From NCBI RefSeq assembly GCF_037948395.1, contig NZ_CP149940.1, positions 3,782,001 to 3,846,000 of the forward strand: a stretch of DNA of 64,000 nt, read 5' to 3'. This document shows positions 1-64,000 of the stretch, one piece after another. Both the position numbers and the translations under genes were made by a program. Each line of letters begins with the position of its first letter. Position 1 is the first letter of the stretch. The notes below the pieces were generated by a model. The model saw only the letters and a program-made list of their open reading frames with translations. It had not been told where the DNA came from and made no database searches. The stretch comes from Serratia nevei (lineage in GTDB: Bacteria > Pseudomonadota > Gammaproteobacteria > Enterobacterales > Enterobacteriaceae).

Positions 1-420
1 CGTGTTATTTACTCCGGTGCAGGGCTGCCGCAACATAAAGAATCAATATATTGGCTGAGTGTCAGATCAATCCCCTCAACCCAACGGTCTAAAGAAAACA
101 AACTACTTATCACCGTACAAAATAGAATTAAAATACTTTACAGACCCAAAGGACTATCAAAAAAAGACGCTTCTGAAGCCTACAAAAAAATCAGATTTTC
201 ATTAACTGGAGATAAGGTGGAGGCAATAAACCCAACGCCGTTTTATGTCTCATTCTACTCGGTTGCTCTGGGAGGTAAAGAGCTCAAAGAGGCCGACATG
301 ATCGCGCCTCAGAGCACAAAGGCATGGAGGGCTCCTCATGGAAAACTGGACAGAGAAATAAAATGGCAAGCCATCAATGACTATGGGGGCGTGACCAAAG
401 AGATCAAAGCATCATTATAG
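1..420 (+). CDS. Periplasmic fimbrial chaperone, PapD/FimC family (5' end outside window)
   Basis: The reading frame is open from base 1 to the TAG at 418-420, so this is the C-terminal 139 residues of a larger protein; the start lies upstream of the window. The visible part has the core of a PapD-type chaperone: an ESIYWLSVRSIPS strand (the conserved YWLxVxxIP region that ends domain 1), then NRIKILYRPKGL, the conserved KLFYRP-type linker, then a second Ig-like domain. Such chaperones hold fimbrial subunits in the periplasm by donor-strand complementation and pass them to the usher, whose gene starts 23 bp downstream. The region is clearly more AT-rich than the core genes further right. The family is certain; which fimbria it serves is unknown. 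Confidence 0.9.
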   Translation, partial: RVIYSGAGLPQHKESIYWLSVRSIPSTQRSKENKLLITVQNRIKILYRPKGLSKKDASEAYKKIRFSLTGDKVEAINPTPFYVSFYSVALGGKELKEADMIAPQSTKAWRAPHGKLDREIKWQAINDYGGVTKEIKASL

Positions 421-443
421 ATGATACACAGGGGGATGCGAAA

Positions 444-2918
444 ATGACGATGATAAAGAAGGTTTACAATAAAACATCGGTGCTGTTCTTATGTGTTTTA
501 TCTTCATCTGCGGCTTTAGCGGAAGAGTACTTTGAACCATCAGCATTAAACAGGGATTATCAGACGACTGCTGACTTATCCAAATTTAATCATGCGAGTC
601 ATCAGTTGCCTGGTGAGTACTGGGTTGATATTTATTTAAATAGCACTTTTTTCGGCAACCAGAAGGTGACATTTTATCAAACAGATGGCATTTTGCAGCC
701 ACGCCTTCACCGCAGAGATCTGGACAATTTTGGCGTTCGTGCCGATAGACTCAAAACACAGAGTGATGACGAGATAGCCTCTCGCCCGCTCAATGAGATC
801 ATTCCAGGAAGTCAGGTAACGTTTAACTTCAATCGTCAAAGATTAGATATCAGCATTCCGCAAGCTTATATTGAAAACCAACCGCGTGATTGGGTAAATC
901 CTACGCTTTGGGACGACGGCATCCGCGCCTTTCTGATGGACTATAGCTTCAGCGGCACCGAGTCATGGCAACATGGGAATGCAAAAAAGGGTGACAACCA
1001 ATATTTGAACCTGCGCAGCGGCGCAAATTTCGGCGCCTGGCGATTGAGAAACTACGCTACCTATTCAAGCCAGAGCAGCACCAAGTGGAAAAGCATCAAT
1101 ACCTATGCCGAACGTAGCTTTAGAGATAGCAAAAACCAGCTGGTGATGGGCGACAGCTCGACCTCTGGTGACGTCTTTGACAGCTTTCAATTCCGCGGTC
1201 TGAAACTCGCCAGCGATCCCTCCATGATTCCTGACAGCCAGAGAGGATTCGCTCCCACGGTGCGAGGGGTGGCGCAAAGCAGTGCCGAGGTTCTTGTAAA
1301 GCAAAATGGCTACATCATTTATCAAACCCATGTACCCGCAGGCAATTTTGAGATCACGGACATCTACCCCACCACGTCAAGCGGTGGGCTACACGTTATC
1401 ATCAAGGAGGCAGATGGCTCAGAACGCAGCTTCTATCAACCCTTTTCCGCTGTACCCATCATGCTTCGGGAAGGAATGAAGAAGAACGAATTAACTCTGG
1501 GTGAATATCGCGCTGCACAAAACGATCGCCCAAATTATAAATTTCTTCAGCAATCATTAATTTATGGCCTCCATGACGATAAAACGCTCTATGGCGGCGC
1601 CATACTTTCTGAACAACACCAGGGAATCGCTTCCGGCATCGGCAGCAATTTGCGGAATTTAGGTTCCGTCTCTGCCGATGTTACACACACCAAAAGCCGG
1701 CTCATGACAGGCTCCAGCCGCTCGGGCCAGCAATATCGCATTCAGTACGCAAAAAATATTGAGGCAACAAGCACCAACTTCACGCTGGCTGGTTATCGAT
1801 ACTCAACGTCCGGTTATCTAAATTTCTCGGAACTGAGCGATATGAACGCCAACCTGGAGAAAAAGTGGCTGGCGCGTGACGTGAAAAGGAGCAGATTGGT
1901 TCTGAATATTAACCAACCCGTTCACGACTTTGGCAGTTTCTACCTTAATGGTTATCAACAGAACTACTGGCACAACAGCAACGTTGAGAGAAATTTCCTG
2001 TTTGGGTTCTCAACGAGCCAAGGTAGTGTTAGCTACAACCTTGCATTGAGTTACAATAGCGGACCCTATACGGATAAACCTGACAAGATCGCCACGCTCA
2101 ACGTTCAGGTCCCCCTGAACAAATGGCAATCGAACAGCTGGGTTAACTACACCGCCAGCAAAAGCAGCCAAGGAAAATTCAATCAGCAGTTAGGTTTAAG
2201 CGGAAGCGCTCTGGAAAATAACCAGCTCAGTTATAACGTCTCTGCCTCCAAAAGTAGCACAAAATCTGGAACGTCCGGCAACAGTGTCGCTTATTATCGC
2301 GGCGGATACGGTGAAATTGGTGCCGGATACAGCTTTGACCGAAATATGCAGCGGGTTAATTACAGCTTACGCGGCGGCGCCGTCGCCCATGACAACGGTA
2401 TTACATTATCGCAATCGCTGGGCGATACCATCGCGTTGGTTAAGATACCTAACGCCCGCAATGTGGAAGTGATTAACAGCACCGGCGTTACCACCGACTG
2501 GCGCGGGTATGCCGTCGTGCCTTATATCAATAGTTATCATAAAAACCGCATTAGTCTGAATCCACAAAGTTTTGGTGATGATATTGAGATCGCAAAGAAC
2601 AGCACAATTGTCGTCCCGACGAAAGGCGCCGTTGTAACCGCTCACTTCAAATCCAATATAGGCCACAGGGTGATCTTTAAATTACGTCACAATACCGATG
2701 AGATCCCCTTCGGCGCCGTCGCCACATTACAAGGTGAGAACGAAAAAACAGGAATTATAGGAAATGATAATAGCGTTTATATGAGCGGCATGCCCGATAC
2801 AGGAACGATCACGGTGCGCTGGGAAGGAGAGAAAAATTGCCAAGGAGATTACACGATCGGCGATCGAGAATCAGAATCGAGGATAAAAACAATAAACATG
2901 GCATGCAAGACAGGCTAA
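444..2918 (+). CDS. Fimbrial outer-membrane usher, FimD/PapC family
   Basis: 824 residues, within the usual range for ushers. Residues 1-26 form a signal peptide ending ALA, followed by EEYFEPSALN, typical of the mature usher N-terminus that binds chaperone-subunit complexes. The middle is rich in short beta-strand repeats (the 24-strand barrel with its plug), and the end has a Cys-containing C-terminal domain (NCQGDY...NMACKTG). The usher forms the outer-membrane pore through which pilus subunits are assembled and secreted. A run of G at 431-435 gives a ribosome site 8 bases before the ATG at 444; a second in-frame ATG at 450 is possible. The gene sits between chaperone and adhesin in one operon. 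Codon use is more AT-rich than most of the window. Confidence 0.95.
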   Translation: MTMIKKVYNKTSVLFLCVLSSSAALAEEYFEPSALNRDYQTTADLSKFNHASHQLPGEYWVDIYLNSTFFGNQKVTFYQTDGILQPRLHRRDLDNFGVRADRLKTQSDDEIASRPLNEIIPGSQVTFNFNRQRLDISIPQAYIENQPRDWVNPTLWDDGIRAFLMDYSFSGTESWQHGNAKKGDNQYLNLRSGANFGAWRLRNYATYSSQSSTKWKSINTYAERSFRDSKNQLVMGDSSTSGDVFDSFQFRGLKLASDPSMIPDSQRGFAPTVRGVAQSSAEVLVKQNGYIIYQTHVPAGNFEITDIYPTTSSGGLHVIIKEADGSERSFYQPFSAVPIMLREGMKKNELTLGEYRAAQNDRPNYKFLQQSLIYGLHDDKTLYGGAILSEQHQGIASGIGSNLRNLGSVSADVTHTKSRLMTGSSRSGQQYRIQYAKNIEATSTNFTLAGYRYSTSGYLNFSELSDMNANLEKKWLARDVKRSRLVLNINQPVHDFGSFYLNGYQQNYWHNSNVERNFLFGFSTSQGSVSYNLALSYNSGPYTDKPDKIATLNVQVPLNKWQSNSWVNYTASKSSQGKFNQQLGLSGSALENNQLSYNVSASKSSTKSGTSGNSVAYYRGGYGEIGAGYSFDRNMQRVNYSLRGGAVAHDNGITLSQSLGDTIALVKIPNARNVEVINSTGVTTDWRGYAVVPYINSYHKNRISLNPQSFGDDIEIAKNSTIVVPTKGAVVTAHFKSNIGHRVIFKLRHNTDEIPFGAVATLQGENEKTGIIGNDNSVYMSGMPDTGTITVRWEGEKNCQGDYTIGDRESESRIKTINMACKTG

Positions 2919-2952
2919 CGCCCCGGCAACGATATTTTAAGGAAACTCTAAC

Positions 2953-3945
2953 ATGAAAATAAAATCAACATGGCGGCCTGGCAGGGCGAATATTAATATG
3001 GTGTTCACTCTATTTTTTTTGGCGTTCATTTCACCCCAAGCTTACTCGGTGTGCGGCGCAATGTTTCACGTACCGCCGTCTATTTCACAAACGGGCATTA
3101 CGGCATCCGTTGATGCCAAAAACGGCTCACTGCTGAGCAGCGGGCATGTCGATTTTTCTGTGAAATTATATGGTAATACTCGTGGGGATGATTGGGATCT
3201 GGAGTATAATCGCGGTGATTTTGTTCTGCAACCTTATACCTATCTCACCGCAACCAATTTCAAATACTACGGCATGAGCGTTTATAAAACACCGAAAGAA
3301 GGGGTCGGTATTGCAATATCGATAAACGATTCCGGGGGGCTTAATGACGTGAATGCGCCCAAAAAAACCCCGGTAAACTATATTCTTTACACTCACTTCA
3401 AATATTATCTGGTAAAAATAGGAGACATCACTTCCGGTGTCATTCCTGAGTTTAATGCTTTTGAACTGAACTATGCCTGCCTGGGGATAGGTAATGGAAA
3501 AAGACTCGGTTCTACCCCCTTTCTCTCCACATATATTTCCGCCCAAGGCTGTCGGTTAACCACCCCCGTTAAGTATGTAAATTTGGGAGAGATAAATCGA
3601 AGAGCGTTCTCCGGAAATGGCAGCATCGTAGGGGGAACTCCCTTCGACATCACAATCGACTGTAATTCAAATGCCAAGGTTGACTTGGAAATCAAAGGGC
3701 AAACCGTCAGTGGCAACAGCCAGGTATTGGCAATTAATCGTTCTGACCAGGCGGCCAAAGGCGTTGGGCTGCTAATTCTACACAACGGAATTCCTTTTGC
3801 CCTGGGGTCAAAAATCAATCTATTAGATACCACGCTTACCGGTCAAAATGTGATTCCCTTCCTGGCAAAATTTTACCAGACGGAGGACCAGATAACGCCG
3901 GGGGAAGTGAATGCTGTCGCTCAATTTACCTTATCGTACAGATAA
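2953..3945 (+). CDS. Fimbrial tip adhesin-like protein, two-domain
   Basis: 330 residues, last gene of the fimbrial operon, 34 bp after the usher. A hydrophobic segment around residues 16-32 ending in QAYS is a signal peptide. The first half has no pilin signature that I recognise and is probably the receptor-binding domain. From about residue 195 a pilin domain follows (CRLTTPVKYVNLGEI ... FDITIDC ... VNAVAQFTLSYR), with the Cys pair, the PFDITIDC-type strand and the final aromatic strand typical of usher-assembled subunits. Length and last position in the operon fit a FimH/MrkD-like tip adhesin rather than a major pilin of about 180 residues. The ligand cannot be read from the sequence. No major pilin gene lies within the window, so it should lie upstream. 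Confidence 0.8.
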   Translation: MKIKSTWRPGRANINMVFTLFFLAFISPQAYSVCGAMFHVPPSISQTGITASVDAKNGSLLSSGHVDFSVKLYGNTRGDDWDLEYNRGDFVLQPYTYLTATNFKYYGMSVYKTPKEGVGIAISINDSGGLNDVNAPKKTPVNYILYTHFKYYLVKIGDITSGVIPEFNAFELNYACLGIGNGKRLGSTPFLSTYISAQGCRLTTPVKYVNLGEINRRAFSGNGSIVGGTPFDITIDCNSNAKVDLEIKGQTVSGNSQVLAINRSDQAAKGVGLLILHNGIPFALGSKINLLDTTLTGQNVIPFLAKFYQTEDQITPGEVNAVAQFTLSYR

Positions 3946-4110
3946 TGTAATTCATGCATGTCATTCCGATGCGGCCGGGCCAACCAACGAGGTTGGCCGA
4001 ATATCGCCCTTCACTGGCAGAAACGATCGAAAAAGATCCGCAGCCAACGTCAGCGGTGGTGAATCGTGGTCGATTTGGTATGCGATAGGGTACTACAGGA
4101 TCTGAAATGC

Positions 4111-4140
4111 AAAAAGCCGACCCTAAGGTCGGCTTTTTAA
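4111..4140. terminator. Bidirectional intrinsic terminator between fimbrial operon and tRNA-Ala genes
   Basis: AGCCGACC-CTAA-GGTCGGCT stem flanked by A5 on the left and T5 on the right. It can end the fimbrial transcript (+) and the tRNA-Ala transcript (-). The roughly 165 bases between the adhesin stop and this hairpin hold no gene that I can support. Confidence 0.85.
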
Positions 4141-4144
4141 ATGG

Positions 4145-4220
<76 letters not shown>

Positions 4221-4280
4221 ACAAAAGTGGTACGCGTTGACCGGCGTTACGGTATTCCCCAACCTCTCTGAGAAGAAGGT

Positions 4281-4356
<76 letters not shown>

Positions 4357-4390
4357 GTTCCACAATCACTTTGTGCTGTGAACGGGGCGC

Positions 4391-4419
4391 ATAATATGAA
4401 ACCCGCTCAAAGCTGTCAA
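4391..4419 (-). promoter_or_regulatory. Sigma-70 promoter of the tRNA-Ala operon
   Basis: On the minus strand: TTGACA (4419-4414), 17-bp spacer, TATTAT (4396-4391), then a G+C-rich discriminator (GCGCCCC). This is a consensus -35 with optimal spacing, and the GC-rich discriminator is the hallmark of stringently controlled stable-RNA promoters. Confidence 0.85.
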
Positions 4420-4664
4420 CGGCTAAATTGAATTCCTGAATCAAGCGTTGAAAAAGCCGCCAAATCAGCATGTTTGGCGCCAAAAAATCATCACTTTGTG
4501 CAGAGTTCATCCATTTTGCGCGCTACATCTCAAAATGGCAAAAGCCCCTGTATATCACGTTGATTTTTAATTAACGGAATGTTAGTGAAATGCGCTTGAG
4601 TCGGACTCCCGAGCGGCATAGACTGCCCGCGCCATAAACTTCATTACTATAAACCGAGTCCGTC
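4420..4664. other. Intergenic region between tRNA-Ala promoter and FNT gene
   Basis: About 245 bases holding the upstream part of the tRNA-Ala promoter (-) and presumably the promoter of the FNT-family gene (+). I see no gene and no clear operator. The ribosome site before the ATG at 4665 is weak (GAGTCCGTC). Confidence 0.5.
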
Positions 4665-5450
4665 ATGTCTTTGCATTCACCAAAAGAAATCGCCGCCCTC
4701 GCCGTTCAGGCCGGGGTAAACAAAAGCCGCGCCCCTCTCGCTAATCTGTTGATTCTGGGCTTTCTCGCCGGCGCTTTTATCGCCACCGGCTTTCTGCTGG
4801 ATATTCACGTCATCGGCACCCTGCCGGCCGAATGGGGCTCTTTCGGCGCCCTGTTGGGTGCCGCGGTCTTTCCTATCGGTTTGATCCTGACCATTCTGGC
4901 CGGTGGCGAACTGCTGACCGGCAATATGATGACCTTGCCGATGGCCTGGTTTGCCCGCGAAATCCCCGCCATCGCCGTGCTGCGTAACTGGTTTTGGGTC
5001 ACCCTGGCCAACCTGGCCGGCAGCCTGGCCGTCGCCTACTTCTTCGGTCATTTGCTGGGCCTGACCGAAGGTGCGTTCTTGCATAAAACGCTGGCGATCG
5101 CGCAGGCCAAAGTGGATGCGGACTTCCTGCACGCCTTTATTTCCGGCGTCGGCTGCAACTGGCTGGTGTGCCTGGCGGTATGGTTAGCCTTCGCCAGCAA
5201 GGATGTGCCGGGCAAAGTGATCGGCATGTGGTTCCCGGTCATGGCTTTTGTCGCCATCGGCTTCCAGCACGTGGTGGCGAACATGTTCATCATCCCGGCG
5301 GCCATCTTTGCCGGCGGCATGGGCTGGGAGCAGTATCTGCCCAATTTCGTCGCGGTATTTCTCGGCAACGCGCTGGGAGGCGCCGGCTTTGTCGGGCTGA
5401 TGTATTTCCTCGCCTACCGCCCGGGGCTGCCGGCTAGCGAGCAAGCCTGA
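4665..5450 (+). CDS. Formate/nitrite transporter (FNT) family channel
   Basis: 261 residues with about six hydrophobic segments and the FNT-family features: an N-terminal cytoplasmic helix (SPKEIAALAVQAGVNK), the GELLTGNMM loop after the second helix (LAGGELLTGN is the conserved FNT P1 signature), the internally duplicated GVGCNWLVCLAVW segment, and GFQHVVANM (conserved GFEHSIANM-type motif with the central His). FNT proteins are pentameric inner-membrane channels for small monovalent anions such as formate, nitrite or hydrosulfide. There is no pflB, nir or asr neighbour, so the substrate is undetermined; this is not the canonical focA locus. It is a single gene, followed by a bidirectional terminator shared with gltX. 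Confidence 0.88.
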   Translation: MSLHSPKEIAALAVQAGVNKSRAPLANLLILGFLAGAFIATGFLLDIHVIGTLPAEWGSFGALLGAAVFPIGLILTILAGGELLTGNMMTLPMAWFAREIPAIAVLRNWFWVTLANLAGSLAVAYFFGHLLGLTEGAFLHKTLAIAQAKVDADFLHAFISGVGCNWLVCLAVWLAFASKDVPGKVIGMWFPVMAFVAIGFQHVVANMFIIPAAIFAGGMGWEQYLPNFVAVFLGNALGGAGFVGLMYFLAYRPGLPASEQA

Positions 5451-5462
5451 CGCACCGCCATG

Positions 5463-5497
5463 AAAAAAGCCCCGGGATCGCTCCACGGGGCTTTTTC
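5463..5497. terminator. Bidirectional terminator between FNT gene and gltX
   Basis: AGCCCCG/CGGGGCT stem (5468-5474 and 5486-5492) with A6 on the left and T5 on the right, between convergent genes. Confidence 0.85.
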
Positions 5498-5516
5498 TTT
5501 ATGGCGTATCAGCGAA

Positions 5517-6932
5517 TCAGGCTTGCGCTTCGCGCTCGGCGATGTAAGCCAGCGCCATGTCGATGCGCTGCAGCGAACGCTTCTGGCCGATCGCATGCAC
5601 GGTCACGTCCATGCCCGGCGACTGGCCGGCGCCGGTCACCGCAACGCGCAGCGGCATGCCGACTTTACCCATGCCGACACCCAGCTCATCCGCCGTGCCC
5701 TGAATGGCGTCGTGCACGTTTTCCGGCGTCCAGACGGTGATGGCGGCCAGCTTGGCGCGCACCGCTTCCAGCGGCTGACGCGCCACCGGGCGCAGGTGCT
5801 TCTTGGCCGCGTCGGCGTCGAACTCGCTGAAGTCTTCGTAGAAGTAACGGCAGGACTCCGCCATCTCTTTCAGCGTTTTGCAACGCTCGCCCAGCAGTTT
5901 GACGATGTCTTTCAGCTCTGGGCCGTTGCGGGTTTCAATGCCCAGCTGCTCAACGTGCCATGCCAGATGCACCGCCACTTCTTCCGCCGGCATATGGTTG
6001 ATGTAGTGGTGGTTCAGCCACTGCAGCTTCTCGGTGTTGAACGCGCTGGCGGATTTGTTGATCGCTTCCAGCGTGAAGAACTCTTTCATCTCATCGATGG
6101 AGAAGATCTCCTGATCGCCGTGGGACCAGCCCAGGCGCACCAGGTAGTTCAACAGCGCCTGCGGCAGATAGCCGTCGTCGCGGTACTGCATGACGCCCAC
6201 GGCGCCGTGACGCTTGGACAGTTTTTTACCGTCGTCGCCGAGGATCATCGACACGTGCGCGTATTCCGGCACCGGCGCGCCCAGCGCTTTGAGAATGTTG
6301 ATCTGGCGCGGGGTGTTGTTGATGTGGTCTTCGCCGCGGATCACATGGGTGATTTCCATGTCCCAGTCATCGACGACGACGCAGAAGTTATAAGTTGGCG
6401 AACCGTCGGTGCGGCGGATGATCAGATCGTCCAGCTCCTGGTTGCTGAATTCGATCGGGCCGCGAATTTTGTCGTCGAAGATCACCGAGCCTTCCTGCGG
6501 GTTGCGGAAGCGCACCACGTGCGGCTCGTCGTCGGTGTGGCTGCACTGGCTGTCGCGGCAGTGGCCGTCGTAACGCGGCTTCTCGCCGTTTTCCATCTGC
6601 TTCTCGCGCAGCGCTTCCAGACGTTCCTTGGAGCAATAGCATTTATAGGCCGTGCCCTGCTCCAGCATCTCGTCGATGACCGCGTTGTAACGATCGAAAC
6701 GCTTGGTCTGGAAATACGGGCCTTCATCCCAATCCAGGTTCAACCAGTTCATGCCATCCATAATTGCGTCGATCGCGTCCTGGGTGGAGCGTTCCAGATC
6801 GGTATCTTCGATACGCAGAACGAACTCACCGCCCGCATGGCGGCTGAACAACCAGGAGTAAAGTGCGGTACGCGCGCCGCCGACGTGAAGATAGCCGGTC
6901 GGGCTCGGTGCAAAACGGGTTTTGATTTTCAT
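5517..6932 (-). CDS. gltX: Glutamyl-tRNA synthetase
   Basis: Class I aminoacyl-tRNA synthetase that charges tRNA-Glu. The frame is open further upstream, but the conserved N-terminus [19 protein letters not shown] gives the start at 6932, yielding 471 residues, the same as E. coli GltX. The HIGH motif appears as HVGG near residue 16, and KMSKS as KLSKR in [14 protein letters not shown] Cys-rich insertion ([13 protein letters not shown] ... CRDSQC) matches the zinc site of the enterobacterial enzyme. It is divergent from the Val/Lys tRNA operon; the roughly 250 bases upstream must hold its promoter. The open frame on the opposite strand of this gene is a composition artefact. Confidence 0.98.
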
Positions 6933-7181
6933 TGGGTTCACTGCCTTATTACGCAACGCGTGTCGGCGGTTGCCGACGATTGCTCGGAATTGAAAAAAGA
7001 GTGGACGACATTGTATCACCACGCGCTAATTCCTCAACGCCGACACGATATTGCACCGGTCGATTTCGCGCGTTTTGCGGCGAGTTTCGCATAGCGTTGC
7101 GCAAAGAATCGGCGCCGTTGGCGATAATTATCGCGCCCTGCCTAAATTTGCGGCGAACGATTGAAATCATTTTAAAAACCG

Positions 7182-7209
7182 TTGACTCACTTTGAACTAT
7201 CCCTATAAT
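7182..7209 (+). promoter_or_regulatory. Sigma-70 promoter of the valyl/lysyl tRNA operon
   Basis: TTGACT at 7182-7187, 16-bp spacer, TATAAT at 7204-7209, 17 bases before the first tRNA-Val. Near-consensus, as expected for a stable-RNA operon. Confidence 0.9.
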
Positions 7210-7226
7210 GCGACTCCAACAAGACG

Positions 7227-7302
7227 GGGCGATTAGCTCAGTTGGTAGAGCATCTCCTTTACACGGAGGGGGTCGGCGGTTCGAGCCCGTCATCGCCCAC
7301 CA
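7227..7302 (+). tRNA. tRNA-Val(UAC), copy 1
   Basis: 76-nt cloverleaf with encoded CCA. Acceptor GGGCGAT/ATCGCCC, anticodon loop TTTACAC (anticodon TAC), T-arm GGCGGTTCGAGCCC. It differs from copies 2 and 3 only at acceptor pair 4:69 (C-G instead of U-A), a compensated change. It corresponds in position to E. coli valU. Confidence 0.97.
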
Positions 7303-7331
7303 TCTTGTTGAGTAAAAATGAGAACGAATGA

Positions 7332-7407
7332 GGGTGATTAGCTCAGTTGGTAGAGCATCTCCTTTACACGGAGGGGGTCGGCGGTTCGAGCCCGTCATCA
7401 CCCACCA
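7332..7407 (+). tRNA. tRNA-Val(UAC), copy 2
   Basis: 76 nt, acceptor GGGTGAT/ATCACCC, anticodon TAC, encoded CCA; identical to copy 3. The 29-bp spacer from copy 1 has no promoter, so it is part of the same transcript. Corresponds to E. coli valX. Confidence 0.97.
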
Positions 7408-7445
7408 TCATTCTCTCGTTTAGCAGTACCTGGAAGTCCCGAAGT

Positions 7446-7521
7446 GGGTGATTAGCTCAGTTGGTAGAGCATCTCCTTTACACGGAGGGGGTCGGCGGTT
7501 CGAGCCCGTCATCACCCACCA
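7446..7521 (+). tRNA. tRNA-Val(UAC), copy 3
   Basis: 76 nt, same sequence as copy 2, anticodon TAC, encoded CCA. Seven bases separate it from tRNA-Lys. Corresponds to E. coli valY. Confidence 0.97.
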
Positions 7522-7528
7522 CTTCTGC

Positions 7529-7604
7529 GGGTCGTTAGCTCAGTTGGTAGAGCAGTTGACTTTTAATCAATTGGTCGCAGGTTCGAATCCTGCACGACCC
7601 ACCA
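7529..7604 (+). tRNA. tRNA-Lys(UUU)
   Basis: 76-nt cloverleaf, acceptor GGGTCGT/ACGACCC, anticodon loop with TTT, T-arm CAGGTTCGAATCCTG, encoded CCA. Its sequence agrees with E. coli lysV as I remember it. Its last 19 bases begin a 60-bp sequence repeated exactly at 7853-7912. Confidence 0.97.
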
Positions 7605-7912
7605 ATTCAGAGAAAAGCGCCTTTTGGCGCTTTTTTCGTTTCTGCGCCACCTAAACCCGACTTAATCTTCTTGCCGACAGAGTTCACCGAGTCGTGCAGG
7701 ATAAGACAAAAGCATTTATGCTTTTGAACAGCGCTTGCGCTGGCCCGAAGGGGCCGGCTATGAAATAGGCGGATAGCCGTAGAGGTTCGAGCATCGCGCA
7801 GCGATACGACAACGCGCAGCGTTGCCCGCAGGGTGAGGCCACAGGCCGAATCAATCCTGCACGACCCACCAATTCAGAGAAAAGCGCCTTTTGGCGCTTT
7901 TTTCGTTTCTGC
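7586..7912 (+). repeat. 60-bp direct duplication of tRNA-Lys tail plus terminator, enclosing a mini-hairpin array
   Basis: Bases 7586-7645 (last 19 nt of tRNA-Lys with CCA, terminator and following bases) recur without mismatch at 7853-7912. Between the copies, 7691-7702 (GTCGTGCAGGAT) is an inverted copy of 7854-7865, so a 175-bp unit is bounded by 12-bp inverted repeats derived from the tRNA T-arm/acceptor. Inside lies a run of small perfect hairpins: 7708-7725, 7731-7740, 7742-7755, 7755-7779, 7793-7805, 7811-7823, 7825-7833 and 7837-7847, the last four with 3-nt loops. There is no convincing ORF. It recalls the rtT repeat behind E. coli tyrT, which also carries tRNA 3' tails, but I do not recognise this exact element. 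Bases 7913-8075 hold only the fepB promoter and Fur site. Confidence 0.85.
7613..7636 (+). terminator. Terminator of the Val/Lys tRNA operon
   Basis: AAAAGCGCC-TTTT-GGCGC stem followed by T6. An exact second copy, carried in the downstream repeat, lies at 7880-7903. Confidence 0.9.
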
Positions 7913-7963
7913 CGCACTCACTTCCCCTTCTTCTTATTCTCTCTATTCACCACACGCTAAGAT

Positions 7964-7982
7964 ACGAATGGTTATCATTTTG
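7964..7982 (+). promoter_or_regulatory. Candidate Fur box upstream of fepB
   Basis: The core AATGGTTATCATT matches 11 of 13 bases of the Fur core AATGATAATCATT (12 of 19 over the full 19-mer), about 95 bp before the fepB start. The agreement is modest, but the gene function makes iron control expected. Confidence 0.6.
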
Positions 7983-8075
7983 GCGGCTTGAATGGTAAAT
8001 TAGCGGGCATCCACCACGCAGCCAATCCGCCGCCGGATTGATACGCCTTAGTTCAAGGAAAGAAAGAGCCCGCTC

Positions 8076-9083
8076 ATGACCCTATCCTTACGCCAGCTGT
8101 TCATTGCATTTATCGCCACTTCCAGCCTGCTGCTCAGCGGCTGCGGCCCGGACGACAAGAGCGACGGGCAGAAACCGTCCGCCCCCGCCGCCGACAGCAG
8201 TTGGCCGCGCACCATCGACAGCGCCAAAGGGAAGTTCACGCTGGAAAAACCGCCGCAGCGCATCGTGTCCACCAGCGTCACCATCACCGGCACGCTGCTG
8301 GCTATCGACGCCCCGGTGGTCGCCAGCGGCGCCACCAGCCCGAACCCTCTGGTGGCCGATAAACAAGGCTTCTTTACCCAGTGGAGCGAGGTAGCCAAAC
8401 AGCGCCACGTCGAGCGATTGTATCAGGTGGAGCCCAATGCCGAAGCCGTCGCCGCCGCCGCGCCGGATTTGATCGTCGTCGCCGCAACCGGCGGGGATTC
8501 GGCGTTGAAACTGTATGATCAGCTGTCCGCCATTGCGCCGACGCTGGTGCTCGATTATGGCGACAAAAGCTGGCAACAGCTGGCCAGCGAGCTCGGCGAG
8601 ATCACCGGCCATGAAGCCGGCGCCAAACAGGCGGAAGATCGTTTCGAACAGCGCGTGGAGCAAGTGAAGCAGGCGATCGCGCTGCCGCCGCAGCCGACCA
8701 CCCCGCTGGTGTATGCCGACAACGGCCGCGAGGCCATGCTGTGGACACCGGGGTCAGCCCAGGGCAAACTGCTGACCCAGCTCGGCTTCCAACTGGCCAC
8801 CCCGCCGGAAAGCGCCAAAGGCAATGCCAGCATGGGTAAACGCCATGACATCATCCAGATCTCCGGCGAAAAAATGGCCGAGGGCCTGAACGGCAAGACG
8901 CTGATCCTGTTCGCCACCAACGAGCGTAAAGTGCAAGAGGTGCTGACCAACCCGTTCCTCAAACATCTGGAGCCGGTGGAACAGCGGCACGTCTACGCCG
9001 TCGGCAACGACACTTTCCGTCTCGATTACTACAGCGCCACCAACATGCTGAACCAAATCGAACGGCTGTTCAAAAAGCCCTGA
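8076..9083 (+). CDS. fepB: Ferric enterobactin ABC transporter, substrate-binding protein
   Basis: 335 residues. The N-terminus has a signal peptide ending in a lipobox (LLLSGC, Cys near 24), so it may be lipid-anchored in the inner membrane. A periplasmic-binding fold for siderophores follows (FTLEKPPQRIVSTSVTITGTLLAIDAPVVASGA), with the FepB-like features VYQVEPNAEAVAAAAPDLI and DTFRLDYYSATNML. It binds ferric catecholate siderophore and hands it to FepDG. The gene is on the same strand as fepDGC but separated from fepD by a strong hairpin at 9091-9120, so it is probably a separate unit, whereas in E. coli fepB is divergent from fepDGC. Confidence 0.9.
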   Translation: MTLSLRQLFIAFIATSSLLLSGCGPDDKSDGQKPSAPAADSSWPRTIDSAKGKFTLEKPPQRIVSTSVTITGTLLAIDAPVVASGATSPNPLVADKQGFFTQWSEVAKQRHVERLYQVEPNAEAVAAAAPDLIVVAATGGDSALKLYDQLSAIAPTLVLDYGDKSWQQLASELGEITGHEAGAKQAEDRFEQRVEQVKQAIALPPQPTTPLVYADNGREAMLWTPGSAQGKLLTQLGFQLATPPESAKGNASMGKRHDIIQISGEKMAEGLNGKTLILFATNERKVQEVLTNPFLKHLEPVEQRHVYAVGNDTFRLDYYSATNMLNQIERLFKKP

Positions 9084-9090
9084 ACCACGC

Positions 9091-9120
9091 CGTCGGCAGG
9101 CCAGCCTCCTGCCGACGTTT
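9091..9120 (+). terminator. Hairpin after fepB, probable terminator
   Basis: Perfect 10-bp inverted repeat CGTCGGCAGG / CCTGCCGACG with a 7-nt loop, followed by TTT only, so termination may be incomplete. Confidence 0.6.
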
Positions 9121-9297
9121 GCCATAAACAGGGCAACCGTTCACATTCAATCAATTGAAATATCAATAGTTATTAACATCGTCAACGCACCTGCGCCACC
9201 AACCGGCGGGTGCATGCGGGCGTAAACTCGTGCTACTATTAGCGCCCGCATGAACGCAAATAACAATGAGAATAAAAATCATACAGGAGTTACCGGT

Positions 9298-10353
9298 GTG
9301 AACGTACCCACTCCGACTGAGCGGACGCTTTCGTCCGCACCGCACGCAGCTTACGTCAGTGGCTTCAAACGCATCGCCGGGTTCGGTATCGGCTTGGCGC
9401 TGTTGCTGCTGTGCATCATTGCCAGCCTGATGCTGGGTTCCAAAGCCATCCCCTTCCATACCGTCTGGCTCAGCCTGCAGGGCGCCGCGAGCGGTTCCGA
9501 CAGCACCATCATTCTCAACGCCCGGGTACCCCGCACGCTGGCGGGCATCTTGGCCGGCATGGCGCTCGGCGCCGCCGGCGCGCTGATTCAGGCGTTGACG
9601 CGCAATCCGTTGGCCGATCCCGGCGTGCTCGGCATCAACGCCGGCGCCAGCTTCGCCGTAGTCATCGGCATCATGTTTTTCGGCGCGGCCACCACCGAAA
9701 GCTATATGGCCTACGCCTTCGTCGGTGCCGCCCTCACCACCCTGCTGGTCTACCTGATCGGCACGCTGGCGGGCGGGCGCATCAACCCGGTGCGGCTGAC
9801 GCTGGCCGGCGTGGCGATCGGCGCGGTGTTGCTCGGCATCACCACCGGGCTGTCGCTGATCGATCCACAAACCTTCGACCAACTGCGCTTCTGGCAGGCC
9901 GGCACGCTGGATATCCGCACGCTGTCCACGCTGCCGGTTACCGCCCCCGCCATTTTGCTCGGCTGCCTGCTGACGCTGCTCATCGCCCGGCCGCTGAATA
10001 CCATCGGCATGGGGGAAGACCTGGCTATCGCGCTCGGCGCGCGCGTGGTGCTGACTCAGGTCATCGCGGTGATCGCCATCACGCTGCTGTGCGGTGCGGC
10101 GACCGCCACCGTCGGCCCAATCAGTTTCATCGGCCTGATGGTGCCGCATATCGCCCGCTGGTGGGTCGGCCCCGACCAGCGCTGGATCCTGCCCTACTCC
10201 ATGCTGCTGGCGCCGATTTTACTACTGTGCGCCGACGTGGTCGGCCGTTTGCTGGCGGCCGGTGAGCTGCGCGTTTCCATCGTGGCGGCCTTCATCGGCG
10301 CGCCGGTGCTGATCTGGCTGGTGCGCCGCAAGAAAACGCTGGGGGGGCTGTGA
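9298..10353 (+). CDS. fepD: Ferric enterobactin ABC transporter permease FepD
   Basis: FecCD-family inner-membrane permease with about nine to ten hydrophobic helices; the conserved block RVPRTLAGILAGMALGAAGALIQALTRNPLADPGVLGINAGA is unmistakable. The frame is open from an ATG at 9250 (367 residues), but AGGAG at 9285-9289 lies 8 bases before a GTG at 9298 (351 residues), while the ATG at 9250 has no ribosome site and sits close to a -10-like TACTAT at 9234-9239. I therefore prefer the GTG. It pairs with FepG to form the channel. The stop TGA overlaps the fepG ATG by one base, showing tight coupling. Confidence 0.9.
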   Translation: MNVPTPTERTLSSAPHAAYVSGFKRIAGFGIGLALLLLCIIASLMLGSKAIPFHTVWLSLQGAASGSDSTIILNARVPRTLAGILAGMALGAAGALIQALTRNPLADPGVLGINAGASFAVVIGIMFFGAATTESYMAYAFVGAALTTLLVYLIGTLAGGRINPVRLTLAGVAIGAVLLGITTGLSLIDPQTFDQLRFWQAGTLDIRTLSTLPVTAPAILLGCLLTLLIARPLNTIGMGEDLAIALGARVVLTQVIAVIAITLLCGAATATVGPISFIGLMVPHIARWWVGPDQRWILPYSMLLAPILLLCADVVGRLLAAGELRVSIVAAFIGAPVLIWLVRRKKTLGGL

Positions 10354-11390
10354 TGAGTCTGCCCCACACGTTGCATATCGGCCGCCCGGACGGCGTCATC
10401 AACTGGCGTATGCCGCTGCGCCTGCTGCTGGTCAATCTTTCGCTGCTGGCGTTGTGCCTGGCGATGGCGGTTGCCGCGCTGTGCTACGGCACGCTGCAGC
10501 TTTCGCTGGAACAGGTCTTTGCCGCGCTCAGCGGCGAGGCGCCGAAAAATCTGGTCACCGTGGTTACCCAATGGCGCTTGCCGCGTATCGCCATGGCGCT
10601 GCTGTTAGGCGGCGCACTCGGCATGAGCGGCGCCATCTTCCAGTCGATTATCCGCAACCCGCTCGGCAGCCCGGACGTGATTGGCTTTAACATGGGGGCT
10701 TACACCGGCGCGCTGATCGCCATCACCCTGTTCAACGGCGGCTATTACTACATCGCCGGCGGTGCGCTGGCCGGCGGCATTCTCTCCGCGCTTGCCATCT
10801 ACCTGCTGGCCTGGCGCCAGGGCATCGCCGGCTTCCGGCTGATCATCGTCGGCATCGCCATCAGCGCGGTGCTGGTCTCCACCAATACCTGGCTGATCAT
10901 CACCGCCTCGCTAGAGCGCGCCATGGACGCCGCCATGTGGCAGGCCGGTTCACTCAACGGCATGACCTGGCAGAAAGCCCAGCCCGCTACGGCATTCATC
11001 GTGTTGGCGGCCGCGGCCGCGCTGCTGATGGGCAAACGGCTGCAGCTGCTGGAAATGGGCGACGACACGGCGCGCGCACTGGGCGTGAACGCCGAAGGCA
11101 GCCGGCTGTGGCTGATGCTGTTCGGCGTCACCCTCACCGCCGCCGTCACCGCCACCGCCGGGCCGATTTCCTTTATCGCGCTGGCGGCGCCGCAGATCGC
11201 CCGCCGCCTGGCCGGACAATCCTCGGTCACCCTGACGTCCTCGGCGCTGATGGGCGCGACGCTGCTGCTCGGCGCCGACGTGGTGTCCCAACATCTTTTT
11301 GCGCCGATCCAACTGCCGGTCGGGGTCGTGACCGTCTGCATCGGCGGCCTGTACCTGATTTGGCTGCTCATCCGTGAGGCCCGCAGATAA
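10353..11390 (+). CDS. fepG: Ferric enterobactin ABC transporter permease FepG
   Basis: 345 residues from ATG 10353, one base overlapping fepD; a GTG at 10350 is an alternative. Second FecCD-type permease: WRLPRIAMALLLGGALGMSGAIFQSIIRNPLGSPDVIGFNMGAYTGA is the conserved domain start, and GPISFIALAAPQIARRL is the EAA-like loop that contacts the ATPase. It forms a heterodimer with FepD to move ferric enterobactin across the inner membrane. Third gene of the fep group; its stop overlaps the fepC start by one base. Confidence 0.93.
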   Translation: MSLPHTLHIGRPDGVINWRMPLRLLLVNLSLLALCLAMAVAALCYGTLQLSLEQVFAALSGEAPKNLVTVVTQWRLPRIAMALLLGGALGMSGAIFQSIIRNPLGSPDVIGFNMGAYTGALIAITLFNGGYYYIAGGALAGGILSALAIYLLAWRQGIAGFRLIIVGIAISAVLVSTNTWLIITASLERAMDAAMWQAGSLNGMTWQKAQPATAFIVLAAAAALLMGKRLQLLEMGDDTARALGVNAEGSRLWLMLFGVTLTAAVTATAGPISFIALAAPQIARRLAGQSSVTLTSSALMGATLLLGADVVSQHLFAPIQLPVGVVTVCIGGLYLIWLLIREARR

Positions 11391-12214
11391 TGAAAAGTGA
11401 TAACGCCATGAGCCACCGCCTGCACGCCTCGCACCTGAAGCTGGGCTACGACAATAAAATCATCGCTGACGATCTGAGCGTGGCGATCCCCGACGGTGCC
11501 TTCACGGTGATCGTCGGGCCGAACGCCTGCGGCAAATCGACGCTGCTGCGCGCCCTGTGCCGTCTGCTGAAACCCAGCGCCGGCGAGGTGATGCTGGACG
11601 GCAAAAACATCAGCAGCTTCGCCACCAAGGCGCTGGCGCGCGAGCTTGGGCTGCTGCCGCAAACTTCGATCGCACCGGACAGCATTACCGTGGCGGACCT
11701 GGTATCGCGCGGCCGCTATCCGCACCAGAGCCTGCTGAAACAGTGGACGCAGGCCGACAAACAGGCGGTGGAAGCCGCCATGGCGGCCACCAACGTCAGC
11801 CAGTTGGCGGACCGCAGCGTCGACGAGCTGTCCGGCGGGCAGCGCCAGCGCGTTTGGGTGGCGATGGCGTTGGCGCAGCAAACGCCGCTGCTGCTGCTGG
11901 ATGAACCGACCACCTATCTGGACATCGCGCACCAAATCGAGCTGCTGGATCTGTTCCGCCAGCTCAACCGCGAGCACGGCCAAACCCTCATCGCGGTGCT
12001 GCACGATCTCAACCACGCCTGCCGCTATGCCGATCACATCATCGCCATGCGCGACGGCAAGATCGTGGCGGAGGGGAACCCGGCGGAAATCATCACCGCC
12101 GAGCTGGTGGAACGGGTGTTCGGCATGCCGTGCATGATCATCGACGATCCACTGTCCCACACGCCGCTGGTGATCCCGCGCGGCCGCTACCACTGCGACG
12201 CGCCGCAGGCATGA
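11390..12214 (+). CDS. fepC: Ferric enterobactin ABC transporter ATPase FepC
   Basis: 274 residues, close to E. coli FepC (271). Walker A is GPNACGKST near residue 43 (the usual Gly is Ala here), the ABC signature is LSGGQRQRVW, Walker B is LLLLDEPTTYLDI, and the switch His lies in VLHDLNHACRYADHI. It powers FepDG from the cytoplasm. The start ATG overlaps the fepG stop; a second in-frame ATG (MSHRLHAS) lies 18 bases downstream. It is the last gene of fepDGC and is followed by a strong terminator. Confidence 0.94.
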   Translation: MKSDNAMSHRLHASHLKLGYDNKIIADDLSVAIPDGAFTVIVGPNACGKSTLLRALCRLLKPSAGEVMLDGKNISSFATKALARELGLLPQTSIAPDSITVADLVSRGRYPHQSLLKQWTQADKQAVEAAMAATNVSQLADRSVDELSGGQRQRVWVAMALAQQTPLLLLDEPTTYLDIAHQIELLDLFRQLNREHGQTLIAVLHDLNHACRYADHIIAMRDGKIVAEGNPAEIITAELVERVFGMPCMIIDDPLSHTPLVIPRGRYHCDAPQA

Positions 12215-12241
12215 AAAAGGCCGGGTTACCCCGGCCTTTTC
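12214..12241. terminator. Bidirectional terminator between fepC and the DppA-like gene
   Basis: GGCCGGG/CCCGGCC stem with A5 on the left and T4 on the right, between convergent genes. Confidence 0.85.
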
Positions 12242-12242
12242 G

Positions 12243-13829
12243 TTACTTCTCCAGCGACACCTGCTTGAAGATGTGTTTGCCGAACGGGTCTATCTCGTAG
12301 CCTTTCACTTCCTTGCGCACCGGTTCGAAGATGGTCGAGTGCGCGATCATCAGCGCCGGCATCTGATCGTGCATCATCACCTGCGCCTGCTGGTACATCG
12401 CCACCCGCTTGGCGTGATCGTTCTCCTCGCGCGCCTGCAGGATCAGCTGGTCGAACGGTTTGTAGCACCATTTCGCCGAGTTGGAGCCGCCGAGCGAAGC
12501 GCAGGTGAACAGCGGGCCGAAGAAGTTGTCCGGATCGCCGTTGGCGGTGGTCCAGCCCATCAGCGCCGTCTGGTGCTCGCCGTTTTTAATCCGCTGCAAA
12601 TATTCGCCCCATTCGAAGGTGACGATTTTGGCGCGCACGCCGATCTTGGCCCAGTCGGCCTGGATCATCTCCGCCATGCGCTTGGCGTTGGGGTTATAGG
12701 GTCGCTGCACCGGCATCGCCCACAGATCGATGTCAAACCCCTGCCCCAGCCCGGCTTCCTGCAACAGCTGCTTCGCCCGCTCCGGCGAATACGGGTAGTC
12801 TTCAAGCTGCGCGTTGCTGCCCCACTGGGTCGGCGGCAGCAGGTTCTTGGCCGGCTGGCCGGCGCCGTGGAACACCGCCTCGATGATCGCCGGCTTGTTG
12901 ACCGCCAGCGCCAACGCCTGGCGTACCTTGACGTTATCCAACGGTTTTTTCTGGGTATTAAACGCCAGGAAGCCGATATTCAAGCCGGATTTTTCCATCA
13001 CCTGAAGGTTGCCGTCCTGCCGCATGCGCGCCAGATCCGCCGGGTTGGGGAACGGCATCACCTGGCACTCGTTCTTTTGCAGCTTGGCGTAACGCACCGT
13101 CGCATCCGGCGTGATCGAAAACACCAGCCGATCGATCTTCGGTTTGCCTTCCCAGTAGCGGTCGAACGCCTTGTACAGGATTTTCGCGTCCTTCTGGTAC
13201 TGCACCAGCTGGAACGGCCCGGTGCCTATCGGATCGTTGTCCACCCGCTGCGGCGCACCGGCCTTCAGCATCGCGTCGGCATATTCCGCCGAAAAAATAG
13301 TGGCGAAGTACATGCCCAGATCGGCGACGAACGGCGCCTCGGCGCGGGAGAGCTCAAAGCGCACGGTGTGATCGTCCACCTTGACGATCCGGTCGATCAG
13401 CGTGCCGAACTCCATCGACTCGAAGTTGGTGTAGGCGCCGTTGGAGACCTTGTGATACGGGTTGTTGGCGTCCTTTTGTCGCATAAACGAGAAGATGACG
13501 TCATCGGCGTTGAAATCGCGGGTAGGCGTGAAATATTTATTGCTCTGGAATGCCACGCCCTTGCGCAGGTGGAAGGTATAGCGCTTGCCGTCCTCGCTCA
13601 CTTCCCAGCTTTCCGCCAGGCTGGGTTGCAGCTCGACGGTACCGGGTTTGAAGTCCACCAGCCGGTTGTAGATCGCCGCCGAACTGGCGTCCACCGTGGT
13701 GCCGGAGGTGAACAGCTGCGGGTTGAAGCCTTCCGGCGAGCCTTCGGAACAGTAGACCAGCGTATTGGCCCGCGCGCCGCCGGCAATCACCAACGCCAGC
13801 AGCCCGATCGTTATTGCTTTTCTTTTCAT
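12243..13829 (-). CDS. Periplasmic peptide-binding protein, DppA-type (SBP family 5)
   Basis: The start was placed at 13829 (MKRKAITIGLLALVIAGGARA is a clean signal peptide, GGGGAT just upstream); the open frame extends 35 codons further without signal-peptide logic. The result is 528 residues, the usual DppA length. It matches E. coli DppA closely by memory: TLVYCSEGSPEGFNPQLFTSG right after the signal peptide, NADDVIFSFMRQKDANNPYHKVS, KNECQVMPFPNPADLARM, and HSTIFEPVRKEVKGY at the end. DppA delivers dipeptides (in E. coli also heme) to DppBC. Here no dppBCDF genes adjoin it, so it is an orphan binding protein, presumably sharing a permease encoded elsewhere. Its position next to fepC may be chance. 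Confidence 0.88.
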   Translation of the reverse strand: MKRKAITIGLLALVIAGGARANTLVYCSEGSPEGFNPQLFTSGTTVDASSAAIYNRLVDFKPGTVELQPSLAESWEVSEDGKRYTFHLRKGVAFQSNKYFTPTRDFNADDVIFSFMRQKDANNPYHKVSNGAYTNFESMEFGTLIDRIVKVDDHTVRFELSRAEAPFVADLGMYFATIFSAEYADAMLKAGAPQRVDNDPIGTGPFQLVQYQKDAKILYKAFDRYWEGKPKIDRLVFSITPDATVRYAKLQKNECQVMPFPNPADLARMRQDGNLQVMEKSGLNIGFLAFNTQKKPLDNVKVRQALALAVNKPAIIEAVFHGAGQPAKNLLPPTQWGSNAQLEDYPYSPERAKQLLQEAGLGQGFDIDLWAMPVQRPYNPNAKRMAEMIQADWAKIGVRAKIVTFEWGEYLQRIKNGEHQTALMGWTTANGDPDNFFGPLFTCASLGGSNSAKWCYKPFDQLILQAREENDHAKRVAMYQQAQVMMHDQMPALMIAHSTIFEPVRKEVKGYEIDPFGKHIFKQVSLEK

Positions 13830-13972
13830 TGCGCTATCCCCAGTGGTGAAAAAACAGCCCAACGGATAGCAATAAATCATGCAGTTAGCGAAGTAAAGGA
13901 CAAATTCCGCGCATAAAAACGGGCAGGCGCGCAAGCGGCCTGCCCCGGTGAAACCGCCCGATGATGATGAAA

Positions 13973-15658
13973 TTAAATCATCTGGCTAAAGTTCATCTGC
14001 GCCATCAGCTTATAGTTGTCGGCGTAGTCGACCGGAATGGCCACCACCACCGGCCCCTGGATCGCCATCGCCTTGCGCAGCATCGGCCGCAGATCGTCCA
14101 CCGACTGCACGGCGAAACCGACCGCGCCGCAGGATTCCGCGTAGGCCTTGAAATCAATCGGCCCGAACTCCACGCCGGATTTGCGCTGGTATTTGTTCAC
14201 TTCCTGCATCTCCACCATGTTGTAGGCGTTATCGACCCAGATGACGTGCACGATGTTGTTTTTCAGCCGCACCGCAGTCTCCAGCTCCATACTCGACTGC
14301 ATGAACCCGCCGTCGCCGGAGATAGACACCACTTTATCGCCGGGGCGAACCAGCGCCGCGCCGATGGCCCACGGCAGCGCCACCCCCATGGTTTGCTGGC
14401 CGTTGGAGATCAACAGCTGGCGGGCGCGGAAGCTGTACAGGTAGCGGGCGATCCAGATATGGAAACTGCCCATGTCCACGCACAGGGTTACATCGTCGCT
14501 GACGATGTCCTGCAGCTCCTTGACGATGCGCAGCGGATGGATCGGCATGCCGCCGCGGCGGGCGGCGCGCTCCGCCAGTTCAGTGCGCTGGCGGCCGAGA
14601 TCGGTGAGGATCAGCTCCACCTCCGGCGGCACACAGACCGCCTCAGTGAACGTTTCGGTCATCATGTTCAGCGTGGCGCTGATGTTGCCCACCAGCTCGA
14701 CGTCCGGCCGATAGCAGGTATCGATATCCGCCGGCAGCACGTCGATGTGCACCAGTTTCAGCCGCCCGTGGCTGTTCCACATGCAGGGATCGTATTCGAT
14801 CGGATCATAGCCGACGCTCACCACCAGATCGGCCTTTTGCAACAGCTGATCGGCCGGCTGGTTGTTGAACAGGCCGACGCGGCCGGCGAAACGGGCGAAG
14901 TGGTTGACGTCGATCACCCCCGCCGCCTGATAGGTGCCGACCACCGGCATATGGGTGCGATACAGCAGATGGCGCACCGCCTCGCTGTTCTCCGGCCGGC
15001 TGGCCTGCAGGCCGAGCAGCAATACCGGGCATTTGGCCTGGCGGATCAGTTTCACCGCCGCCTGAATGTCGTCCGCCGCGGCGGCCCCCATGCGCGGCAA
15101 GCGGCAGCCGGCCAGCACCGGCGCGCTGACCGGTTCATTGACGATATCCATCGGCAGGCTGACGAACGATGCCCCCGGCCGGCCGAACTCGGCGCGGCGA
15201 AAGGCGTTGGCGATCACTTCGGAAATCGCCGAACCGGCATGCACTTCGGCGCAATACTTGGTCACCGGCCGGAACATGCTGACGGTATCCATGCTCTGGT
15301 GCGTCTGCTTCAGGCTGTCGGCGCGCTTCACCGCCCCGCCGAAGGCCACCACCGCGTCCCCTTCCGAAGTGGCGGTGGCCAGCCCGGTGATCAGGTTGGA
15401 ACTGCCCGGCCCGGAGGTGACCAGCGCCACCCCGGCCTTACCGGTCAAGCGGCCGACCGCCGCCGCCATAAAGGCCGCGTTGGCCTCATGCCGCACCACC
15501 ACCGTTTCAATCGATGGCGCGTCCTCCAGCGAGTCGAACACCCGGTCGATCTTGGCGCCCGGAATGCCGAAAACGTGTTTGACGCCCTGCGCTTCCAGGT
15601 TTTTCACCACCAAATCGGCGCCGCATTGCCAGTCATTGCCTGTTTTTTCCTGTGCCAT
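13973..15658 (-). CDS. budB: Acetolactate synthase, catabolic (acetoin pathway)
   Basis: 561 residues. Joins two pyruvates to alpha-acetolactate with thiamine diphosphate. Visible are [15 protein letters not shown], the Glu-containing [20 protein letters not shown] motif (cofactor-activating Glu), [16 protein letters not shown], and the ThDP/Mg motif [18 protein letters not shown]...NN. Length, wording and the adjacent decarboxylase gene point to the catabolic, FAD-independent AlsS/BudB type rather than an IlvB-type biosynthetic subunit. The ribosome site is AGGAGG. It lies 32 bp behind budA in the same operon. In S. marcescens literature the pair is also called slaA/slaB. Products lead to acetoin and 2,3-butanediol, limiting acid build-up. 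Confidence 0.95.
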
Positions 15659-15690
15659 GGTTCCACCTCCTAAGAAAACGATCGCCGGGG

Positions 15691-16470
15691 TTAGCCCTCG
15701 GCGGAACGAATCGCGCGATCCAAATCCTCTGGGCAGAGGTTGGCGCGCAAGAAATCCGCATCATGCGGTAACTGAAGATTGAGACGCGTGATGACGCCGA
15801 ACTGCAGACGGCCATGATCGAGCTGGTAGTCCAGCACGTGGCCGCCGCCGCTGCGGTCATCGGTAACGAAGTGTTCGTGATAGCCGGCCACGCCGATGCC
15901 CTGCATGTAATCCGGCGAGCGGAAACCGACCAGCGTGCCGCGCCGCTGATGGAACGAGAAGGTCGGCTGCTCTTCTATCGCCTCCAGCATCGGGCGGTAG
16001 GGCCGCTCCTGGCGCGGCACGGTACGGGTTTCCACGTGGCTGAACTCGCCGTCGACCCGCACCGCGCAAAACAGGTTCGGCGAGGCGACCTGCTCGTCGA
16101 TGCACTGGTGCAGCTGCGCCTTGGTGATTGGCCGGTCGAATTGCTGGCTGACGCTGGGCTGGAAAAAGGTGACGACGGCGAAGGGGGTTTTCTGTTGCAG
16201 GCCGGCCGGCCGGGCGCTGCCGTCGGCGCGCAGCTGGTGTATTTCCTGATCGAAGGCGATCAGTTCGCCGTCCAGGTGATTGAAGGTGCCAAGGCCGAAA
16301 TCGCCGTGCTTGAGCAGCTCGGCAATGGTGGTCTCCCCCTCGTAAACCCCGTCGATGAGCGCGCTCATCAGCGAGATTTGATAGATTTCGCCCTCCCCGG
16401 CGTTGATCGACTGCCTGGCAAAACCCTGCGCCAAATGGCGCGCACAGGAACACCCGTGTTTTTCGTTCAT
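15691..16470 (-). CDS. budA: Alpha-acetolactate decarboxylase
   Basis: 259 residues from the ATG at 16470, chosen because GGAGGAG lies 6 bases upstream and the N-terminus [13 protein letters not shown] fits the family; the open frame starts 18 codons earlier. It converts alpha-acetolactate to (R)-acetoin and CO2. The zinc ligands are visible as GYHEHF and GGGHVLDY (three His), with a conserved Glu and Arg in the neighbourhood ([10 protein letters not shown]). [41 protein letters not shown] is the typical N-terminal domain. First gene of the budAB operon; transcription starts in the 451-bp region shared with the divergent LysR gene. Confidence 0.95.
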
Positions 16471-16921
16471 GACTGACTCCTCCACCAGCGCGGGATCGCG
16501 GTTCCGCGCGTTCAAAAGGCCCACCGACGGTGAGCCAAGATGCCTCCCAAAGCGCGTTCATCAGTTGGAACGATTCAGCCTAAGGCGACAAAAAAACCGG
16601 CACGGCTGGCCGGCCGATAACCAGGTATCAGATCAGAATGAGATAAAGTAAAGGCTTACTAATCATTGAGACTGAACCGGTTATCAAATTGAACGGTTAA
16701 TCTGGTGTTGGAGCGACAATCAACTCCGCAGGCGGCTCGCGCAGCCTGGGAAAAACATCTGCTATTTAGTGCTAAGCGCCGCGAGGTTTATACGTTTTCT
16801 CTCTATACGGCCGGGATAAGGCGGCGTTGAAGCCCGTCGTCAACCCGCAGCCAGAGTAGCCGCCTCGCCGTCGGCAGAGAAGCGGGTATTCATAAGAAAC
16901 GCTTTTGCATATAATGCAAAA
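16471..16921. promoter_or_regulatory. Divergent control region between budA and the LysR gene
   Basis: 451 bases without a gene. Two imperfect direct repeats, TGAACCGGTTATC (16673-16685) and TGAACGGTTAATC (16690-16702), start 17 bp apart and are candidate operators. At the LysR end a palindrome TTTTGCAT-ATA-ATGCAAAA (16903-16921) contains TATAAT at 16910-16915 and abuts the LysR ATG at 16922, which suggests a leaderless transcript. Confidence 0.55.
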
Positions 16922-17824
16922 ATGAATGACGCCCGCTATGTAGAACATCTGCCAATTTTTCTCGACGTGGCCCGCCTGGGCAGCTTTTCCGCCGCCGCGC
17001 GCCGGCTGGGCATGGTGCCCTCCTCGCTGGTGCGCCACATCGATGCCCTGGAAAGCGCGCTCGGCGCCGCGCTGTTCGTGCGCTCCACCCGCGGCCTGCT
17101 GCTGACCGACGCCGGCGAGCTGCTGCTGACGCGCGCCACCGCGCTGATGACGGACATTACCGGCCTTCGCGCCGAGCTGAGCGCGCTGAACGAAACGCCG
17201 CAGGGCACGCTGCGCATCAGCTGCCTGCCGACCTTCGGCAAAACCTATGTGCTGCCGCTGCTGCCGACGCTGGCGGAACGCTACCCGCAGCTGTCGGTCG
17301 ACCTCGATCTGACCGAACGTCTGACCGATCCGACGCAGGAACGGCTCGACGCCGCCATCCGCATCGGCGAACAGAAGGACAGCGCGCTGTATGCCAGCCG
17401 CATCGCCACCCAACGCTGGGTGATGTGCGCCAGCCCCGCCTACGTCGCCCGCTATGGCCTGCCGGCCGATCTGGAGGCGCTGCCGCAGCATCGGCTGATC
17501 GCCCGCTACCACAAGCAGCAGCCGGCCTGCTGGGCGCAGATCCTCGACGCGGCGCTGATGAGCCGCTGCACCATGGCGCTGCGCTGCGACGACTTCACCG
17601 CGCAGCGCCAGGCCGCGCTGCTCGGGCTCGGCATCGCCTTTCTGCCCAACTGGGTGGTGGGGCCGGACGTGCAGCACGGGCAGCTGGTGCAAATGCTGGA
17701 AGATCCGCGCCATGAGCAGCAAGGCATCTATCTGCTGCGCCCGATGGCGAAGGTGTCCGCCCGGCTGGCGGCCTTCACCGCCCTGCTGCAGCAAACCATC
17801 GGTCAACCGCCCAGCTGGGGGTAA
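16922..17824 (+). CDS. LysR-family regulator, divergent from budAB
   Basis: 300 residues with an N-terminal winged HTH (FLDVARLGSFSAAARRLGMVPSSLVRHIDALESALG, about residues 13-47) and a LysR effector-binding domain. The sequence style (SAAARRLGMVPSSLVRHI) belongs to the DmlR/CrgA-like subgroup rather than the CatR/BudR-like one I remember from Klebsiella. Its position, divergent from budAB, makes it the prime candidate for their regulator (in S. marcescens a LysR regulator next to these genes is named SlaR), but control of the adjoining eutBC cannot be excluded. There is no ribosome site; the ATG lies 7 bases after a TATAAT. Its 3' end overlaps the convergent eutC by 22 bp. Confidence 0.88.
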   Translation: MNDARYVEHLPIFLDVARLGSFSAAARRLGMVPSSLVRHIDALESALGAALFVRSTRGLLLTDAGELLLTRATALMTDITGLRAELSALNETPQGTLRISCLPTFGKTYVLPLLPTLAERYPQLSVDLDLTERLTDPTQERLDAAIRIGEQKDSALYASRIATQRWVMCASPAYVARYGLPADLEALPQHRLIARYHKQQPACWAQILDAALMSRCTMALRCDDFTAQRQAALLGLGIAFLPNWVVGPDVQHGQLVQMLEDPRHEQQGIYLLRPMAKVSARLAAFTALLQQTIGQPPSWG

Positions 17825-18594
17825 AGCGGCGTCACCCGGCCGTGCAAAGCCGGGTTGTCGCTCTCGTCCTTCAGCTCGATGCCGCTCAGCCGCCGCAGGA
17901 ACGCCTGCTCCAGCAGCCAGGCCAGGCGGAACGCCGCCTGCGGATAATCCAACCCCTCGGGCCGCACGTTGGAGATACAGTTGCGCTCGGCGTCCGTTCT
18001 GCGCGCGTTCGGCCCCCAGGTCAAATAGACGCCCAGGCTGTCCGGCGACGACAGCCCCGGCCGTTCGCCGATCAGAACCGCCACCGCCCGGGCCTGCAGG
18101 CATTCGCCGATCTCATCCCCCAGCGCCACCCGCGCCTGATGCGCCAGCACCACCGGCGCGACGGTCAGCCCCAGCGAATCGAGATAGGGCCGCAGCGCCT
18201 GCAGCAGCGGCAGCGCCTGGCGGTGCACCGCCTTGGAGGAGAGGCCGTCCGCCACTATCAGCAGCAGATCGACGCGGCGCGATGGCGAACCGAGCAACAG
18301 GCTGCGGCTGTCCGACGCCAACCGCCGCCCCAGATCCGGTCGGCGCAGATAGGCGGCGCGATCGGCGGCCTGGCTGTGCACCGCCAGCGTGGGCCAACCG
18401 GCATCGTGCAGATCCGCCGCCAGCCGTTCGCTGTCGAAAGGTTGATGCACCGCGTCGCGCGCCTGGGCATGGGCCAGCCCGAAGCGCAGCAGCTCGTCGG
18501 TCGGCAGGCTGGCGCCGGTGCGCCCCAGCGCGATGCGCGCATCGGTAAAGGCGCGCAGCGCGTCCCAGCTGTTGGCGTGAACCGGTTTGCTCAT
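17803..18594 (-). CDS. eutC: Ethanolamine ammonia-lyase small subunit
   Basis: 263 residues from the ATG at 18594 (MSKPVHANSWDALRAFTDARIALGRTG), which overlaps the eutB stop by four bases (ATGA); the longer open frame is not needed. EutC is the small subunit of the adenosylcobalamin-dependent lyase that splits ethanolamine into acetaldehyde and ammonia. Recognisable blocks are RIALGRTGASLPTDELLRFGLAHAQARDAVH near the start and ERPGLSSPDSLGVYLTWGP ... RNCISNVRPEGL near the C-terminus. There are no microcompartment shell genes nearby. It is the second gene of a two-gene unit and ends convergently against the LysR gene. Confidence 0.93.
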   Translation of the reverse strand: MSKPVHANSWDALRAFTDARIALGRTGASLPTDELLRFGLAHAQARDAVHQPFDSERLAADLHDAGWPTLAVHSQAADRAAYLRRPDLGRRLASDSRSLLLGSPSRRVDLLLIVADGLSSKAVHRQALPLLQALRPYLDSLGLTVAPVVLAHQARVALGDEIGECLQARAVAVLIGERPGLSSPDSLGVYLTWGPNARRTDAERNCISNVRPEGLDYPQAAFRLAWLLEQAFLRRLSGIELKDESDNPALHGRVTPLYPQLGG

Positions 18595-19976
18595 GTGCGT
18601 TCTCCCTGCAGCGCCAGCAACAGCGGATGATTGGCGGCGGCGTCGCGCAGCCGTCCGCGTTCGTCGGTAATGTTCATCGCCGCCAGCCAAGCGGCGAACT
18701 CCGGCGCGTGCTTCAGCCCCAGCAGTTCGCGGATATAGAGCGCGTCATGGAACGATGTGCTTTGGTAGTTGAGCATGATGTCGTCCGCGCCCGGCACGCC
18801 GATCAGGAACGTTAACCCGGCGGCGGCCAACAGCGTCAGCAGCGTGTCCATGTCGTCCTGATCGGCTTCGGCATGGTTGGTGTAGCAGACGTCGCAGCCC
18901 AGCGGCAGGCCGAGCAGCTTGCCGCAGAAGTGGTCCTCCAGCCCGGCGCGGATAATTTGCTTGCCGTCATACAGGTATTCGGGGCCGATAAACCCTACCA
19001 CGGTGTTGATCAGCAGCGGCGAGAAATGGCGCGCCACCGCATAGGCGCGCGCCTCGCAAGTTTGCTGATCGACGCCGTGATGGGCGTTGGCCGACAGGCA
19101 GCTGCCCTGCCCGGTTTCGAAATACATCACGTTGTCGCCCAGCGTGCCGCGCCTGAGGCTCAGCGCCGCCTGCTGCGCTTCCGCCAGCAGCGCCAAACTG
19201 ATGCCGAAGCCGCGATTGGCCGCTTCGGTACCGGCGATCGACTGAAACACCAGATCCACCGGCGCGCCGCGCTCTATCAGCCGCAGCGTGTTGGTCACGT
19301 GGGTCAGCACGCAGGATTGGGTGGGAATGGCGAAGCGCTGGATCACGTCGTCCAGCATGTAGTTGAGCTTTTCCAGCAGCGGCAGGCTGTCGCTGGCCGG
19401 ATTGATGCCGACCACCGCGTCGCCGCTGCCGTACAACAGGCCGTCCAGCATGCTGGCGGCGATGCCCTGCAGGCTGTCGGTCGGGTGATTGGGCTGCAGC
19501 CGCACGCTGAGGTGGCCCGGCAGGCCGATCGTATTGCGAAAGCGCGTCACCACCCGGCACTTCTTCGCCACCAGGATCAGATCCTGATTGCGCATGATCT
19601 TGCTCACCGCCGCCGCCATCTCCGGCGTGATGCCGGCCGCCACCTGCGCCAGCATGGCGCTGTCCGCCTGCTCGCTCAGCAGCCAATCGCGAAAATCACC
19701 GACCGTGAGGTGCGAGATGGGCTCAAAGGCGGCGGCATCGTGGCCGTCGATAATCAGGCGCGTCACCTCGTCCTCTTCGTACGGCACCAGCGCCTGCTGC
19801 AGGAACGCCTTGAGCGGCAAGTCCGCCAGCGCAATGCGCGCCGCCATACGCTCTTCGGCGCTTTGCGCCGCCACCTCTGCCAGATAATCGCCGGAACGCG
19901 CCGGCGAAGCCTTCGCCATCAGCTGACGCAGATCGCCAAAGCGATAGCCGCGTTGGCCCACCGTTGCCTGATACAT
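18591..19976 (-). CDS. eutB: Ethanolamine ammonia-lyase large subunit
   Basis: 461 residues. Catalytic TIM-barrel subunit of the lyase. Recognisable segments: GYRFGDLRQLMAKASPARSGD at the N-terminus, DEVTRLIIDGHD, LSVRLQPNHPTD, YGSGDAVVGINPASDS (substrate-binding loop), QSIAGTEAANRGFGISL and FIGPEYLYDGKQIIRAGLEDHFCGKLLGLPLGCDVCYTNH. It is translationally coupled to eutC. The pair alone lets the cell take ammonia from ethanolamine provided B12 is present; the aldehyde would be handled by enzymes encoded elsewhere. No transporter, reactivase (EutA) or EutR adjoins, unlike the long enterobacterial eut operon. Confidence 0.95.
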   Translation of the reverse strand: MYQATVGQRGYRFGDLRQLMAKASPARSGDYLAEVAAQSAEERMAARIALADLPLKAFLQQALVPYEEDEVTRLIIDGHDAAAFEPISHLTVGDFRDWLLSEQADSAMLAQVAAGITPEMAAAVSKIMRNQDLILVAKKCRVVTRFRNTIGLPGHLSVRLQPNHPTDSLQGIAASMLDGLLYGSGDAVVGINPASDSLPLLEKLNYMLDDVIQRFAIPTQSCVLTHVTNTLRLIERGAPVDLVFQSIAGTEAANRGFGISLALLAEAQQAALSLRRGTLGDNVMYFETGQGSCLSANAHHGVDQQTCEARAYAVARHFSPLLINTVVGFIGPEYLYDGKQIIRAGLEDHFCGKLLGLPLGCDVCYTNHAEADQDDMDTLLTLLAAAGLTFLIGVPGADDIMLNYQSTSFHDALYIRELLGLKHAPEFAAWLAAMNITDERGRLRDAAANHPLLLALQGERT

Positions 19977-20135
19977 AGCCCCCTCCCTTGCCCCGAGTGA
20001 CGAGATAAAAGCCCTGCACCAAGTGTAGTCAGTGGGAAAAGAAAATTATTTTGCACGCGATCGCCGCCGTCGCGCTTTCCCCCATTTCACCCGCCGCCGC
20101 TTCGGGTTACAGTAGCCGCGAAAAAAGGAGGGGTG

Positions 20136-20684
20136 ATGGATCCGCAACGGCAAATTATCGACTGGCTGCAACAAGATGACGCTCGCATGGCCGCCCTGCG
20201 CACCGTGCGCCGGCTCGGCCTGAATGACTGGTGCCTCGGCGCCGGCTTCGTACGCAATCTGGTGTGGGATCGGCGCCACGGCTACGTGGACGCCACGCCG
20301 CTCAACGATATCGACGTGATCCACTTCGATGCGCAGCGTGCGGACGCCGAGCGCGATCGCATGCTGGAGGCGCGGCTGCACCAATGGCTGCCGCAGCCGT
20401 GGTCGGTCAAGAATCAGGCGCGCATGCACCTGCGCGGCGGCCGGGCGCCTTACCGCGACAGCGAAGAGGCCATCAGCTTTTGGACCGAAGTGGAAACGGC
20501 GATCGGCGCGCGCCTGAACGCCGACGACAGCATCACGCTGGTGGCCCCCTTCGGGCTCGCGGCGCTGTTCGACGACACCATCACCTTCAACGTGAAAAAC
20601 GGCGATCGCGCGGCCTATGCCCAGCGCGTGCTCGACAAAGGCTGGCTGCAGCGCTGGCCGCACCTGCGGCAGGTAAAGATTTAA
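20136..20684 (+). CDS. Nucleotidyltransferase-fold protein (DUF925/PF06042-like)
   Basis: 182 residues. WCLGAGFVRNLVWDRRHGY followed by LNDIDVIHFDA is the family pattern: the G-x-RN box and the D-x-D metal site of a minimal nucleotidyltransferase fold. LVAPFGLAALFDDTITFNV and a QRVLDKGWLQRWPHL tail complete the usual enterobacterial protein of about 180 residues. The substrate is unknown. The start is taken at the ATG 20136, since GGAG at 20127-20130 precedes it by 5 bases; a GTG at 20133 is the alternative. It stands alone between eutB (divergent) and the FlxA-like gene, 52 bp upstream of the latter. Confidence 0.8.
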   Translation: MDPQRQIIDWLQQDDARMAALRTVRRLGLNDWCLGAGFVRNLVWDRRHGYVDATPLNDIDVIHFDAQRADAERDRMLEARLHQWLPQPWSVKNQARMHLRGGRAPYRDSEEAISFWTEVETAIGARLNADDSITLVAPFGLAALFDDTITFNVKNGDRAAYAQRVLDKGWLQRWPHLRQVKI

Positions 20685-20736
20685 TCGCCGCTGCCGATAC
20701 CCTGAACAGCGATAGCCAGACTCAGGGAGAGCACCC

Positions 20737-21204
20737 ATGTCGACCACCATCACCATGATCGTACCGATCAAAAATACCGTTCCCGGCGTCAGCAACGTCT
20801 TCAGCGCGCCGGGCCATCAGGGCGAATTGCTGATGGCCAAACCGGTCAACAACCAGCCGGAAGGCGGCAAGGCGAAGAAAAGCGAAGGCGCCAGCGGCAA
20901 TGACGAACCGGAAAATCTCAACGAAAGCCGCGCCTCGGCACGCATCAAGGCGCTGAACCGGCAGATTCAGGCTCTGCAGCAAAAGCTGGTGGAGCTGAAG
21001 GACTCCAGCGCCGATCCCAAAGAGATCGAGAAGCAAAAGCAGCTGATTGAAGCACAGATCAAGATGTTGCAGGCCGAGATCGCGCGCATCCAGAAAGAAG
21101 AAATGGAAAAGCAGCAACAGGAGCAAATGGAAAAAGCCGCGGCGCAATCCGGCGACGGCGTAAACCGCCCGACGCAGCTCAACGCGGTGGACGTCTATAT
21201 CTGA
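20737..21204 (+). CDS. FlxA-like coiled-coil protein
   Basis: 155 residues, no signal peptide, no membrane segment. The N-terminal third is low-complexity and charged (GGKAKKSEGASGNDEPENL); residues about 65-135 form a long heptad-rich helix (IKALNRQIQALQQKLVELKDSS ... EIEKQKQLIEAQIKMLQAEIARIQKEE), with a Gln/Lys-rich extension. This layout is that of the FlxA-like family, a small cytoplasmic protein named after a flagellar-regulon gene in E. coli whose function is unknown. AGGGAGAGC stands just before the ATG. It ends one base before the convergent yfeR stop. Confidence 0.72.
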   Translation: MSTTITMIVPIKNTVPGVSNVFSAPGHQGELLMAKPVNNQPEGGKAKKSEGASGNDEPENLNESRASARIKALNRQIQALQQKLVELKDSSADPKEIEKQKQLIEAQIKMLQAEIARIQKEEMEKQQQEQMEKAAAQSGDGVNRPTQLNAVDVYI

Positions 21205-21205
21205 A

Positions 21206-22126
21206 TCAATATTCGGCGTTTTCCTGCCGGCGCTGGTGCAGCAGCGCCGCCTGCTGACGCGCCACCTGCCAGATGGCCTCCGCCGCTGGCGTCAGCGAGC
21301 GGTTCTTGCGCCGCACCAGCATCAACGCGCGATTGATCTCCGGCACCAGCCGCCGTACCCGGAGCCGCCCCCCTTCCGGCAGCGGCAGCGCCAACGCCGG
21401 GAAGATACTGATGCCAATCCCTTCCGCCACCATCGGGAACAGCGTAGCCGGATGACCGATTTCCTGCACCACCTGCGCCTCGACGCCCTGCTGCCTCAGC
21501 GCGCTGTCGATCAACGGCCGGCTGCCCGACGCGTAATCCTGCAACACCAGGCGGCAGCCGTTTAACGCCGACCAACGCACCTCTTGACGCGCAGCAAACG
21601 GGTGATCGTCGCGGCACAGCAGCAGGAACGGTTCATGCAGCACCGCTTCGCACTCCAAATCCACCGCCTGCACCGGATCGACCACGATGCCGAAATCCAC
21701 CTCGGCATTGCGCACGCTGTGCAGCACCTGCTGCTGCGCCTGATCGCGCAGCATGATGCGGATCTCCGGGTATTGGCGCTCGCCGGCGGCGATGCACTGC
21801 GGCATCAGATGGGCGGAAATGGTCTGGCTGGTCGCCACCCGCACCGTGCCGCTGCGCTGTACGCCAAAGCTGCGCGCATCCAGCAACGCGGCCTGCAGTT
21901 CGTCCAGCAGCCGTTCGACCCGGTTGGCCAGCCGCAGGCCGGCGTCGGTCAACACCACTTCACGCGTGGTGCGATCCAGCAGGCGCACGCCGACCTCCGC
22001 CTCCAACTCTTTCACGCTGTGGCTGACCGCCGATTGCGTCAGGCCGATCGCCTCACCGGCGCGGCTGAAGCTGCCGTGGCGGGCGACAGCGACGAACACC
22101 CGCAGCTGTTTGAGTGAGTAATTCAT
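21206..22126 (-). CDS. yfeR: LysR-family regulator YfeR
   Basis: 306 residues: N-terminal HTH ([42 protein letters not shown], residues 5-47) and a LysR effector domain. The identity rests on the divergent yfeH gene, the same pairing as in E. coli, where YfeR controls yfeH in response to osmolarity. The intergenic region carries ATTCAT-AG-ATGAAT (22134-22147), a plausible operator dyad close to the yfeR start. Confidence 0.88.
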
Positions 22127-22133
22127 GTGTTTT

Positions 22134-22147
22134 ATTCATAGATGAAT
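22134..22147. promoter_or_regulatory. Candidate LysR operator dyad between yfeR and yfeH
   Basis: Palindrome ATTCAT-AG-ATGAAT in an AT-rich stretch between divergent genes, 7 bases upstream of yfeR. It contains the T-N11-A spacing typical of LysR sites. The assignment to YfeR is inference. Confidence 0.45.
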
Positions 22148-22222
22148 TAAATAAATCAATTTAATTATTATATACCCACGCGGGAGAATAGCCCCATCGA
22201 TTTTCTACCCGAGCGCATCGCC

Positions 22223-23221
22223 ATGAGATTCCTGCCCGATCGTTTTACCCTGACGCTGATCGCCACCGTGCTGCTGGCTTCTTTCCTGCCGGCGCGCGGC
22301 GAGTTCGTCGGCTGGCTCAACGCCCTGACCATCGCCGCCATCGCCCTGCTGTTCTTCATGCACGGCGCCAAGCTGTCGCGCGAGGCCATCCTGGCCGGCA
22401 GCAATAACTGGCGGCTGCATCTGTGGGTGATGTTCAGCACCTTCATCATTTTTCCGGCGCTGGGGATGCTGTTCGCCTGGTGGGCGCCGATCGACGTCAG
22501 CCCCGAGCTGTACGCCGGTTTCATCTACCTGTGCATCCTGCCCGCCACCGTGCAGTCGGCCATCGCCTTCACCTCGCTGGCGGGCGGTAACGTGGCGGCG
22601 GCGGTGTGCAGCGCCTCCGCCTCCAGCCTGCTGGGGATCTTCGTATCGCCGCTGTTGGTCGGCCTGCTGATGAACGTGCACGGCGATACCGGCAGCCTGC
22701 GGCAGGTGGGCTCGATCGTGCTGCAGCTGCTGGTGCCGTTCGTCGCCGGCCACCTGCTGCGGCCGCTGATCGGCGGCTGGATCGAGCGCCATCGCCCGCT
22801 GATCGGCAAAACCGACCAGACCTCGATTCTGCTGGTGGTGTACGCCGCCTTCAGCGAGGCGGTCACGCACGGCATCTGGCATCAGGTGGGGATCGGTTCG
22901 CTGGCGTTTATCGTCGGCGGCAGCATCGTGCTGCTGGCGATCGTGCTGGTGGTGAACACCTACATGGCGCGCTGGCTCGGGTTCAGCAAGGCGGACGAGA
23001 TCACCATCGTGTTCTGCGGTTCGAAGAAAAGCCTGGCGAACGGCATTCCGATGGCCAATATCCTGTTCCCGGCGGCGACGGTGGGGATCATGGTGCTGCC
23101 GCTGATGGTGTTCCATCAGGTGCAGCTGATGACCTGTGCGGTGCTGGCGAAAAGGTATCAGCGCAAGCAGCGGGCACAGCAGGCGGTGCCCAACGCCAAC
23201 GTGCAGGCATCGCGCGGGTAA
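22223..23221 (+). CDS. yfeH: Bile acid:sodium symporter-family transporter YfeH
   Basis: 332 residues with about nine to ten hydrophobic helices, SBF-like (PF13593) family. Typical segments: FLPARGEFVGWLNALTIAAIALLFFMHGAKLSREAI, CILPATVQSAIAFTSLAGGNVAAAVCSASASSLLGI and FCGSKKSLANGIPMANILF, the conserved Na-binding crossover region. Its substrate is unknown; members are inner-membrane organic-anion carriers. It is divergent from yfeR and followed by a terminator facing the ypeB-ligA unit, as in E. coli. Confidence 0.9.
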   Translation: MRFLPDRFTLTLIATVLLASFLPARGEFVGWLNALTIAAIALLFFMHGAKLSREAILAGSNNWRLHLWVMFSTFIIFPALGMLFAWWAPIDVSPELYAGFIYLCILPATVQSAIAFTSLAGGNVAAAVCSASASSLLGIFVSPLLVGLLMNVHGDTGSLRQVGSIVLQLLVPFVAGHLLRPLIGGWIERHRPLIGKTDQTSILLVVYAAFSEAVTHGIWHQVGIGSLAFIVGGSIVLLAIVLVVNTYMARWLGFSKADEITIVFCGSKKSLANGIPMANILFPAATVGIMVLPLMVFHQVQLMTCAVLAKRYQRKQRAQQAVPNANVQASRG

Positions 23222-23250
23222 AAAAAGACGGGCCGAGGCCCGTCAGTTCA
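23222..23250 (-). terminator. Terminator after ligA-ypeB
   Basis: GACGGG..CCCGTC stem (23227-23244) followed on the minus strand by T6 (23226-23221). It also lies just after the yfeH stop. Confidence 0.75.
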
Positions 23251-23462
23251 GCTTTTTTTCAGCGGCTTGACCAAGTGGTCAAGCCCTTCGATTTTAATCG
23301 CCAACGTCATCTCCATCAGCATGCCGAGCTTGCCTTTGGGGAATTCGCCCTTGCGGGCGAACCACAGCAGGTACTCTTCGGGCAGGTCGATCAGCACCCG
23401 CCCCTGGTACTTGCCGAACGGCATCACGGTATTGGCGATCTCCAGCAGGTTTTCCTTTTCCA

Positions 23463-23463
<1 letters not shown>
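23248..23463 (-). CDS. ypeB: DUF3820 family protein YpeB
   Basis: 71 residues, the usual length. The family motif is visible: MPFGKYQGRVLIDLPEEYLLWFA, a compact GKYxGxxLxDLPxxYLxW signature shared with helicase/exonuclease-associated small proteins. No function is established. The ATG overlaps the ligA stop by one base, so the two are translated from the same message, matching the E. coli arrangement. Confidence 0.9.
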
Positions 23464-25487
<2,024 letters not shown>

Positions 25488-25501
25488 TCACCATCAAAGA
25501 T

Positions 25502-25530
25502 AAAAAACCCCCGGCTAGCGGGGGCTTTGT
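25502..25530 (-). terminator. Hairpin between zipA and ligA
   Basis: CCCCCGCTAGCCGGGGG stem on the minus strand followed by T6, so zipA transcription probably ends largely here and ligA has its own promoter or depends on readthrough. Confidence 0.7.
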
Positions 25531-25563
25531 TGTTACGGATGTTCAGTGCGCGCGGCAACCCGG

Positions 25564-26589
25564 TCAGGCGTTGTTTTCCAACACTTCACGGATACGCGCT
25601 TTGTAGGTTTCCAGCTTCTGCGGCGTCATCATGCGGCGCTCGTCGTCCAGCACCACGCCGCCCACGTCGTCGGCGATGCGCTGTGCCGACTGCAGCATCA
25701 GCTTGAAGTTCTGATTGGCGTCGCCGTAAGACGGCACCATCATGAACATCGACACGCCCGGCGTGGAGAAATCGGACATCATGTCAGGATCGAACGACCC
25801 CGGCTTGACCATGTTCGCCAGGCTGAACAGCACCGGGCCGCTGCCGGCCGGGCTGATATGGCGGTGGAAGATGCCCATCTCGCCAAACTGGAAGCCCGCC
25901 TGCAACACGCTCTGCAGCAGCACTTCGCCGCCGATTACGCCGCCCTGATGGGCCGCGACGTGCAGCACCAGCACGGTCTCTTTCAGCTTGGCCTGAATGG
26001 GCGCAGCCGCCGGCTGTTGTGGCTGTGGCACAGGCTGCTGCGCCGGCTTCACTTCCGGCGCTTGCTGCACAGGGGCCGGCTCGGCGTGGAATGCCGGTTC
26101 CGCCCCCTGCGGCGCCTCATGTTCATGCGGCAGATCGTCGACGCGCGGCTCACGGCGCGCGGCCGGTTGCGGTTGCTGCGGCTCGGCCTGTTCTTCGTCC
26201 GGCGCGTAGTTGTTCAGCAGGATGTCATCATACTCCGGCCGCTGAGACAGCGGAGGCGGCGTCTGATGGGCAGCCGGCTGAACGGCGCGGGGCGCAGGCG
26301 CAGCCGCCGGAGCGGGCTTCGGCGCGGCCACGGGTTCTTCGCGTGCGGCATCGAAATGGCCAAATGACGGCTCGTCTTGCGGGTGAGCGGCGCGTACGCG
26401 CACCTCACCGACGCCTTCTTCGAGATCGTCGATCGGAGTTTGTTCACGTTCCTTTTGGGAACGTTTGGCTGGGCGATCGCGGAAGAGCGCTGACCGTTCT
26501 TTGCGACTGGTCCACAGACCGTGCAATAACAGCGCTATTATGGCGATCGCGCCAACAACGATTAATATCAGACGCAAATCCTGCATCAT
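25564..26589 (-). CDS. zipA: Cell division protein ZipA
   Basis: 341 residues from [26 protein letters not shown]; the open frame begins 24 codons earlier but this is the conserved ZipA N-terminus. Layout: N-terminal transmembrane helix (residues 4-26, cytoplasmic bulk), a charged stretch with VGEVRV, a Pro/Gln/Ala-rich flexible linker (about 75-200), and the C-terminal FtsZ-binding domain ([36 protein letters not shown] ... [16 protein letters not shown] ... MMTPQKL). It tethers the FtsZ ring to the inner membrane. Divergent from cysZ, as in E. coli. Confidence 0.96.
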
Positions 26590-26810
26590 TGCTATCTCTG
26601 TTGTTCCAATACATTGCCACCGCGGCAAACATTCACTCTTTAACTCTATTTGCCCGCGCACACAAGTGCAAGTCCGTGCTGAACTTTATGCCAATAAAGA
26701 TGATTATACTGCCTTTTTCTGCTGGTTTTTCAGCCAACCCTACCCTAGCCAGTGGAAAATCATCCCTATATGATAATGATGCCTGTTCAGACAACGAGAT
26801 AACTTAAGAT

Positions 26811-27569
26811 ATGTCCTATACGCAGCCCCCTGCCCGCTCAACCAGCGGCATTCACTATTTCGCCGAAGGCTGGCGCCTGATTTCGCGCCCGGGGATTAAA
26901 CGCTATGTGGTCCTGCCGTTGCTGGTCAACGTGCTGCTGATGGGCTCCGCTTTCTGGTGGCTGTTCAGCCGGCTCGGCGACTGGATCCCGGCGATGATGA
27001 GCCACGTTCCCGACTGGCTGCAATGGTTGAGCTACCTGCTGTGGCCGCTGGCGGTCATTTCGGTGCTGCTGGTGTTCAGCTATCTGTTCAGCACCATCAC
27101 CAATCTGATTGCGGCGCCGTTCTGCGGCCTGCTGGCCGAGCAGCTCGAAGGCAGCCTGACCGGCAAACCGCTGCCGGACACCGGCCTGCTCGGCATCGCC
27201 AAAGATCTGCCACGCATCATGGCGCGCGAATGGCGCAAGCTGATGTATTACCTGCCGCGCGCGCTGCTGCTGCTGGCGTTGTACTTCGTGCCCGGCATCG
27301 GCCAGACGGTGGCGCCGGTGCTATGGTTCCTGTTCAGCGCCTGGATGCTGGCGATCCAGTATTGCGACTATCCGTTTGACAACCACAAGGTGAGCTTTGC
27401 CGACATGCGCCGCGCCTTACGCCAGCACAAAACCGACAACCTGCAGTTCGGCGCGCTGGTCAGCCTGTTCACCATGATCCCGATCCTCAACCTGGTGATC
27501 CTGCCGGTCGCCGTCTGCGGCGCCACCGCGATGTGGGTCGATCGCTACCGCTCGCAATTCGTCCGATAA
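26811..27569 (+). CDS. cysZ: Sulfate transporter CysZ
   Basis: 252 residues, four to six hydrophobic segments. Family segments: [32 protein letters not shown] near the start, [25 protein letters not shown], and [27 protein letters not shown]. Members carry sulfate into the cytosol for cysteine synthesis. It lies upstream of cysK on the same strand, 185 bp apart with a hairpin (27609-27630) between, so cysK mostly uses its own promoter. The 221-bp region shared with zipA is AT-rich and must hold both promoters; I see no certain boxes. Confidence 0.95.
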
Positions 27570-27608
27570 CCGCCGCTTTTTACCGCCGATAGCGCGGGAA
27601 TTTTCGAC

Positions 27609-27630
27609 AGGGCGCGCATTTCGCGCCCTT
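27609..27630 (+). terminator. Hairpin after cysZ
   Basis: AGGGCGCG-CATTT-CGCGCCCT stem followed by TATCATT. It has only a short T stretch, so it is a weak or partial terminator. Confidence 0.55.
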
Positions 27631-27754
27631 ATCATTGTGCTTAAAACTTATTTCCTAATAACATATAGATATACCAATTCTTTACTTCCCTGCCGGTACT
27701 GTTAGCGTATGCTTTCGATGTTCCCCACATTTTCATAGAGTTAAAGGACGGGCT

Positions 27755-28723
<969 letters not shown>

Positions 28724-28745
28724 TTCCACCACTGCACAAATCGCT

Positions 28746-28773
28746 AAAAAAGCACCCTGCGGGGTGCTTTTTT
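28746..28773 (+). terminator. Terminator after cysK
   Basis: AAAAAAGCACCC-TGCG-GGGTGCTTTTTT, a perfect 12-bp inverted repeat including the A/T tracts. Confidence 0.92.
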
Positions 28774-29122
28774 GTGGACTGGATCAAACTTTATAGCAGT
28801 CCAAGATTGCTTTTGCCCGTCGGCTTTAGTATTTAACGGTGCATTATTTCGATGCGCAAAATTAATCACCCCCCGAGCCCGGTCAAGGCTGAATCGATTT
28901 ACTCATCTGTCGCCGACGCGTCGAATCGGGCATAATGGGGAGCGGATTGGAACGACGTCTAAAGCCGAGTTTTTTGATCTGAAGTGCCTAACGCGTCGTT
29001 TTCTGTTGCATCAACGTTCGCCCCTGTCCATAGTCAGGCGCTATAACCAGACAAGCTAAAGTCAGGCCCCTGGGCTAAACTTTAGCTCCACAACATTAAT
29101 CCAATAAGTTGGGGAAACATCA
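28774..29122 (+). promoter_or_regulatory. ptsHI-crr promoter region with Cra site
   Basis: About 350 bases without a gene. GCTGAATCGATTTA at 28888-28901 agrees at every position with the Cra (FruR) consensus as I know it (RSTGAAWCSNTHHW). A dyad GCTAAAGT...ACTTTAGC (29055-29062 and 29084-29091) could fold in the leader about 30 bases before ptsH. Multiple promoters are expected from E. coli; their exact boxes are not certain by eye. Confidence 0.65.
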
Positions 29123-29380
29123 ATGTTCCAGCAAGAAGTTACTATTACCGCTCCGAATGGTCTGCATACTCGCCCTGCCGCTCAGTTCGTTAAAGAAGCC
29201 AAAGGCTTCACGTCTGACATCACCGTGACCTCCAACGGCAAAAGCGCCAGCGCTAAAAGCCTGTTCAAACTGCAAACTCTGGGGCTGACTCAAGGGACCG
29301 TAGTGACCATCTCCGCTGAAGGTGAAGACGAGCAGAAAGCCGTTGAGCACTTGGTAAAACTGATGGCAGAGCTTGAGTAA
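29123..29380 (+). CDS. ptsH: Phosphocarrier protein HPr
   Basis: 85 residues, full length. Carries phosphate from enzyme I to the sugar-specific EII proteins. His15 lies in [12 protein letters not shown] and the Ser46 region is [17 protein letters not shown], both as in E. coli HPr. First gene of ptsH-ptsI-crr, 46 bp before ptsI. Controlled by the upstream region with a Cra site. Confidence 0.98.
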
Positions 29381-29426
29381 TCGGCCCGTCTTTTTAGTTA
29401 ACACCAGTCAAGAGTAAGGTAGGGTT

Positions 29427-31154
<1,728 letters not shown>

Positions 31155-31203
31155 ACTTCCACGACACTGGAACGCCGCCCAATTTAATGCTTAGGAGAAG
31201 ATC

Positions 31204-31713
31204 ATGGGTTTGTTCGATAAACTGAAATCTCTGGTTTCTGATGACAAGAAAGACACGGGCACTATCGAGATCGTCGCTCCCCTTTCTGGCGAAATCGTCA
31301 ATATCGAAGATGTGCCGGACGTAGTGTTCGCTGAAAAAATCGTTGGCGACGGTATCGCCATCAAACCGGCCGGCAACAAAATGGTTGCTCCGGTTGACGG
31401 CACCATCGGTAAGATTTTCGAAACCAACCATGCATTCTCTATCGAATCCGACAGCGGCATTGAGCTGTTCGTCCACTTCGGCATCGATACCGTAGAACTG
31501 AAAGGCGAAGGCTTCAAACGCATCGCCGAAGAAGGTCAGCGCGTCAAGAAAGGTGACGTGGTTATCGAGTTCAACCTGCCTCTGCTGGAAGAGAAAGCCA
31601 AGTCTACCCTGACGCCGGTCGTTATCTCCAACATGGACGAGATCAAAGAGCTGATCAAACTGTCCGGCAGCGTGACCGTTGGTGAAACCCCGATCATCCG
31701 CATCAAGAAGTAA
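31204..31713 (+). CDS. crr: PTS glucose-specific enzyme IIA (EIIA-Glc)
   Basis: 169 residues. Accepts phosphate from HPr for glucose uptake and, by its phosphorylation state, controls adenylate cyclase and inducer exclusion. The two active-site histidines are His76 ([10 protein letters not shown]) and His91 ([10 protein letters not shown]), counting Met. [27 protein letters not shown] is the classic EIIA-Glc N-terminal domain. AGGAG lies just upstream. The operon ends at a strong terminator. In E. coli the next gene is not a two-component system; here rssA follows convergently. Confidence 0.98.
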
Positions 31714-31728
31714 TCGCGAATGAGCAAG

Positions 31729-31759
31729 AAAAACGGCGCCCTCGGCGCCGTTTTTTTTT
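31729..31759 (+). terminator. Terminator after crr
   Basis: ACGGCGCC-CTC-GGCGCCGT stem preceded by A's and followed by T9. Also faces the convergent rssA. Confidence 0.92.
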
Positions 31760-31790
31760 ATCTCCTTCGTCGTATCCCGATTTCGCTACG

Positions 31791-33116
31791 TTATGACGGC
31801 CAGCGCGGGATACGCAGGGTAATGACCAGCCCCTCTTTATCGCCGTTGCGCGCCTCAACCTGGCCGCCGTGCGCCAGCACCACCTTGCGGGTGATCGCCA
31901 GCCCCAGGCCGTACCCCTTGCCCGACAGCGCTGACTTCACGCGCACGAACGGATCGAAAATGCTCGACAGCTTCGCCTCCTCGACTCCCGGCCCCTGATC
32001 GCTGACCGCGATCTGGAACTGGTTATCAACGCGCGTCAGCGCCACCGTCACCCGCTGGCCGTGGCTGGAAAAGCGCAGCGCATTACGCACGATGTTATCC
32101 ACCGCTCGCCGCATCAGCTCCGCATTGCCCTTGACGGTGTACTCCACGTCCGACTCGGCCTGCAGCACGATATCCACGCCGGGCACCTGCGCCTCGTAGC
32201 GTGCATCGCTCACCACCGCATCCACCAGGCCGTACAGATCGAAATACTCCTCGTCCGGCAGGCTGCTGTGTTCGGCGCGCGACAGCGCCAGCAGCTCGCC
32301 GATCATCTTATCCAGCCGCCCCGACTCGTGTTCGATGCGCTTGAGCGAGGTTTCGACGTTGCCGGCATTCTGCCGCGCCAGGCCGATCGCCAGCTGCAGG
32401 CGCGCCAGCGGCGAACGCAGCTCGTGCGAAACGTCATGAAGTAACTGCTCGCGGGCGCTGACCAGCAGCTCCAGCCGCTCAGCCATGGTGTCGAAATCGC
32501 GCGCCACGTCGGACAGCTCGTCATGACGGCGGCGCATTTTCGGGAACAGCCGCACCGACAGATCGCCCTGCGCCACCCGATCCAGGCCACCGCGCAGCTG
32601 ACGCATCGGCCGGGTCAGGTTCCAGGCCAGCACGGCGCTGAACAGCAAACCGCCCAGCCCGCCGACCCACAGCATCGGCGCAGGAATGTTGAAGAAATGG
32701 GAACGCCGCTCCGGCCGATACTCTTCCCGCAGCCCGCGCACGTTATAGCTCAGCCAGTATCCCTGCCCTTCCCCGGTCTGCACCCAGGCAGAGATTTCCT
32801 TCGGCATCCGCCGCCCTTCAAATACCGGTTCTTCCGGCGCGGGCGGCGGCGGTTGGGTCATCGGCGTCACCGACAGCAAACGCCTGTCGTCCTCGGGCCA
32901 ATCGCGCATCAGGGCTTCCAGCGCCGGCATGCCGCCGCTGCGCAACTGGGTAGCCGCCGAGGTCAGCTGCAGGCCGATGACCCGCCGCGCCATAGCGTTC
33001 TCCGGCGGCACATAGCGGTCGCCATACAAAGAAAACGCCACCCACAGGGCCTGCGTCATGATGAGGAAGGTCAGCCAAAAGCCGAGCAAAATTTTCCAGA
33101 ACAGTCTTCCGCGCAT
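31791..33116 (-). CDS. rssA: Sensor histidine kinase RssA
   Basis: 441 residues. First transmembrane helix about 8-30, a periplasmic domain with a Pro-rich patch (TQPPPPAPEEP), second helix about 147-166, HAMP (TRPMRQLRGGLDRVAQGDLSVRL, about 168-220), DHp with the phosphoacceptor His231 in LHDVSHELRSPLARL, and HATPase boxes NIVRNALRFS, DQGPGV and GYGLGLAI. It resembles CpxA in order. S. marcescens RssA/RssB is known to control swarming and other surface traits. The name is assigned from the partner's sequence and species context. It is transcribed after rssB, 6 bp apart. Confidence 0.82.
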   Translation of the reverse strand: MRGRLFWKILLGFWLTFLIMTQALWVAFSLYGDRYVPPENAMARRVIGLQLTSAATQLRSGGMPALEALMRDWPEDDRRLLSVTPMTQPPPPAPEEPVFEGRRMPKEISAWVQTGEGQGYWLSYNVRGLREEYRPERRSHFFNIPAPMLWVGGLGGLLFSAVLAWNLTRPMRQLRGGLDRVAQGDLSVRLFPKMRRRHDELSDVARDFDTMAERLELLVSAREQLLHDVSHELRSPLARLQLAIGLARQNAGNVETSLKRIEHESGRLDKMIGELLALSRAEHSSLPDEEYFDLYGLVDAVVSDARYEAQVPGVDIVLQAESDVEYTVKGNAELMRRAVDNIVRNALRFSSHGQRVTVALTRVDNQFQIAVSDQGPGVEEAKLSSIFDPFVRVKSALSGKGYGLGLAITRKVVLAHGGQVEARNGDKEGLVITLRIPRWPS

Positions 33117-33122
33117 GTCAGG

Positions 33123-33803
33123 TTATCGAATGCGATAGCCGATGCTGCGCACCGTCTCGATGCTCAGCGTATTACCGGCCAGCGCGCTCAGCTTCTGGCG
33201 GATATTGCTGATATGCACGTCCACGCTGCGATCATAGGCCTCGCGCGGGCGCCCCAGCCCCTTCTCGGACAATTCATCCTTCGACACCACGCGATCCGGC
33301 GCGCGCAGCAACAGCTCCAGCAGATTGAATTCCGAAGCGGTCAGATCAAACGCCTTACCGCGCCATTCGCTGCTGCGGGTTGAAGGGTTCAGCGTCAGCT
33401 CGCCGAAGCTGATGGCGGCTTCGTCGTCCGCCTCCTGCGGCCGCTCTTCGAAACGGCGCAGCACCGCGCGCAGACGCGCCACCAATTCGCGCGGGTAGCA
33501 AGGTTTGGGCATGTAATCGTCGGCGCCCATCTCCAGGCCAATCACCCGATCGATGTTGTCGCCTTTGGCGGTCAGCATGATGATCGGCAGCCGGCTCTTT
33601 TTACGCACGTCGCGCAGCACGTCGATGCCGCTCATGTCCGGCAGCATGATATCGAGGATCATCGCGGTATAGTCGCCCGACAGCGCGCCCTCTACCCCCG
33701 CCTTGCCGGTCAGCACCAGCGTGGCGTCGAAGCCTTCGCCCGTCAGGTATTCGCTCAGCATGGTGCCAAGCTCCAGGTCATCGTCGACCAGTAAAATTTT
33801 CAT
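33123..33803 (-). CDS. rssB: Response regulator RssB (OmpR family)
   Basis: 226 residues from the ATG at 33803 with GGAG six bases upstream; the open frame starts 5 codons earlier. Receiver domain with acidic triad (VDDDLELG), phospho-acceptor Asp51 in AMILDIMLPDMSGIDVL, conserved Thr/Ser and Lys (IMLTAKG, DYMPKPCYPREL; the Lys is present), followed by an OmpR-type winged helix (FDLTASEFNLLELLLRAPDRVVSKDELSEK ... RSVDVHISNIRQKL). Asp51 agrees with the phosphorylation site reported for S. marcescens RssB. The protein should not be confused with E. coli RssB, the unrelated RpoS adaptor. Confidence 0.85.
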   Translation of the reverse strand: MKILLVDDDLELGTMLSEYLTGEGFDATLVLTGKAGVEGALSGDYTAMILDIMLPDMSGIDVLRDVRKKSRLPIIMLTAKGDNIDRVIGLEMGADDYMPKPCYPRELVARLRAVLRRFEERPQEADDEAAISFGELTLNPSTRSSEWRGKAFDLTASEFNLLELLLRAPDRVVSKDELSEKGLGRPREAYDRSVDVHISNIRQKLSALAGNTLSIETVRSIGYRIR

Positions 33804-34060
33804 GCCTTGCTCCTTCACCGATTTTCGTTATTTTCCCGCCAATTCCGCCGGCCCGCAGCCGGTTTTACTCAATCCTTACACATCGCGGTTCGCGTCTCGC
33901 CACCGTTATTGTGGCTGCTGTCGCGCGATTTCTCTACTTCTGTCAGGGTATTGGCGTGCAGACAGGCGCCGGCCATCGCGCAGGCGGGCCGGCTATGCGG
34001 TCGGTCAAAAGGGAAGTGAGAGGGAGTTTCCCGGCGAAACGCGCCGCCGGGAGGGCACAT

Positions 34061-34942
34061 TCAGTCGAACACGCCGGTGGAGAGGTAACGGTCACCGCGA
34101 TCGCAGACGATCGCCACCACGACGCTGCCGGGGTGGGCCGCCGCGACGCGCAGGGCGCCGGCTACCGCGCCGCCGGAGCTGACGCCGCAGAAAATGCCTT
34201 CACGCTGCGCCAGCTGGCGCATGGTCTGCTCAGCATCGCGCTGCTCGATATCCAGCACCTGATCCACCAGCTCCGGGCGGAAAATGCCCGGCAGGTAAGC
34301 GGGCGCCCAACGGCGAATGCCGGGGATGCTGCTGCCTTCTGCCGGCTGCAGGCCGATGATCTGCACCTGCGGATTCTGGCTCTTCAGGTAACCGCCCACG
34401 CCGGTAATGGTACCGGTGGTGCCCATGCTGGAAACGAAGTGCGTGATGCGTCCTTCGGTCTGGCGCCAAATCTCCGGGCCGGTGGTGGTGAAATGGGCGT
34501 AGGGATTGTCGAGATTGTTGAACTGATCCAGCACCTTGCCCTGCCCCTGACGCTGCATCTCCAGCGCCAGATCGCGCGCCCCTTCCATCCCCTGCTCACG
34601 GCTGACCAGGATCAGCTCGGCGCCGTACGCGCGCATCGCCGCCTGCCGCTCCAGGCTCATGTTCTCCGGCATCAACAGCTTCAGCGTATAGCCTTTGAGC
34701 GCGGCGATCATCGCCAGCGCAATGCCGGTATTGCCGCTGGTGGCCTCGATCAGCACGTCGCCGGGCTTGATCTCGCCGCGCAGCTCCGCCTGCTGGATCA
34801 TCGCCAACGCAGCGCGATCCTTCACCGATCCCGCCGGGTTATTGCCTTCCAGTTTGACCCATACCTCGCTGCCCGCCTGGGCGGCCAGCCGTTGCAGTTG
34901 TACCAGCGGGGTGTTCCCGATGCATTGTTCGAGCGTTGTCAC
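34061..34942 (-). CDS. cysM: Cysteine synthase B (O-acetylserine sulfhydrylase B)
   Basis: 293 residues, shorter than CysK. Uses sulfide or thiosulfate with O-acetylserine. PLP lysine in NNPAGSVKDRAALAMI, loops [13 protein letters not shown] and SSMGTTGTITGVGGYL, and the CysM-type EGSSIPGIRRWAPAYLPGIF segment plus CDRGDRYLSTGVFD terminus. It follows cysPTWA on the same strand after a terminator-like hairpin, as in E. coli, consistent with thiosulfate use. About 250 bases between it and rssB hold no gene that I can support. Confidence 0.97.
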   Translation of the reverse strand: MTTLEQCIGNTPLVQLQRLAAQAGSEVWVKLEGNNPAGSVKDRAALAMIQQAELRGEIKPGDVLIEATSGNTGIALAMIAALKGYTLKLLMPENMSLERQAAMRAYGAELILVSREQGMEGARDLALEMQRQGQGKVLDQFNNLDNPYAHFTTTGPEIWRQTEGRITHFVSSMGTTGTITGVGGYLKSQNPQVQIIGLQPAEGSSIPGIRRWAPAYLPGIFRPELVDQVLDIEQRDAEQTMRQLAQREGIFCGVSSGGAVAGALRVAAAHPGSVVVAIVCDRGDRYLSTGVFD

Positions 34943-34974
34943 GATCTTTGCCTGTGTTGGTGTGCGTAAAGTAA

Positions 34975-34999
34975 AAAGGCAACCCGGGGGTTGCCTTGA
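34975..34999 (-). terminator. Terminator between cysA and cysM
   Basis: AAGGCAACCC-CC-GGGTTGCCTT on the minus strand, followed by TTTAC. Probably attenuates transcription from cysPTWA into cysM. Confidence 0.75.
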
Positions 35000-35021
35000 A
35001 GAAAAGGGCAGCTAAAACCTA

Positions 35022-36110
35022 TCAGGCGCTTTTGGCTAACGCAACAGGTTGCAGCAGTTGATCGCCGGCATACAGCCGCGCATTGAGGCTGCCGACGTAA
35101 TAACGGCCGCCGCGCACCGGGGTTGGATTGCCTTCCGGCAACACCACGCCGATCGGTTCCTGATGCCAGCCGATCGGCTGCACCGTCAGCTGCCAGAAGT
35201 GGCCACGCGGGCTGACTTCCAACACCTGCACCGGCAGCGGGCAACGCTCGCTGCTTTCGGTCGCCACTTCCATTTCCCACGGACGCAGGAACAGATCGAC
35301 GCTGCCCTGGTGCATCGGCTGGAACGACAGCGGCCACTGGTGCGCGCCGACGAACAGCTGGGAGCCGCGAATTTCGCCGTTCAGGCGGTTCACTTCCCCC
35401 ATGAATTCCAGCACGAAGCGGCTGGCCGGTTCGCGCATAATCTCTTCCGGCGACCCGACCTGTTCGATATTGCCCTGGCTCATCACCACGATGCGGTCGG
35501 CCACTTCCATCGCCTCTTCCTGATCGTGGGTGACGAACACGCTGGTGAACTTCAGCTCTTCGTGCAGCTGACGCAGCCAGCGGCGCAGCTCTTTGCGCAC
35601 CTGCGCATCCAGCGCGCCGAACGGTTCGTCCAGCAGCAGAATTTGCGGCTCCACCGCCAGGGCGCGCGCCAACGCCACGCGCTGTTTCTGGCCGCCGGAC
35701 AGCTGAGACGGATAGCGGTTGGCCAGGTGGCCCAGCTGCACCATTTCCAGCAGCTGGGTGACTTTCTGTTTGATCGCCGCGGCGTTCGGCCGCTCGCGGC
35801 GCGGCAGCACGGTCAGGCCGAAGGCGATGTTGTCGAACACCGTCATGTGGCGGAACAGCGCATAGTGCTGAAACACGAAGCCCACGCGCCTGTCTCGCGC
35901 ATGCATGTGGCTGACGTCGGTGCCGTGGAAGCCCAGCTTGCCGCCGCTCTGGCTTTCCAGCCCGGCGATGATCCGCAGCAGCGTGGTCTTGCCGGAACCG
36001 GACGGCCCGAGCAGCGCCACCATCTCGCCGGAAGCAATATCGAGCGAGATATCGTTCAATACCTTGGTGCGACCGAAGTACTTGTTGATGCCGTTAATCT
36101 CAATGCTCAT
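35022..36110 (-). CDS. cysA: Sulfate/thiosulfate ABC transporter ATPase
   Basis: 362 residues from [18 protein letters not shown] at 36110; the frame is open 19 codons further but that part lies within cysW. Walker [13 protein letters not shown], signature [17 protein letters not shown], Walker [14 protein letters not shown], His switch [12 protein letters not shown], then a C-terminal TOBE-like domain. It energises CysTW for sulfate and thiosulfate import. Its start overlaps the cysW end by 11 bp. Last gene of cysPTWA. Confidence 0.97.
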
Positions 36111-36975
36111 GATTTTCCTCCCGCTCGAGACGCGCGTTTTGACGTTCCAGACGCCACTGCAGCGCACTCTTCAAAAATAGGGTAACGATCGCCATCAGGG
36201 TCAACAGGGCGGCGGCGGTAAAGGAGCCGACGGTGTTGTAATCCTGCTGCAACAGCTCGACCTGCAGCGGCAGGCTGTAGGTTTCGCCGCGAATCGAACC
36301 GGACACCACCGACACTGCGCCGAACTCGCCGATGGCGCGCGCGTTGGTCAGCACCACGCCGTACAGCAGCGCCCAGCGAATGTTGGGCAGCGTCACGCGG
36401 CGGAACATTTGCCAGCCGGACGCCCCCAGCAGAATCGCGGCCTCGTCTTCCTGGCTGCCCTGGCTGAGCATCATCGGCACCAGCTCGCGCACCACGAAGG
36501 GGCAGGTAACGAAAATGGTCACCAGCACCATGCCCGGCCAGGAGAACATGATCTGGATGTTATGCGCATCCAGCCAGCCGCCCAGCAGGCCATTGCTGCC
36601 GTAAAACAGCAGGTAAATCAGCCCCGCCACCACCGGTGAAACGGCGAACGGGATATCGATCAGCGTCAGCAGCAGCTGGCGGCCGGGGAAGGTGAAGCGC
36701 GTCACCAGCCACGCCAGCAACGTGCCGAACACCAGGTTGAACGGCACGGTGATCAGCGCGATCAAGACCGTCAGCCAAATGGCGTGCAGCATGTCCGGAT
36801 CGAGCAAGTTGCTCCACATCGCGCCGAACCCTTTGGAAAAGGCCTCGGCGAAAATCGACATCATCGGCACCACCAGCAGCAGCACCGAGAACAGCGTGCC
36901 GATGGCGATCAGCGTCCACTTGCCCCAGTTGACGCGCGGGCGCTCGGCGCCGTTGAAGGCGGAAACATCGGCCAT
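36100..36975 (-). CDS. cysW: Sulfate/thiosulfate ABC transporter permease CysW
   Basis: 291 residues with about six membrane helices. EAA-type loop [31 protein letters not shown] (contact with CysA), and the CysW marker segments [24 protein letters not shown] and [29 protein letters not shown]. Its start overlaps the cysT stop by one base and its end overlaps cysA, so the genes are translationally coupled. Confidence 0.96.
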
Positions 36976-37814
36976 CAGTGCCCTCCTCCCAAACGTCTGC
37001 CGAAGCGGCTTTGCAATACGTTAATGCTGAACAGCAGCAGCAGCGACGCCGCCAGGATCACCGAGGCGATGGCGCTGGCCGCCGGATAATCGAACTCCTG
37101 CAAACGCACGAAAATCATCAGCGAGGTCACTTCCGTCTTCCAGGCGATGTTGCCGGCGATGAAAATCACCGCGCCGAACTCGCCCAGGCTGCGGGTAAAG
37201 GAGATGGCGGTGCCGGCCAGCAATGCCGGTGCCACCTCGGGCAACACCACGCGGCGGAAACTCTGCCAGCGCGTAGCGCCCAGCGTCTCGGCCGCCTCTT
37301 CGTATTCCGGCCCCAGCTCTTCCAGAACCGGCTGCACGGTGCGCACCACAAACGGCAGGCTGGTGAACGCCATCGCTACCGCGATCCCAAGCCAGGTAAA
37401 GGTGACCTTGATGTCGAAGTGCGCCAGCCACTGACCGTACCAGCCAGTGGTGGAAAACAGCCCCGCCAGCGTCAGGCCGGCCACTGCGGTCGGCAGTGCG
37501 AACGGCAGATCGATCAGGCCGTCCAGCAGCGAACGGCCGGGAAAACGGTAGCGCGTCAGGATCCAGGCCATCAGCATGCCGAACACCGCGTTGAACAGGC
37601 TGGCGACGCCGGCCGCCAGCAGCGTCACTTTATACGCCGCCACCACCTGCGGGTTGGAAATCACTTCCCAGTATTGCGCCAGGCTCATCTGTGCCAGCTG
37701 CATCACCAGCGCGGTGAGCGGCAACAGCAGGATCAAACAGGTATAAAACAGGCTGCTGCCGAGGCTGAGGCCAAATCCGGGCAGCACCCGCTTACTGGAC
37801 GACAACGCCAACAT
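36975..37814 (-). CDS. cysT: Sulfate/thiosulfate ABC transporter permease CysT (CysU)
   Basis: 279 residues, about six membrane helices. EYEEAAETLGATRWQSFRRVVLPEVAPALLAG is the EAA loop; DGLIDLPFALPTAVAGLTLAGLFS and GAVIFIAGNIAWKTEVTSLMIFVRLQEFDYPAA are typical CysT blocks. It forms a heterodimer with CysW in the inner membrane. Directly abuts cysP (start at 37814, cysP stop codon 37815-37817). Confidence 0.96.
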   Translation of the reverse strand: MLALSSSKRVLPGFGLSLGSSLFYTCLILLLPLTALVMQLAQMSLAQYWEVISNPQVVAAYKVTLLAAGVASLFNAVFGMLMAWILTRYRFPGRSLLDGLIDLPFALPTAVAGLTLAGLFSTTGWYGQWLAHFDIKVTFTWLGIAVAMAFTSLPFVVRTVQPVLEELGPEYEEAAETLGATRWQSFRRVVLPEVAPALLAGTAISFTRSLGEFGAVIFIAGNIAWKTEVTSLMIFVRLQEFDYPAASAIASVILAASLLLLFSINVLQSRFGRRLGGGH

Positions 37815-38837
37815 TTACTTGCGCCCTGCCGCTAACAGCTGATCCAGCTCGCCGCCGGTGGCGAAGTGGGTTTTCATCACCTGCGGCCAGCCGCCGAACT
37901 GGTCTTCCACGCGGAACAGTTGGGTGTCCGGGAATTGCCCCTTCGCCGCCGCCATCGCTTTCTGGTCATACACGCGGTAGTAGAAGCTGGTGATCACCTG
38001 CTGCGCCGCCGGGCTGTAGAGATAGTTCAGATAGGCTTTGGCCGCCTGTTCGGTACCGTTGCGCTCGACGTTTTTGTCGACCCAGGCCACCGGGAACTCC
38101 GCCAGAATATCGACCGGCGGCACGATCACTTCGTACTTGTCCTCACCGTACTGCTTGCGGATGTTGTTCACTTCGGACTCGAAGCTGATCAGCACGTCGC
38201 CCAAGCCGCGCTCGACGAAGGTGGTGGTCGCGCCGCGGCCGCCGGTATCAAACACCAGCACGTTTTTCAGGAAGCGGGTCATGAAAGCGCGGGTCTTGGC
38301 CGGATCGTTGCCGTCGGCCTGATTGGCGGCGCCCCAGGCGGCCAGATAGGTGTAACGGCCGTTACCGGAGGTTTTCGGGTTCGGGAACACCAGCTTCACG
38401 TCGTCGCGCACCAGATCGTTCCAGGTGTGGATGCCCTTCGGGTTGTCCTTGCGCACCAGAAACGCCATGGTGGAATAGAACGGCGAGCTGTTGTTCGGCA
38501 GGCGCGCCTGCCAGTCCGCCGGGATCAGCTGCCCGCGATCGTGCAGGATCTGCACGTCGGTCACCTGGTTGTACGTCACCACGTCGGCGCGCAGGCCCTG
38601 CAGGATCGCCAGCGCCTGCTTGGAGGAACCGGCGTGCGATTGTTTGATGGTCAGCTTGTCGTTCGGATGCTGTTGATTCCACTGCTGTTCAAAGCCGGGA
38701 TTCAGCGCGACGAACAATTCACGGGAAACGTCATAAGAGCTGTTCAGCAATTCCGCCGCCGACGCGGCGCCGCTCGCCAACAGCGCAGCCGCCAGCCAAC
38801 CTTTCAGCACGAGATTTTTAACCCGGTTTTGTTTCAT
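37815..38837 (-). CDS. cysP: Thiosulfate/sulfate-binding periplasmic protein
   Basis: 340 residues from the ATG at 38837 (AAGGTG upstream); residues about 1-28 are a signal peptide ending ASAA. Mature start [25 protein letters not shown], then [25 protein letters not shown] (oxyanion-binding), [19 protein letters not shown] and [13 protein letters not shown], all features of CysP/Sbp. First gene of cysPTWA. The 201 bases upstream to the yfeX end should carry the CysB-activated promoter; no exact site is claimed. Confidence 0.97.
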
Positions 38838-39004
38838 TCTGCACCTTATCACTGAGTCATTCCTTCAGGCTTTCGCCTTATTGACGACCAGTGTATTTAT
38901 AACTCGGTGCGGAGCTGTAACGCTTTTATATACCGTTTAGTGATTTACAAGCATCAAACGCTATAAGGCAGGGAATGCGAGGCGTTTTCGGGGCGGGAAA
39001 ACGG

Positions 39005-39031
39005 GCCGAAGCCGGGCGCGCCGGCTTCGGC
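39005..39031 (-). terminator. Strong hairpin after yfeX
   Basis: GCCGAAGCCGG / CCGGCTTCGGC, a perfect 11-bp inverted repeat with a 5-nt loop, followed on the minus strand by CCCGTTTTCC. Probable terminator of yfeX, with a weak T tract. Confidence 0.6.
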
Positions 39032-39038
39032 AACGGCG

Positions 39039-39938
39039 TCAAAGTGACAGCAGGCGCGTCAGCGATGGCGCAAAGTAGTAGCTGCCGGTAACCGCACGGC
39101 TGAAACGCAGCATCGCGTCGCGTTTGCCGTCCAGATCGCCGAACATGCTCAGCAGCTGCTGCTCGATATTGTGCAGGCGTGCGCAATAGGCGATGAAGAA
39201 CAGGCCATGCTTGCCGCTGGCGGTGCCATAAGGCAGGCTCTGGCGCAGAATTTTCAGGCCCTTGCCGTTCTCTTTCAGATCGACGCGGCTGACGTGCGAG
39301 GTATCCGGGCGCTGATCGGCCGGCAGCTCTTCGCTGTCGCGCTTGGTGCGACCGATGATCTGCTCCTGCTGTTCGGTGGTAAAACGCTGCCACTGGCGCA
39401 GGTTGTGCTCGTAGCGCTGCACCAGCACGTAGCTGCCGCCTGCGTCCTCTTCGCCTTCGGCGATCGTCGCCACTGCCGGGCGCTGCTCGCCCTGCGGGTT
39501 TTCGGTACCGTCGATGAAACCGCTCAGATCGCGCTCTTCCACCCAGCGGAAACCGTGGGTTTCTTCTTCAATCTTGATGGCGTTGCCGAACGCCGCCAGT
39601 GCCGCCTGCGCCAGCGTGAAGTTGACGTCGTGACGCAGCGACTGAATGTGGAGCAGCATATCGCGCTGGGTGGCCGGTGCCAGCCCTTTGCCGAGCGGCG
39701 TGAACGGCTTCAGCTCTTTCGCGCCCTGGCCGTTGGAAAGATCGTGCCAAACGTCATAGCCGAAAGCGATCACCGCGCCGAGGCGCGCATCGGGAAACTG
39801 CTGCTGCAGCTCGCTCAGCGTCTGACAAAACTGTTTGCAGCCCTGGCGCAAGTCGGCGAATTCGCCCTGTACGGTGGCTTCCATAAAAATGGCGAAACGG
39901 CAGTGCTCCAGCAGAATGCCGCTCTGAACCTGTGTCAT
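39039..39938 (-). CDS. yfeX: Dyp-type peroxidase YfeX
   Basis: 299 residues from [21 protein letters not shown] at 39938; the longer frame adds ten residues without support. The Dyp signature GFIDGTENP (GxxDG, catalytic Asp) is present, with [28 protein letters not shown] and [18 protein letters not shown] near the C-terminus. It is a cytosolic heme peroxidase without a signal peptide; E. coli YfeX has been argued to act on porphyrinogens and, controversially, to release iron from heme. yfeY and yfeZ follow upstream in the same orientation, as in E. coli. Confidence 0.95.
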
Positions 39939-40120
39939 GTTGTTATCCTCAATACCAGAATCCGGCAACAGGTAAGGTATGGCGGTTGACGCGCGGGTTC
40001 CCTGTTACAAACGCGCGCTATCATACCGCAAGCACGGTCGATTGCCTTGCAGCAGCGCAAAGAAAATAGGGGTAATGGCTTGAAAAGGCAGGCGCCGTGA
40101 ACCGGCGCCCGTTGAACATA

Positions 40121-40708
40121 TTACTGCTGCGGCTTGGCGTGCCAGATGATTTTGCTGACCGTCCAGCTTTTCAGGGTGTCGTCCGGCGGAATGATATCCT
40201 GCGCACCGGCCCACTTGCCGCTGAAGATATAGGTAACGTACTTGCTCTGCTCCGCCACGCACTCCACTTTGCCGGCGTCTTCGCCGCTGCCCGGTTTACA
40301 GGAGCCAAACGCCTTGCTGTACATATCGCCGAACGGCGTGCCGAGCTTGTTGCCCCACTCCGTCGCCACTTTCTGATCCATTACGTCTACCCGCTGCACG
40401 TGCCCTTTCGGCTCGCCGGTGATCACCAGCTTCACTTCGTCGCCGGACAGCGCCTGGTAATAAGAGACGATCTGGCCGTTGCTGGTCGCCATGCCGCCGC
40501 GCAGGCGGTAGTTGCCGTCCAGCCCGTCGTTGATGGCGCTTTCCGACATCGGCGTGCCGGCGTTGAGCTTGCCGACGCCCTTGGCGCCGACCTCCAGACT
40601 GCTGCCGAACCAGTTGAACGGCGACAGGCTGGACCAGGAGAAATTGGACATGCTCGAACAGCCGGTCAGTAACAGCGGAAGCCCTAACAACAGGGGGCGA
40701 ATATTCAT
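40121..40708 (-). CDS. yfeY: RpoE-regulated lipoprotein YfeY
   Basis: 195 residues from MNIRPLLLGLPLLLTGCSSMSNF at 40708, a classical lipoprotein signal with lipobox LLTGC; the open frame runs 52 codons further upstream without reason. Conserved body: SWSSLSPFNWFGSSLEVGAKGVGKLNAGTPMSESAINDGL and KYVTYIFSGKWAGAQDIIPPDDTLKSWTVSKIIW. The family is sigma-E controlled in E. coli; I do not see an unambiguous sigma-E box here. Function unknown; Ser at +2 and +3 predicts outer-membrane sorting. Confidence 0.88.
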   Translation of the reverse strand: MNIRPLLLGLPLLLTGCSSMSNFSWSSLSPFNWFGSSLEVGAKGVGKLNAGTPMSESAINDGLDGNYRLRGGMATSNGQIVSYYQALSGDEVKLVITGEPKGHVQRVDVMDQKVATEWGNKLGTPFGDMYSKAFGSCKPGSGEDAGKVECVAEQSKYVTYIFSGKWAGAQDIIPPDDTLKSWTVSKIIWHAKPQQ

Positions 40709-40864
40709 CTCTAGCTCCTTAAACATCAATGGCACGGGGCGGTAATCCGCCCCTGCCGCACTCGGCGTTTTGCTGCGTGCCAGCCTCTCACAACGGCCCG
40801 CACTACGCCAACGGTTGCCAGCTTGGAGTGCGGAAAATGCGAAAAGTGCCGCACTTCTCGGCAA

Positions 40865-41329
40865 TTAGTCGGCGTGCTCCGCCGGCGCAAAACAGGCTTT
40901 CAGGCGCGCATTCAACAGCAGATAGCTCAGCGCCAGCGCATCGAGCAGCGCCAACGCCAGCTCCAGCCCCGGCGCATCGCCGTCCTGGCGCCACAGGCTG
41001 AACAGCGAGCCGCCGAGCGACGCCAGCACGGAGATAATCAGCCCCCAACGCCAGCCGCGCCACAGCCGCGGCCATTGGTGACGGCGGCCGCTCAGCAAAA
41101 ACGCCAGCGCCGCCGGCAGGCCGAGCAGCATGCCGTACCAAAAGCGTTGGGTATCCGGATAAAACAGCGCCAGCAAGCTTTCACCCTGCTCACGCGAAGC
41201 GCCGGCCATCACGAACAGCAGCCAGGTGCGCGCCTGCAGTATCAGCACGGCCCAAAATCCCAGCGGCAGCCGCAGCGCGCCGTGCTGGTCGTAATCGTCC
41301 GGGGAAAACCGGGGTGAGAATGGCTTCAA
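40865..41329 (-). CDS. yfeZ: DUF2919 inner-membrane protein YfeZ
   Basis: 154 residues if translation starts at the TTG at 41329, which has AAGGA 7 bases upstream; the frame continues to another TTG at 41395 without a ribosome site and with unlikely sequence. No ATG is available before the conserved SPDDYDQHGALRLPLGFW start. Three to four hydrophobic segments follow, with LQARTWLLFVMAGASREQGESLLALFYPD, the family signature. Function unknown. Same order yfeX-yfeY-yfeZ as in E. coli. Divergent from the YgiW-like gene. Confidence 0.82.
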   Translation of the reverse strand: MKPFSPRFSPDDYDQHGALRLPLGFWAVLILQARTWLLFVMAGASREQGESLLALFYPDTQRFWYGMLLGLPAALAFLLSGRRHQWPRLWRGWRWGLIISVLASLGGSLFSLWRQDGDAPGLELALALLDALALSYLLLNARLKACFAPAEHAD

Positions 41330-41403
41330 CGATCGTTCCTTGCCAACAGAATAAAGACTATGGCTACAGATGGGCGCCGGCGATGGGAATTTCAATGCGT
41401 CGG

Positions 41404-41420
41404 CTTAAGAAGCTCTTAAG
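41404..41420. promoter_or_regulatory. Perfect PmrA/BasR- or QseB-type box upstream of the YgiW-like gene
   Basis: CTTAAG-AAGCT-CTTAAG: two identical hexamers spaced by 5 bp. This is the consensus layout of PmrA (BasR) half-sites and is close to that described for QseB. It lies 84 bp before the YgiW-like ATG and 10 bp before a -10-like TTTAAT (41431-41436). Assignment to a particular regulator is inference. Confidence 0.65.
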
Positions 41421-41504
41421 ATCGGCGTGTTTTAATCCTTATCACTGAGCAAGCAACCCGATATCAGCGGGATGTGATTTTCGATAACGATAAGGAAGCG
41501 CAAC

Positions 41505-41903
41505 ATGAAAAAACTGACTCTGGCCGCTCTGATCGCGCTGTGCAGCGCACCGGTACTGGCGCAACAAGGCGGGTTCCTCGATCCGGCCGCGCCGCAGGCC
41601 CAAACGCAAACCACCGCACAAGGCGGTTTCTCCGGCCCCAGCGCGGCGCTGACCACCGTGGACAAGGTGAAATCGATGAGCGACGACACCTGGGTGATGC
41701 TGCAGGGCAACATCGAGCAGCGCATCGGCGACGAAACCTATACCTTCCGCGACACCACCGGCACCCTGACGGTCGATATCGACCGCAAACGCTGGAACGG
41801 CCAAACCGTTACGCCGAAAGACAAGGTGCAGTTGGAAGGCAAAGTGGATAAAGACTGGAGCAGCGTCGAAGTGGACGTGAAAACCGTCAAAAAGCTGCCG
41901 TAA
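41505..41903 (+). CDS. YgiW/YdeI family periplasmic OB-fold stress protein
   Basis: 132 residues. Signal peptide about 1-19 (MKKLTLAALIALCSAPVLA), then a Gln/Gly-rich linker (QGGFLDPAAPQAQTQTTAQGGFSGP) and the BOF (bacterial OB-fold, PF04076) domain: TVDKVKSMSDDTWVMLQGNIEQRIGDETYTFRDTTGTLTVDIDRKRWNGQTVTPKDKVQLEGKVD. YgiW/YdeI proteins are periplasmic and linked to resistance to peroxide, metals or cationic peptides. In E. coli ygiW lies beside qseBC; here it is displaced into the yfeZ-ypeA interval, but a two-component-type box lies upstream. A perfect 11-bp inverted repeat (41910-41941) follows the stop. Confidence 0.88.
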   Translation: MKKLTLAALIALCSAPVLAQQGGFLDPAAPQAQTQTTAQGGFSGPSAALTTVDKVKSMSDDTWVMLQGNIEQRIGDETYTFRDTTGTLTVDIDRKRWNGQTVTPKDKVQLEGKVDKDWSSVEVDVKTVKKLP

Positions 41904-41909
41904 TGCACT

Positions 41910-41941
41910 GCGGCGGGCGGTGCAACGCCGCCGCCCGCCGC
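41910..41941. terminator. GC-rich hairpin between convergent YgiW-like gene and ypeA
   Basis: GCGGCGGGCGG / CCGCCCGCCGC, a perfect 11-bp inverted repeat with a 10-nt loop and no T tract. It can stall or separate the converging transcripts. Confidence 0.5.
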
Positions 41942-41945
41942 TCGA

Positions 41946-42371
41946 TCAATATTCCTGATCTTCGATCAGCCGCTTGCCCAGGCTGGTGATACCCTGGATC
42001 TCGTAGCCGAGCTTCTCGTACATCTCGACCACCGTGTCGTTGTCTTCGCGCACCATAATCTGGATCTTCGGGCAGCCGCGGGCGATCAACTTCTTCTCCA
42101 GACGATTGATCAACGCATTGGCGATGCCACGCCCGCGATAGTCGGGATGCACCCCGAGGTAATACGCCGAGCCGCGGTGGCCGTCATAACCGCCCATCAC
42201 CGAACCGACCACTTCGCCGCCGACTTCCGCCACCAGGAACAGCTCCGGATCGTGGTTCAGCTTGCGCTCGATGTCCATTTCCGGATCGTTCCAGGGCCGC
42301 AGCAGATCGCAGCGCTCCCACAGGGTAATGACCTCTTCAAAGTCGTCTTGTCGAAATACGCGAATTTCCAT
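41946..42371 (-). CDS. ypeA: GNAT-family acetyltransferase YpeA
   Basis: 141 residues, same length as E. coli YpeA and very similar by memory: [30 protein letters not shown], the acetyl-CoA loop [27 protein letters not shown] (Q/RxxGxG/A variant RGRGIA), and the [12 protein letters not shown] end. Acceptor unknown; the family resembles protein N-acetyltransferases of the RimI type. Divergent from amiA, as in E. coli (ypeA-amiA-hemF). Confidence 0.95.
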
Positions 42372-42575
42372 CGATGTTGGCCGCTGTTAATTAAGGTGTT
42401 TATCTGATTATCGCGTGATTATTCACTTACGCAATATCAAACTGCGATTTACCGCGCTATTTGCCCAGAAATCGCCGGTAACAGGCGTAATAAATGGAAA
42501 TAGTTATCGGGTCGATTAATGATTATCAATACGATATAACGTCGCAAAATAGAAACGTCGATGGAGCGTTGCGTA

Positions 42576-43457
42576 ATGAAAAAGCAGGGTAAACAATTCC
42601 TCAATTTTAAGCCGCTTGCCGTTTCTCCGACGCGACGCCAACTTTTGCTTTCCGGCCTGGCGGTAGCGCTGTTCGGCGTGAAAAACCATAGCGCCAGGGC
42701 GGAAGGCCTGCTGCGCAATCAGCACAGCAAACCGGCGGCGAAACCGGCCGGCGGCAAAAAGCTGGTGATGATCGATCCCGGCCACGGCGGCATCGACTCC
42801 GGCGCGGTCGGCCACGAAGGCTCGCAGGAAAAACACATCGTGCTGGAAATCGCCAACCACGTGCGCCGTTTTCTGCATGAGCATGACCACGTCGAGGCGC
42901 GCCTGACGCGCGAAGAAGACGAATTCATTCCGCTGTTCCAGCGGGTGGAGATCGCCCACCAGCACCAGGCCGACCTGTTCATTTCGATTCACGCCGACGG
43001 CTTTACCAGCCCATCGGCCTCCGGCGCTTCGGTGTTCGCCCTCTCCAACCGCGGCGCCAGCAGCGCCATGGCGCGCTACCTGTCCAACCGCGAAAACGCC
43101 GCCGACGACGTGGCGGGCGGCAAGTACAAGGATCAGGACAACTACCTGCAACAGGTGCTGTTCGATCTGGTGCAAACCGACACCATCAACAACAGCCTGA
43201 CGCTCGGCCGCCACGTGCTCGGCCAGATCCGCCCGGTACACCACCTGCACAGCGACAGCACCGAACAGGCGGCGTTCGCGGTGTTAAAATCCCCGTCCAT
43301 TCCCTCGGTGCTGGTGGAAACCTCGTTCATCACCAACCCGAACGAAGAGCGGCTGCTGGGCACCACCGCGTTTCGCGAGAAAATAGCCCGCGCCATCGCG
43401 GACGGCATCGTCAACTTCTTCGACTACTTCGACGCCCACCAACGCAAACCCCGCTGA
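42576..43457 (+). CDS. amiA: N-acetylmuramoyl-L-alanine amidase AmiA
   Basis: 293 residues from the ATG at 42576 (GGAG at 42563-42566); the open frame starts 5 codons earlier. The N-terminus is a Tat signal (SPTRRQLLLSGLAVALFG, RR at 20-21), as for E. coli AmiA. The amidase-3 domain follows: MIDPGHGGIDSGAVG, RLTREEDEFIPLF, LFISIHADGF (zinc His) and VLVETSFITNPNEERLL (catalytic Glu). It cleaves septal peptidoglycan cross-links for daughter-cell separation. It lies 65 bp before hemF. Confidence 0.96.
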   Translation: MKKQGKQFLNFKPLAVSPTRRQLLLSGLAVALFGVKNHSARAEGLLRNQHSKPAAKPAGGKKLVMIDPGHGGIDSGAVGHEGSQEKHIVLEIANHVRRFLHEHDHVEARLTREEDEFIPLFQRVEIAHQHQADLFISIHADGFTSPSASGASVFALSNRGASSAMARYLSNRENAADDVAGGKYKDQDNYLQQVLFDLVQTDTINNSLTLGRHVLGQIRPVHHLHSDSTEQAAFAVLKSPSIPSVLVETSFITNPNEERLLGTTAFREKIARAIADGIVNFFDYFDAHQRKPR

Positions 43458-43513
43458 TGCCGCGGGCGGCGAATAAGAGTATACTCAGCGCCTTGTTCAG
43501 CCAGACGCTATAA

Positions 43514-44898
<1,385 letters not shown>

Positions 44899-44920
44899 CT
44901 GCGCCCTGCTCCGCTGCGGT

Positions 44921-47161
44921 TTAGAAGCGCACCTCCCCGCCGAAGATATAGGTGCGTCCACGGGCAGTGTTGGTCGGCGTCTCATACTGCGACTGCGACG
45001 GCAGCGAGTTCATCTTGTTCAGCGCGTCCGAGTAGTCTTTGTCCATCAGGTTTTGCACGCTGAGCTTTAGCAGCAGATTGCGATTCACCTGATAGGTGCC
45101 GTACAGATCGATAATGGTCGGAATATGCGGCGCCGGCTCTTTCAGCAACTGCTCATTCTCATCGTAATCAGAGTCCGGCGACAGGCGCACCGATTTGCCG
45201 GTGTATTTCACTACCCCGCCCAGCGTCAGTTTCTCGTCCAGCAAGCGTACCCCGCTGTCCAGCGTGAAGTAGAATTCCGGCAGTTCGCTGACATCGCCCG
45301 CGCCGAACACGTTGCTAGCCTGGTTGGTCGGCTGGGAGGTATGCTCCTTGCTTAACGACAGCTTGGTGAAGGCGAAACCGGCGTCGTACAGCGCTTCGAG
45401 CTCCACCCCGCGCATTTTGACCGGTTCGGGGGCGTTACTGTACATGGTCATGCTGACGTTGACGTCCGCGTTATCCCACTCTTCCTGCGTCGCCTGCGAG
45501 CGGTTGCACTTCTGGCGGTTTTTACACACCAGGTAGGTTTGGCTGGATATGTAGTTTTTGATTCTGGTTTCGAAATAGACCGCTTTCAGCTGGAAACTGT
45601 CCTGCTTGAACAACAGATCGTGGGCATTGGCATTGAAACCGCCCTGCCAGGTCTCCGCTTTTTCGCCCTTCAGGAACGGGTTCATCGACTGGCCGCCGCT
45701 GTTGGCGAAGAACACCTCCTGGATATTCGGCCCGCGCATCGACTTGCTGTAGCTGACGAACGGCTGCAGCCACGGCGTCACCTGCGCCGACAGCATGACC
45801 GACGGGTTGAAGCCGTGTTCGTTGCGGTTGATATTGCCGGCACCCTGCGGGAAGCACTCCACGCGCTCGTCACAGGCTGGCTTATAGCCGGAGAGGCGAT
45901 AGGCGGTGTAGTTCAGATCGAAATTCCCCTGCCAGATGCCGTAGTTGGCCTGCAACCCGCTATACAGGCTGGAAATATCTTGCTTGCCCGACATTCCCAC
46001 CGGCATGCTTTCCGCCTGATTGTCATCCGTCACCAAACCGGAGGCCTTTTTCTTATACTCGTTGCGCACCAGTTTACCGCCGTAGCTGAAGGCGAAATCG
46101 ACATCCTGCAGGCTGAAACGGCTGGTGTTGTTGATATCCAGCGCATCAGAGATGTTTTTCGCCGTGCTGTCGCTAAAGCCCGCCATGTTGTTGGACATGA
46201 ATTTCTGCTCACCCCGGCTGGTGCTGGCGGTCAGGTTGAAATCGATCAGTTCCGAGAACGGCGCGTAGTGATACTTAAGGTAAAAATCGTCGCTGTCGAT
46301 GTGGCGGCGGGTGATTTTATTCTGGTAGCTGCGCGCCGACAGTTCGATGCTGTTAAAGGCATCCGGCTTGATGTCCACCTTGAACAGCTGGGATTTCGGG
46401 TTCTGGCGGTAGGTTTTATCGACGTTGAACACCTCGCTGTCGAAACCGGCGCCGTTTTTGTAGTTGGAGGTGATGGAACTGCCGCTGATCGCCGCCATCG
46501 CCCCCAGGCTGCCGCCGTCGGCAAAGGCGGCGGTTTTGGCGCCCACGGCGATCATGCCGCTGCGGCCGATGCCGTTATTGCCCACCGAGAATTTGGTGCG
46601 CACGCCGAACGGGTTATCGGAAAACACCACGTCGTCCACGCCGATAGTGCGGAAGTTGGCGCTACCCGCCAGAGCGTTCACCCCAGCGGAGCCGGTGGCA
46701 TTGCCGCGCGCCACGTCGACGCCGACGATAAAGTTAGGATCGATCAGCGCCCCGAACTGGCTGGTGGGCAATCCCCCGTGCGCTGCGTCGCTCGGCGAGT
46801 TGCCGTAGTAGTTTTGCGTGATGCCGTCGACCATGGTGTTGACCCGGCCAAAGCCGCTCAGGCCGCGGATATTGACGCTGACCGAACCCTGGCCGGGATC
46901 GATCTGGGTATAGGTGCCCGGCATACTGCGCAGAATGCTGTCCACCGACTCCAGATTCTTGTTTTCATCGCGCGAGCTGAACGCGCCTGGCCTCGCCAAC
47001 GCGTCTTTTTCGCTGCTTTTGCCGCTGTCGGCGGCCGAGACGTTGAGCGGGCTGAACGCCACGCTGCCTTTATTATTTTCCGCCTGTTCCTGCGCGGCCG
47101 CAGCCGGCCCGTACAGCGCCAGTCCCGCGCCGATCAGGCTCGCTATCATTTTGATTTTCAT
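44921..47161 (-). CDS. TonB-dependent outer-membrane receptor, heme/iron type
   Basis: 746 residues, signal peptide about 1-23 (ending AAAAQ). Plug domain with SRDENKNLESVDSILRSMPGTYTQIDPGQGSVSVNIRGLSGFGRVNTMVDGITQNY, NPNFIVGVDVARG-type strand and ALAGSANFRTI, then a 22-strand barrel ending YIFGGEVRF with the C-terminal Phe. SMRGPNIQEV ... NPFLKGEKAETW matches the FRAP...NPxL boxes found in heme and siderophore receptors. A Cys-rich extracellular loop is visible (ACDERVECFPQG, VCKNRQKCNRSQ). It is not HasR (about 900 residues) and I cannot name its ligand. Downstream of the TonB paralogue and the exported oligopeptidase on the same strand; a Cys-loop and context suggest a protein or heme-protein ligand, as inference. 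Confidence 0.88.
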   Translation of the reverse strand: MKIKMIASLIGAGLALYGPAAAAQEQAENNKGSVAFSPLNVSAADSGKSSEKDALARPGAFSSRDENKNLESVDSILRSMPGTYTQIDPGQGSVSVNIRGLSGFGRVNTMVDGITQNYYGNSPSDAAHGGLPTSQFGALIDPNFIVGVDVARGNATGSAGVNALAGSANFRTIGVDDVVFSDNPFGVRTKFSVGNNGIGRSGMIAVGAKTAAFADGGSLGAMAAISGSSITSNYKNGAGFDSEVFNVDKTYRQNPKSQLFKVDIKPDAFNSIELSARSYQNKITRRHIDSDDFYLKYHYAPFSELIDFNLTASTSRGEQKFMSNNMAGFSDSTAKNISDALDINNTSRFSLQDVDFAFSYGGKLVRNEYKKKASGLVTDDNQAESMPVGMSGKQDISSLYSGLQANYGIWQGNFDLNYTAYRLSGYKPACDERVECFPQGAGNINRNEHGFNPSVMLSAQVTPWLQPFVSYSKSMRGPNIQEVFFANSGGQSMNPFLKGEKAETWQGGFNANAHDLLFKQDSFQLKAVYFETRIKNYISSQTYLVCKNRQKCNRSQATQEEWDNADVNVSMTMYSNAPEPVKMRGVELEALYDAGFAFTKLSLSKEHTSQPTNQASNVFGAGDVSELPEFYFTLDSGVRLLDEKLTLGGVVKYTGKSVRLSPDSDYDENEQLLKEPAPHIPTIIDLYGTYQVNRNLLLKLSVQNLMDKDYSDALNKMNSLPSQSQYETPTNTARGRTYIFGGEVRF

Positions 47162-47253
47162 ATATCCCCAGAAATAGCCAATAAGGTTTGATGGCCGACA
47201 ATGCCCAGCAAAAAGCCCGCTGAAAGCGCGGTAAAAGGTTGTTATTGTTTTAT

Positions 47254-47275
47254 TGCGCCGCAGCGTGCTGCGGCG
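47254..47275 (-). other. Hairpin between the oligopeptidase and receptor genes
   Basis: GCGCCGCAG-CGTG-CTGCGGCGC, a perfect 9-bp stem in the 121-bp gap between the two genes, with no T tract on the minus strand. It may reduce or shape readthrough, or protect mRNA ends, in an operon where downstream dosage matters. Confidence 0.5.
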
Positions 47276-47282
47276 CTAAAGG

Positions 47283-49409
47283 TTATTTCTGCGCCTGCCG
47301 GTCCGCCGCCAGAATAAAGGCGTACTCCAGCGCGCCGTTTTCCAGCCGCGCCAGGCGGCCCGATTTGCCGCCGTGGCCGGCGGTCATGTCGGTGGAGAGC
47401 AGCAGCAGCGAATCGCCCTGCTTGAAGCGCCGCAGCTTCGCCACCCATTTGGCCGGCTCCCAATACTGCACCTGGGAGTCGTACAAGCCGCTGGTAACCA
47501 GCAGGTTCGGGTAACGCTGCTTGCGCACGTTGTCGTACGGGCTGTAGGACTTCATCAGCGCATAGGCGGCCGGCTGGTGCGGGTTGCCCCACTCCTCGTA
47601 TTCCCCGGTGGTCAGCGGAATGCTGTCGTCCAGCATGGTGGTCACCACGTCGACGAACGGCACCTGCGCCACCACCGCGTTGTACAGCTGCGGCGCCTGA
47701 TTGATCACCGCCCCCATCAGCAAGCCGCCGGCGCTGCCGCCCATGGCGTAGATGCGCCCCGGCTGGCCGTAGCCGTCTTTGATCAGCGCCTGGGTGGCAT
47801 CGATGAAGTCGTTGAAGCTGTTCGGTTTATGCGTCAGCTTGCCCTGTTTGTACCAGCTCTGCCCCAGCTCGCCGCCGCCGCGCACGTGGATCAGCGCATA
47901 GACGAAGCCGCGATCCAGCAGGCTGATGCGGTTGGCGCTGAACGCCGGATCCATGCTCATGCCGTAAGCGCCGTAGCCGTACACCAGCAGCGGGTTATGC
48001 CCGTTTTTGAACAGCGATGTGCGGTACACCAGCGAGACCGGCACCTTCACGCCGTCGCGCGCCGTGACCCAGATGCGCTCGCTGTGATACAGGCTCGGAT
48101 CGACGCCTTTCACCTCCTGCTGCTTCAGCAGGGTGCGCTCGCCCTTGTCCAGATCCCACTCATAGGTGCGGGTCGGCGTGGTCATCGCCGAATAGCCGTA
48201 GCGCAACCGATCGCTGTCCGGCTCCGGGTTATAGCCCAGCCAGGCCATGTAGCTGGCGTCATCGAACGGGATGGTGCGCTCGGTTTTACCGTCCCAGCTG
48301 ATTTGCCGCAGCTGCACCAGCCCGTTGGCGCGCTCCTGCACCACCAGCCAGTCGCGGAACAGGCTGAAGCTCTCCACCTCGTGCTGCGCCTGCGGCGCGA
48401 TCAGCGTCTGCCAGGGTTTGCCCGCCGCCGCCGTGCGGTACAGGCCAAAGTTCGGATCCTGATGGTTAGAACGCAGGTAGAACTCGCCGCGGTAGTGATC
48501 GAGGTAATACTCGCGGCCGTTCTGCCGGGCGGCGAACAGCTGCGGCTCGCGCTGCGGCTGGTTGGCGTCGATCAGGCGCACCTCGGAGGTGGTGTTACCG
48601 CTGATGGTCAGAATCAGGTAATCGCGCGAGGACGAGCGGCCGAGGCTGAGGTAGAACGCCGGATCGTTTTCCTGGTACACCAGCTTATCTTCCGCCGTCG
48701 GCGTACCGTACTGATGGCGATAAACCTGGTATGGCAACAGCGTTTGCGGGTGGTTGCGCACGTAGAACAGGGTTTGGTTGTCGTTGGCCCACACCATGTT
48801 GCCGGAGGTGTTTTCCAGCGTTTCCGGCGACCAGCGTTCGCTGCCTATCTCACGCAGGGAGATGCGGTATTGGCGGCGGCCCTGCAGATCTTCGGCCACC
48901 GCCAGCCGGCGGTTGTCCTGGCTGACGTCCATCGCCCCCAGGCGATAGTAGGCGTGGCCGGCCGCGCGCTGATTGGCGTCCAGCAAGGTTTGCCACGGCG
49001 CGTCGGCGGTGAGCGCCTGGCGCTGATACAGCGCGAAATCTTTACCGGCGGCGTAGCTTTCCTGATAGCGATAGCCGTTGAGTTGATACGGCACCGAACG
49101 ATCGTCAGGGTTCATGCGGCCCAGCATCTCCTGATACAGCGTGGCGCGCAGCTTCTGGTACGGCGCCATCATCTGCTCGGTGTAGCGGTTCTCCGCCTTC
49201 AGGTAGTCCAGCACCTTCGGCTCTTTTCGGCTGTCGTCGCGCAGCCAGTAGTAATCGTCGGTGCGCGTCTCGCCGTGCGCCGTCAGCGCTTTCGGCGCGC
49301 GTTCCGCCAATGGCGGCTGCGGTTGCGCCAGCGCGGCGCCGGCGATACCTAAAGAAAGCCAGAGCGCGGCCGCGATGCGACGGCGCGGGGTGAATAACAG
49401 CGGATTCAT
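47283..49409 (-). CDS. Exported S9A peptidase, oligopeptidase B (protease II) family
   Basis: 708 residues. Residues 1-28 look like a cleavable signal peptide (TPRRRIAAALWLSLGIAGAALA), whereas E. coli PtrB is cytosolic and lacks one. A seven-bladed propeller follows (about 40-440: DDYYWLRDDSRKEPKVLDYLKAENRYTE, LGAMDVSQDNRRLAVAEDLQGRRQY), then the alpha/beta hydrolase: GHNPLLVYGYGAYGMSMDP, HVRGGGELGQSWYKQGK, nucleophile Ser559 in MGGSAGGLLMGAVINQ, Asp in SGLYDSQVQYWEP, His in TAGHGGKSGR. It should cleave short peptides after Arg/Lys. It sits 121 bp before the TonB-dependent receptor and 54 bp after the TonB paralogue, which suggests periplasmic processing of an imported substrate. Confidence 0.88.
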   Translation of the reverse strand: MNPLLFTPRRRIAAALWLSLGIAGAALAQPQPPLAERAPKALTAHGETRTDDYYWLRDDSRKEPKVLDYLKAENRYTEQMMAPYQKLRATLYQEMLGRMNPDDRSVPYQLNGYRYQESYAAGKDFALYQRQALTADAPWQTLLDANQRAAGHAYYRLGAMDVSQDNRRLAVAEDLQGRRQYRISLREIGSERWSPETLENTSGNMVWANDNQTLFYVRNHPQTLLPYQVYRHQYGTPTAEDKLVYQENDPAFYLSLGRSSSRDYLILTISGNTTSEVRLIDANQPQREPQLFAARQNGREYYLDHYRGEFYLRSNHQDPNFGLYRTAAAGKPWQTLIAPQAQHEVESFSLFRDWLVVQERANGLVQLRQISWDGKTERTIPFDDASYMAWLGYNPEPDSDRLRYGYSAMTTPTRTYEWDLDKGERTLLKQQEVKGVDPSLYHSERIWVTARDGVKVPVSLVYRTSLFKNGHNPLLVYGYGAYGMSMDPAFSANRISLLDRGFVYALIHVRGGGELGQSWYKQGKLTHKPNSFNDFIDATQALIKDGYGQPGRIYAMGGSAGGLLMGAVINQAPQLYNAVVAQVPFVDVVTTMLDDSIPLTTGEYEEWGNPHQPAAYALMKSYSPYDNVRKQRYPNLLVTSGLYDSQVQYWEPAKWVAKLRRFKQGDSLLLLSTDMTAGHGGKSGRLARLENGALEYAFILAADRQAQK

Positions 49410-49463
49410 AATCCCTCACGAAGTTTGAAGAGGCGCACGACGGCGATGCGGCGCCTGCGGGCA

Positions 49464-50261
49464 TTAACGGCGGGCATTCAGCTCCGCCAGATTGAAATCG
49501 ATCGGCATCGTCACCTTGACGGCTCCCTGCTGCAGCATCTCCGGCGGCGGCGGCGGCAACGGCTGGGCGCGTGACACCACCGCCACCGCTTCCCGATCCA
49601 GCGACGCGGTGCCGGAACGCACCTGCAGCATGACGTTCGAGACCCGCCCCTGCGCGTCGACGCTGAAGCTGACCTGCGGCATGCCGCTGCGCCGGCGGCT
49701 GCGGGCATCCAAAGGATAATCCTTGATGCGGTTCAGTTTGCCTTTCACCAGGCTCTCCCACGACAGTTTGGCCTGCGCGTTGCTGTTGGCGTCGCTGTTG
49801 ATCGGTGCGGCGGTCTGATGGGAAAGCGTCTGCGCCTGCGGCGCGGCGGCGCTGGACGCGGCGGCATTGCGCGTCTCTTTGGCCTGTTCCTGCGGCTTCG
49901 GCTGCGATTTTTGCGGGGGGCGGTGTTCGGCGCGCTTCTTCTGCGCCGTCACGATTTTCGCATTCTCGGCGCGCGCCAGCTTGGGCAGATCCGGCTGTTG
50001 CTGCTGCTCCGCAGGCTGCGCCGCGGCGGATTCCGCCTGCTGCACGCCCAGCGGCAGCGGCTTGCTTTCCGGCGCTTCAATCTGCGCCGCCCAGCTCATC
50101 ATCACCGCCGGCGGTGGCAGTACCACCGGCTCCAGCGCCGTCTGCGGCCAGTAAAACAGCAGCACCAACGCCGCGTGCGCCGCCAGGGCGAGCAGCAGGC
50201 CGCGCGCCCAGCGCGGCTGCGGCAGTTCAAAGGCCGGGAGGGAGTAAGACTGACTTAACAT
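49464..50261 (-). CDS. TonB-family energy transducer (TonB paralogue)
   Basis: 265 residues from the ATG at 50261; the open frame extends 22 codons into the Fur box and is rejected. N-terminal anchor helix (ARGLLLALAAHAALVLLFYWP, with the His seen in TonB anchors), a Pro/Gln/Lys-rich periplasmic linker, and a C-terminal TonB domain: YPLDARSRRRSGMPQVSFSVDAQGRVSNVMLQVRSGTASLDREAVAVVSRAQPLPPPPP. Length is close to that of S. marcescens HasB, but no has genes are here, so it is a dedicated transducer for the receptor at 44921-47161, or a HasB-like spare. A strong Fur box lies at 50307-50325, 46 bp upstream. Confidence 0.88.
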   Translation of the reverse strand: MLSQSYSLPAFELPQPRWARGLLLALAAHAALVLLFYWPQTALEPVVLPPPAVMMSWAAQIEAPESKPLPLGVQQAESAAAQPAEQQQQPDLPKLARAENAKIVTAQKKRAEHRPPQKSQPKPQEQAKETRNAAASSAAAPQAQTLSHQTAAPINSDANSNAQAKLSWESLVKGKLNRIKDYPLDARSRRRSGMPQVSFSVDAQGRVSNVMLQVRSGTASLDREAVAVVSRAQPLPPPPPEMLQQGAVKVTMPIDFNLAELNARR

Positions 50262-50306
50262 AGGGGCATTAGCTTGCTTAATTGCGAATGATTGCAGATC
50301 ACATTT

Positions 50307-50325
50307 ACTAATGATAATCATTTGC
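50307..50325 (-). promoter_or_regulatory. Fur box upstream of the TonB paralogue
   Basis: Contains the exact core AATGATAATCATT (50310-50322); 15 of 19 positions match the Fur consensus. It lies between the chaN-like stop and the TonB start, giving a second iron-controlled entry into the block. Confidence 0.85.
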
Positions 50326-50363
50326 AACTATAATTAACACCCCTTTTCACTGTCTTAACGTAT

Positions 50364-51206
50364 TCATTTCACTGATGGTGTGATCCACAGGTAGTCTGCG
50401 GTGTTCGCATCGACCTGTACGCCCGGCTCCGCCAACATCAGCACCGTCGGCGCCGCCGCCGGTTGCAGATCCCGCACGTGCAGCGGCACCCCCACCGATT
50501 TGGCGGCGTGATAGCCACCGGCGATCAGCAGCGCGGGCGTCGGCGCCGCCAGCAGACGTTCCGCCATGCGCCGGTCGCGCTGCTGCTGGATCGCCAACAT
50601 CGCCTGCAGCTGGTCGGCCTCAATCTGGCCGCCGTGCGAAGTGCGGATGGTCTCTTCCAGCGCCTTGCGCACCGCCGGCTGCGCCGATAGCTGCCCCGCC
50701 GGGAACTGTGGCTGCTGATAGAACGCCGTAATCTCGCTGCGATCCAGGTTGGCCGACCACAGCGGGTAAGGCGCGCGCATCGCCGCCATCGTCACCCCGC
50801 CATACAGCTCCCACTTCCAGCCCGGCTGCCAGGCGATCAGCTCCGCTACGCGGCCGTCACGCACCGTGGGATCGCTCTGCAACCACTGCTTGACCTTGTC
50901 GACCTGCGCCTGTTGGTTCGGGTTGATCATCTCCATCAGCACGCTGCCCTGCGGCCGCCGCAGCGGCAGCTGCTGCACCAGCCATTGCTCAATCTGATGG
51001 TGGTAAGGATTATCATGCTTCTCCCCCAGGATCACCCGCGGCTGCTGCGCCAGCCGCGTCAACAGCTGCTCAGGCGTCAGGGTCGCGCCGCTGTGCAGAT
51101 CGGTGATGCTCCCCAAACTCGCGACGTCGTTGGCCGGCGCCTTCACCGGCGCCTGGCTGCAGGCGCCGAGCGCCAACGCCGCCAATAAAATCAGGTATCT
51201 CATCAT
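50364..51206 (-). CDS. ChaN-family iron-regulated lipoprotein
   Basis: 280 residues. Lipoprotein signal (MMRYLILLAALALGAC, Cys16). VILGEKHDNPYHHQIEQWLVQQL, with acidic and His residues, is the conserved ChaN/EreA-like motif, followed by VLMEMINPNQQAQVD, GWKWELYGGVTMAAM, NLDRSEITAFY and ALLIAGGYHAAKSVGVPLHVRDL. Campylobacter ChaN is an iron-regulated heme-binding lipoprotein that sits next to heme-uptake genes. First gene of the block, led by a Fur box at 51239-51257. Its location beside a TonB-dependent receptor, a TonB paralogue and an exported peptidase suggests handling of heme from an imported ligand. Confidence 0.85.
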   Translation of the reverse strand: MMRYLILLAALALGACSQAPVKAPANDVASLGSITDLHSGATLTPEQLLTRLAQQPRVILGEKHDNPYHHQIEQWLVQQLPLRRPQGSVLMEMINPNQQAQVDKVKQWLQSDPTVRDGRVAELIAWQPGWKWELYGGVTMAAMRAPYPLWSANLDRSEITAFYQQPQFPAGQLSAQPAVRKALEETIRTSHGGQIEADQLQAMLAIQQQRDRRMAERLLAAPTPALLIAGGYHAAKSVGVPLHVRDLQPAAAPTVLMLAEPGVQVDANTADYLWITPSVK

Positions 51207-51238
51207 GTTGCCCCATTATCGAAAATGGCGACATTATA

Positions 51239-51257
51239 GATAATAATTATCATTTGC
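51239..51257 (-). promoter_or_regulatory. Fur box upstream of the chaN-like gene
   Basis: The 19-mer agrees at 15 of 19 positions with the Fur consensus (GATAAT...TATCATT visible), 33 bp before the chaN-like ATG. Confidence 0.82.
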
Positions 51258-51340
51258 ATATAGATCCGACTTAACGATTTTTTTACGCACCGATCGCCGG
51301 CTGCGCATTGCGTTGAAAAAGCATTGCGGGTATAACCAAT

Positions 51341-51372
51341 AGCCATTCAGATATTTAGACGTCTATACGGAT
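51341..51372 (+). promoter_or_regulatory. MetJ operator array upstream of mmuP
   Basis: AGACGTCT at 51357-51364 is a perfect met box. Adjacent 8-mers match less well: 51349-51356 (5 of 8), 51365-51372 (5 of 8) and 51341-51348 (4 of 8). This is the tandem layout MetJ needs, ending 8 bases before the mmuP ATG, so S-adenosylmethionine-MetJ would repress the operon. Confidence 0.8.
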
Positions 51373-51380
51373 AGATTATT

Positions 51381-52790
51381 ATGCAACCATCGGCACCCGC
51401 CGCAGGACAGTTCAAACGCAGCATGAAGGCCCGGCACCTGGTGATGCTGTCGCTGGGCGGCGTGATCGGCACCGGACTGTTTTTCAACACCGGCTACATC
51501 ATCTCCACCACCGGGGCGCTCGGCACGCTGCTGGCCTACCTGATCGGTGCGCTGGTGGTGTATCTGGTGATGCTGTGCCTGGGCGAGCTGTCGGTGGCGA
51601 TGCCGGAAACTGGCGCTTTTCACGTCTATGCTTCGCGCTATCTGGGGCCGGCCACCGGCTATGCCGTCGCCTGGCTGTATTGGCTCACCTGGACGGTGGC
51701 GCTCGGCTCCAGCCTGACCGCCGCCGGATTCTGCATGCAGTACTGGTTCCCGCAGTCGCCGGTGTGGCTGTGGTGCCTGATCTTCTGCGCGGCCATTTTC
51801 CTGCTCAACGTGGTGACCACCCGCTTTTTCGCCGAAAGCGAATTCTGGTTTTCGCTGATCAAAGTGGTGACCATTCTGGCGTTTATCATTCTGGGCGGCG
51901 CCGCCATGTTCGGCCTGCTGCCGATGAAAGACGGCACGCCGGCGCCGTTCCTGCATAACCTGACCGCTTCCGGCTGGCTGCCGCACGGCACGCTGCCGAT
52001 CCTGATGACCATGGTGGCGGTGAACTTCGCCTTCTCCGGTACGGAGCTGATCGGCATCGCCGCCGGTGAAACCGAGAACCCGGAAAAAGTCGTGCCGCTG
52101 GCGATCCGCACTACGGTGATCCGCCTGATGCTGTTCTTTATCGGTACGGTCTTCGTGCTGGCGGCGTTGATCCCGATGGATCAGGCGGGGATCGTCAAAA
52201 GCCCGTTCGTGCTGGTGTTTGAACGCATCGGCGTGCCTTACGCCGCCGATATCTTCAACTTCGTGATCCTGACCGCCATCCTGTCGGCGGCCAACTCCGG
52301 CCTGTACGCCTCGGGGCGCATGCTGTGGTCGCTGGCCCACCAGCGCACCCTGCCGGCCTACTTTGCGCGCGTCAATGCGCGCGGCATTCCGATCAACGCC
52401 CTGACCTTCAGCATGCTCGGCGGCGTGCTGGCGCTGCTGACCAGCGTGATCGCACCGGACACGGTGTTCGTCGCCCTGTCGGCGATCTCCGGTTTTGCGG
52501 TAGTAGCGGTGTGGCTGAGCATCTGCGCGGCCCACTTTGCTTTCCGCCGCGCCTACCTGCGCAGCGGCCAGCCGATAAGCGGCCTGAAATACCGCGCGCC
52601 CGGCTACCCGCTGACGCCGATCCTCGGCTTTGCGCTGTGCCTGCTGGCCTGCATCGGGCTGGCGTTCGATCCGGAGCAGCGCATTGCGCTCTACTGCGGG
52701 CTGCCGTTCGTCGCCTTGTGCTACCTCACCTATTTCCTGACCCGGCGCGCCGGGCAAAAAACCGCTTTGGGAGAACAACATGTCGGTTAA
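51381..52790 (+). CDS. mmuP: S-methylmethionine permease
   Basis: 469 residues, about twelve membrane helices, amino acid-polyamine-organocation family. Marker segments: [31 protein letters not shown] (substrate-binding first helix), [48 protein letters not shown]. The neighbour mmuM and the MetJ operator identify it as the S-methylmethionine carrier rather than another member such as lysine or GABA permease. Its 3' end overlaps mmuM by 11 bp. Confidence 0.95.
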
Positions 52791-53718
52791 TAACCCCGTC
52801 GCCCGCCTGCTGGCCGAACACCCCACTCTGATCCTGGACGGCGCGCTGGCCACCGAGCTGGAAGCGCGCGGCTGCGATCTGACCGATCCGCTGTGGTCGG
52901 CCAAGGTGCTGATTGAAAATCCCGAGCTTATCTATCAGGTGCATCTCGATTATTTCAACGCCGGCGCCCACTGCGCCATCACCGCCAGCTATCAGGCCAC
53001 GCCGCAGGGCTTCTTGCGCCGCGGCCTGGATCAGGAGCAATCGCTGGCGCTGATCGCCAAAAGCGTGCAGCTGGCGCAACGCGCGCGCCGCGATTATCTG
53101 GCCGCGCACCCGCAGGCCGCACCGCTGCTGATCGCCGGTTCGGTGGGCCCGTACGGCGCCTATCTGGCCGACGGCTCGGAATACCGCGGCGACTACCGGC
53201 TGGCGCAGGATGACATGATCGCCTTCCACCGCCCGCGCCTCGCCGCACTGGCCGCCGCCGGCGTCGATCTGCTGGCCTGCGAAACGCTGCCGTCGTTCGC
53301 CGAACTGCAGGCGCTGCTGACGCTGCTGCAGGAATTCCCGACGCTCGGCGCCTGGTTCGCCTTCACCCTGCGCGACAGCCAACACCTCAGCGACGGCACG
53401 CCGCTGACGGAGGTCCTGTCCGCGCTGCGCGGCAACCCGCAGGTGCTGGCCATCGGCATCAACTGCATCGCGCTGGACAAGGTCGCCCCGGCGCTGCGCC
53501 AACTGGGCGCGCTGGCCGACAAACCGCTGCTGGTCTACCCCAACTCCGGCGAGCACTACGATGCGGTGAGCAAAACCTGGCACGCCTGCGGCGGCGAGCA
53601 CGGCAGCCTGGCCGATCAGGCGACGGAGTGGCGCACGCTCGGCGCGCAATTGATCGGCGGCTGTTGCCGCACCACCCCGCAGGATATCCGCGCCATCGCC
53701 GCACGCTGCAAGGCATAA
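52780..53718 (+). CDS. mmuM: Homocysteine S-methyltransferase (S-methylmethionine-dependent)
   Basis: 312 residues. Transfers a methyl group from S-methylmethionine to homocysteine, giving two methionines. Zinc-binding Cys residues are visible in GINCIAL and [46 protein letters not shown] is the family N-terminus. Overlaps mmuP by 11 bp, translationally coupled. It is followed by a hairpin that serves mainly the convergent maeB. Confidence 0.96.
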
Positions 53719-53719
53719 A

Positions 53720-53752
53720 AAAAGCCCCCGGCGCCAACGGCGTAGGGGGCCA
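53720..53752 (-). terminator. Terminator after maeB
   Basis: GGCCCCC ... GGGGGC stem on the minus strand with an inner GCC/GGC pair, followed by T7. The plus strand lacks a T tract, so mmuPM may read into it. Confidence 0.8.
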
Positions 53753-53768
53753 GTCACTCAACCCGGAC

Positions 53769-56048
<2,280 letters not shown>

Positions 56049-56094
56049 TATGGATTCCTTTGTTTTTTGCTTTTATGTTGAGGTAAGACTTTGA

Positions 56095-56147
56095 GGCTGC
56101 GCCCTGCCGTGGGCCATGGCGCCCAGGTACAATGACAGGGCGCAGCC
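56095..56147 (-). repeat. Long stem-loop between chiZ and maeB
   Basis: GGCTGCGCCCTG (56095-56106) pairs perfectly with CAGGGCGCAGCC (56136-56147); a shorter TGGGC/GCCCA pair lies in the loop. It stands about 46 bases before the maeB ATG and downstream of the chiWXYZ genes, both on the minus strand. It could end chiWXYZ transcription or lie in the maeB leader. The remaining 212-bp gap shows no gene. Confidence 0.7.
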
Positions 56148-56260
56148 TTGAAGTATAGTGAGAGAAACATCACAAACTTTGAAGCGGGCCATAACCTTGG
56201 CCGAAAGACCGTTTTAAAAGTAAAAAAAGGATCGCAAGACGAGTCGCAGAAGTGCCGCCA

Positions 56261-56524
56261 TCAGTATGGCGGCAGCGTGGCGCGCCAGGCGTTGAGCGTC
56301 TCCACCTGGCCGGCGCAAATGTGTAACGAGGTTTGTAACGCCAGGGTGTAGCTTACCGCATCGCCCCAGGTCTCCCCTTGCAGCTGCGGTTGCTCACAGG
56401 GCGCGAATACCGACTCAGGGGGCAACAGCGGCACGGCCTGCGGCGCCGGCGGCCGGGCGCAGGAGCTCAAGCACAGCGCCAGGCAGAGGCTGAGCGGCAC
56501 AGGGATCGTTTTTAATCGCTTCAC
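56261..56524 (-). CDS. chiZ: o-spanin-like lipoprotein ChiZ
   Basis: 87 residues. Lipoprotein signal with lipobox LSSC (Cys near 22), followed by the Pro-rich stretch ARPPAPQAVPLLPPESVF typical of Rz1-type outer-membrane spanins, then two Cys residues (CEQPQLQ, HICAGQ). Its start lies inside chiY in another frame (110-bp overlap), the nested Rz/Rz1 layout. In S. marcescens ChiZ is a component of the ChiWXYZ chitinase release machine. Confidence 0.88.
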   Translation of the reverse strand: MKRLKTIPVPLSLCLALCLSSCARPPAPQAVPLLPPESVFAPCEQPQLQGETWGDAVSYTLALQTSLHICAGQVETLNAWRATLPPY

Positions 56525-56795
56525 GGTATTTCCTCTGATAAGCCTCGTGTTGTTGGCGCAGCTGCCGTTCCTGCCGCTGCTGCGCCGCCATCAGCGCACG
56601 GTTTTGCGCATCCTGAGTCTGCAGGGTGGCGATTAGCCCGGCCTGCTGCGCCAGGCTTTTCTGCAGCTCTGCCGCCTGTTGCCGCGCAGACGCCAACTGG
56701 TGCGACAGCAGCGAGCTGTAGCCACCCAGGCAGATAGCCGCCAGCAACAGCAGCAGCAAGCCGCCCTGCATCAGTTTTTGCAGCCAACCGCTCAT
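56415..56795 (-). CDS. chiY: i-spanin-like protein ChiY
   Basis: 126 residues from the ATG at 56795, which overlaps the chiX stop by four bases (ATGA). N-terminal membrane anchor (LMQGGLLLLLLAAICLGGY) with a short cytoplasmic tail, then a long periplasmic coiled coil (ASARQQAAELQKSLAQQAGLIATLQTQDAQNRALMAAQQRQERQLRQ) and NDPCAAQPLPGAVLELLR, the typical C-terminal end of Rz-type inner spanins. It should link the inner membrane to ChiZ in the outer membrane. Confidence 0.88.
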   Translation of the reverse strand: MSGWLQKLMQGGLLLLLLAAICLGGYSSLLSHQLASARQQAAELQKSLAQQAGLIATLQTQDAQNRALMAAQQRQERQLRQQHEAYQRKYREAIKNDPCAAQPLPGAVLELLRPAAGAAGRAAVAP

Positions 56796-57193
56796 GCCGG
56801 ATAGTCCCGGAAAGGCAGTTGGAAGTGCGGGCCATCCTTGAGGGTTTTCCACTCGCCGCCCCATTCAACGTTGATGCCGCATTCACGCGCCGCGCGCCGC
56901 ACCGCCACCGCAATCTGCGCGTAGTAATCCCACTCCCAGGAGACCACGCCCGCCGGCATCGCCACCACGTCCACCGCGTGGCCGGTCAGATGGCGGCTGC
57001 GTAATGTCTGGCTGCTGCCGGCGCGCACCATTTCCCGCTGGCGCGCCATGCTGCGCAGCCCCTCACTGACGGAGAACGGCACCAGCGAATAACGCAGCGC
57101 CAAACGAATAACGCGCACCAGATCCGGGTGTACGCCGCGCAGGTTCTCTTCGCTGCGGGCGGTAAAACGAATATCTTCGATGTCATTTAACAT
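56792..57193 (-). CDS. chiX: Peptidoglycan L-Ala-D-Glu endopeptidase ChiX
   Basis: 133 residues from MLNDIEDIRFTARSEENLRGVHPDLVRVI at 57193 (GGGG 6 bases upstream). M15/LAS-family metallopeptidase like phage endolysins: zinc motif SRHLTGHAVDVVA and downstream His in GPHFQLPF, plus the helical GVHPDLVRVIRLALRYSLVPFSVSEGLRS N-terminus. No signal peptide, so it needs the holin ChiW to reach the wall, as reported for S. marcescens chitinase secretion. Start overlaps the chiW end by 11 bp. Not to be confused with the small RNA ChiX. Confidence 0.92.
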   Translation of the reverse strand: MLNDIEDIRFTARSEENLRGVHPDLVRVIRLALRYSLVPFSVSEGLRSMARQREMVRAGSSQTLRSRHLTGHAVDVVAMPAGVVSWEWDYYAQIAVAVRRAARECGINVEWGGEWKTLKDGPHFQLPFRDYPA

Positions 57194-57509
57194 TTTTAAA
57201 CCCCGTTTTTTTGCCAATGAATTTCTTAATTAAGGCGTTGATGTAATCCGCCCCCATAAAGCCAATCAGCACGCTGGCTAAATTCGCCCACTTTAATTCC
57301 AGGCCCATCAGCGCCAGCGCATCGCGCACCGTCCAGGCCAATAACGCACACATCGCCGCATTCAATAAACGCCGCCGAATACCCACGTTGCGATAGGCGC
57401 CGTGCAATAACGCCATTACGCCGGCCAAAATGGCGTTTAATACCGGCTGAAGATATTCACATACTCGCTGGACTATTAAGCCAACAGCGTCAGGCTCTAT
57501 GCTGGACAT
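57183..57509 (-). CDS. chiW: Holin-like membrane protein ChiW
   Basis: 108 residues with two to three hydrophobic segments (VLNAILAGVMALLHGAY, LLNAAMCALLAWTVRDALALMGLEL, LASVLIGFMGADYINALI) and a Lys-rich C-terminus, the layout of phage-type holins. First gene of chiWXYZ; moves ChiX to the periplasm. GGAG lies 5-8 bases before the ATG. Shares a 293-bp divergent promoter region with chiB. Confidence 0.92.
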   Translation of the reverse strand: MSSIEPDAVGLIVQRVCEYLQPVLNAILAGVMALLHGAYRNVGIRRRLLNAAMCALLAWTVRDALALMGLELKWANLASVLIGFMGADYINALIKKFIGKKTGFKNVK

Positions 57510-57802
57510 AGCTCATCTCCTTTTTTATTTTTAATTAAATGCCAATCACGGCCGGTGGGACATCGGATAATCAGAATCTAGTTAAGGATGCTATGACAAA
57601 GCAAATGAATAAATACAGACCCTATGGTCGAATTCATTCATGCTGAGCGCTGGCACAACGCATAACCGCCAATGTGTACGGCAGTGAATAAAAATTCATT
57701 GTTATCGTGATTTATTTCGACTTTTGTTTTCATCAAAAATAAACATTAATGGCTACGGGAAATAGTTCCCCATCATAAAAACATCCACTCTGGAGAAATA
57801 TC
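57510..57802. promoter_or_regulatory. Divergent promoter region between chiW and chiB
   Basis: 293 AT-rich bases with no gene. The dyad TGAATAAAAATTCA (57684-57697) stands out. It must contain the chiB and chiWXYZ promoters and any ChiR site; exact boxes are not clear by eye. Confidence 0.5.
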
Positions 57803-59302
57803 ATGTCCACACGCAAAGCCGTTATTGGGTATTATTTTATTCCAACCAACCAAATCAATAATTACACCGAGTCCGATACGTCCGTCGTGCCGTTCCCGGT
57901 TTCCAACATCACGCCGGCCAAAGCCAAACAGCTGACGCACATCAACTTCTCGTTCCTGGACATCAACAGCAATCTGGAATGCGCCTGGGATCCGGCCACC
58001 AACGACGCCAAGGCGCGTGATGTGGTCAATCGCCTGACCGCGCTCAAAGCGCACAACCCCAGCCTGCGCATCATGTTCTCCATCGGCGGCTGGTACTACT
58101 CCAACGATCTGGGCGTGTCGCACGCCAACTACGTCAACGCGGTGAAAACCCCGGCGTCGCGCACCAAGTTTGCCCAATCCTGCGTGCGCATCATGAAGGA
58201 TTACGGCTTCGACGGCGTGGACATCGACTGGGAGTACCCGCAGGCCTCAGAAGTGGAGGGTTTCATCGCCGCGCTGCAAGAGATCCGCACCCTGCTGAAT
58301 CAGCAAACCGTCGCCGACGGCCGCCAGGCGCTGCCGTATCAGTTGACCATCGCCGGCGCCGGCGGCGCCTTCTTCCTGTCGCGCTATTACAGCAAGCTGG
58401 CGCAGATCGTCGCGCCGCTCGATTACATCAACCTGATGACCTACGATCTGGCCGGCCCCTGGGAGAAGATCACCAACCACCAGGCGGCGCTGTTCGGCGA
58501 CGCGGCCGGGCCGACCTTCTACAACGCGCTGCGCGAAGCCAATCTGGGCTGGAGCTGGGAAGAGCTGACCCGCGCCTTCCCCAGCCCGTTCAGCCTGACG
58601 GTCGACGCCGCGGTGCAGCAACACCTGATGATGGAAGGCGTGCCGAGCGCCAAGATCGTGATGGGCGTTCCCTTCTACGGCCGCGCCTTCAAAGGCGTCA
58701 GCGGCAGCAACGGCGGCCAGTACAGCAGCCACAGCACGCCGGGCGAAGATCCGTATCCGAGCACCGACTACTGGCTGGTGGGCTGCGAAGAGTGCGTGCG
58801 CGACAAAGATCCGCGCATCGCCTCCTATCGCCAGCTGGAACAGATGCTGCAGGGCAACTACGGCTATCAGCGGTTGTGGAACGACAAGACCAAAACCCCT
58901 TACCTGTATCATGCGCAGAACGGGCTGTTCGTCACCTATGACGATGCCGAAAGCTTCAAATACAAAGCGAAGTACATCAAGCAGCAGCAGCTGGGCGGCG
59001 TGATGTTCTGGCATCTGGGGCAAGACAACCGCAACGGCGATCTGCTGGCCGCGCTGGATCGCTATTTCAACGCCGCGGACTACGACGACAGCCAGTTGGA
59101 TATGGGCACCGGCCTGCGCTACACCGGCGTCGGCCCCGGCAACCTGCCGATCATGACCGCGCCGGCCTACGTGCCGGGCACCATTTACGCGCAGGGCGCG
59201 CTGGTGTCCTATCAGGGTTACGTCTGGCAGACCAAGTGGGGCTATATCACCTCGGCGCCCGGCTCCGACAGCGCCTGGCTGAAGGTAGGCCGCGTGGCGT
59301 AA
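57803..59302 (+). CDS. chiB: Chitinase B
   Basis: 499 residues, GH18 exochitinase acting from the non-reducing end. Active-site motif DGVDIDWEYP with Asp140, Asp142 and Glu144; SIGGWYYS and MTYDLAGPW complete the substrate-assisted site. The C-terminal CBM5/12 domain is visible (PGTIYAQGALVSYQGYVWQTKWGYITSAPGSDSAWLKVG). No signal peptide is present, as known for ChiB, so release depends on the ChiWXYZ machine encoded divergently. GGAG precedes the ATG by 7 bases. The protein matches ChiB of S. marcescens at nearly every position that I remember, which is the strongest species marker here. Confidence 0.98.
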   Translation: MSTRKAVIGYYFIPTNQINNYTESDTSVVPFPVSNITPAKAKQLTHINFSFLDINSNLECAWDPATNDAKARDVVNRLTALKAHNPSLRIMFSIGGWYYSNDLGVSHANYVNAVKTPASRTKFAQSCVRIMKDYGFDGVDIDWEYPQASEVEGFIAALQEIRTLLNQQTVADGRQALPYQLTIAGAGGAFFLSRYYSKLAQIVAPLDYINLMTYDLAGPWEKITNHQAALFGDAAGPTFYNALREANLGWSWEELTRAFPSPFSLTVDAAVQQHLMMEGVPSAKIVMGVPFYGRAFKGVSGSNGGQYSSHSTPGEDPYPSTDYWLVGCEECVRDKDPRIASYRQLEQMLQGNYGYQRLWNDKTKTPYLYHAQNGLFVTYDDAESFKYKAKYIKQQQLGGVMFWHLGQDNRNGDLLAALDRYFNAADYDDSQLDMGTGLRYTGVGPGNLPIMTAPAYVPGTIYAQGALVSYQGYVWQTKWGYITSAPGSDSAWLKVGRVA

Positions 59303-59308
59303 GCCATA

Positions 59309-59343
59309 AAAAAACCCCGTAGCCGAACGCTGCGGGGTTTTCA
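59309..59343. terminator. Terminator between chiB and chiR
   Basis: ACCCCG...CGGGGT stem with A's on the left and T4 on the right; lies between convergent genes. Confidence 0.8.
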
Positions 59344-59387
59344 TTGAGTTAACCGTTTGATTTTCGCGTCCCTTCGTCTCTATTCCT

Positions 59388-60329
59388 TCAGTTGTGGCAC
59401 CAAGGATAGCCGCCATCCCGCACCACTTCCCGGCCCATCAGGCTGTAAACATCGCTTTTGCGCGTCAGCCGCTCATGCCACCAGCTAAACCCGGCGCCCT
59501 TGCTGGCCGGATGCCACGCCAGCCAAATCATTTCGTCGCCCTTTTGCATCTCCACCGGCACCGTCACCAGTTCGCCGCTGGCCAATTCCTTTTCGATCAG
59601 CGCAGGCGGCAGAAAAGCGTGGCCGATGCCGCGTTTGAGCAGCGCCAGGTTGCTTTCCACGTCGCACACCACCAGCTGGCGCTGCAGAGGCAGCGTGCCG
59701 TGATTGCGTTTAGGCAGTTCATGGCTGCTGTCGGCGATCACCACCACGATGTCGTTCAAGCGCTGCTTCTTGCACACCGGCTTTCTCTGCGCCGCGAACG
59801 GGTGCGAAGGCGACACACACAGCACGAAGTTGAGCTTGCCGAGCATCAGGGTTTTGGCCTGTACGCTGTCGGGAATTTGGCCGATGGCGATGATCAGGTC
59901 CGCCCGGTTGTTCTTCAGCGCATCCCAGGTGCCGTTCAGCGCTTCCCGCTGCACCGAGATATTGGCGTTCGGGCAATGCTGAATATAGTCGCGGATATCC
60001 TGCGTCAGGGTCTCCAGCGGGAAGAAGGTGTCCACCGCCAGGCGGATATTATTGTCCAGCTTGGGGATGTTTCTTACCCGACTTTCCAAATCCTGCACCG
60101 CATTTAATATCCAGCTGCCCTCCTGCAGGAGAAATTCCCCTTCATCCGTCAGGGTAATCATGGGGCCATTGCGATGAAAAAGTTTCACGCAGAGTTTGCT
60201 TTCAATATTGGAAACCCGATAAGAGATCGCCGAAGGCGTTTTATGCAGCGCCTCCGCCGCCATAGAGAAAGAGCCGGTGCTCTTGATGGTGCTGATTATT
60301 TTAATCGCGTCCAGGGATAATCTAGTCAT
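59388..60329 (-). CDS. chiR: LysR-family chitinase regulator ChiR
   Basis: 313 residues. N-terminal HTH (AIKIISTIKSTGSFSMAAEALHKTPSAISYRVSNIESKLC, about residues 9-48) and an effector domain with IAIGQIPDSVQAKTLMLGKLNFVLCVSPSHPFA. Located between chiB and cbp21, the known place of chiR in S. marcescens, where it is required for chitinase and CBP21 production. The C-terminus WWHERLTRKSDVYSLMGREVVRDGGYPWCHN is longer than many LysR ends. Divergent from cbp21 across 404 bp. Confidence 0.95.
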   Translation of the reverse strand: MTRLSLDAIKIISTIKSTGSFSMAAEALHKTPSAISYRVSNIESKLCVKLFHRNGPMITLTDEGEFLLQEGSWILNAVQDLESRVRNIPKLDNNIRLAVDTFFPLETLTQDIRDYIQHCPNANISVQREALNGTWDALKNNRADLIIAIGQIPDSVQAKTLMLGKLNFVLCVSPSHPFAAQRKPVCKKQRLNDIVVVIADSSHELPKRNHGTLPLQRQLVVCDVESNLALLKRGIGHAFLPPALIEKELASGELVTVPVEMQKGDEMIWLAWHPASKGAGFSWWHERLTRKSDVYSLMGREVVRDGGYPWCHN

Positions 60330-60733
60330 ACAAATTCCTCTTTAAAATAAAATAAGAAAAATGACACTAAATTCCCGAGGTGGTGGCGCACAAAAATCGA
60401 TCAAGTCGAACAAGGGTACTCAAGGCAACAAGCAATATACTTCATAAATGAGAGCGCTATCTTAAATACTATTCATCACTACATGATATAAATTTCATCA
60501 TAGCGCCGTGCTTTTACACTGTGACAGTTAAATAAATTCAGCCTAACGATCAAAGATCGTCATCATAATAATTTTCGTTAATAGCCGCTAAAACATTCCG
60601 CTCTGCTGCACAACCAGAATGATAAAAATAAAACAAGCCGACAAACAGGGTTATTTCTAATTGCGTTATTAGCCTCTCATTTTGTCGGTGAAATACGCTC
60701 AACTTACAACATAATTTCAGTCAGGAGTGACTT
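60330..60733. promoter_or_regulatory. Divergent control region between chiR and cbp21
   Basis: 404 AT-rich bases with no gene. Dyads: ACGATC-AAA-GATCGT (60547-60561) and CCGACAAA (60638-60645) pairing with TTTGTCGG (60681-60688), which could form a stem of 8 bp in the cbp21 leader. CAGGAGTGAC gives a strong ribosome site for cbp21. ChiR is known to bind this region in S. marcescens; the exact site is inference. Confidence 0.55.
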
Positions 60734-61327
60734 ATGAACAAAACTTCCCGTACCCTGCTTTCTCTGGGCCTGCTGAGCGCGGCCATGTTCGGCGTTTCGC
60801 AACAGGCGAATGCCCACGGTTACGTCGAATCGCCGGCCAGCCGTGCCTATCAGTGCAAACTGCAGCTCAACACCCAGTGCGGCAGCGTGCAGTATGAACC
60901 GCAGAGCGTCGAAGGCCTGAAAGGCTTCCCGCAGGCCGGCCCGGCTGACGGCCATATCGCCAGCGCCGACAAGTCCACCTTCTTCGAACTGGATCAGCAA
61001 ACGCCGACGCGCTGGAACAAGCTCAACCTGAAAACCGGCCCAAACTCCTTTACCTGGAAGCTGACCGCGCGTCACAGCACCACCAGTTGGCGCTATTTCA
61101 TCACCAAACCGAACTGGGACGCTTCCCAGCCGCTGACCCGCGCCTCCTTTGACCTGACGCCGTTCTGCCAGTTCAACGACGGCGGCGCCATCCCAGCCGC
61201 ACAGGTAACCCACCAGTGCAATATACCGGCAGACCGCAGCGGTTCGCACGTGATCCTTGCCGTGTGGGATATAGCCGACACCGCCAACGCCTTCTACCAG
61301 GCGATCGATGTCAACCTGAGCAAATAA
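60734..61327 (+). CDS. cbp21: Chitin-active lytic polysaccharide monooxygenase CBP21 (AA10)
   Basis: 197 residues. Signal peptide 1-27 (ending QQANA), cleaved to expose His28 as the N-terminal histidine-brace ligand; the second copper ligand His114 lies in [24 protein letters not shown] at the mature start and [20 protein letters not shown] at the end are typical of AA10. It oxidatively cuts crystalline chitin, opening it for ChiB and the other chitinases. Secreted across the inner membrane by Sec and out by a separate route. It is single and ends in a strong terminator. Confidence 0.98.
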
Positions 61328-61349
61328 TCGGCCAAATGAGACGATCTTT

Positions 61350-61386
61350 GAGGGTTCAGCCTGGCGCTGAACCCTTCTTTTTTTGG
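61350..61386 (+). terminator. Terminator after cbp21
   Basis: AGGGTTCAGC-CTGG-CGCTGAACCCT stem (one unpaired base) followed by TCTTTTTTT. Confidence 0.85.
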
Positions 61387-61585
61387 CTCTTGCGCTACCG
61401 CCCCCTTCGCCTGCCACCGCCGTAAGCCGCGCCCCGCCTGGGTTTATTCGGCATTCATTGTTATTATCCATCGCAACAATCAGAAAAAGCGCATTTTCAT
61501 TCCCGACCCGATGATGCAGTGTGTTCCCCCTATGATGAAAAAGGTTCTCATTTCCCTACGTTGAGCTTGGTCAAGGAGCTTATTA

Positions 61586-62536
61586 ATGAATCAATTAGAC
61601 GCACTCAAGCAGTTGACCACGGTGGTCGCCGACAGCGGCGATATCGAATCCATCCGCCAGTTCGAACCCCAGGACGCCACCACCAACCCTTCGCTGATCC
61701 TGAAAGCCGCCGCGCTGCCGCAGTACAAGGCGCTGATCGCCGAAGCGCTGGATTACGCCCGTCGTCAGGGCGGCAGCAAGGAAACCCAACTGATCAACGC
61801 CAGCGATAAGCTGGCGGTCAATATCGGCGTCGAGATCCTCAAAAGCGTGCCGGGCCGCATCTCCACCGAAGTGGACGCCCGCCTGTCGTTCGATCGCGGC
61901 ATGTGCGTCGCCAAAGCGCGCAAGCTGATCGCCATGTATCAGGAACAGGGCATCGACAAATCGCGCATCCTGATCAAACTGGCTTCCACCTGGGAAGGCA
62001 TCAAAGCCGCCGAAGAGCTGGAAAAAGAAGGCATCAACACCAACCTGACGCTGCTGTTCTCCTTCGCCCAGGCCCGCGCCTGCGCCGAAGCCGGCGTGTA
62101 TCTGATCTCGCCGTTCGTCGGCCGCATCTATGACTGGTACCAGGCCAAACAGCCTGCCGCCGACTACGATGCCGATCAGGATCCGGGCGTGAAGTCGGTG
62201 CGTACCATCTATGAATACTACAAGCGTCATCGTTACCAGACGGTGATCATGGGCGCCAGCTTCCGTAAGGTTGAGCAGATTTTGGCGCTGGCCGGCTGCG
62301 ATCGCCTGACCATCGCGCCGAACCTGCTTGAACAGCTGAAAAACAGCGACCAGCCGGTCGAGCGCAAGCTGACCCCGTCTACCGAGGGCTTCCACCAACC
62401 TGCCCCGCTGGCCGAAGCGGAATTCCGCTGGCTGCACAATCAGGACGCCATGGCGGTGGAAAAACTCGCCGAAGGCATTCGCCTGTTCGCCGTCGACCAG
62501 CAGAAGCTGGAAGACATGTTGGTCGCTCAACTGTAA
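61586..62536 (+). CDS. talA: Transaldolase A
   Basis: 316 residues, equal to E. coli TalA (TalB has 317). Swaps a dihydroxyacetone unit between sugar phosphates in the pentose phosphate pathway. [53 protein letters not shown] (Schiff-base Lys in KLAST), [31 protein letters not shown]. TalA is preferred over TalB because of length, the [14 protein letters not shown] and DPGVKSVR wording and the maeB...talA-tkt order as in E. coli. GGAG lies 7 bases upstream. The transketolase gene follows after 18 bp. Confidence 0.95.
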
Positions 62537-62554
62537 CCGTACTGGAGTTTCGTT

Positions 62555-64000
62555 ATGTCTTCTCGTAAAGAGCTTGCCAACGCCATCCGCGCACTCAGCA
62601 TGGACGCCGTACAAAAAGCAAATTCCGGCCACCCGGGTGCCCCTATGGGCATGGCGGACATCGCCGAAGTCCTGTGGCGTGACTACCTCAACCACAACCC
62701 GACTAACCCGCACTGGGCTGACCGCGACCGTTTCGTGCTCTCCAACGGCCACGGCTCCATGTTGATTTACAGCCTCCTGCACCTCACCGGCTACGACCTG
62801 CCGATGCGCGAGCTGGAAAACTTCCGTCAGCTGCACTCCAAAACCCCAGGGCACCCGGAGTACGGCTACACCCCAGGCGTTGAAACCACCACCGGCCCGC
62901 TGGGCCAGGGCATCGCCAACGCCGTCGGCTTCGCCATCGCCGAACGCACCCTGGCGGCGCAGTTCAACCGCCCGGGCCACGACATCGTTGACCACCACAC
63001 CTACGCCTTCATGGGCGACGGCTGCATGATGGAAGGCATCTCGCACGAAGTCTGCTCTCTGGCCGGTACCCTCAAGCTCGGCAAGCTGACCGCTTTCTAC
63101 GATGACAACGGCATCTCCATCGACGGCCACGTCGACGGCTGGTTCACCGACGACACCGCCCTGCGTTTCGAAGCCTACGGCTGGCACGTGGTGCGCAACG
63201 TTGACGGCCACAACCCGGACGCCATCAAGGCCGCGATTGAAGAAGCCCGCAAGGTGACCGACAAGCCGTCGCTGCTGATGTGCAAGACCGTTATCGGCTT
63301 CGGTTCGCCGAACAAGGCCGGCACCCATGACGTGCACGGCGCCGCGCTGGGCGCCGCCGAAGTGGCCGCCACCCGCGAAGCGCTGGGCTGGAAATACGCC
63401 GCCTTTGAAATCCCGCAGGACATCTACGCCCAGTGGGACGCCAAGGAAGCCGGTCAGGCCAAAGAAGCGGCCTGGAACGACAAGTTCGCCGCCTACGCCA
63501 AGGCCTTCCCGGAGCAGGCTGCCGAGTTCAAGCGCCGCATGAACGGCGAGCTGCCGGCCGACTGGAAAGCCGACGCCAAGGCGTTTGTGGAAAAACTGCA
63601 GGCCAACCCGGCCAACATCGCCAGCCGCAAGGCATCGCAGAACGCGCTGGAAGCGTTCGGCAAGGTGCTGCCGGAGTTCCTGGGCGGCTCTGCCGACCTG
63701 GCGCCGAGCAACCTGACCATGTGGTCCGGCTCGAAAGCGCTGAACGTTGACCCGGCGGGCAACTACATTCATTACGGCGTGCGCGAGTTCGGCATGACCG
63801 CCATCACCAACGGCATCGCGCTGCACGGCGGCTTCCTGCCGTACTCGGCGACCTTCCTGATGTTCGTGGAATACGCCCGCAACGCGGTGCGCATGGCGGC
63901 GCTGATGAAGCTGCGCAACGTGTTCGTCTACACCCACGACTCCATCGGTCTGGGCGAAGACGGCCCGACCCACCAGCCGGTGGAGCAGCTGGCGAGCCTG
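62555..64000 (+). CDS. Transketolase (3' end outside window)
   Basis: 482 codons are visible, open to the window edge; a full protein is about 665 residues. ThDP-dependent transfer of two-carbon units in the pentose phosphate pathway. [69 protein letters not shown], the ThDP motif [22 protein letters not shown]...[10 protein letters not shown], and [22 protein letters not shown] are present. By position after talA it is the E. coli tktB equivalent, but the wording ([33 protein letters not shown]) is nearer to TktA, so I give no symbol. GGAG lies 7 bases before the ATG; co-transcribed with talA. Confidence 0.96.

What the first reader, a model, noticed from the sequence alone, without database searches (positions are those of the whole stretch)
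44921..51257. Fur-controlled receptor-TonB-peptidase-ChaN block: possible import-and-digest system for an iron or heme protein
Seen: four same-strand genes encode a ChaN-family lipoprotein, a TonB paralogue, an S9A oligopeptidase with a signal peptide, and a TonB-dependent receptor with Cys-containing loops; two Fur boxes (15 of 19 each) precede the first two genes. Known: in Pectobacterium the Fus system pairs a receptor, a private TonB-like protein and a periplasmic M16 protease to import and digest ferredoxin; Campylobacter ChaN binds heme. Inference: this block could do an analogous job with an unrelated protease family, taking up a protein or peptide ligand, trimming it after Arg/Lys in the periplasm, and passing on heme or iron. 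I know of no description of this exact set.
Basis: partly seen in the sequence, partly recalled or inferred. Interest (0 to 1): 0.75.

Follow-up and report, generated by a model that had tools for sequence, protein, structure and literature searches.

The report
Iron-uptake operon carrying a periplasmic peptidase
Four neighbouring bacterial genes form an iron-starvation uptake system of a known type (cjrABC), but here the gene usually found at its end, often labelled an enterotoxin, is replaced by a peptide-cutting enzyme, a swap that recurs in related bacteria and hints at what both genes do.

Summary
A Serratia marcescens-group chromosome carries, on the minus strand, ChaN lipoprotein, TonB, signal-peptide S9A/OpdB-like peptidase and TonB-dependent receptor genes, with Fur-like boxes (16/19, 15/19) before the first two.

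The core is known: it is cjrABC (receptor 59%, ChaN 54%, TonB 44% identical to a Klebsiella plasmid copy beside senB/TieB), reported as iron-repressed, with CjrB serving CjrC.

New, as far as searched, is the peptidase. In 33 of 33 genomes of the window's family with this receptor, the locus holds exactly one of two extra genes: peptidase (25) or SenB/TieB-like beta-propeller (8); the receptor tree needs at least three swaps. In Pasteurellaceae the peptidase occurs in 7 of 140 genomes, 7 of 7 beside this receptor, 6 of 7 with a FecCD-type ABC importer. The catalytic triad is kept in 28 of 28.

Best reading: Fur-controlled uptake of a heme- or iron-bearing ligand, with an active periplasmic peptidase trimming its peptide part. 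Ligand, activity and iron response are untested here; whole-protein import, as in Fus, is unsupported. The nearest solved structure is TdfH (zinc/calprotectin, recalled), so heme is likely, not shown.

The parts
51239..51257 (-). Fur-like box, 16 of 19, before ChaN
   Evidence: a box of 14 or more of 19 before ChaN in 51 of 62 loci (near-copies not removed)
50364..51206 (-). ChaN-family lipoprotein (CjrA/PhuW-like)
   Evidence: 2g5g, E 2.3e-28; E62, H64, H70, E92, Y135, D211, H233 in 62 of 62; 54% to the K. michiganensis plasmid copy
50307..50325 (-). Fur-like box, 15 of 19, before TonB
   Evidence: 14 or more of 19 before TonB in 15 of 45 loci
49464..50261 (-). TonB paralogue with HasB/CjrB-like C-terminal domain (ORF listing gives a longer TTG start at 50327)
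   Evidence: only solved match HasB 2m2k, E 4.5e-23; 49% over 92 residues to the genome's own HasB domain, 55% to the plasmid CjrB-type domain
47283..49409 (-). S9A oligopeptidase-B-like peptidase with signal-like N-terminus; triad S559, D644, H679; E603 at the S1 site (site names recalled)
   Evidence: oligopeptidase B, E 4e-278; triad 28 of 28; hydrophobic N-terminal segment 30 of 30
44921..47161 (-). TonB-dependent receptor, CjrC type; His in the plug apical loop (H128), Cys pairs C430/C436 and C546/C552
   Evidence: (59% to the plasmid receptor)

Best explanation
The block is a chromosomal cjrABC-type uptake operon. When iron is scarce, Fur leaves the boxes before chaN and tonB and the genes are made (inferred from the boxes and from cjrABC). 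The receptor binds a heme- or iron-bearing ligand at the surface (inferred), energised by its own TonB (inferred; reported for the relatives CjrB and CjrC). The plug-loop His and the FecCD/heme-type ABC importers beside Pasteurellaceae relatives make heme the likelier ligand. ChaN would hold or hand on heme in the periplasm (inferred). The S9A enzyme, sent out of the cytoplasm (signal-like segment seen) with a complete active site (seen), cuts the short peptide part of what the receptor brings in, or peptides that come with it, so that the ligand is freed or the path cleared (inferred, the least certain step). In related loci a SenB/TieB-like beta-propeller is found instead, so the two probably serve the same step in different ways.
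For: Inherited unit: chaN-tonB-S9A-receptor in 14 of 14 named Serratia and Rahnella loci, in Rahnella without the Serratia flanks; 33 of 33 genomes of the window's family have chaN-tonB-receptor plus exactly one of S9A (25) or SenB-like gene (8). Pasteurellaceae: S9A in 7 of 140 genomes, 7 of 7 beside the receptor; 4-base overlap of the two genes in 4 of the 29 loci measured. Active site: triad 28 of 28, in copies down to 38% identity to the window's. Fur. Heme or iron: ChaN family; plug His in 54 of 54, in the column of HasR precursor H233, that is mature H189 by the 44-residue difference of 909 and 865 (its role as heme ligand is recalled); HmuTUV-like genes in 16 of 27 Pasteurellaceae loci, one ATPase best matching the heme ABC model at 252.6 of 261 bits. 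Private TonB: cjrB needed, tonB not, for colicin Z.
Against: The receptor is below the heme-receptor cut-offs. Its nearest solved relative by sequence and fold is gonococcal TdfH, a zinc/calprotectin receptor (recalled). The second HasR ligand loop has no His in the window receptor. The ABC proteins scanned are below the curated NCBIfam cut-offs and no ABC genes lie in the Serratia block. The peptidase is dispensable: absent from 8 of 33 loci of the window's family and 20 of 27 Pasteurellaceae loci. S9A relatives of family f25 (61-63% identical) have no such receptor, ChaN or TonB nearby in 10 of 10 loci read. CjrA was reported in the inner-membrane fraction and its expression weakened the outer membrane, which neither supports nor excludes heme carriage. 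The structure model is poor (mean pLDDT 58, plug below 50).
Confidence: 0.5

Rival explanations
1. Bodyguard: the peptidase destroys peptide toxins or host peptides that slip in through the receptor, which in its cjrC form is a colicin entry route; it has no part in nutrition.
For: CjrC with CjrB is the entry route of colicin Z and reported for colicin Js (passages); OpdB-type enzymes cut short basic peptides (recalled); the peptidase gene stands next to the receptor gene.
Against: Colicins are proteins too long for OpdB (recalled); no peptidase domain was found in the alternative SenB-like protein, which does not fit a shared guard role.
Confidence: 0.17
2. Propeller role: what matters is the beta-propeller that OpdB shares with the YncE-like SenB; it docks at the receptor or carries the ligand, and cutting is secondary.
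For: Exactly one of the two propeller proteins in 33 of 33 genomes of the window's family, at least 3 swaps on the receptor tree; the SenB-like protein matches YncE 3vgz, E 1e-25; both have hydrophobic N-terminal segments.
Against: The triad and the first S1 Glu are kept in 28 of 28 block peptidases, which a pure scaffold would not need; 20 of 27 Pasteurellaceae loci have neither gene.
Confidence: 0.15
3. Metal piracy: the receptor takes zinc or another metal from a host or rival protein, as TdfH does, and ChaN and the peptidase serve stress or peptide clean-up.
For: TdfH is the best solved match by sequence (E 4.5e-84) and fold (E 1.4e-33; poor model).
Against: Fur-like, not Zur-like, boxes (best Zur-like site 14 of 23 to a recalled consensus); ChaN family and FecCD-type importers point to heme or siderophores; the plug His is absent from TdfH in the alignment and present in 54 of 54 relatives.
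Confidence: 0.1
4. Import and digestion of a whole protein, as in the Fus ferredoxin system.
For: Receptor, TonB paralogue and periplasmic-type protease together; the cjr relatives let whole colicins in.
Against: The protease is S9A, which acts on short peptides (recalled), not M16; the nearest receptors are ligand-stripping ones (recalled functions).
Confidence: 0.08

Closest known systems
cjrABC-senB of E. coli, Shigella and Klebsiella plasmids
   Same: Gene order chaN(cjrA)-tonB(cjrB)-receptor(cjrC); receptor 59%, ChaN 54%, TonB 44% identical to the K. michiganensis plasmid copy; Fur box, iron repression and private TonB reported (passages of PMC7412671 and PMC6668396).
   Different: An S9A peptidase gene stands between tonB and the receptor, and no senB follows; the genes are chromosomal in the window.
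Has heme system of Serratia (HasR, HasB)
   Same: The only solved match of the TonB is HasB; plug His in the HasR column; HasR among the top fold matches.
   Different: No hemophore or its exporter in the four-gene block; the receptor is shorter (746 against 909 aa), has no His in the second ligand loop, and comes with a peptidase and ChaN.
TdfH of Neisseria gonorrhoeae
   Same: Best solved relative of the receptor by sequence and fold.
   Different: Zinc/calprotectin receptor (recalled); no His in the plug loop; Fur-like, not Zur-like, boxes here.
Fus ferredoxin import of Pectobacterium
   Same: Receptor, TonB-like protein and periplasmic protease encoded together (recalled).
   Different: Protease is S9A, not M16; ligand unknown; ChaN present.
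Slam-linked heme receptors (HphR/HphA, HrpA/HrpC)
   Same: Pasteurellaceae relatives carry a TbpB-like lipoprotein (14 of 27 loci by BLAST; of 4 scanned, 1 over the Pfam cut-off) and Slam (4 of 27); the published loci pair receptor and TonB (passages).
   Different: No such lipoprotein or Slam gene in the Serratia block.

Membership tests
cjrABC-senB locus | cjrA-type ChaN lipoprotein, then cjrB-type TonB, then cjrC-type receptor, same strand | tested here: met
cjrABC-senB locus | senB/TieB gene directly after the receptor | tested here: not met
   after the receptor comes yaiI on the other strand; the genome's only YncE-like match at E 1e-20 is 29% identical and elsewhere
cjrABC-senB locus | Fur box before the first gene | tested here: met
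   16 of 19; function not tested
cjrABC-senB locus | the TonB paralogue serves this receptor | not testable with these tools
   reported for CjrB/CjrC only
Oligopeptidase B (S9A) | beta-propeller plus hydrolase domain with Ser-Asp-His triad and S1 Glu | tested here: met
Oligopeptidase B (S9A) | NCBIfam equivalog cut-off (PRK10115) | tested here: not met
   950.1 of 1313 bits: a relative, not the cytosolic orthologue
TonB-dependent heme/hemoglobin receptor (TIGR01785) | curated score cut-off | tested here: not met
   250 of 316.85 bits
HasR-type heme receptor | two heme-ligand His, one in the plug loop and one in an outer loop (recalled) | tested here: not met
   plug His 54 of 54, but no His in the second loop of the window receptor
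ChaN heme-binding lipoprotein | lipobox and family profile; heme-ligand Tyr (recalled) | tested here: inconclusive
   profile and lipobox met; an invariant Tyr135 is seen but was not matched to the ligand in a structure
Fus import-and-digest system | M16 protease FusC (recalled) | tested here: not met
   the protease is S9A
Zur-regulated TdfH-type zinc receptor | Zur box | tested here: not met
   best 14 of 23 to a recalled consensus in 50201-51400

The most novel reading that the evidence does not exclude
cjr-type uptake loci come in two interchangeable builds, one with a periplasmic oligopeptidase and one with SenB; the gene long labelled an enterotoxin (SenB/TieB) is then really a periplasmic helper of heme or iron uptake that does, without cutting, the ligand-handling step that the peptidase does by cutting.
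Probability: 0.33. Interest if true: 0.75.

Novelty: new variant of a known kind. Interest (0 to 1): 0.58.

Why it matters
cjrABC-senB sits on virulence plasmids of many extraintestinal E. coli and is linked to urinary infection (abstract and passages of PMC7412671); no ligand is named in the passages read, and senB still carries an enterotoxin label. A sister version in which senB is replaced by a peptidase of known chemistry gives a handle on both: it suggests that the fourth gene acts on what the receptor brings in, and it makes the ligand testable through the peptidase's substrate. It would also add a second protease family, beside the M16 enzyme of Fus (recalled), to the periplasmic peptidases tied to one TonB receptor.

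Tried and rejected
Rejected: a chance neighbourhood. Rejected: the receptor as an HphR relative, my first guess from the unnamed PDB hit 9oaa; the fold search names it TdfH. Not used as evidence: the missing Slam in the own genome, because the control genomes were silent too. Weak: the structure model (mean pLDDT 58), used only for the ranking of fold neighbours. The sign test on the gene swap has 3 independent pairs (3 of 3 in the expected direction, p 0.25), too few for significance, and two of the rows behind the swaps (L182, L041) are flagged as long branches. A regular expression for the plug loop failed on 18 of 54 rows and was replaced by an alignment-based count. Surveys score only the best few candidates per genome (2 in most) and draw genomes from a larger group, so absences are not proven. 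Literature: ChaN, heme, TonB and oligopeptidase together gave 3 papers, off topic by title and abstract start; oligopeptidase B with TonB-dependent receptor and heme gave none; ChaN family lipoprotein with Serratia gave 1, off topic. That the peptidase version is undescribed rests on these searches and on the cjr searches. Whether SenB's likeness to YncE is in print was not searched. The 2001 cjrBC paper and one more are not held.

Rows dropped before counts: receptor tree, L181 and L183 (near-copies of L012 and L014) and L145, L156, L191 (open frame of 650 or less), leaving 57 of 62; plug-His and Cys counts also without L052-L054, leaving 54; peptidase alignment, L145 (broken) left out at extraction and L181, L183 as near-copies, leaving 28; the peptidases of L212 and L218-L222 were not aligned. 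Of 30 Pasteurellaceae genomes with the receptor, 27 neighbourhoods were fetched (not G742, G743, G800). Family f25 peptidases: 10 of 21 loci read for neighbours. The hydrophobicity measure failed for some f25 copies (lowest about 0) because their called starts are too far upstream, so their signal peptides rest on the eye.
Full report
What is there. The window lies in a Serratia marcescens-group chromosome (G000; nearest named relatives have receptors 97-99% identical). Four genes on the minus strand, 51206 to 44921, encode a ChaN-family lipoprotein, a TonB paralogue, an oligopeptidase-B-like S9A peptidase with a signal-like N-terminus, and a TonB-dependent receptor. The two best Fur-like sites of the 64 kb stand before the first two genes, 16 and 15 of 19; none of 15 or more appeared in 20 simulated windows. 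The genome shows one ChaN, five TonB-domain proteins and two OpdB-like peptidases at E 1e-50, the other at C1:2062226-2064262 without a signal-like N-terminus.

It is one inherited unit. All 14 loci of one genome scan (10 Serratia, 4 Rahnella) carry the four genes in the same order; in Rahnella none of the seven Serratia flanking genes was matched in the stretches held. In the window's own family (f1; Enterobacteriaceae in the GTDB sense, a name I recall), 27 of 256 genomes have the receptor at E 1e-120 or better; with G248 and five more out of another draw (14 of 196) that makes 33 genomes whose neighbourhoods were read. In all 33, ChaN, TonB and receptor stand together. One of them, G900, has a shortened receptor frame. 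In nine loci (L037, L038, L189, L190, L195-L199) the block lies near maeB, as in Serratia, but without the mmuPM pair between. Across the phylum 10 of 398 genomes have a receptor at E 1e-50; the two most distant of these loci, L055 and L056, have no ChaN and no peptidase match.

The core is cjrABC. The receptor has relatives on 559 plasmid records, 514 of them Escherichia. On a K. michiganensis plasmid the order is iron-regulated protein, TonB, receptor, TieB (senB), with receptor 59%, ChaN 54% and TonB 44% identical to the window's. That is cjrABC-senB. Passages of PMC7412671 say that it is proposed to take up iron, that a functional Fur box lies upstream and iron represses it, that CjrA resembles PhuW of heme uptake, and that CjrA was found in the inner-membrane fraction and weakens the outer membrane when expressed. 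Passages of PMC6668396 report that cjrBC give sensitivity to colicin Z, that exbB and exbD are needed and that tonB is not.

The swap. Of the 33 loci, 25 have the S9A gene between tonB and the receptor and 8 have instead a gene for a protein of 389-438 residues (as called) after the receptor; none has both, none has neither. The latter is SenB/TieB-like: 68-99% identical to the annotated TieB. It resembles YncE (YncE model 156 bits, cut-off 400; PDB 3vgz, E 1e-25) and has a hydrophobic N-terminal segment. A search of 28 of the 33 genomes found proteins 64% or more identical to the L039 SenB-like protein in the 8 SenB genomes only; the other YncE-like proteins are 32% identical or less. In the same 28, the 8 SenB genomes have one OpdB-like copy each, outside the block. 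The receptor tree (57 rows) needs at least three changes between the two states on well-supported branches, though two rows involved (L182, L041) have long branches. Three independent pairs all go the expected way, too few for significance.

Pasteurellaceae (family f9). The name rests: the receptor of L043 is identical to that of Spirabiliibacterium falconis on a contig of the same length as G054:C25, and a hit on a contig of the length of G799:C46 is named Pasteurellaceae bacterium. In 140 genomes, 30 have the receptor (E 1e-90 or better) and 7 an S9A relative (E 1e-50 or better). In all 7 the peptidase gene lies directly beside the receptor gene. Of 27 receptor loci read (of 30), 27 have ChaN, 7 S9A, 10 TonB, 14 a TbpB-like lipoprotein, 4 Slam, 16 a set of binding protein, FecCD permease and ATPase, and none SenB. 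Family scans of representatives: permease and Slam over their Pfam cut-offs, one of four lipoproteins over its Pfam cut-off; the ATPase's best curated match is the heme ABC model, 252.6 of 261 bits; the binding protein matches BtuF and IsdE models far below cut-off. Six of the 7 peptidase loci have lipoprotein and importer; the seventh stops at a contig end. One genome (G838) has peptidase, receptor and lipoprotein in pieces.

Is the peptidase active, and where? The triad (S559, D644, H679) and the first S1 Glu (E603) are kept in 28 of 28 aligned block copies, down to 38% identity; the second acidic S1 position varies (E 17, D 7, Q 2, A 2), so specificity may differ in some. All 30 extracted copies have a hydrophobic N-terminal segment (peak 1.8 or more; at most 0.97 in 7 cytosolic copies). 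Four of 29 measured loci have a 4-base overlap of peptidase and receptor genes, others gaps up to 564 bases. On the peptidase tree the block copies are one side of a well-supported branch, apart from cytosolic and f25 copies, with some long branches. The f25 copies (61-63% identical to the window's) have no such receptor, ChaN or TonB nearby in 10 of 10 loci read: the enzyme family as such is not tied to this receptor.

Ligand. For heme: ChaN family; HasB-like TonB; a His in the plug apical loop in 54 of 54 receptors, in the column of HasR H233, which is H189 of the mature protein by the length difference (its role as heme ligand is recalled); ABC importers of the heme/FecCD class in relatives. 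Against: the heme-receptor cut-offs are missed, the window receptor has no His in the second ligand loop, and the best solved match is gonococcal TdfH, which takes zinc from calprotectin (recalled). Fur-like and not Zur-like sites favour iron or heme over zinc. I put heme or a heme-bearing ligand at about 0.6, another iron ligand at 0.25.

How it most likely works. Seen here: gene order, signals, catalytic residues, Fur-like boxes, co-inheritance, swap. Reported for relatives: iron repression and private TonB of cjr. Inferred: heme or iron ligand, ChaN as carrier, peptidase acting on the peptide part of the ligand. OpdB enzymes cut short peptides after Arg or Lys (recalled), so a folded protein is an unlikely substrate; peptides left with heme by host or bacterial proteases, or a small peptide chelator, would fit.

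Novelty. The core is known; the peptidase version and its alternation with SenB did not appear in the paper searches made (titles, abstract starts and some passages seen). If right, SenB is better read as a periplasmic partner of the uptake system than as a toxin; that is a suggestion from gene order and signal sequence, not a result.

Noticed in passing
L145 (G838), 6244-12505: A Pasteurellaceae genome has the ChaN-S9A-receptor-lipoprotein block with peptidase, receptor and lipoprotein each matched in two pieces: probably a decaying copy. Described only.
   Followed up: no
genomes G177, G286, G910, G918, G954, G964, G1019, G1022, G1052: In 9 of the 20 peptidase-type genomes searched the block copy is the only OpdB-like gene found at E 1e-50; no cytosolic-type copy appeared.
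   Followed up: no
L087-L096 (family f25): OpdB relatives with signal-like N-termini, 61-63% identical to the window's, with no such receptor nearby: perhaps a second, unlinked exported lineage.
   Followed up: partly
L052, L053, L054: Another gammaproteobacterial family has receptor-ChaN-TonB in that order, with receptors about 30% identical and long open frames (1026-1134 aa).
   Followed up: no
L212 (NZ_MT039221.1): A 276 kb record filed as a S. proteamaculans plasmid carries the block with its chromosomal neighbourhood (maeB, mmuPM, hemF, amiA, cysTW); its receptor is 65% identical to the window's while the other block genes are 75-84%, so the receptor may have been exchanged.
   Followed up: no
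window 43523-44443: hemF (coproporphyrinogen oxidase; name from the annotated relative) lies just beyond yaiI and the receptor, on the other strand; probably unrelated.
   Followed up: no
window 25418 and 42515: Two further Fur-like sites of 14 of 19, not examined.
   Followed up: no
PMC11578119: P. mirabilis TonB-dependent receptor PMI1548 was detected only in vesicles from artificial urine (passages); whether it is this receptor's orthologue was not tested.
   Followed up: no
P0098-P0120: Receptors 55-58% identical occur in Janthinobacterium, Massilia and Iodobacter; whether a peptidase stands beside them was not seen.
   Followed up: no
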